Origin: a virus
Reading direction: 5' to 3' (one strand)
Length of the DNA stretch: 22,401 nucleotides
IMG/VR virus record: IMGVR_UViG_3300020446_000829
Location: 1-22,401 of that record
Made by a program: the position numbers and the translations under genes. Below are positions 1-22,401 of this stretch, one piece after another. Under the pieces are notes generated by a model that had not been told where the DNA came from, made no database searches, and was given only the letters and a program-made list of their open reading frames with translations. Position 1 is the stretch's first letter. Each line of letters starts with the position of its first letter.

Positions 1-1505
1 CTTTCTTGTAAATCTTCAACTTCAGTTTCTTCAACAACCGGAGTGCTATCAGCATCATCAAACAATGCGTTAAACTGTGTTTGTGCATTGACAGTCTTCT
101 TACCAGTTGCTCCTCTAGTGCCAATGATTGACATCCAGAATCTTGAGAACTCTTCGATAATTTGATTAGCTTTATCTCTGCTGTCTGTGGCAAATATTGC
201 CTCAACTACATCTCTAAAGTATAATCTATCGAACTTCTCTTGTACTAGCATACTCGGATATATTCCGTTGTCGTAGCATCTATTAGCTTCTTGTACTGCA
301 TTAATATGACTCCATACGTTGTGTGCCATCTGTATAGCATAACTAAAGCTATCCCAAGATGTCTTTCCTTCTTTACCTATCTTATTTAGGTCACCTGGAG
401 CATAAATGCAAATATCTTTTACTTCTAATCCTTTACTTACAGGACTGTCTGTAAAGTTTTTAAATATACCATCGGCTAATACTGCGTCACGGAAGTTTCT
501 AGTATCACTAGCATACTTCTTATCATCAATACTTGGAACCATTCGATATACCCATTTAGTTCTATCATTTGTTTCTGTTTGAATATACAGTTGTCCATTA
601 GCAGTTGCTAAGAACGGACTTGCACAATCAAAAGTTACAGTATAGTTTTCGTTATGGTATTTACGAACTGCTCTTTGTATGTCAGTAAGTAATGTAGCCC
701 ACTCTAGTTTACTTGTACCTAGGAAGTGCATAAAGTCATGCTTACCTTTTTCAAGTAATCCATCATAACGTAGTGCTACTAATCTTTTCAATACCAAATG
801 AATATCACACATATTTTGTCCACCCATGGACCAACCATTAAAGTGATCTGTGTATTTCTTAGGATCACAATAGTCTTTCATTTGCTGATACCAATCTTCA
901 GCATCTGTATGATTTTCACCTTGTAATACATTTAGGAACTTACAACTACCATTACGGTTTTTCATAAAGTAATCGTTGTTTATGCGAGTGGCGTTTACGG
1001 CATCCTGATAATTGTCAATACCCGTTGCTTTTGCACCAGCAGGGCTTCTTGACACCCAGGCAGGAATATCAAGTATCATACCATAGTCCATATATGCGTC
1101 CATCCACGTAAGGACTTGTTCACGTTTCTTTTTAGCTTTAGGACAGTTAGGATCTTTCCAGTCACCTTCCCATACACCCTTACCTATTTGGAAACCACCT
1201 GAATCACCAAGTAGCCAACTATTGTTACGATCTCTATTACGGATCATATCCTCTTTAGGCGAGTCTTTGTTTACATCTAGCTCGGCGTGTCCTGCCGAAT
1301 ATAGACTCCAGTGATACTGAAACATACTAGCTTTTGGTTCAAGCCAGTTTAGACTTTCTACTTCTGTTGGAAAGTTCTTAGGTATTCTACTTTTCTCAAC
1401 ATATTCCTCATAACGTTGTTTACCGACAAACGTTGCAAAGAACCCACTAATGGCAGGGAGAAATACTGCGTAGTCTTTTTGTGCATTAGTTAGATTCGTA
1501 TTCAC
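1..1505 (-). CDS. TGT/DpdA-like 7-deazaguanine transglycosylase (3' end cut off)
   Basis: About 501 codons are visible and the frame is still open at the window edge. The start is a GTG preceded directly by an in-frame TGA, so no earlier start exists; AGGAGAA lies 4 bases upstream, overlapping the stop of the clamp gene. Residues 101-106 read DSGGFQ, the hallmark of the tRNA-guanine transglycosylase (TGT) barrel. A later LNVLQGEN resembles the family's VQGG segment, WSMGG resembles its GGL/GGM turn, and TFDCASP near residue 293 matches the FDC(V)xPTR segment that carries the catalytic Asp. Known members exchange guanine for a 7-deazaguanine base in tRNA (TGT) or in DNA (DpdA, including phage DpdA families). 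For a phage gene beside replication genes, DNA modification is the better guess, but this is inference: no preQ0/preQ1 synthesis gene lies in the window. Substrate unknown. Confidence 0.72.
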   Translation of the reverse strand, partial: MNTNLTNAQKDYAVFLPAISGFFATFVGKQRYEEYVEKSRIPKNFPTEVESLNWLEPKASMFQYHWSLYSAGHAELDVNKDSPKEDMIRNRDRNNSWLLGDSGGFQIGKGVWEGDWKDPNCPKAKKKREQVLTWMDAYMDYGMILDIPAWVSRSPAGAKATGIDNYQDAVNATRINNDYFMKNRNGSCKFLNVLQGENHTDAEDWYQQMKDYCDPKKYTDHFNGWSMGGQNMCDIHLVLKRLVALRYDGLLEKGKHDFMHFLGTSKLEWATLLTDIQRAVRKYHNENYTVTFDCASPFLATANGQLYIQTETNDRTKWVYRMVPSIDDKKYASDTRNFRDAVLADGIFKNFTDSPVSKGLEVKDICIYAPGDLNKIGKEGKTSWDSFSYAIQMAHNVWSHINAVQEANRCYDNGIYPSMLVQEKFDRLYFRDVVEAIFATDSRDKANQIIEEFSRFWMSIIGTRGATGKKTVNAQTQFNALFDDADSTPVVEETEVEDLQE

Positions 1506-1514
1506 TCACTTCTC

Positions 1515-2246
1515 CTACTTAGATTGTGCAGGCAAAATGTAATTGTAAGTAGCCATGCCACTATCAACACTAATCTGCATAGCACCTTGATCGGAAATCT
1601 TCATTGTAAGTTTTCCATCTAGTCCTAAGATTGATTGTACCTGTGCTACTGGCCAACTCCATGCGTGTTTAAGTTCACCTGTAATTCCTTTTGCAAAATC
1701 AAATGATCCTGCGTGTGTACTATGATCACCAAAGTAAAATACTAAATTATTGTTTTCAGTTTTTACAGTAAACACAGTTTCTTCTGAATGTGCCGCACTT
1801 TGCAATTTCATTCTTGAAATACTTGCAATAGTTGGCTCTAATTCTACTTCCCAACTAGCACCTTTAAACTTAACACTCTTAAGTTTCTCATTAATGATCT
1901 CCTGATTCATAAATCTATAATCATTCTGGAAGTCACCTGCTTCATTCTCAAAGTGAATGTGTGTTGGAACTTCTTCACCGTTTCTAGTTGCTTTCTCTAC
2001 AGAAAGTTTTGCGTTCTTTTGATACTCTGGATTCTTTAAGTGTAAAGCCAGTTTATCTAAGTTAGGCATACCAAACGTTGCCGCAAACTCTGTTACAGGA
2101 TTTTTAGTATCAGCAGTTAGAATAACACTTCTGTCTTCTGCCATACTTTCGATTTGTGTATTTGCACTATCTCCTGTAACCTTTACTAGATTTAGAAAAC
2201 CTAGCGAGTGTGTATGTGCAACTACATCTTGTAAGATATCTTTCAT
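1515..2246 (-). CDS. Probable DNA polymerase sliding clamp (T4 gp45-like)
   Basis: A 243-residue protein, close to the 228 of T4 gp45. Motif evidence is modest because clamps are poorly conserved. The C-terminal third shows the clamp-like pattern of alternating beta strands: ELKHAWSWP, then LDGKLTMKISDQGAMQI, ending in an edge strand YNYILPA like the ANYVVALEA end of gp45. The N-terminal half has a T4-clamp-like NPVTEFAATFGMPNLDKLAL stretch. In T4 gp45 forms a trimeric ring that tethers gp43 and is also the mobile activator of late transcription. Here the polymerase lies in the same transcription unit and ends in a clamp-binding-type peptide, which supports the call. ATG start with GGAG 7-8 bases upstream, behind its own sigma-70-like promoter. 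Alternative: another replication accessory protein. Confidence 0.6.
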   Translation of the reverse strand: MKDILQDVVAHTHSLGFLNLVKVTGDSANTQIESMAEDRSVILTADTKNPVTEFAATFGMPNLDKLALHLKNPEYQKNAKLSVEKATRNGEEVPTHIHFENEAGDFQNDYRFMNQEIINEKLKSVKFKGASWEVELEPTIASISRMKLQSAAHSEETVFTVKTENNNLVFYFGDHSTHAGSFDFAKGITGELKHAWSWPVAQVQSILGLDGKLTMKISDQGAMQISVDSGMATYNYILPAQSK

Positions 2247-2266
2247 TGATTTTTCTCCATTGTTAT

Positions 2267-2295
2267 ATTGTACATAACTTTAATCATAAAGTCAA
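2267..2295 (-). promoter_or_regulatory. Sigma-70-type promoter upstream of clamp gene
   Basis: On the minus strand TTGACT (2295-2290), a 17-base spacer and TACAAT (2272-2267) match the -35/-10 consensus TTGACA/TATAAT with one mismatch each at ideal spacing. A start near 2260 would leave a roughly 14-base leader before the clamp ATG at 2246. The -35 box sits inside the last codons of the epimerase gene. It would let host RNA polymerase transcribe the clamp and TGT-like gene independently of the polymerase operon. Confidence 0.6.
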
Positions 2296-3015
2296 GTCCT
2301 TTTGCGACTTAAGGTACTCAAATAAATTGATTTGAGGTGTCCAACCCAAGTCTGTTAATTTTGAAATGTCAGCTTTATTGCATAACCTTTCATTTTCACC
2401 ACCGATCTTTTCTTCACATTCGATATCGAAAAAATCCGTAATCTGTTTTAAGGGAGTGCTTATGCCTGTCCCAATATCATATACACCACGTGCATCACGA
2501 TTCATAAGAAACGTAATGGCACTACAAACATCATCTATATGGATAAAATCTCGTTTATGGTTAGTATGAATATACTGTATTTCTTTCCGTAGTAAACGAG
2601 GTACGAACATATTGGGCCTTTGCTGACTGTTACTATATATAGTGCAAAAACGCAGTCCTGTACTTGTTTGTGGTGCAAGTCTTTCTAATGTGTATTTTGT
2701 CATTGCATAAGGATTTCTGTTTGGTTCTTTTGCAGTACTAGAACTTGCATACATAATCCTTGTGCCTTTAAAATGATCAAATAATCTTTTTGTTGCTATA
2801 ACGTTGTTTTCCCAATACAGTTCTGGGTGGTCTAAACTTTTAGCTATACCACTTTCACCTGCTAGATGTATTACTAAATCAACATCATAGTTTAAATCAC
2901 AAGTAAGTAAATCCTGTCCATCAGATCTATCTATACAATATACCTGATGAGCCGTCAATTTTTTGACGAGGTGGCTACCTAAAAAGCCCTTACTACCTGT
3001 TAATAATATTTTCAA
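2284..3015 (-). CDS. NAD-dependent epimerase/dehydratase (extended SDR)
   Basis: Short sugar-nucleotide epimerase/dehydratase-like protein of 243 residues; typical family members have 300-350. Residues 7-14 give the Rossmann motif TGSKGFLG, LVIHLAGESG is the NAD-binding strand 4 motif, SSS precedes the YAMTK catalytic Tyr-x-x-x-Lys, and RDFIHIDDV is the conserved segment near the substrate site. These enzymes interconvert NDP-sugars, so a role in glycosylating phage DNA, tail fibres or host surface is possible, but the substrate cannot be read. The N-terminal fold is complete and the C-terminal substrate domain is compact. The start is TTG, overlapping the TGA of the upstream 57-residue gene (TTGA) behind GGAGAGGAAGAAGA, implying translational coupling. 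Confidence 0.8.
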   Translation of the reverse strand: MKILLTGSKGFLGSHLVKKLTAHQVYCIDRSDGQDLLTCDLNYDVDLVIHLAGESGIAKSLDHPELYWENNVIATKRLFDHFKGTRIMYASSSTAKEPNRNPYAMTKYTLERLAPQTSTGLRFCTIYSNSQQRPNMFVPRLLRKEIQYIHTNHKRDFIHIDDVCSAITFLMNRDARGVYDIGTGISTPLKQITDFFDIECEEKIGGENERLCNKADISKLTDLGWTPQINLFEYLKSQKDLTL

Positions 3016-3185
3016 TCTTCTTCCTCTCCTAGTGGATCCATATCGTCATTGTCTATAACTTTTACGGACTTGCTTTCCCACTTCATAATAATTTCATTTA
3101 TTCTGCCCATAGGATAGTTCTTGTGTACAAGCTCTGCCCTATACTCTTTTAGTTCTTCTAGTATCTGTTTTACATCTTCATTCAT
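3012..3185 (-). CDS. Hypothetical 57-residue acidic protein
   Basis: An ORF starting ATG at 3185, which shares its A with the TAA of the preceding gene (TAATG), and ending in a TGA that overlaps the epimerase's TTG start. The sequence begins MNEDVKQILEELKEYRAEL, predicted helical, and ends in an acidic run DPLGEEED. No known domain is recognised. Exact end-to-end fit between its two neighbours is the main evidence that it is a real gene in the operon. Function unknown. Confidence 0.65.
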   Translation of the reverse strand: MNEDVKQILEELKEYRAELVHKNYPMGRINEIIMKWESKSVKVIDNDDMDPLGEEED

Positions 3186-3385
3186 TAAAATGCTACCTTA
3201 TAGCCTGCCTTAATGGCACTTTCATATCTGTCATCTGCATCTGCTAAACTGCAAATAACATCTTCTTTATGTTTGTCGTATTCGTAGTAGTATTTTATGT
3301 GTGCTACTTTCTTACGTCTTTGTACACTAAAAGAAATGCTGTCGTCACCTTTCTTTAGTATGTTACTTTTTGCTTTGTATCTCAT
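3185..3385 (-). CDS. Hypothetical 66-residue basic protein
   Basis: Starts ATG at 3385 overlapping the TGA of the DexA-like gene (ATGA), with GGAG seven bases upstream, and ends by TAATG overlap with the next gene. The protein is basic at the N-terminus (MRYKAKSNILKKGDD), has an aromatic KYYYEYDKH stretch and a C-terminal half, LADADDRYESAIKAGYKVAF, likely helical. No domain is recognised. Placement between exonuclease and epimerase in a coupled string supports expression. Confidence 0.7.
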   Translation of the reverse strand: MRYKAKSNILKKGDDSISFSVQRRKKVAHIKYYYEYDKHKEDVICSLADADDRYESAIKAGYKVAF

Positions 3386-3924
3386 TTTTTAACTCCAAAG
3401 TGTTTGAAGGTTGATTGAATACATTTTGCTTGATAATAACAGTCAGCAAGTGCATTGTGCATTTCTTCTTGTATAGCCTTACGTGGATCACTTGGCATCA
3501 TACTAAACACAGTTCTACTGTCTCTGATCTGCCAGAAGTTCCACGGACAAGGTTTTTTAACATTCTTATACAAGTTTTGTAATATTGCATAGTCAAATAA
3601 TGGGCCTTGGCACCATAGTTGATCTACACCTACACAGAACTTATTTAGAGCTTTTGTAAGTTGATCCATGTTAACACGGTCTTCATGTTCTCCAAATGCT
3701 TCGTCCTGTATGTTCTGTGGTTGTTTAGTCCACCATTGCATTGTGTTATCATCAATAGTCCTACCAAGTTGTTCAGACTGTTCTTCGATGTCACAACGCA
3801 AATATAATCCACTATGGGGCTCAACGTCAGTGTATGGATCAAACTTAATAGCACCTACGGTGATAATAACACTATCTGGCTCTACGCCTAGTGTCTCTAA
3901 GTCTATCATTCCATGTATTGCCAT
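3382..3924 (-). CDS. dexA: DexA-like DEDD 3'-5' exonuclease
   Basis: A 180-residue DEDD-fold exonuclease resembling T4 DexA (exonuclease A, 227 residues) and the Rv2179c-like 3'-5' exoribonuclease group. Motif I is MIDLETLG (Asp8 and Glu10 being metal ligands), followed by a strand SVIITVGAIKFDP. LWCQGPLFDYAIL contains the second acidic motif, and the C-terminal HNALADCYYQA supplies the general base His and last Asp of motif III. In T4, DexA degrades DNA 3'-5' and is dispensable; roles in host DNA breakdown or repair are proposed. It is the gene after polymerase and a tiny membrane protein, in the same orientation. The ribosome site is weak (GGTG). Confidence 0.8.
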   Translation of the reverse strand: MAIHGMIDLETLGVEPDSVIITVGAIKFDPYTDVEPHSGLYLRCDIEEQSEQLGRTIDDNTMQWWTKQPQNIQDEAFGEHEDRVNMDQLTKALNKFCVGVDQLWCQGPLFDYAILQNLYKNVKKPCPWNFWQIRDSRTVFSMMPSDPRKAIQEEMHNALADCYYQAKCIQSTFKHFGVKK

Positions 3925-3925
3925 A

Positions 3926-4054
3926 TTACACCAACTTCATCAATATGATTACTTGTAAAACCAAAACTGCGATCGGCACAATAGTTCTAATTAGTTCCAT
4001 TGTGTGATTATACTCGTCAAGTTTCCTTTCAAGTTTATTTCTTTTGTTTTTCAT
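3926..4054 (-). CDS. Small single-helix membrane protein (42 aa)
   Basis: The start at ATG 4054 is chosen because GGAGG, inside the last codons of the polymerase gene, lies eight bases upstream; a longer in-frame reading would run into the polymerase. The N-terminal 20 residues are charged (MKNKRNKLERKLDEYNH), followed by a hydrophobic helix LIRTIVPIAVLVLQVIILMK that should span the membrane, giving a C-terminal anchor. Function unknown. The immediate link to gp43 means the two are probably translated from the same mRNA. Confidence 0.6.
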   Translation of the reverse strand: MKNKRNKLERKLDEYNHTMELIRTIVPIAVLVLQVIILMKLV

Positions 4055-4055
4055 A

Positions 4056-6728
4056 TTATTCGCCTCCAAAGTCAAATAAGTTATTAAATGTGTTTTTCTG
4101 AAGTGTACTAGCCACATCATAATTCAACACCCCTATTAAGTTGCCTAGTTTGTTGTCAATAATTGTTTCCTCCATAGCATCACCATCAAACGGAAGTTCC
4201 TTAAACCATTCTGGAAGTCTAAGTTCATCTGTTGGATATGCAACACTAGTATAGCCTAATGGATTTTGTTTTAGTTTACAAACAATAACTTTCATACCGT
4301 CAACAATTTCCATACTGTACTTGTCACCATTCATACGTTTTAACGTGTTCCAGTTAATACTTGCTCGAACGTGTCCGGGCATATTAGCTTTACCTTCACG
4401 TTGTTCTTTACGTTGATAGTCACCGATTCTGTTTGCACGTTTAGGACTACCTTTTTCATAGCCTGGACGTAGTTTAAATTCTGTTCTAAATTCACTAATA
4501 CGTTCTAGTATATCTTTTTCACTTTTCTCTTGCAATACCATCATAAGTATTTCGCTTAAGAAGTCTTGCATAAACACAGGAGTATCAGAACGTTTAAGAT
4601 CTAAGCCCATAGCTTTTACCTTACCAGCTTTACCATCTACGTCTGTACGTTGTCCTTCGTTGTCATATATCAAAGCCGCATAACGTTTCTTTGTAATATA
4701 CAATCCGCTTTCTGCAACAATCTCTCTACCTGCCGCAATAACATCTGATCTGCTCTTAGGACAATGAAAAGCATCCATCATAAACTTACCAAATGTTTTG
4801 TTTGCTTCTCCACATACTTGATCATAAAGTTTAATAACACTATCCTTTGTCCAAGGAATCTGTCCTGCTTCAATCTCTTTCTTCAGTACCGGAAACGCAC
4901 TAAAGTAAACGGAGTCAGTATCACCATATATAATACTATCTCCTACGTGATCATATGTGCCTGTAATAACTTTATTAACCTCGGCGCTCATGTGCTTTGC
5001 AATAGCACGACCAGTAAGTGTAGTACTTTGGCCAATACGTTTATCAAAAAACCTACAACCAGGGTTAAGAATAGCACCGTATAAACTGTTAAGATTAATT
5101 TTTTTAACGAGCTGACGTTTATCCCAAAACGCAATTTCTGTTTGATTACCTGCATCAATGGCTTTTCCTTTCATAGCTTGTAGCTCTTTACGTTCGCTAT
5201 ACCATCTTTTCAACAAGCCTGGAATAACACCATCATGTTCATTTGTTAATATAGTACCGTTAGCAGTTAGCATCCATGGTTGGTTGCTGTCAAAAATTAG
5301 TTTGTAAACTTCCGCGGCACTTAACATTTCACTTTCGCCATTCTCAAAGTCTACTGTTATGTTAAAGTCTTTTCTCTTTTCCATAACCGCTTCATATTCT
5401 AATGTGCCGAACTTACCTTCCCAAGCACCTGCAAATGACTTCTTCTGTAATGTCATTTGATCTTGTACAAATGCTTCTGTATGTTCTGGACGTAGTTGTC
5501 CTACAATGGTTGCAGGATCCATATTCAATGCACGAATAACACTAGGATACAGACTGTTTAAGTCCATACTACCTATCCACTTATGTACACCCTTCTTAGG
5601 AAATGCAACATAGGCACCAGCCGCCGCAGTATTTTCTTCGTCACGTTTTGGCCTGTTAGGAACCTGTAGTCCTCTGTGATGTGCTTCGTTAATAATTGCT
5701 TGTTCTGTAACTGCGACAGCACCCATAGTAGTCTGTAGCAAAACAGTATTTGCATGAGCTAGTTCATTTGATAAATCTATGAACTTTAATTTTTTATCCA
5801 GCTTGTCCAGTAGTGCAACGTCTTGTCTGTTGTACTCAATGAACGTTCGGAAGTCATTGTTATAAAGTTGATCGAGTGTACCTTCATACACAGTTTTCTT
5901 TTCACCAACTTCCATTTCGCCAATGGCGTCAAGTCTGTAAGTATGTCTTTCTTCATATGTGTATTTACGATATAGTTCCAAACTATCTAAATGCACTCTA
6001 CCTATTAGGTCATAGGTTTCAGCCTTCTTACCATACTTTTCATACTCACGTTTCTTAGGAAGTTGTTTCCATAAACAAAAACGTCTAGTATCATCTTTAC
6101 TTAAAACTCTAGCAACACGATTCACAGTATAAGGAATATCATAACCTTCACTGTTCCAGCCTGTTAATATATCACTGTCTTGTATAACATCAAGAAATGC
6201 TTCAAGCATATCTGCTTCTTTGTCATACAAATATGTATTAGGAAAATCTTTTACTTGTTCTTCAGCCTGTGCCATTGTTAGTCCTTTAGGAGGAATAGCA
6301 AATGTTACAAGACTTTCTAGCCATTGCAAGTGTACTGTGATTGCAGTAATTGGCATGAATGGATCGCTTGGATCAGCAAATCCTCTTTCTGGATCAAAGT
6401 CTGTTTCAATATCAAAAAATGCTACATTAAGTTTAGGAGCATCAACGTTTAAGTATTGCTCACTCAAGCATTGGAATATTGGATTAACATCACTTTCAAA
6501 TAATTCTTTGTTTTGATTTATAGCAAGTTCTTTTCTAAACTGCTTTGTATTTCTTGCTACGATTCTATTTAGGGGATCACCGTAAATACTTTTATACTTT
6601 CCTCTTTGATCTTTATAATAGAAAGTGTACTTTACAGGATATTCTGTGAAATGTCGTTTACCTTCTTTACGTTCAACTACTCTTATAACGTCTTGGTCAC
6701 GATCGAAATTTGCATCTACGTAGCTCAT
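4056..6728 (-). CDS. 43: Family B DNA polymerase, T4 gp43-like
   Basis: Complete replicative polymerase of 890 residues (T4 gp43: 898). Exonuclease motifs are DIETD (106-110), GWNSEGYDIPY (190-200) and YNRQD (299-303); polymerase motifs are DLNSLYPS (389-396), KINLNSLYG (about 543-551) and YGDTDS (601-606) with the two catalytic Asp, followed by the KKRY motif. All catalytic acids are present, so both polymerase and proofreading should be active. The C-terminus reads NTFNNLFDFGGE, resembling the clamp-binding tail LFDMFDF of T4/RB69 gp43, fitting the probable clamp gene downstream. The gene is unsplit, unlike some T4-like phages where gp43 is in two pieces. ATG start with AAAGGAG upstream and a hairpin just before it (6744-6761) that may be its autoregulatory operator. 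Confidence 0.97.
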   Translation of the reverse strand: MSYVDANFDRDQDVIRVVERKEGKRHFTEYPVKYTFYYKDQRGKYKSIYGDPLNRIVARNTKQFRKELAINQNKELFESDVNPIFQCLSEQYLNVDAPKLNVAFFDIETDFDPERGFADPSDPFMPITAITVHLQWLESLVTFAIPPKGLTMAQAEEQVKDFPNTYLYDKEADMLEAFLDVIQDSDILTGWNSEGYDIPYTVNRVARVLSKDDTRRFCLWKQLPKKREYEKYGKKAETYDLIGRVHLDSLELYRKYTYEERHTYRLDAIGEMEVGEKKTVYEGTLDQLYNNDFRTFIEYNRQDVALLDKLDKKLKFIDLSNELAHANTVLLQTTMGAVAVTEQAIINEAHHRGLQVPNRPKRDEENTAAAGAYVAFPKKGVHKWIGSMDLNSLYPSVIRALNMDPATIVGQLRPEHTEAFVQDQMTLQKKSFAGAWEGKFGTLEYEAVMEKRKDFNITVDFENGESEMLSAAEVYKLIFDSNQPWMLTANGTILTNEHDGVIPGLLKRWYSERKELQAMKGKAIDAGNQTEIAFWDKRQLVKKINLNSLYGAILNPGCRFFDKRIGQSTTLTGRAIAKHMSAEVNKVITGTYDHVGDSIIYGDTDSVYFSAFPVLKKEIEAGQIPWTKDSVIKLYDQVCGEANKTFGKFMMDAFHCPKSRSDVIAAGREIVAESGLYITKKRYAALIYDNEGQRTDVDGKAGKVKAMGLDLKRSDTPVFMQDFLSEILMMVLQEKSEKDILERISEFRTEFKLRPGYEKGSPKRANRIGDYQRKEQREGKANMPGHVRASINWNTLKRMNGDKYSMEIVDGMKVIVCKLKQNPLGYTSVAYPTDELRLPEWFKELPFDGDAMEETIIDNKLGNLIGVLNYDVASTLQKNTFNNLFDFGGE

Positions 6729-6743
6729 TTATTCTCCTTTGTA

Positions 6744-6761
6744 TGTCATTTGAGGCTGACA
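6744..6761 (-). promoter_or_regulatory. Candidate gp43 translational operator hairpin
   Basis: In the mRNA, UGUCA and UGACA form a perfect 5-bp stem enclosing an 8-base loop GCCUCAAA. The hairpin ends 3 bases before the AAAGGAG ribosome site of the polymerase. In T4, gp43 represses its own translation by binding a hairpin with a 5-bp stem and 8-base loop next to its Shine-Dalgarno sequence. The geometry is the same here; the loop sequence differs from T4's AAUAACUC. Geometry is seen, function is inferred. Confidence 0.45.
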
Positions 6762-6796
6762 AATACCAAACTGTCGCTTGTGGCCGACTATGCCTT

Positions 6797-7057
6797 CTAG
6801 TTAATCCAATCACTGATTAGACCGATTATATATATTATTGTAAGTCCTGCATTTAAAACAATCAAGGACTTTTCTTTCCATAATATACCTATTACTACCC
6901 AACCCAAGTTTGATACTGTGAACGCATAACTGTACCAAGGGTACATATTAAACGCCGCCATTGTTGCGGCTCCTATCAAGGTTGCAGTGAACAACCATGC
7001 TAAAGGTTGGTATGGTTTAGCCTGTATATCTTTTGTTTCTAAAGTATTCTTTATCAT
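6797..7057 (-). CDS. Small three-helix membrane protein, SemiSWEET-like architecture
   Basis: About 86 residues. The ATG at 7057 has AAGG six bases upstream; an ATG at 7072 (91 residues) is also possible but has a poorer ribosome site. Three hydrophobic segments are visible: around WLFTATLIGAATMAAF, SYAFTVSNLGWVVIGILW and SLIVLNAGLTIIYIIGLI, separated by short loops (MYPWY, KEK). Size and helix spacing recall the three-helix SemiSWEET/MtN3 unit, but no diagnostic motif is certain. It overlaps the end of the HAD phosphatase gene by about 40 bases, and a similar three-helix protein lies on the other side of that phosphatase. Function unknown; transport or membrane anchoring are possibilities. 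Confidence 0.6.
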   Translation of the reverse strand: MIKNTLETKDIQAKPYQPLAWLFTATLIGAATMAAFNMYPWYSYAFTVSNLGWVVIGILWKEKSLIVLNAGLTIIYIIGLISDWIN

Positions 7058-7328
7058 TTTGTGCCTTATCATCTATCCATATATCGTAATGTGGTTTGCC
7101 TAATTTGAGTGTTGTAAATTTAACTCCCCAACTGAGTAATTGTGCCTTAGTAAATCCTTGCCAGTCTGTTCCTGATTTAGAGCCTCTGGCTGTCCAATAA
7201 TTAATTTCATGTCCTTCATCATATAGTCTATTGAAGTGGTCAATTCTTTCTTGAATTGGCTTACTTTCTTCATAATTACTACCTGTAGTATAACATATTG
7301 TTCCGTCGATGTCAACCATATAAATCAT
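7017..7328 (-). CDS. HAD-like phosphatase (103 aa)
   Basis: I start it at ATG 7328, which overlaps the TGA of the preceding gene (ATGA) with GGAAG eight bases upstream; longer in-frame readings run into that gene. HAD motif I is MVDIDGTI (DxDGT nucleophile), motif II is the YWTARG strand with its Thr, and motif IV is HYDIWIDDKA with the two Mg-binding Asp. There is no cap domain, so the substrate is probably bulky or shielded by a partner. Related small HADs dephosphorylate nucleotides, nucleic-acid ends or sugar phosphates; the substrate is not readable here. It lies between two similar three-helix membrane proteins, with overlaps on both sides, hinting at a membrane-associated unit. Confidence 0.8.
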   Translation of the reverse strand: MIYMVDIDGTICYTTGSNYEESKPIQERIDHFNRLYDEGHEINYWTARGSKSGTDWQGFTKAQLLSWGVKFTTLKLGKPHYDIWIDDKAQNDKEYFRNKRYTG

Positions 7329-7597
7329 AAAAATAACTTCCAAAGTGCTATGGTATTCATTGTTGTGAACCATGCGGTTAATACCATAACCCATGCTGAA
7401 CTTCTATAGTATGCTCCAAAGAATCCTGTAACACTTCCTATCCAATAAAATGGAATGAATATGTCTGGTCTTGGTGCAAGAACTGTATAGGTAAGAATAC
7501 CACTACCTATGATAACCGTAATAGCACTTACCATTTCTAGGTAAAATGCTCTTGGGTGTGAATCGTAGCTTTGTCGAAAAAACCCTGCGATACTCAC
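7325..7597 (-). CDS. Small three-helix membrane protein, possible paralogue of 6797-7057
   Basis: A 90-residue protein with a soluble start (MSIAGFFRQSYDSHPR) and three hydrophobic stretches around MVSAITVIIGSGILTYTV, IPFYWIGSVTGFFGAYY and WVMVLTAWFTTMNTIALW. Helix lengths and loops parallel those of the 86-residue protein beyond the phosphatase, including a Pro before helix 1, a GW/IGS-type helix 2 and an Asn-containing helix 3. Sequence identity is low, so common origin is inference. It begins at the base where the DsbA-like gene ends (shared codon overlap near 7597) and ends by ATGA overlap with the phosphatase. Confidence 0.65.
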   Translation of the reverse strand: MSIAGFFRQSYDSHPRAFYLEMVSAITVIIGSGILTYTVLAPRPDIFIPFYWIGSVTGFFGAYYRSSAWVMVLTAWFTTMNTIALWKLFL

Positions 7598-7857
7598 TAC
7601 TTGTCTTTGCCTACTGTCACAACCAAAGTTTCTAAGTCATCAAAAGCATCTGCTACTTTTGACCAATCACCTTTGTGTGCGATTTTAATTGCCTTATTAA
7701 TAAGTGCTGGTTTCATGTTAAGTTCTTCTGCTACTGCTTTTACAGTATCTTTAAGACCTGCTGTAAGATCTTCAACTTCTTGCATTACTTGAGCACCTTC
7801 ATTTACAAGACGCTCTAGCTTTTGCTTTTCGTCCTGTCCATATACTCTATCACTCAT
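7597..7857 (-). CDS. dsbA: DsbA-like dsDNA-binding late-transcription protein
   Basis: An 86-residue, all-helical, charged protein matching the size (T4 DsbA 89) and layout of the T4 double-strand DNA-binding protein: an N-terminal helix with EKQKLERLVNEGAQVMQEVE, a middle LKDTVKAVAEELNMKPALIN with helix-turn-helix character, and a C-terminal acidic helix DWSKVADAFDDLETLV. T4 DsbA binds near late promoters and enhances late transcription. The gene stands first behind a near-perfect sigma-70 promoter, so the host polymerase should express it early, fitting a regulator needed before the late phase. Sequence identity to T4 is weak, so the family call rests on pattern and context. Confidence 0.6.
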   Translation of the reverse strand: MSDRVYGQDEKQKLERLVNEGAQVMQEVEDLTAGLKDTVKAVAEELNMKPALINKAIKIAHKGDWSKVADAFDDLETLVVTVGKDK

Positions 7858-7881
7858 TATTTTCTCCTAATTAATTTGTAT

Positions 7882-7911
7882 ATTATACACTAATTGCCTG
7901 TGGTCTGTCAA
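7882..7911 (-). promoter_or_regulatory. Consensus sigma-70 promoter upstream of the DsbA-like gene
   Basis: On the minus strand TTGACA (7911-7906), an 18-base spacer and TATAAT (7887-7882) match both hexamers exactly. A start near 7875 gives a leader of about 18 bases containing AGGAGA (7868-7863) before ATG 7857. The -35 box lies inside the final codons of the 2OG oxygenase gene. It probably drives the DsbA-like gene, the membrane/HAD trio and DNA polymerase as an early unit. Confidence 0.8.
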
Positions 7912-8428
7912 TGGAAATATTGCCGGCAATAACAATTCTTTCCTTTTCTTTTTCTTGTGGCGGTACACTATGAGTTACCCAACCTGGAAATACAATCATT
8001 AATCCACAGTTTGGATATATTGCATTTTGGCTAGTTGGAAACACTAGTGGCGAATCGTCTGGTTCTGCATCTACATAATAGACGAAACTCCAAATAGCTG
8101 GGTGATGTGCGTGTGGGTGACAACTGTCACCTTTCTTATATACTGCACCCCAACAATCTGTTGCATAAAATTCTCCGCTTGGAATACTTACCAATCCACC
8201 CTTGATAACATCAATAGCAAAGTCAATTATCTTTTTGAAATCTTCATCTTGGAACATAGTCCATTTTGTCATGTCTGCTTGTACGTTAGTTTTTCTGTAT
8301 TGTTGATCACCTTGTGCTTTTATCTTTTCCGTAAGGATTGGTTTGATGTCTTCATGTTCTGGGTAGATCATTGTAAATACATCTGCTGTTTCGTTAAACT
8401 GTAAAGTTTGTAAGTTAGGAACTAACAT
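7883..8428 (-). CDS. 2OG-Fe(II) oxygenase-like protein (PF13759/TIGR02466 type)
   Basis: A 181-residue double-stranded beta-helix oxygenase of the type common in marine T4-like phages. The first metal site is HPHAHHPAIWSFVYYV (His104-His109), followed by SPLVF, then GLMIVFPGWVTHSVPP with the distal His153, and ERIVIAGN with the Arg (164) expected to bind 2-oxoglutarate. The usual HxD pair reads HPH/HAH here, without an acidic residue in the nearby position, which is also seen in this subfamily as I know it. Family members hydroxylate small molecules or protein side chains; the phage substrates are unknown. Its last codons contain the -35 element of the promoter for the next gene. Ribosome site weak. 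Confidence 0.8.
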   Translation of the reverse strand: MLVPNLQTLQFNETADVFTMIYPEHEDIKPILTEKIKAQGDQQYRKTNVQADMTKWTMFQDEDFKKIIDFAIDVIKGGLVSIPSGEFYATDCWGAVYKKGDSCHPHAHHPAIWSFVYYVDAEPDDSPLVFPTSQNAIYPNCGLMIVFPGWVTHSVPPQEKEKERIVIAGNISIDRPQAISV

Positions 8429-8442
8429 ACAACTATTTAATC

Positions 8443-8637
8443 TTATTTTATTTTGGCTGTTTTTAGTGTGGCTTTGTAGGCTTCTTCAAAACCTTCTTCG
8501 TATATGTATGCTTCTTCATTATGCCAAACACGTTTAAAGTAACTATCGTAACAATCAAAAATGCAAGACTCTGTGGCGTTAAAGTGTCCTTTTACTATCC
8601 AAAAAATTCTATACGCATCTCTACGACTTGGTGCCAC
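8443..8637 (-). CDS. Hypothetical 64-residue basic protein
   Basis: The GTG at 8637 is preferred because GAGGAAGAGA stands directly upstream; the ATG at 8673 lacks a ribosome site and would extend the overlap with the preceding gene. The GTG lies 17 bases inside the end of that gene, so translation is probably coupled. The protein reads like RRDAYRIFWIVKGHFNATES, with aromatic and charged residues, CIFDCYDSYFKRVWHNEEA, and a C-terminal helix EEAYKATLKTAKIK. A CxxxC pair is visible but no known domain. Function unknown. Confidence 0.6.
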   Translation of the reverse strand: MAPSRRDAYRIFWIVKGHFNATESCIFDCYDSYFKRVWHNEEAYIYEEGFEEAYKATLKTAKIK

Positions 8638-9280
8638 TCTCTTCCTCGTCCTTTGATTTATATTGCCACTCATCAGTATGTCCGACGGACCATTTTGGAT
8701 TATTTTCTACTGTGTAATTTTGTGTACATACTTTGAAGTCTGGTATTTTACGATCTCCAACAACAAGACTTTGGTCTGTGAATATTGTTCTATTGTTTGG
8801 TTGTGCGGCAAACTGACCATTGTTCATTTTAATAAAATTAAATGATTTGTGTTCTGGATCGTGTTCTGAAAAATTAACATTAAGAGTTGAATGTTGTGAA
8901 TGACACGTATCAAGTGTAAACATATATTCGCCTTTGTGCATCTGTTTGTCTTTACCAAAGAACTCACAATCTGCTAACATAGGTTTCTTGATTACTGTAA
9001 TATCATAATCAAAGCAATCCCATATCTGTAATGTATCTAGTGGTAATTGGTCTTCTAGATTAATGTCTGTTTTCCAGACAAATGCTGATAAAGGAAGTTT
9101 ATCATATAGAGCACCATACTCTGTTAATAGTGTTTCTACATACAGAGCCTTGCCCATTATACTTCTGATTGAAATCCATATACCTGGAGTAAACTCTCCG
9201 TGACCCTTTTGTAGGTCGTATAAGTATTCTTTCTTTACATATACTTCTACAGGTGGTAGGTTATGAACTAAAAAGGCCAT
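8621..9280 (-). CDS. Conserved-looking hypothetical phage protein (219 aa)
   Basis: No domain is recognised. The protein has a mixed alpha/beta composition with alternating hydrophobic strands (VEVYVKKEYLYDLQKGHGEF, GIWISIRSIMGKALYVETLL, DYDITVIKKPML) and an acidic Lys/Glu tail ending EEESGTKS. Two histidine-rich spots (DTCHSQHSTLNVNFSEHDPEH) might bind metal, which is speculation. It is the first gene behind a late-type box at 9307-9314 and has a good ribosome site (AGAGGA four bases before ATG 9280), so it probably begins a late transcript that runs into the 64-residue gene and the 2OG oxygenase. Confidence 0.75.
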   Translation of the reverse strand: MAFLVHNLPPVEVYVKKEYLYDLQKGHGEFTPGIWISIRSIMGKALYVETLLTEYGALYDKLPLSAFVWKTDINLEDQLPLDTLQIWDCFDYDITVIKKPMLADCEFFGKDKQMHKGEYMFTLDTCHSQHSTLNVNFSEHDPEHKSFNFIKMNNGQFAAQPNNRTIFTDQSLVVGDRKIPDFKVCTQNYTVENNPKWSVGHTDEWQYKSKDEEESGTKS

Positions 9281-9306
9281 AGTATCCTCTGTTTGTTAAT
9301 TTAAAG

Positions 9307-9314
9307 TATTTATC
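9307..9314 (-). promoter_or_regulatory. T4-type late promoter box GATAAATA
   Basis: GATAAATA in the gap between two genes, differing from the T4 late consensus TATAAATA only in the first base, which is also variable in marine T4-like phages. It lies 26 bases before ATG 9280, with an AGAGGA ribosome site in between, the spacing expected for a short late leader. Confidence 0.6.
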
Positions 9315-9320
9315 GGAAGT

Positions 9321-9833
9321 TTATTTTTTAGCTACGAAAGCCTGGCCTTTTTGAATGGCCTTTTGGAACTTTCTCCAGCCAGTATTTGCGTCTAGCTTGT
9401 TTGTTCCATCTGTCCACTCAGTACCTGTATATGTCCAAGTAGACTTTCCATCTTGGTATGCACTACCGCTTGGAAGATCACCTACGTCTCTAATAGGATC
9501 GCCTTTTTTAACAACCTTAGGCTCTACAGTTGGAGCCGCCGCTTTTGTATTTGTTTTAGGTGCTTTTGCAGTTTTACCACCCTTGCCGTCGTCTGGTGCA
9601 AGTCCTAGTCCTTTACGTAATGCACCACCAAAGCCTGGCTTCTTAGGCTGTTTGTTACCGTGAGCACCGCCATACTTTGTACTTGCCTGTTTGGCAAAGT
9701 TAGCTATTGCTCCATCATCACCACCAACGTAATCAAATCCTGCCTTAGCTTTATCTAATGCTTTACCGAAAATACCTTTTTCAGGTTTTTCGTTGAAGGT
9801 GAATGTTTCGTTTGTGAGGTGTTTTATTTTCAT
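9321..9833 (-). CDS. Gly/Lys-rich low-complexity protein, possibly virion-internal
   Basis: A 170-residue protein starting ATG 9833 in TAATG overlap with the metallothionein-like gene. The N-terminal peptide MKIKHLTNETFTFNE is followed by a Gly/Lys-rich middle (KYGGAHGNKQPKKPGFGG; GKGGKTAKAPKTNTKAAAPT) that looks disordered, a short folded patch with WTYTGTEWTDGTNKLDA, and a basic end FQKAIQKGQAFVAKK. No enzyme motif is seen. The charge, low complexity and position at the end of the row of modular proteins suggest a DNA-associated virion-internal protein, but that is inference. Confidence 0.65.
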   Translation of the reverse strand: MKIKHLTNETFTFNEKPEKGIFGKALDKAKAGFDYVGGDDGAIANFAKQASTKYGGAHGNKQPKKPGFGGALRKGLGLAPDDGKGGKTAKAPKTNTKAAAPTVEPKVVKKGDPIRDVGDLPSGSAYQDGKSTWTYTGTEWTDGTNKLDANTGWRKFQKAIQKGQAFVAKK

Positions 9834-10807
9834 TACATCTTTACGCAGTTATCAACAGTTTTGCCGCCCTTTTTCTTTGTACCCATACGTTTGTAGCCTT
9901 TCCAACATACTTTGCCGTCAACGCCTTTTTGTTTTTCGTATACATACTCGGACTTCTCTGCTTCTAATTTATCTGCTAAAGATGATGTGTAATCTTCAGG
10001 AACGCAGTTAGGTACTTCTTTTTTACCTTTCTTCTTCATTCCTATTTGTTTGTAACCTTTCCAACAAGGATCTTTTTCGTCTAAAACTTCTTCTTTAACA
10101 CTTTCGTTGCAGTTAGGTCCGCAGTTACAATCAGAACCACAGTCGCCTTTACAAGCACAATCTGGTCCACAGTTACAATCCTTTGCTTCGTTAATGCTTT
10201 CACTAACTTCTTCAAACTTTTGCTCGTAATCCATGTTGTGATATACTGCACCAATGTAGTCTGATGCTTTTGTGATCTTAGATTGTACCCAACCTTCTAA
10301 TCCTTCTTGTTCTGAAACGTTTTTAAGCATCTCGTGTAGCTTAATAGAATACTTCGCAATCTTGTACAGTTGGGCTCTTGCCATTTGTACTTCGTGATCT
10401 TGCTCTACTTTAGAAGCCTCGTCGGCTAAATTTTCTTGTATTAAGTCTTTGCTTTTCATTTGCGTTTCCTTACTATTATTTAGCCTTTTTAAGGGTTGAC
10501 CAAATAATCCGTGACTCTTGTTATCTAGTGCGTTATCTGTAGGTTTTTGCTTCTTAGGCTTTGCTTTACTGTTTGCTATGTGTGGATTTGCCACTGTTGC
10601 AATATTACCGGCGCTAGTTGCACCTGGTGTAGCAGTTTCATTGTTTATATCGTATGCTTTACCCTTGTGTTTTTCTTTGCGTGGAATATCTTTAGTTTTA
10701 TCGCCATGGCTTCCTGCGGCACCACTTTTACGTAGGCTCTGCATAGCCTGAAAGTTAGGATCTCTTGGCTTACTTGGTTTATTCTTTTTGATTTCTCTTA
10801 TACGCAT
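9833..10807 (-). CDS. Modular protein with metallothionein-like Cys cluster and twin CWKGY repeats
   Basis: A 324-residue modular protein. Residues 1-50 are basic (RDPNFQAMQSLRKSGAAGSH, then KHKGK); 51-115 is low complexity; 117-200 is helical (MKSKDLIQEN, YKIAKYSIKLHEMLKNVSEQ, WVQSKITKASDYIGAVYHNM). Residues 211-233 hold eight cysteines spaced CxC-x3-CxC-x3-C-x3-CxC-x3-C, like a metallothionein. Two copies of CWKGYKxxGxKKKG follow (248-268 and 301-321), each 21 residues long and closed by a Cys. No catalytic motif. The ATG at 10807 has no ribosome site and stands 5 bases after a GATAAATA box. A second in-frame ATG at 10459 (residue 117) has AAGGAAA upstream and gives a peptide resembling a capsid-targeting signal, so two products, or two joined genes, are possible. 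Suspected virion-internal, metal-binding protein. Confidence 0.75.
   Translation of the reverse strand: MRIREIKKNKPSKPRDPNFQAMQSLRKSGAAGSHGDKTKDIPRKEKHKGKAYDINNETATPGATSAGNIATVANPHIANSKAKPKKQKPTDNALDNKSHGLFGQPLKRLNNSKETQMKSKDLIQENLADEASKVEQDHEVQMARAQLYKIAKYSIKLHEMLKNVSEQEGLEGWVQSKITKASDYIGAVYHNMDYEQKFEEVSESINEAKDCNCGPDCACKGDCGSDCNCGPNCNESVKEEVLDEKDPCWKGYKQIGMKKKGKKEVPNCVPEDYTSSLADKLEAEKSEYVYEKQKGVDGKVCWKGYKRMGTKKKGGKTVDNCVKM
9845..10066 (-). repeat. Two diverged copies of a 63-base CWKGY-module repeat
   Basis: Copies at 10004-10066 and 9845-9907 each encode C-W-K-G-Y-K-x-x-G-x-K-K-K-G-x-K-x-V-x-N-C, 21 residues, separated by about 32 residues rich in acid and Lys. Twelve or more positions are identical between copies. 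They look like an internal duplication of a small Cys-bracketed basic module. Confidence 0.7.
10477..10484 (-). promoter_or_regulatory. Possible weak late box inside coding sequence (GCTAAATA)
   Basis: GCTAAATA followed by ATAGTAAGGAAACGCAA and the internal ATG at 10459. It differs from the window's GATAAATA boxes at the second base. Together with the AAGGAAA ribosome site it would give an 18-base leader for the shorter product of this gene. Weak evidence. Confidence 0.3.
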
Positions 10808-10812
10808 AGTAA

Positions 10813-10820
10813 TATTTATC
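10813..10820 (-). promoter_or_regulatory. Late box GATAAATA five bases before an ATG
   Basis: GATAAATA-TTACT-ATG: the box overlaps the stop codon of the HAD/ParB gene (AGATAA) and stands 5 bases before ATG 10807. With a T4-type late start about 6 bases downstream of the box, the mRNA would begin at or near the ATG, i.e. be leaderless. No ribosome site is present. Confidence 0.5.
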
Positions 10821-12387
10821 TTTTCATTAGTTGCATGATCTCTTTTAAACGGCCGTTGATCATGTGTACTCTGGCTTCTTTTTGGCCACGTAAACGTAGA
10901 GCATCGTATCTATGATGTCCATTTACAATACAACCGTCCATATCACATAGTATAGGAGCATACTTCTTATCTCCTGTGCGTTGTAGTGCTTTACCTAGCT
11001 TTTGCCAACTACGATCACGTTGTACGGGCTTTAGTTTATCCAATGGCACTTTACCCTTGCGTCCTATAAACTGTGGTACATCTTTGCTCTTAACTTGTGG
11101 TGGTGCTTCTCCATCTGTAGGCTCTGGGTCAAAGTTATGATCCTGATAACCACTTACATCACCAACTTTATATCCTAAACGTTTTAGGTTTTTAATCATG
11201 TGTTTAGCTTCTATGTCTCCACCAAAGAAGTTTAAGAAGATATCTTGATCACCCATGTTAGCATCATCTGGATCAGTTGTTTTAATATTAGCCATGTTAC
11301 GTCCTAGTTTCATAAAGTCATAGTCAGTAGCATCTGAATCTACCGAGAAACTATTTTTCGGAAGAGGTATAAGATCGCCTTCTTTAGCCATCTTAGTAGC
11401 AGTAGCATACATAACTGCTTTAGCATCTTTACCATAACGTTTTTTAAAGTCTTTAGCATTTTTCTTCATTCCTTTTACGAAACGTTCTTTATCTTTTTCT
11501 TCACCTTTTGTCAATTCTCTTTCCTCAACTGGTTTGTCAAAATATTGTTTTAAGTTGTTTGCAGTTCTTTCGAACTTATGGTCTTTGTGTTTAAATCCTA
11601 CACCACCTGAGGCTTCCCATTTAGCAACGTTCTGACCAAAGTCATCAATTAGTATGTTTGGTGTTCCATCTGGTTGTGTTGCATATTGACTTTTGTTTGC
11701 ACTAATAATAACTTCCTTAGGAGGAAATGCTGTTAAATGTTTCTTTACCCATTCACGTTTGCTAGGTTCAACTCTTTCATCATCAGACATAGGAGCACTT
11801 AATATCTTATACTCTCCTTTTAGTTCCTTAATGATGTTTAATAAGTTTTGCGAGTTTGAAGTAGGCTTTAGGTCTATCCAAAAGTCTTTTGTATCTCTAA
11901 TTTTTTGTAGTGCGGCAGGAACGTCTTTTATTTCTTTCCAATCATCTACACCTAATAGTTTTGTCCAAGCATCAAAAAAGTCTACAAGCACACCGTCCAT
12001 ATCAACATATATTTCACTTGCACTTGATATTTCCGTAGCATCAGCTTCGTTGGCTCTATTGTTGCCTTTGTTTTTATAGTCAAACCTATTGTTAGGTCCT
12101 GTGCCTTTCTTATGTACTAAACCCATTGGCTTAATAGTTTGTGGCATAATTTTCCATTCGTTCCATATTTCTTCTTTCGACTCAGCTAATCCTAAATTGA
12201 ATAAAGTATTTGGATCACTATTTTTATGAGCCTTCTTGTGCATATTATATACTGGAACTCCTTTTTTGTCAACCTTATTACCAAACTTCTTAGCTTGTTT
12301 CTTGATTTCGTCAGGTCCTACATCAGATGTTGTATTAACACCTGGTACAATTAATCCACCATTTTCATATAACTGACGTACTTTCAT
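10816..12387 (-). CDS. Modular HAD nucleotidase-like / ParB-like fusion protein
   Basis: A 523-residue multidomain protein. Residues 1-8, MKVRQLYE, resemble a T4 capsid-targeting peptide. Residues 125-285 form a HAD phosphatase like 5'(3')-deoxyribonucleotidases: YVDMDGVLVDFFDAW (nucleophile Asp129, Asp131), ILSAPM (motif II Ser) and ILIDDFGQN (motif IV Asp248/249). Residues 290-340 carry a basic module with GMKKNAKDFKKRYGKDAK and VMYATATKMAKE. Residues 440-515 are ParB/Srx-like: PLDKLKPVQ, then IVNGHHRYDALRLRGQ, the nucleotide-binding GHxR box. Such a fusion could couple nucleotide dephosphorylation to DNA or NTP binding; no pathway can be assigned. It starts at the stop of the 72-residue gene (shared base at 12387). 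Fold calls are good; role and virion location are inference. Confidence 0.8.
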   Translation of the reverse strand: MKVRQLYENGGLIVPGVNTTSDVGPDEIKKQAKKFGNKVDKKGVPVYNMHKKAHKNSDPNTLFNLGLAESKEEIWNEWKIMPQTIKPMGLVHKKGTGPNNRFDYKNKGNNRANEADATEISSASEIYVDMDGVLVDFFDAWTKLLGVDDWKEIKDVPAALQKIRDTKDFWIDLKPTSNSQNLLNIIKELKGEYKILSAPMSDDERVEPSKREWVKKHLTAFPPKEVIISANKSQYATQPDGTPNILIDDFGQNVAKWEASGGVGFKHKDHKFERTANNLKQYFDKPVEERELTKGEEKDKERFVKGMKKNAKDFKKRYGKDAKAVMYATATKMAKEGDLIPLPKNSFSVDSDATDYDFMKLGRNMANIKTTDPDDANMGDQDIFLNFFGGDIEAKHMIKNLKRLGYKVGDVSGYQDHNFDPEPTDGEAPPQVKSKDVPQFIGRKGKVPLDKLKPVQRDRSWQKLGKALQRTGDKKYAPILCDMDGCIVNGHHRYDALRLRGQKEARVHMINGRLKEIMQLMKR

Positions 12388-12605
12388 TACTTTTTCTTTC
12401 TGCCTCTAAACTTTGGTGTACCTGTCATGTAAGGTTTACTAAACCAAAGTTTAAACCATTCACTATCGCCAGGCTTCACTCCTAGCTTCTTTTCTTTTTT
12501 GCGTATAGCAGTTGCAGTAATGCTAGGGTTCTCGTCAACCTTGTATTCCGTATAGCCTTCGAACTGCCCTATCCCTGCTAGTTTCTGTAGTGTTTTTATA
12601 TCCAT
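12387..12605 (-). CDS. Small basic protein with WFKLWF module (72 aa)
   Basis: The N-terminus MDIKTLQKLAGIGQFEGYTEY is followed by a basic helix (RKKEKKLG) and a C-terminal module VKPGDSEWFKLWFSKPY ending FRGRKKK. From memory, the module DxEWFKLWFSxPYxTG with a terminal FRGRK recurs in proteins of marine T4-like phages, so I treat it as a shared module rather than an enzyme. There is no catalytic motif. It overlaps a 56-codon ORF upstream by 70 bases and shares a base with the next gene. The ribosome site is weak (AAAGAAG close to ATG). Confidence 0.65.
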   Translation of the reverse strand: MDIKTLQKLAGIGQFEGYTEYKVDENPSITATAIRKKEKKLGVKPGDSEWFKLWFSKPYMTGTPKFRGRKKK

Positions 12606-12705
12606 CTTCTTTATATAGTGTTTCTTTGTGTTTGTTTTTAAAACCTCTTATACGCATTTTTAAGTTATCAATCTTTTCATCTAAAGACATATCCTTAAAC
12701 GTCAC
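12535..12705 (-). CDS. Possible small basic helical protein (56 aa), overlapping next gene
   Basis: GTG at 12705 overlaps the TGA of the nucleotidyltransferase gene (GTGA) with GGGAG about 7 bases upstream; a start at the internal ATG 12690 is also possible. The protein begins with a helical, charged stretch (MSLDEKIDNLKMRIRGFKNK) and continues in another frame over the first 70 bases of the 72-residue gene. Otherwise the 97 bases between the two recognised genes would be non-coding, unusual in this dense genome. No homology is recognised. Confidence 0.4.
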   Translation of the reverse strand: MTFKDMSLDEKIDNLKMRIRGFKNKHKETLYKEDGYKNTTETSRDRAVRRLYGIQG

Positions 12706-13730
12706 TTCTTTCTCCCTGACTTCATGTTAGCACACCAGTGATACATCTTACCTTTTTCTCCACCGGCCTTTTTAGCTTTCGCTCTTAAACTTGTTACTGA
12801 ACCTTTACAACTTGCTCCTGCTTTCTTTACTCTGCCGGGTCTTGATTTACCCTTTTTTTTACCGTCTGCAAAGTTTTCGTTTTGTTTCCAAACAAAATCT
12901 ATACCTATGTTTTTAAATAGGTTAGCTGTCTTACTTGCACTTTGTAGAGCTTTGTTCATTAGTTCTTGATTTTCTTTTTCTTGATTATCGTAAAAACGTA
13001 AAAATTTGTTTGCTTCGCTAGGTGCTACATATATCTTGCCACCTACTGTAATTTCATTTGAGTCTGCGTTCCAGCTTAATGGAAAAGGTTTACCATCGCT
13101 TCTACTTGCTATGTTATTAAGTACATCTATTTTAGGCTTTTGTTGTTTTACTACTAGCTCTTGTAAACTTTCTTCTATGCCCATACCTGCTCTAACTTTG
13201 TTGTACATCATTTGAGCTAGTTTTTCATCTCCAGCAACACCTGTTTTAAAAGTTTCAAAGTCACCTTCTGCGGCCGCGGCTTTAAGTTTACTTGCACTCA
13301 TACCTTCAGCACCTTCGGCATCTGGATCACGTTGTCCTGCACTTACTATATTGATTGAGTTAAAATTATAATCTTTTCCGTTGTAGTCATTTAATAATTT
13401 TTCAAATGATGCAACTCTATCTGATCCTGCTACATAAATGATATCTGTGTAGCCTGCTTTTTCTAAATGCTTCATAGCATCTATAATTGTTTTAACTGTT
13501 TGATTTCCTATCTCAATACCTGTAAAACTTTTTTGTGCAAAGAAAACTTTCTCTGCAAAACTTAAAGGATCTGTTTTAGGTTTTTGTGTATGTGTTAAAA
13601 AAAGAAAAGGTTTACCATCCTGTTGCTTTACAACATCAACTAATTTTGCGTGTCCTATTGTTGGAGGATTCATTCGCCCGAAAGCAAATACGGCAGTCTT
13701 AGGAGCCTCGAATAGTTCCCTTAGAAACAT
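12702..13730 (-). CDS. Nucleotidyltransferase (cytidylyl/NMN-adenylyl type) with N-terminal targeting-like peptide and Cys tail
   Basis: A 342-residue protein. MFLRELFEAPKT at the N-terminus resembles a T4 capsid-targeting peptide with an LFE|A cleavage site. Residues 13-150 are a nucleotidyltransferase Rossmann domain: FAFGRMNPPTIGH (the (T/H)xGH motif, His27), IIYVAGSDRV, and MSASKLK (144-149), equivalent to the ISxTKxR signature. Enzymes of this superfamily transfer CMP or AMP (CTP:phosphocholine, NMN, FMN, pantetheine-phosphate); the substrate cannot be decided, and NMN adenylylation is one option. Residues 295-342 form a separate basic module with GRVKKAGASCKGSVTSLRAK and KMYHWCANMKSGRKK (Cys308, His331, Cys333), possibly metal- or DNA-binding. 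Its stop overlaps the GTG of a small ORF; it begins at the final base of the 112-residue gene. Catalytic call good, virion packaging inferred. Confidence 0.8.
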   Translation of the reverse strand: MFLRELFEAPKTAVFAFGRMNPPTIGHAKLVDVVKQQDGKPFLFLTHTQKPKTDPLSFAEKVFFAQKSFTGIEIGNQTVKTIIDAMKHLEKAGYTDIIYVAGSDRVASFEKLLNDYNGKDYNFNSINIVSAGQRDPDAEGAEGMSASKLKAAAAEGDFETFKTGVAGDEKLAQMMYNKVRAGMGIEESLQELVVKQQKPKIDVLNNIASRSDGKPFPLSWNADSNEITVGGKIYVAPSEANKFLRFYDNQEKENQELMNKALQSASKTANLFKNIGIDFVWKQNENFADGKKKGKSRPGRVKKAGASCKGSVTSLRAKAKKAGGEKGKMYHWCANMKSGRKK

Positions 13731-14068
13731 TAGTACTCTCCATCTCTGATCAACTCCATTTCTTCTCCATATAACTTTTCAACTATTGCAGTATAGTCTT
13801 CTTTAGTTAAAAGTTCTTCTGGACTTTTAGGAATGTCATACTTGGAGCAGTAATGCTTACAACCTTTTTCTATCATAGGTGCTAACATTTCTCTTTGATC
13901 AAGTGTTTCACCCTTTTTAAGTTTGTCTTGAATAAGTGCCATCATTGGATAGTACTGCTTACGATAGAACATAGGATCGTTTCTCATGTGTTGACATAAG
14001 TCTTCAACAACATTAAAGCCTAAATCGTCTTCGTATTTGTCTTCGCTAAATTCAACTAGTTTTACCAT
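13730..14068 (-). CDS. Hypothetical phage protein (112 aa)
   Basis: The ATG at 14068 is chosen, since GGAG lies 10 bases upstream; a TTG at 14083 would add 5 residues. It overlaps the previous gene by 7 bases (ATGGTAA). The protein is helical and acidic: LVEFSEDKYEDDLGFNV, then LCQHMRNDPMFYRKQYYPMM, then KGCKHYCSKYDIPKSPEELL. The HMRNDPMFYRKQYYP stretch is familiar from marine T4-like phages, where I know no function. Cysteines at CKHYC could bind metal with the His residues nearby, which is speculation. Confidence 0.75.
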   Translation of the reverse strand: MVKLVEFSEDKYEDDLGFNVVEDLCQHMRNDPMFYRKQYYPMMALIQDKLKKGETLDQREMLAPMIEKGCKHYCSKYDIPKSPEELLTKEDYTAIVEKLYGEEMELIRDGEY

Positions 14069-14436
14069 TTGCGGCAACTCCAATATCTTGCTTTTGTTCT
14101 TGGCCCTGGATTATCGCAGTTGTGTCTTGCTCTAAATGATCTGCGTCTTGCAGGGTTTGATTTCTTAATCTTCATGTTTGGATCACCGAAGTTTACTTTT
14201 TTAACATTCTTTGTTTTAGGATCTTTGACGTAAACTTTGAACTTCTTAACGTCGCCTCTCATAGGCTTTCCAAGTTTTACCTTACGTCCTTGGTATTCAG
14301 CTTCGTCTACAATCTCGTCTTCGTTGAACCACATATCACCATATGCGATATAGAAATCATCACCTTCATAGGTTTCTTCAACCCAGCGGTTTTGTTCCTC
14401 TGTTTCTTTTAAATAATCTTTAAATGTTTTAGACAT
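14062..14436 (-). CDS. Modular protein with C-terminal basic RARHNC/WSC module (124 aa)
   Basis: The N-terminus MSKTFKDYLKETEEQ resembles T4 internal-protein targeting peptides (MKTYQEFIAE-like), with an LKE site at residues 9-11. The acidic stretch 12-45 is followed by a beta-rich basic region (EYQGRKVKLGKPMRGDVKKF; KVYVKDPKTK) and a tail SNPARRRSFRARHNCDNPGP then TKARYWSCRKW (Cys107, Cys121, His105). The tail is a recurring module in marine T4-like phage proteins as I remember them. No enzyme motif. It stands first behind a late box at 14458-14465 with GGAG eight bases before ATG 14436. Probable late, virion-associated protein, by inference. Confidence 0.75.
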   Translation of the reverse strand: MSKTFKDYLKETEEQNRWVEETYEGDDFYIAYGDMWFNEDEIVDEAEYQGRKVKLGKPMRGDVKKFKVYVKDPKTKNVKKVNFGDPNMKIKKSNPARRRSFRARHNCDNPGPRTKARYWSCRKW

Positions 14437-14457
14437 AGAATACTCCTATACTAAGAG

Positions 14458-14465
14458 TATTTATC
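14458..14465 (-). promoter_or_regulatory. T4-type late promoter box GATAAATA
   Basis: GATAAATA in the 40-base gap between two genes, 21 bases before ATG 14436, with a TAGGAG ribosome site in between. It probably drives the 124-residue gene and the modular cluster downstream. Confidence 0.65.
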
Positions 14466-14476
14466 ATAGTTTAAAG

Positions 14477-14749
14477 CTAGACGGAAATTTCGATATCGAA
14501 GTTATTGTGGCCTAAATCAAACAATTTATTAGCTAATCGCTCTGCTATAACTGTAGATTCGTCATCATTAAGCTGTTTATGTAGCTCTACAGCTAATACA
14601 GTACCACCATCTATAGTATCGTATGTTTCGTAGTTAGTTTCATCTTCTACTAAGGCCTCATCAGCACATTCTAGTACAGTATCTACTAGATACTCATCTA
14701 CTTCGCTCAATGCCTTGTTTTCCCATACAATATTAATAAAGTTCTTCAT
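14477..14749 (-). CDS. Hypothetical acidic protein (90 aa)
   Basis: Starts ATG 14749 with AGGA seven bases upstream, just after the stop of the preceding gene. The N-terminus MKNFINIVWENKALSE again looks like a short targeting peptide (VWE at residues 8-10). The rest is acidic and helical (VDTVLECADEALVEDETNYE; VLAVELHKQLNDDESTVIAE; DLGHNNFDIEISV). No domain is recognised. It ends a few bases before the late box at 14458. Confidence 0.65.
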   Translation of the reverse strand: MKNFINIVWENKALSEVDEYLVDTVLECADEALVEDETNYETYDTIDGGTVLAVELHKQLNDDESTVIAERLANKLFDLGHNNFDIEISV

Positions 14750-14758
14750 GCTATTATC

Positions 14759-15097
14759 CTAGTGATTCAATAAAATGCTCTGTACAGTACCTGACGTAAA
14801 CGTTACGTGAGCTCTTACATATACAAAGTTACCTGTAAAATTATAAAAATAGCTACCTTCTGTGCCACTTGACTCAGTTCCTGCTATATCAAAAAAGTCT
14901 GCTTCTGCTGGTGTAGTTGCAAGTGTACCTTGCATTTTAATAGTTCCATTAAAGCCCGATACGTTGTATTGAACTGTGTGAAAACCATCTGCTCTACCAT
15001 AGAATCCGTCACCTTTGAAGTTATCACCTGTGACAACGGTGCTTGTAGAGTCACCTGCATGGACTTGGTTTGACATAATTGTTTCTGAACTGGACAT
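14759..15097 (-). CDS. Beta-rich protein, probably virion structural (112 aa)
   Basis: Rich in Gly, Thr, Ser and aromatic residues with alternating strands (GFYGRADGFHTVQYNVSGF; GTIKMQGTLATTP; YFYNFTGNFVYVRAHVTF), and almost no Lys. The phrase NFTGNFVYVRA followed by a short strand and NH at the C-terminus resembles repeats in tail-fibre or decoration proteins of marine T4-like phages. No enzyme motif. Its ATG stands 5 bases after a GATAAATA box and has no ribosome site, so a leaderless late message is possible. Confidence 0.6.
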   Translation of the reverse strand: MSSSETIMSNQVHAGDSTSTVVTGDNFKGDGFYGRADGFHTVQYNVSGFNGTIKMQGTLATTPAEADFFDIAGTESSGTEGSYFYNFTGNFVYVRAHVTFTSGTVQSILLNH

Positions 15098-15101
15098 AGT
15101 A

Positions 15102-15263
15102 TTATTTATCCGAATAATCTAATCCGGGGTATTGGTACTCTTTAGGCACTTTTCCCCACCCTACTGCTCTATCCCAGTCACGTTGTGTATAGTAATATGG
15201 TTTAGGTTCAAAGGGTATGTCTTTCTTTTTCTTCTTTCCAAATACTTTAGTTTTCTTCTTCAT
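15102..15263 (-). CDS. Small Lys-rich, Tyr/Trp-rich protein (53 aa)
   Basis: ATG 15263 to TAA 15104-15102, between the 219-residue gene and the beta-rich gene. The N-terminus has a run of Lys (MKKKTKVFGKKKKKD), and the rest is aromatic (EPKPYYYTQRDWDRAVGWGK; EYQYPGLDYSDK). The last codons GAT AAA TAA double as the late box of the next gene. Fits the gap exactly, compositionally protein-like, no homologue recognised. The Lys run suggests nucleic-acid contact, by inference. Confidence 0.6.
   Translation of the reverse strand: MKKKTKVFGKKKKKDIPFEPKPYYYTQRDWDRAVGWGKVPKEYQYPGLDYSDK
15103..15110 (-). promoter_or_regulatory. Late box GATAAATA five bases before an ATG
   Basis: GATAAATA-ATACT-ATG, the same box-to-start spacing as at 10813-10820. 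The box coincides with the final codons of the 53-residue gene. No ribosome site lies between it and ATG 15097. Confidence 0.5.
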
Positions 15264-15271
15264 ACAAGTAC

Positions 15272-15931
15272 TTATCTTGTTTCGGGTTGGTACACGAGCT
15301 TATCGATCCGCATTATATTGTCATTTAAGAACAATCTAACGATAGTTAATATGCTATCATTCTTAACATATATGTATTTGCCCTTTAAATTACGTTCCTG
15401 TTTTAGATCACGTATTAGCCTATCTCCTGCTCTAATCTTATCCGTATTGCTTAAACAATATTCTGCAAAGTTAGGATCCGCAGTACCATTTAGGTATGCT
15501 TTGAATTCATATTCTATTGGCTTGTTTACAACAATAGTATTCTTTTCTAAGTTAGGCATACTAGGTTCCCATAACCAAGGAACATCTTTTAGCTTTCTAG
15601 CTATAACTTTTAACCATTGTACGTTATTAGAGTATATACCTAGACGTGAGCCTTCACATCTTAACATAAAATCTTCTTTATCTTGGAAATGACTAATTAA
15701 AACTTTAAGATCAAAGAAATCATTTTCTGTAATGTCAGTTTCTCTTTGCGAGTATCTATGAAACTTTAATCTTAATGGCTGTCCTTGTCCACTCTTAAGT
15801 TCTAGTCCGTCAATAATATCTCTAGCATTCTGCAGACGTTTGTTTCTGAAGATATGTGTAGCTGAATTATATACTCCTAGCTTGTAGGCGTACTTGTCCC
15901 AGAACAGTTTATTACTAGTTTTTTTGATCAA
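15272..15931 (-). CDS. Hypothetical 219-residue protein of the ClpA operon
   Basis: The start is TTG 15931, overlapping the end of the ClpA-like gene by 17 bases, with GGAG about 10 bases upstream; no ATG is suitably placed. The protein is basic with mixed secondary structure: KYAYKLGVYNSATHIFRNKR, LRLKFHRYSQRETDITENDF, MLRCEGSRLGIYSNN, and a C-terminal LFLNDNIMRIDKLVYQPETR. I recognise no domain. Its overlap with the unfoldase gene suggests co-translation and perhaps a related job such as adaptor, which is speculation. Confidence 0.7.
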   Translation of the reverse strand: MIKKTSNKLFWDKYAYKLGVYNSATHIFRNKRLQNARDIIDGLELKSGQGQPLRLKFHRYSQRETDITENDFFDLKVLISHFQDKEDFMLRCEGSRLGIYSNNVQWLKVIARKLKDVPWLWEPSMPNLEKNTIVVNKPIEYEFKAYLNGTADPNFAEYCLSNTDKIRAGDRLIRDLKQERNLKGKYIYVKNDSILTIVRLFLNDNIMRIDKLVYQPETR

Positions 15932-18173
15932 CGGTTTCTTGCTCCTTGATTTTACCGATATTTAATACAAATTTATCGTCTTTAATATCGATATTTAATG
16001 TACCACCATCTTTTAAATCACCAAACAAGAGTTTCTTAGATAAAGGAGTCTTAATGTCCTTGTCAATTACACGTTGTAAAGGTCTTGCACCCATCTTAGC
16101 ATCAAAGCCTTTGTCAACTAACAAGTCTATTGCATCGTCACTTACAGTTGTTGTGACACCTTTCTCAGTTAGCATAGTTTTTAGTTCTACTAGGAACTTG
16201 CCAACAATTTTTATCATTGTATTCTTTTCAAGTTTATTAAATGTCATTGTTCCATCAAGTCTATTTCTAAACTCTGGTGCAAAGAACTTTTTCAACTCTG
16301 TATCTTCGTAGTCTTTAGTTACATCACCAAAGCCAATAGCATTTTGTTCTGCTTCTTGTGAACCTAAGTTAGTAGTTAAGATCAGTACAATGTTTCTACA
16401 GTCAGCAGTTTTACCATTTGAGCCTGTTACAAAACCATTGTCCATGATTTGTAGTAATAAAGAACTTACGTCAGGGTGTGATTTTTCAATTTCATCTAAC
16501 AATAACACACAATTAGGATGTTCTTGTAGTTTAGTAATCAATAGTCCTGCATTTTCTTCAAAGCCTACGTATCCCGGAGGAGAACCTATTAGCTTGGCAA
16601 CACTATGTTTCTCTTGATACTCTGACATATCAAATCTAACTAATTTAACACCTAACTGGCCAGCAAGTTGTTTTGCTGTTTCAGTTTTACCTACACCAGT
16701 TGGACCCATGAATACAAATGATCCAATTGGTTTGTTTTCTTGTTTAAGCCCTGCTTGGGCAACAAGTATTTTATCAACAATCTCATCAATTGCTTTGTCT
16801 TGTCCGTAAATCTCACCTTTAAGATTCTTCTCAAGTTTAGCTAGATTGTTAGTTTCTTTTTCTTTGACTTGCTCTTCAGGTAAGTTAACTGCTTTTGCAA
16901 GTTCAAATTGTACTTCTTCTTCACCTATTACCTTTTCAGCTTTAGGATCTTTTAAATTAAATCTACTACAAGCACAATCAATCAAGTCAATTGCTTTATC
17001 TGGTAGCTTCTTATCTGCTTGATACTTCACACTTAATTTAATTGCAGTATCAATAGCTTGTTCTGTAATAACTGTGTTATGAAACTCCTCATAATACTTC
17101 TTAATACCTTCCAAGATATCTTTTGTTACTTCTTTACTTGGTTCATCAACAGTTACTCTTGCAAACCTACGCATTAATGCACGGTCTTTTTCAAAATACT
17201 TTCTATATTCTTCCCAAGTAGTACTTGCTACTACTTTGATATTACCTTTTGTTAATACAGGCTTTAACATATTAGCTAGATCGTTTGAACTTTGTCCGCC
17301 ACCTGCACCTGCACCATTCATCATATGTGCTTCGTCAATGAATACAATAGTTTTACCACGTTTCTTAAGTGCTGACATAACAAGTTTGAAACGTTCTTCA
17401 AAGTCACCTCTGTATTTAGAACCTGCTAACATACTTCCTATGTCTAAGTTGTAAACACTATACTCTTTTAAGAAGTCTGGAACTGTGTTGTTGACGATGT
17501 TCCAGGCAAGGCCTTCAGCAATAGCTGTTTTACCTACGCCTGGATCACCCACTAGCAAAACGTTATTCTTTGCACGTCTACCTAAAGCGAGTGCAATAGA
17601 ATCTAATTCTTCTATACGTCCTATAACAGGATCAATTTTACCTTTGTCTACTTCTAAGTTTAGATTTGTTGTAAATGAACGTAAAGCTCTAGTAGCCATA
17701 CCTTGCATTTCTTCATCTTCATAGCTATCTGCTACTTCATTACTTAGATAATCTGCAAATTTATCTTTATCAATATTACATTTGCTAATATGATAGTAAG
17801 ACCAGCTTTTCTTTTCGTTCATAATGCTTAAAAATACATCTGAACAATCAATATGATTACGTCCACTAAACAATACTTGCGTAAATGCTCTATTTAAAAC
17901 TCTTTCAACTGCGTGTGTCTTCTTAGGCTTGTACTTTTTAGCCTGTGCTTTATCTAATTGAATAGTTTCCGTTTGTGTTTTTAAATAATTCTCTACATTT
18001 TTCTTAAGGAACTCTGGATCTGCACCATAGCCTTCTATAATTTTAGCAAAGCTATCCTCACATAACATGGCAAAGAGTAAATGTTCAATAGTTACATACT
18101 CGTGATGTAATTTCTTTGCAACATCTACTGCTTTATCAAAAACTAACTGTAACTGTTCACTTGGTTCAACCAT
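15915..18173 (-). CDS. clpA: ClpA-type AAA+ unfoldase with ClpP-docking loop
   Basis: Complete 752-residue Clp/Hsp100 protein (E. coli ClpA 758). Residues 1-145 resemble the Clp N-domain repeat (TIEHLLFAML; GRNHIDCSDVFLSIM). D1 has Walker A GDPGVGKT (209-216), Walker B VFIDEAH and pore loop KYRG (253-256); D2 has GPTGVGKT (490-497), LLLDEIEKSH and GYVG (534-537). The long coiled middle domain of ClpB is absent, so it is ClpA/ClpC-like, not a disaggregase. The stretch AIGFGD (IGF at 613-615) sits where E. coli ClpA has IGL, the tripeptide that docks on ClpP. No ClpP gene is present, so it should use host ClpP to degrade chosen proteins; this is inference. It overlaps deformylase (8 bases) and the 219-residue gene (17 bases). 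Confidence 0.95.
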   Translation of the reverse strand: MVEPSEQLQLVFDKAVDVAKKLHHEYVTIEHLLFAMLCEDSFAKIIEGYGADPEFLKKNVENYLKTQTETIQLDKAQAKKYKPKKTHAVERVLNRAFTQVLFSGRNHIDCSDVFLSIMNEKKSWSYYHISKCNIDKDKFADYLSNEVADSYEDEEMQGMATRALRSFTTNLNLEVDKGKIDPVIGRIEELDSIALALGRRAKNNVLLVGDPGVGKTAIAEGLAWNIVNNTVPDFLKEYSVYNLDIGSMLAGSKYRGDFEERFKLVMSALKKRGKTIVFIDEAHMMNGAGAGGGQSSNDLANMLKPVLTKGNIKVVASTTWEEYRKYFEKDRALMRRFARVTVDEPSKEVTKDILEGIKKYYEEFHNTVITEQAIDTAIKLSVKYQADKKLPDKAIDLIDCACSRFNLKDPKAEKVIGEEEVQFELAKAVNLPEEQVKEKETNNLAKLEKNLKGEIYGQDKAIDEIVDKILVAQAGLKQENKPIGSFVFMGPTGVGKTETAKQLAGQLGVKLVRFDMSEYQEKHSVAKLIGSPPGYVGFEENAGLLITKLQEHPNCVLLLDEIEKSHPDVSSLLLQIMDNGFVTGSNGKTADCRNIVLILTTNLGSQEAEQNAIGFGDVTKDYEDTELKKFFAPEFRNRLDGTMTFNKLEKNTMIKIVGKFLVELKTMLTEKGVTTTVSDDAIDLLVDKGFDAKMGARPLQRVIDKDIKTPLSKKLLFGDLKDGGTLNIDIKDDKFVLNIGKIKEQETVDQKN

Positions 18174-18705
18174 ATAATTTAGTATCCTTAACTTGTCTTG
18201 ATATTCGTTTCAATAATTTGTTCTGCTTCTTCTTAGCCATATCTAATCTCAACTTGCTTACTCTATCAATATAGTTGATTCCGTAAAGATGATCATATTC
18301 GTGACCAAAGATTCTCGCATTCCAACCTGTTAACTCTATTGTACACTCTTTTCCGCTAGAGTCAAGACACTCTGTTACCAATCCTAAAGGTCTTTTAACC
18401 TTAAAGTATAGTAATGGAAAACTTAAACAGCCTTCTTCACCTTCAACCATCTCTTCTGACACCTGTGTAATTTTAGGATTGATGATTGCAAAAGGTTTGT
18501 CGTCTTCGTATCCTTCTAACCCCTTTGGTTTGATAATAAAGATTTGTGCATTAAGTTCAACTTGGTTAGCCGCAAGTCCAACTCCTTGGTTCTTATCCAT
18601 AATTTCAATCATTTGTTCTTCAATCTCTTTTGCATTTAGATTGTCAAAATCAAATGGATCTACTTTTCTTTCTAACCAACTATTTGGGTGATATATCAAT
18701 TTCAT
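18166..18705 (-). CDS. def: Peptide deformylase
   Basis: A 179-residue deformylase with all three motifs: GVGLAANQ (41-48), EGCLSFP (91-97, Cys93 metal ligand) and HEYDH (135-139, catalytic Glu and two His ligands). It removes the formyl group from new N-terminal Met using Fe2+ or Zn2+. Phage deformylases are known from cyanophages and usually lack the C-terminal helix of bacterial enzymes. This one has a long basic C-terminus (RLDMAKKKQNKLLKRISRQV), so it is nearly bacterial in length. Its ATG lies inside the DnaJ gene (26-base overlap) and its end overlaps the ClpA start, so it is the middle cistron of a coupled trio. Confidence 0.93.
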   Translation of the reverse strand: MKLIYHPNSWLERKVDPFDFDNLNAKEIEEQMIEIMDKNQGVGLAANQVELNAQIFIIKPKGLEGYEDDKPFAIINPKITQVSEEMVEGEEGCLSFPLLYFKVKRPLGLVTECLDSSGKECTIELTGWNARIFGHEYDHLYGINYIDRVSKLRLDMAKKKQNKLLKRISRQVKDTKLYG

Positions 18706-19555
18706 CTTTTATCTTTGCTAGTCTTTCTCTAATGTTTTCGTTTGTAATACTTGGTGTTATACCAATTACTTTCATAAACAAGTTACCAGTTCTACCACTT
18801 CTTTGATCTGGCAAGCCTTGTCCACTTATACTAAAAGTTGTACCTGAGTTTGAGCCTGGAGGAACACTAACACTTATTTCTTTTCCGTGTAATGTTTTAA
18901 CTCTAATGTTTGAGCCTAGTAATAGATCGAATACACTAACGTTTCTCTCTATATATAAATTTATGCCATCTACTTCATAGTCAGGGTGTCTTCTGACTCT
19001 TACTTTAACAAACAAATTGCCTCTTGGCATATTAGGAACTTGGTCTCCTCCCATTCCTGAATAACGTATTGTATCTCCAGGACGTACTCCTTTTGGTAAT
19101 GTAATGTTTACTGTTTGCTCTTTGCCACTAGGTAACCTATATGTAGCTATTACTTCCTTACCATTTATAATATCTTCTAATGTAATGTCTGCGGCGATAG
19201 TTATATCTTGATTACGCATTTGTCTGCGTCCTTGAAATGGATTAGCTTGTCCAAAGCCTTCGCCAAAGAATGTGCTAAACACTTCTTCAAAACCATTACC
19301 GCCCATGTTAAAATGGAACTGTTGACCTTGGTGTGTTCTGTGCATTTGTTGTGGATCTGTTGTACCAAATTGATCATACATCTGTTTCTTTTGAGGATCA
19401 GATAATGTTTGGTATGCTTCGTTTATTTCTTTGAATTTGGTATCGTCGCCACCCGTGCGATCAGGGTGGTGTTGCATACTTTGTTTCTTGTATGCACTCT
19501 TAATTTCTTTACTAGTGGCGTTTCGTGAGACACCTAGGCTGTTGTAATAGTCCAT
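18680..19555 (-). CDS. DnaJ/CbpA-like J-domain co-chaperone
   Basis: A 291-residue protein with a J domain (residues 2-65, HPD at 30-32, NEAYQTLSDPQKKQMYDQFG at its end), a Gly/Phe-rich linker (GGNGFEEVFSTFFGEGFGQ), then two C-terminal beta domains (NITLPKGVRPGDTIRYSGMG; NLFVKVRVRRHPDYEVDG; VSVPPGSNSGTTFSISG). The CxxCxGxG zinc repeats of DnaJ are absent, so it is CbpA-like (type II). J proteins deliver substrates to DnaK and stimulate its ATPase; no DnaK is encoded here, so host DnaK is the likely partner. The ATG has no ribosome site and stands 5 bases after GATAAGTA, a variant late box. Overlaps deformylase by 26 bases. Confidence 0.92.
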   Translation of the reverse strand: MDYYNSLGVSRNATSKEIKSAYKKQSMQHHPDRTGGDDTKFKEINEAYQTLSDPQKKQMYDQFGTTDPQQMHRTHQGQQFHFNMGGNGFEEVFSTFFGEGFGQANPFQGRRQMRNQDITIAADITLEDIINGKEVIATYRLPSGKEQTVNITLPKGVRPGDTIRYSGMGGDQVPNMPRGNLFVKVRVRRHPDYEVDGINLYIERNVSVFDLLLGSNIRVKTLHGKEISVSVPPGSNSGTTFSISGQGLPDQRSGRTGNLFMKVIGITPSITNENIRERLAKIKDEIDISPK

Positions 19556-19560
19556 ACTAT

Positions 19561-19568
19561 TACTTATC
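19561..19568 (-). promoter_or_regulatory. Variant late box GATAAGTA five bases before the DnaJ ATG
   Basis: GATAAGTA-ATAGT-ATG, one base different from the window's GATAAATA boxes and with the same 5-base spacing to the ATG as at 10807 and 15097. Lies in the 20-base gap after the holin-like gene. Confidence 0.35.
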
Positions 19569-19575
19569 AGCTAAT

Positions 19576-19911
19576 TTACTTGTCAGACTTCTTGCTGGTT
19601 CCTGTGTATAATCCAAACCATGCCGCACCTGCACCAACTACAATACTAATCAAACCTGATTGTTCCATAGTAGGACTTGGTAAGTTCATATACCAAATTA
19701 CACACTTGTATAAAAGTACAATGTAAACAGTTAGGAATAATCTTGGAAAAATTCTCCAAGCATCTACGGCTCTTGCCATATGTATTAATTTTGCATATGG
19801 ATTTGGACCTAGGTCCTTCACAGAAGTATCTACTTCTAACTCTACGTTTACTTTTTTCTTGACATCTGCCACCGGCTTCGCCCCCTCTTCTAATTTATTA
19901 TCTTTTTCCAT
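19576..19911 (-). CDS. Holin-like two-helix membrane protein
   Basis: 111 residues with a charged N-terminal tail (MEKDNKLEEGAKPVADVKKK), two hydrophobic helices (around IFPRLFLTVYIVLLYKCVIW and LISIVVGAGAAWFGLYTG), a short connecting loop with Pro, and a basic C-terminus GTSKKSDK. Size, two-helix topology and charged end fit class II holins, and the gene sits in the lysis region with endolysin and spanins. No specific holin family is recognised, so the function is inferred from layout. Its ATG lies 14 bases inside the end of the MscS-like gene with no ribosome site, implying coupled translation. Confidence 0.55.
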   Translation of the reverse strand: MEKDNKLEEGAKPVADVKKKVNVELEVDTSVKDLGPNPYAKLIHMARAVDAWRIFPRLFLTVYIVLLYKCVIWYMNLPSPTMEQSGLISIVVGAGAAWFGLYTGTSKKSDK

Positions 19912-20329
19912 TTTTAATATTTTTTATTTCGTTTGTATTTTTTTCTATAGCGTCTGTTTGTGCCTTATCTATCATTGCCTGCATTCTACGTCCTTTTTCT
20001 GCTTCGCTATCTAAATGTAAATCTTGATTAATTATTTTTTCAAGTTTATGAAACTTTAATCTATCGTTGGGTATAAATCTCCAAACATATCCTTTGTCTC
20101 GATATACACCAAATACACTTTCACGTAATCCTATTTTAACAATAATCGCATCGTCATCATCTAATATAATATGATCGCCTTCGTTAAAAGCAGGATTGAA
20201 TTTAAACTTTAATCCAGACATTAGGTTAACTGCAAAGTCCTTAAACCAGAAAGCCGCCGATATAGATATTAGTATTGCAATCCAAGGGGCTAAAATATCT
20301 GTAAGTTCCATTCCTAATTGATCAAACAT
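19898..20329 (-). CDS. Minimal MscS-like channel/beta-domain protein
   Basis: 143 residues. A membrane helix (WIAILISISAAFWFK, about 16-30) is followed by a TM3-like stretch FAVNLMSGLKFKFNPAF and the MscS beta domain: NEGDHIILDDDDAIIVKIGL, then VWRFIPNDRLKF, matching the GD and IPN signatures of MscS channels. After residue 102 comes a charged helix. Standard MscS has three or more membrane helices; here only one, equal to the pore-lining TM3, remains. In bacteria MscS relieves osmotic pressure. In a phage lysis region it may form a pore or modulate host tension sensing; this is speculation. Starts ATG 20329 with AGAAGAAG upstream, one base after the previous stop. Confidence 0.6.
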   Translation of the reverse strand: MFDQLGMELTDILAPWIAILISISAAFWFKDFAVNLMSGLKFKFNPAFNEGDHIILDDDDAIIVKIGLRESVFGVYRDKGYVWRFIPNDRLKFHKLEKIINQDLHLDSEAEKGRRMQAMIDKAQTDAIEKNTNEIKNIKNGKR

Positions 20330-20330
20330 T

Positions 20331-20612
20331 TTACTTCTTCTTTTCTATCTTCTTTAAACGTGCTTCTAGCTCGTCAATCTTTTTAGTTACGTATGGATAT
20401 TTCTTTCTCCAAGCATCTTCTGGTTGCTGTAGCCAAGTCCAACCCCAACGTTCTACAAGGTAATCAGCTATGCGGTCAAAATGGCCGTACATCCAAAGTC
20501 CAAGTCTTGTTGATTTAAAATAAGTTGAAAAAGCAAGACCAAACAAAGATCCTACAAGAGCTGTGTAGATCCACAGTCTATCCGTAGCCATTCTTTCTAT
20601 CATTTCCCACAT
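20331..20612 (-). CDS. Hypothetical single-helix membrane protein with coiled-coil end (93 aa)
   Basis: An N-terminal membrane helix (LWIYTALVGSLFGLAFSTYF) is followed by an aromatic amphipathic region (GLWMYGHFDRIADYLVERWG, WTWLQQPEDAWRKKYP) and a basic coiled coil at the end (KKIDELEARLKKIEKKK). No family is recognised. First gene behind a late box at 20636-20643, with AGGAG before ATG 20612. The position in the lysis region and membrane topology would suit an antiholin or channel subunit, but nothing proves it. Confidence 0.7.
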   Translation of the reverse strand: MWEMIERMATDRLWIYTALVGSLFGLAFSTYFKSTRLGLWMYGHFDRIADYLVERWGWTWLQQPEDAWRKKYPYVTKKIDELEARLKKIEKKK

Positions 20613-20635
20613 ATATACTCCTCGTATTATATGTG

Positions 20636-20643
20636 TATTTATC
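20636..20643 (-). promoter_or_regulatory. T4-type late promoter box GATAAATA
   Basis: GATAAATA, 23 bases before ATG 20612 in the gap after the outer-spanin gene, with CGAGGAG as ribosome site. It would start a late message for the membrane-protein, MscS-like and holin-like genes. A TATAAT-like hexamer follows it at about 20627-20632. Confidence 0.65.
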
Positions 20644-20651
20644 TGATATTA

Positions 20652-21044
20652 CTAGTCTTTTGTGTCGGGTTTGTTCTTAGTACCTTCGTAGTACTCTTTG
20701 TAAGACTTGATTATTTCGTCTTGTTGTAGCATATAAGCACGTATCTGTGCAAAGTTTTTAGCTAATGCTTCGTAGCCATCATCTGTTAGTCCAAATAATA
20801 CAGGATCAACGCCACCTGCTTTTAGTTTTTCAAATACTTCATCAGCATTTTCAGATGTAATAATAGTCCATTTGATTTCTTCTAGTTTAGGTGTTAACGG
20901 TGCAGGCAATTCAAGAGGTTGTCTATCTTCTTTTACTGAGAAGATTTCTAATTGTTTTACTGCTGTACCGCAACTAGTAAGGAACGTAGTTAGGGTTAGC
21001 AATACTAGGACATTCAGAATTGATTTCAGACTTCTTAGTTGCAT
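20652..21044 (-). CDS. Outer-membrane spanin-like lipoprotein (o-spanin)
   Basis: 130 residues. The N-terminus has a signal peptide (MQLRSLKSILNVLVLLTLTT) and lipobox LTSC (Cys25), so the mature product should be a lipid-anchored protein of about 106 residues. Pro-rich PLELPAPLTPKLEE follows, and a coiled C-terminal part. Its first 71 bases lie out of frame within the end of the inner spanin gene, the Rz/Rz1-like overlap. The partner pair fuses inner and outer membranes at the last step of lysis. Larger than lambda Rz1, so an o-spanin role rests on lipobox and position. ATG with GGAGAAAGAG upstream. Confidence 0.7.
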   Translation of the reverse strand: MQLRSLKSILNVLVLLTLTTFLTSCGTAVKQLEIFSVKEDRQPLELPAPLTPKLEEIKWTIITSENADEVFEKLKAGGVDPVLFGLTDDGYEALAKNFAQIRAYMLQQDEIIKSYKEYYEGTKNKPDTKD

Positions 21045-21459
21045 TTTTCTCTTTCTCCGTTAATGGACTGCCCATAGCAATTTCGCTACATCTCATTGCA
21101 TTGGTACTTCCTTTATTAATTATCTTCTCTACAGACTCAGGCCTCTTCGTTGCGAGATCACCAATATCACGCACCTCACCTTTTCCGTTTATTTTATTGA
21201 ACTTTTTATCCAAAGCCGCAAATTCGGCTTTAAGAATTTTGTTTTGTTTTTCTATTTCTGCTTTTATTTTAGTCATTGCTTCAAAGTCTTCTTTCATCTG
21301 TTTAATAACAGCTTTTTGACTTTCAACACTTTGTTCTAACTTTAGATTGTTAGCTTCTGATGTAGCCAAGTCTGCTTTTAGATTCTTTACATACATAAAT
21401 CCTCCGCCAGCACCTGCTAACACTACTAACATTAATGCAATTTTTATAGAACTAAACAC
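20974..21459 (-). CDS. Inner-membrane spanin-like protein (Rz-type)
   Basis: 161 residues: one N-terminal membrane helix (IALMLVVLAGAGGGFMYV), then a long periplasmic coiled coil (LATSEANNLKLEQSVESQKA; KIKAEIEKQNKILKAEFAAL), and a C-terminal region with Cys (TNAMRCSEIAMG; NSECPSIANPN). This is the Rz/i-spanin layout. The start is GTG 21459, overlapping the end of the ACP-like gene by 8 bases, with GGAG seven bases upstream. Its 3' end contains the start of the lipoprotein gene. Acts with that lipoprotein to span the periplasm at lysis. Confidence 0.75.
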   Translation of the reverse strand: MFSSIKIALMLVVLAGAGGGFMYVKNLKADLATSEANNLKLEQSVESQKAVIKQMKEDFEAMTKIKAEIEKQNKILKAEFAALDKKFNKINGKGEVRDIGDLATKRPESVEKIINKGSTNAMRCSEIAMGSPLTEKEKNATKKSEINSECPSIANPNYVPY

Positions 21460-21676
21460 TCTTGCTCTCCACTAATTTAATAAAGTCGCCAACTGTCTTT
21501 ACGTTAGCTTCTTCTTCACTTGAAATGCTTGTACCTGTTGCTTCTTGTATCGCAATGGTAAGTTCAACGATATCAAAGTCGTCAGCACCTAAGTCATCTA
21601 TCAAAGATGCTCCTGGTACGACCTTAGACGCATCAACGTCTAAATGTTCTGCTATTGCTTTAACTACTTTTTCCAT
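21452..21676 (-). CDS. Acyl carrier protein homologue lacking the phosphopantetheine Ser
   Basis: 74 residues that fit ACP over the whole length: helix I (VVKAIAEHLDVDASKV), the DDLGADxxDxVEL core, helix III/IV (TVGDFIKLVE), acidic overall. In E. coli ACP the core reads GADSLDTVEL and Ser36 carries 4'-phosphopantetheine. Here the codons read GCT GAC GAC TTT GAT: GADDFDIVEL, with Asp33 in place of Ser. It therefore cannot be charged the usual way. The role is unknown: it might bind ACP-recognising host proteins as a mimic or act structurally. It overlaps the zinc-ribbon gene by 17 bases and the inner-spanin gene by 8. Confidence 0.85.
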   Translation of the reverse strand: MEKVVKAIAEHLDVDASKVVPGASLIDDLGADDFDIVELTIAIQEATGTSISSEEEANVKTVGDFIKLVESKSV

Positions 21677-21800
21677 CTTCTTCCTCGTAACGTGGATGTT
21701 CGCAAACCACTATTTCTATTGGCTTGTTATCTCCGTCTTTAAACTCTTCGATTAATCTGCCTTCGTGAGCTCTACCACAGTTCTGGCAGTATTTAATCAT
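21660..21800 (-). CDS. Tiny zinc-ribbon-like protein (46 aa)
   Basis: ATG 21800 overlaps the TGA of the endolysin gene (ATGA) and the TAA lies inside the start of the ACP-like gene. The sequence MIKYCQNCGRAHEGRL has a CxxC pair, and VVCEHPRYEE supplies another Cys and a His, so a single zinc site (C5, C8, C33, H35 or H12) is plausible. Acidic tail. No family is recognised. Fits exactly between two real genes, which supports expression. Confidence 0.65.
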   Translation of the reverse strand: MIKYCQNCGRAHEGRLIEEFKDGDNKPIEIVVCEHPRYEEEDGKSS

Positions 21801-22306
21801 ACTAATTTTTTGGCTAATTCTGTAGTTTCGTCGACTCTTCTAGTCCAACCTCTTCCGAACGTATCGAAAGTACTCAAAGACTCGTAATACTTTTGTCTTT
21901 CAGCTTGAAAATTTTCAATGGTTGACTCAATGCCGTGTGCATCAACATACTCAGCCACCTTCGCTAATGTATTAGGACCAATGCCACCGTCAGCAACTGT
22001 ACCAATCATTGTTTGTAAGTATTTTGCTGAACGTCCTGGGCCTGCATTAACACCAAAGTCGAATACACATAAGTCTAAACCACCTGGTAAATCGTCGCCC
22101 TTCATTTTGTCCCAATATCCTTTTTTATAAATCGGTGCAACATCTTCAACTGTTAAGTCTTTCATGTCTTTAGTTCCACCGTGTTCTTCGTAAACTCTTT
22201 TTGTAACACCTAGGTTTGTTTCCCCGCCTGGATCTTTAGGGTGATTTACATATCCACCTTCGTGGTGCAGAATAGTCTCCAAGCATTTATCGTAATTTGA
22301 TTGCAT
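21797..22306 (-). CDS. Endolysin, GH108 family muramidase
   Basis: 169 residues of the GH108/PG-binding-3 lysozyme type. The catalytic Glu16 lies in HEGGYVNHP, followed by KDPGGETNLGVTKRVYE, the diagnostic N-terminal motif. The C-terminal half has the FDFGVNAGPGRSAKYLQ segment and GGIGPNTL, matching the family's peptidoglycan-binding part. The enzyme should cleave the MurNAc-GlcNAc bond. No signal peptide or anchor is seen, so a holin should release it (19576-19911 is a candidate). First recognised gene in the lysis region; ribosome site AAGGAA before ATG 22306. Confidence 0.9.
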   Translation of the reverse strand: MQSNYDKCLETILHHEGGYVNHPKDPGGETNLGVTKRVYEEHGGTKDMKDLTVEDVAPIYKKGYWDKMKGDDLPGGLDLCVFDFGVNAGPGRSAKYLQTMIGTVADGGIGPNTLAKVAEYVDAHGIESTIENFQAERQKYYESLSTFDTFGRGWTRRVDETTELAKKLV

Positions 22307-22307
22307 T

Positions 22308-22401
22308 TTAATTCCTTTTAGTTACGGCTGTGTATCCATTATTGGAAATAAGTATCTTATCTCCATACTTTTCAATATCATAGTCGCCTAAGTATTTAGT
22401 A
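22308..22401 (-). CDS. C-terminal end of an upstream gene (partial)
   Basis: The last 30 codons and TAA stop of a gene entering from the right edge: TKYLGDYDIEKYGDKILISN, then NGYTAVTKRN. The stop lies two bases before the endolysin's ATG. Too short for a family assignment; it may be a structural or enzymatic protein of the lysis region. Confidence 0.5.
   Translation of the reverse strand, partial: TKYLGDYDIEKYGDKILISNNGYTAVTKRN

Follow-up and report, generated by a model that had tools for sequence, protein, structure and literature searches.

Genes for a chaperone, a Clp protein or a deformylase have long appeared singly in the gene lists of jumbo phages, and to our knowledge no function has been agreed upon for them. 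Published comments take such genes one at a time: the Clp proteins and DnaJ in Agrobacterium phage Atu_ph07, ClpA, ClpS, ClpP and DnaJ in jumbo phages, and DnaJ, DnaK and ClpA in moraphages. The gene order that concerns us here, DnaJ, peptide deformylase (PDF) and ClpA on one strand with spanin-like genes upstream, is found in genes 193-195 of Sinorhizobium phage Phosso (PV764938), where the trio is annotated gene by gene only. In Atu_ph07 (gp293-gp292; PMC6102473) DnaJ lies directly upstream of ClpA with no PDF between them, and in phage AP-J-162 a deformylase (gp154) and a DnaJ (gp155) are neighbours by number (PMC11242549). In the open-access literature we found no account of dnaJ-pdf-clpA as an operon. 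A preliminary description of the present locus had taken a coupled trio of this kind to be unfamiliar, which was true only in part, since the exact trio is present in the cultured phage Phosso and a DnaJ-ClpA pair in Atu_ph07 and Pseudomonas phage PA5oct, although no paper that we found treats the three genes as a unit. Each gene type is already known in jumbo phages, and it is the three-gene operon that seems undescribed.

The stretch of DNA that was analysed, hereafter the window, is the whole 22.4 kb of IMG/VR virus record IMGVR_UViG_3300020446_000829. Its DNA polymerase has its best identity to that of Phosso (50%), then to that of Atu_ph07 (46%) and then to those of Rak2-like phages; the window is a piece of a jumbo phage that is kin to the first two, and the phage origin of the trio is supported. 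Carriers of the cassette are giant phages, mostly aquatic. All features discussed below lie on the minus strand. As first described, a J-domain protein (18680..19555, 291 aa), a full PDF (18166..18705, 179 aa) and a ClpA-type AAA+ unfoldase (15915..18173, 752 aa) overlap end to start, by 26 nt (DnaJ/PDF) and 8 nt (PDF/ClpA) according to the ORF calls, and profile searches and alignments confirm the domains and intact motifs of all three. The J-domain protein has a J domain (5.7e-24) with an HPD motif, a G/F-like stretch and a DnaJ_C domain (2.5e-33), and lacks the zinc finger, like T. thermophilus DnaJ2. It is thus of type B (DnaJ2/CbpA-like), and against the type A DnaJ model TIGR02349 it reaches only 222 bits (cut-off 377), its zinc finger missing. 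The HPD motif is present in all 110 aligned DnaJs of the cassette relatives listed.

The PDF matches its family at 3.6e-43 and scores 123.1 bits against TIGR00079 (cut-off 103.95), with the three active-site motifs (GVGLAANQ, EEGCLSFP and GHEYDH) in place; in the alignment of the cassette relatives listed EGCLS is fixed in 72/72 and HExDH in 71/71 (one gap), and the cassette PDFs are presumably catalytically active. The window protein continues for 40 aa past motif III as a basic C-terminal tail, and cassette PDFs as a group have tails of 29-40 residues (5th-95th percentile; median 34 aa) with a net charge of about +6. E. coli PDF docks on the ribosome by a basic C-terminal helix, and since the cassette PDFs keep a basic tail they would probably dock there as well. 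In bacteria, formyl-methionine can itself mark proteins for degradation (PMC4745127), which would tie deformylation to protein turnover. A check for the N-degron pathway found the Leu/Phe transferase (Aat, PF03588) missing from all 17 of the largest cassette-bearing records.

The third protein has, by profile searches, Clp_N, AAA, AAA_lid_9, AAA_2 and ClpB_D2-small domains, i.e. the ClpA architecture of an N domain and two AAA+ rings that have Walker A/B motifs and an arginine finger, with no ClpB-type middle domain. An IG-hydrophobic ClpP-docking loop is found in D2, where residues 613-615, IGF, line up with the E. coli ClpA loop IGL (PDB 1ksf, E 1.6e-197), so the observation that an IGF loop had been kept at the ClpP-binding position holds. 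Across the 119 aligned ClpAs listed the loop is I/V-G-F in every one while the flanking columns vary, and there is next to no variation in the Walker A/B motifs of both rings, in GYVG or in the second arginine finger. Since the window protein falls below the equivalog cut-off of NCBIfam TIGR02639 (869.6 vs 993 bits), though this is its best family, we call it ClpA-type rather than a bacterial ClpA equivalog. The phage ClpA is predicted to bind ClpP and to feed ATP-dependent degradation.

ClpA-seeded and DnaJ-seeded scans of IMG/VR gave at least 153 loci (the ClpA scan lists at least 594 relatives), which, once the window and two phage records are added, make up the 156 loci considered here, some contigs entering via both queries; after dereplication, in which identical ClpAs and short genes were taken out, the set still has at least 111 different ClpAs accompanied by a full DnaJ, and at least 70 by a full PDF. 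The adjacency of the genes, on which the preliminary description had staked its proposal, is conserved: dnaJ and clpA are on one strand in 151 of the 156 loci listed, 96 of them with the PDF gene between and 55 without it, and median spacings in these loci are -20 nt (dnaJ-pdf) and -8 nt (pdf-clpA). A further scan, seeded with PDF, found the trio in 53/55 loci. This adjacency is not due to chance. Distances correlate moderately for dnaJ and clpA (Mantel r 0.64), with values of 0.86 for pdf-clpA and 0.82 for pdf-dnaJ, and those of pdf, dnaJ, p219 (see below) and clpA increase in step, which fits inheritance as one unit. The PDF, however, appears not to be essential to the module, since it is lacking in about a third of the cassettes listed (55/156) and on the ClpA tree its state switches 10 times or more. 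Among 80 bacterial clpA loci, not one had a PDF of the cassette kind nearby; three bacterial loci with a J-domain match upstream of clpA were rejected as homologous cassettes, the matches being weak (E 1e-6 to 1e-9) and a PDF absent. Many "phage" records with ClpA/DnaJ/PDF matches were left out because they look like bacterial DNA, for instance by a chromosomal clpS-clpA neighbourhood; among them are Acinetobacter phage MD-2021a and, probably, the Listeria and Salmonella records.

The trio is real as a set of overlapping genes, but the limits of the unit had been drawn too narrowly: the predicted late operon is p93-p143-p111-dnaJ-pdf-clpA-p219, spanning p93 (20612) to p219 (15272) behind the spanin genes. 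Upstream of dnaJ one finds, in order, a glycosyl hydrolase 108 endolysin (21797..22306), an acyl carrier protein, an Rz-like inner spanin (20974..21459) and an Rz1-like outer spanin lipoprotein (20652..21044), the endolysin and spanins providing a lysis context; then come p93 (20331..20612), small and with one hydrophobic segment, p143 (19898..20329), a minimal MscS-like protein of one long helix and an MscS beta domain that is present in only 39 of the loci listed, and p111 (19576..19911), small, with a conserved hydrophobic C-terminal half, which directly precedes dnaJ (median gap 38 nt in the loci listed). At the other end, p219 (15272..15931), a conserved protein of unknown function, has an ORF that overlaps the end of clpA in 128 of the 131 loci listed that have both. 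Its predicted structure is confident (pLDDT 92), and a fold search brought up just phage relatives, one of them from Atu_ph07, with nothing convincing in the PDB (Foldseek E never < 0.001; all VIA Z < 5).

T4-type late promoters are marked by a TATAAATA-like element ahead of the late genes, which is read by gp55. A motif of this type, GATAAATA, occurs at 20636..20643 in the gap upstream of p93, the only other such sites in gaps of the window being at 9307 and 14458; those at 10813 and 15103 were set aside, since they are at stop codons of upstream ORFs. In 59 of the 65 distinct relatives listed, NATAAATA lies at most 60 nt ahead of p93, usually at a distance of 20-27 nt from the start of the gene, compared with a mean of 4.5 and a maximum of 26 for permuted heptamers, and among the relatives listed it is nearly missing upstream of dnaJ (0/101), pdf (0/70), clpA (1/108) and p219 (2/94). 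Upstream of genes in 18 loci, ATAAATA ranks first among 21 permutations, and for the Rak2-like phage CBB this motif has been put forward as a predicted late promoter (PMC5259590). A candidate for gp55, phrog_1544, was a guess from the outset with one weak match and was discarded. Because the motif is placed upstream of p93 and hardly ever before the trio genes, we predict that the trio is transcribed late, from p93 on, by way of this candidate T4-type promoter.

Partner genes were surveyed in 17 cassette-bearing records from among the largest. Seven of them encode a canonical ClpP, all four records over 250 kb being of this kind, and a divergent ClpP-like protein alone is encoded in two more; ClpS is encoded in six and DnaK in two. 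The seven canonical ClpPs have Ser/His/Asp in place and an LVPMV-type N-terminus (in one example by alignment to solved ClpP chains), most of the phage ClpSs have an ND(D/E)xTPM motif, and in one relative the genes for ClpS, Hsp20 and DnaK adjoin. A ClpP-family gene is also present in 6/6 other complete ClpA-bearing jumbo phages; overall, 10/10 ClpA-bearing relatives over 250 kb have one. The ClpP, ClpS and DnaK genes lie far from the cassette, and since ClpP is tens of kb away it is seldom seen on fragments. The contigs of the window's closest relatives, mostly 20-70 kb long, showed no canonical ClpP. A contig of 199.8 kb has just a divergent ClpP-like fragment, at the contig end, and one of 268 kb, 61% identical in its DnaJ, has a canonical ClpP. 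With phage ClpP present in relatives, a step that depends on host ClpP is unnecessary for the lineage, and recruitment of host ClpP, as first proposed, is probably wrong in part; it could still apply to the window's own phage. The proposal of host DnaK as a partner fares better, since a J protein is expected to need an Hsp70 and most relatives encode none, although two records have a phage DnaK; host DnaK is likely the partner of the phage DnaJ in most members.

We therefore favour, with a probability of roughly 55%, a phage-owned, late-expressed proteostasis module, whose activity and targets we infer from sequence. The genes dnaJ, pdf and clpA would be read late from the T4-type promoter before p93, with translation coupled. 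The PDF would add to the capacity for deformylating late phage proteins as they are made in a burst, while the J protein would pass unfolded late proteins to Hsp70 (mostly host DnaK, and in a few members phage DnaK), and ClpA would unfold proteins that resist folding or assembly and feed them to ClpP, in the larger relatives the phage's own. Late phage proteins would thus be the main substrates of catalytically active and physically coupled proteins. More tentatively, and we hold this to be doubtful, the trio could form a self-contained line for nascent proteins, in which a ribosome-docking PDF, the J protein (with phage Hsp70/Hsp20 in some) and phage ClpA-ClpP-ClpS, the trio being made together, would have late proteins deformylated and then folded or destroyed in one host-independent channel.

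The preliminary description had instead suggested turnover of host proteins, and a cassette that acts early or throughout infection, redirecting host DnaK and ClpP to destroy host proteins, would agree with the intact IGF docking loop and J domain, with the lack of an encoded Hsp70 in most members and with canonical ClpP being so far unseen in the window's closest relatives. We consider it unlikely, as the larger relatives and the other ClpA-bearing jumbo phages have their own ClpP-family genes, and since both the motif resembling a late promoter and the neighbouring lysis genes favour a late role on phage proteins over early takeover. That same context might mean that membrane and lysis proteins of the same operon (spanins, p93, p143 and p111) are controlled, in amount or in timing, by the chaperone and the unfoldase: p93, p143 and p111 are in the same predicted transcription unit directly behind the spanin pair, and two spanin-like genes precede dnaJ in Phosso and Atu_ph07 too. 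Such control is distinctly unlikely, however, given how few loci have p143, and because the DnaJ-ClpA pair of PA5oct is found among virion structural genes and the ClpA of Rak2-like phages by the tail sheath stabilizer gene the lysis link appears to be lineage-specific.

Structural-gene neighbourhoods of this sort, seen in 121Q, XaC1, Vibrio phage 2.275.O and PA5oct, are what one would expect if ClpA remodelled virion parts with DnaJ/DnaK and without ClpP, as has been proposed for jumbo-phage ClpA/ClpX (Iyer et al. 2021, PMC7824862), and the late motif upstream of p93 is compatible with this as well. Yet a protease-independent, ClpB-like remodeller has no need of a ClpP-docking loop, which is invariant here, and we regard virion assembly as quite improbable as the main role. 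Slimmer still are the chances of a counter-defence role, in which immune proteins of the host would be evaded or dismantled by the phage DnaJ or ClpA: the literature offers a precedent, DnaJ being required for phage sensing by bNACHT25 (PMC12169576), whereas no defence-related neighbours were seen and expression is predicted to be late.

If the late proteostasis module is correct, the overlapping DnaJ-PDF-ClpA operon and the presence of ClpP in the same genomes turn scattered annotations into one testable system, and, as larger relatives carry the matching protease, the phage may supply its own protein quality-control machine instead of the host's. The PDF tail and the late-promoter motif lead to specific predictions on the place and time of action, and culturable models exist in Phosso on Sinorhizobium meliloti and, for a PA5oct-like DnaJ-ClpA pair, on Pseudomonas aeruginosa PAO1.

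Compared with known systems, Phosso shares the trio and has its own ClpP and ClpS elsewhere in the genome, but its trio genes nearly abut whereas those of the window overlap, its ClpA is 43% identical, and p219, p111, p143 and p93 were not detected in it. Atu_ph07 likewise has its own ClpP and ClpS, as well as ClpX and ClpB (PMC6102473). PA5oct (EST35_0297-0298; near-identical in 11 records) also has DnaJ directly upstream of ClpA and its own ClpP, but its DnaJ is short and divergent (229 aa), there is no PDF and the setting is structural. Rak2-like jumbo phages (121Q, RaK2, XaC1) have a single ClpA and a ClpP-family gene, with no DnaJ or PDF adjoining the ClpA, and the docking loop is IGM in 121Q and IGV in Vibrio phage 2.275.O, as opposed to I/V-G-F in cassette ClpAs. 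With E. coli ClpAP-ClpS the phage proteins have in common the ClpA architecture and IGL/IGF loop and, in relatives, the ClpP triad and the ClpS adaptor; in contrast, identity to the nearest bacterial ClpAs is only 40-45%, the cassette ClpAs group in a single clade to which none of 44 bacterial ClpAs belongs (support 100), and they have a PDF gene beside them where no bacterial clpA locus examined has def alongside. Finally, the viral PDFs of S-SSM7 and Vp16, which are active enzymes, share family and catalytic motifs with the cassette PDFs, but earlier viral PDFs were described without, or with a shortened, ribosome-interacting C-terminal region (PMC5591237), whereas the cassette PDFs keep a basic tail.

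The gene that follows clpA, p219 (15272-15931, minus strand), overlaps clpA and is conserved; the relatives found for its product are exclusively phage proteins without names, and its predicted structure is a confident alpha/beta model with no clear match to a known fold. Two more copies of the T4-type late-promoter-like motif GATAAATA, which also precedes p93, lie on the minus strand in gaps just upstream of genes (9307-9314 and 14458-14465), and these are candidate late promoters.

At one locus (L223), a peptide deformylase of the cassette type is encoded at 6001-6516 with neither DnaJ nor ClpA adjoining it and with radical-SAM-like genes nearby, and therefore this gene can exist outside the cassette. 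A relative (L178, a 117 kb contig) has a ClpS-Hsp20-DnaK cluster at 8435-13284, adjoined by genes similar to those for heme oxygenase and for a tryptophan-halogenase-like flavoprotein. Several relatives (L165, L166, L326 at 1547-1810 and L327 at 548-1111) have a second, divergent ClpP-like protein of the MNHQHSD type, for which the search indicated an in-frame TAG inside the matched stretch in two contigs. Records labelled Acinetobacter phage MD-2021a in the phage collection (e.g. L320 and L321) contain bacterial chromosomal genes, as several Listeria and Salmonella "phage" records probably do, and such records produce misleading phage matches.

Between the endolysin and spanin genes lies an acyl carrier protein gene (21452-21676, minus strand), also present in some relatives. 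Within the lysis operon, p143 (19898-20329, minus strand) encodes a tiny protein that could be a holin or a channel: it is a minimal version of an MscS-like protein, a single long helix plus the MscS beta domain, and the listed structures that it matches in the PDB belong to mechanosensitive channels of the MscS-like kind.
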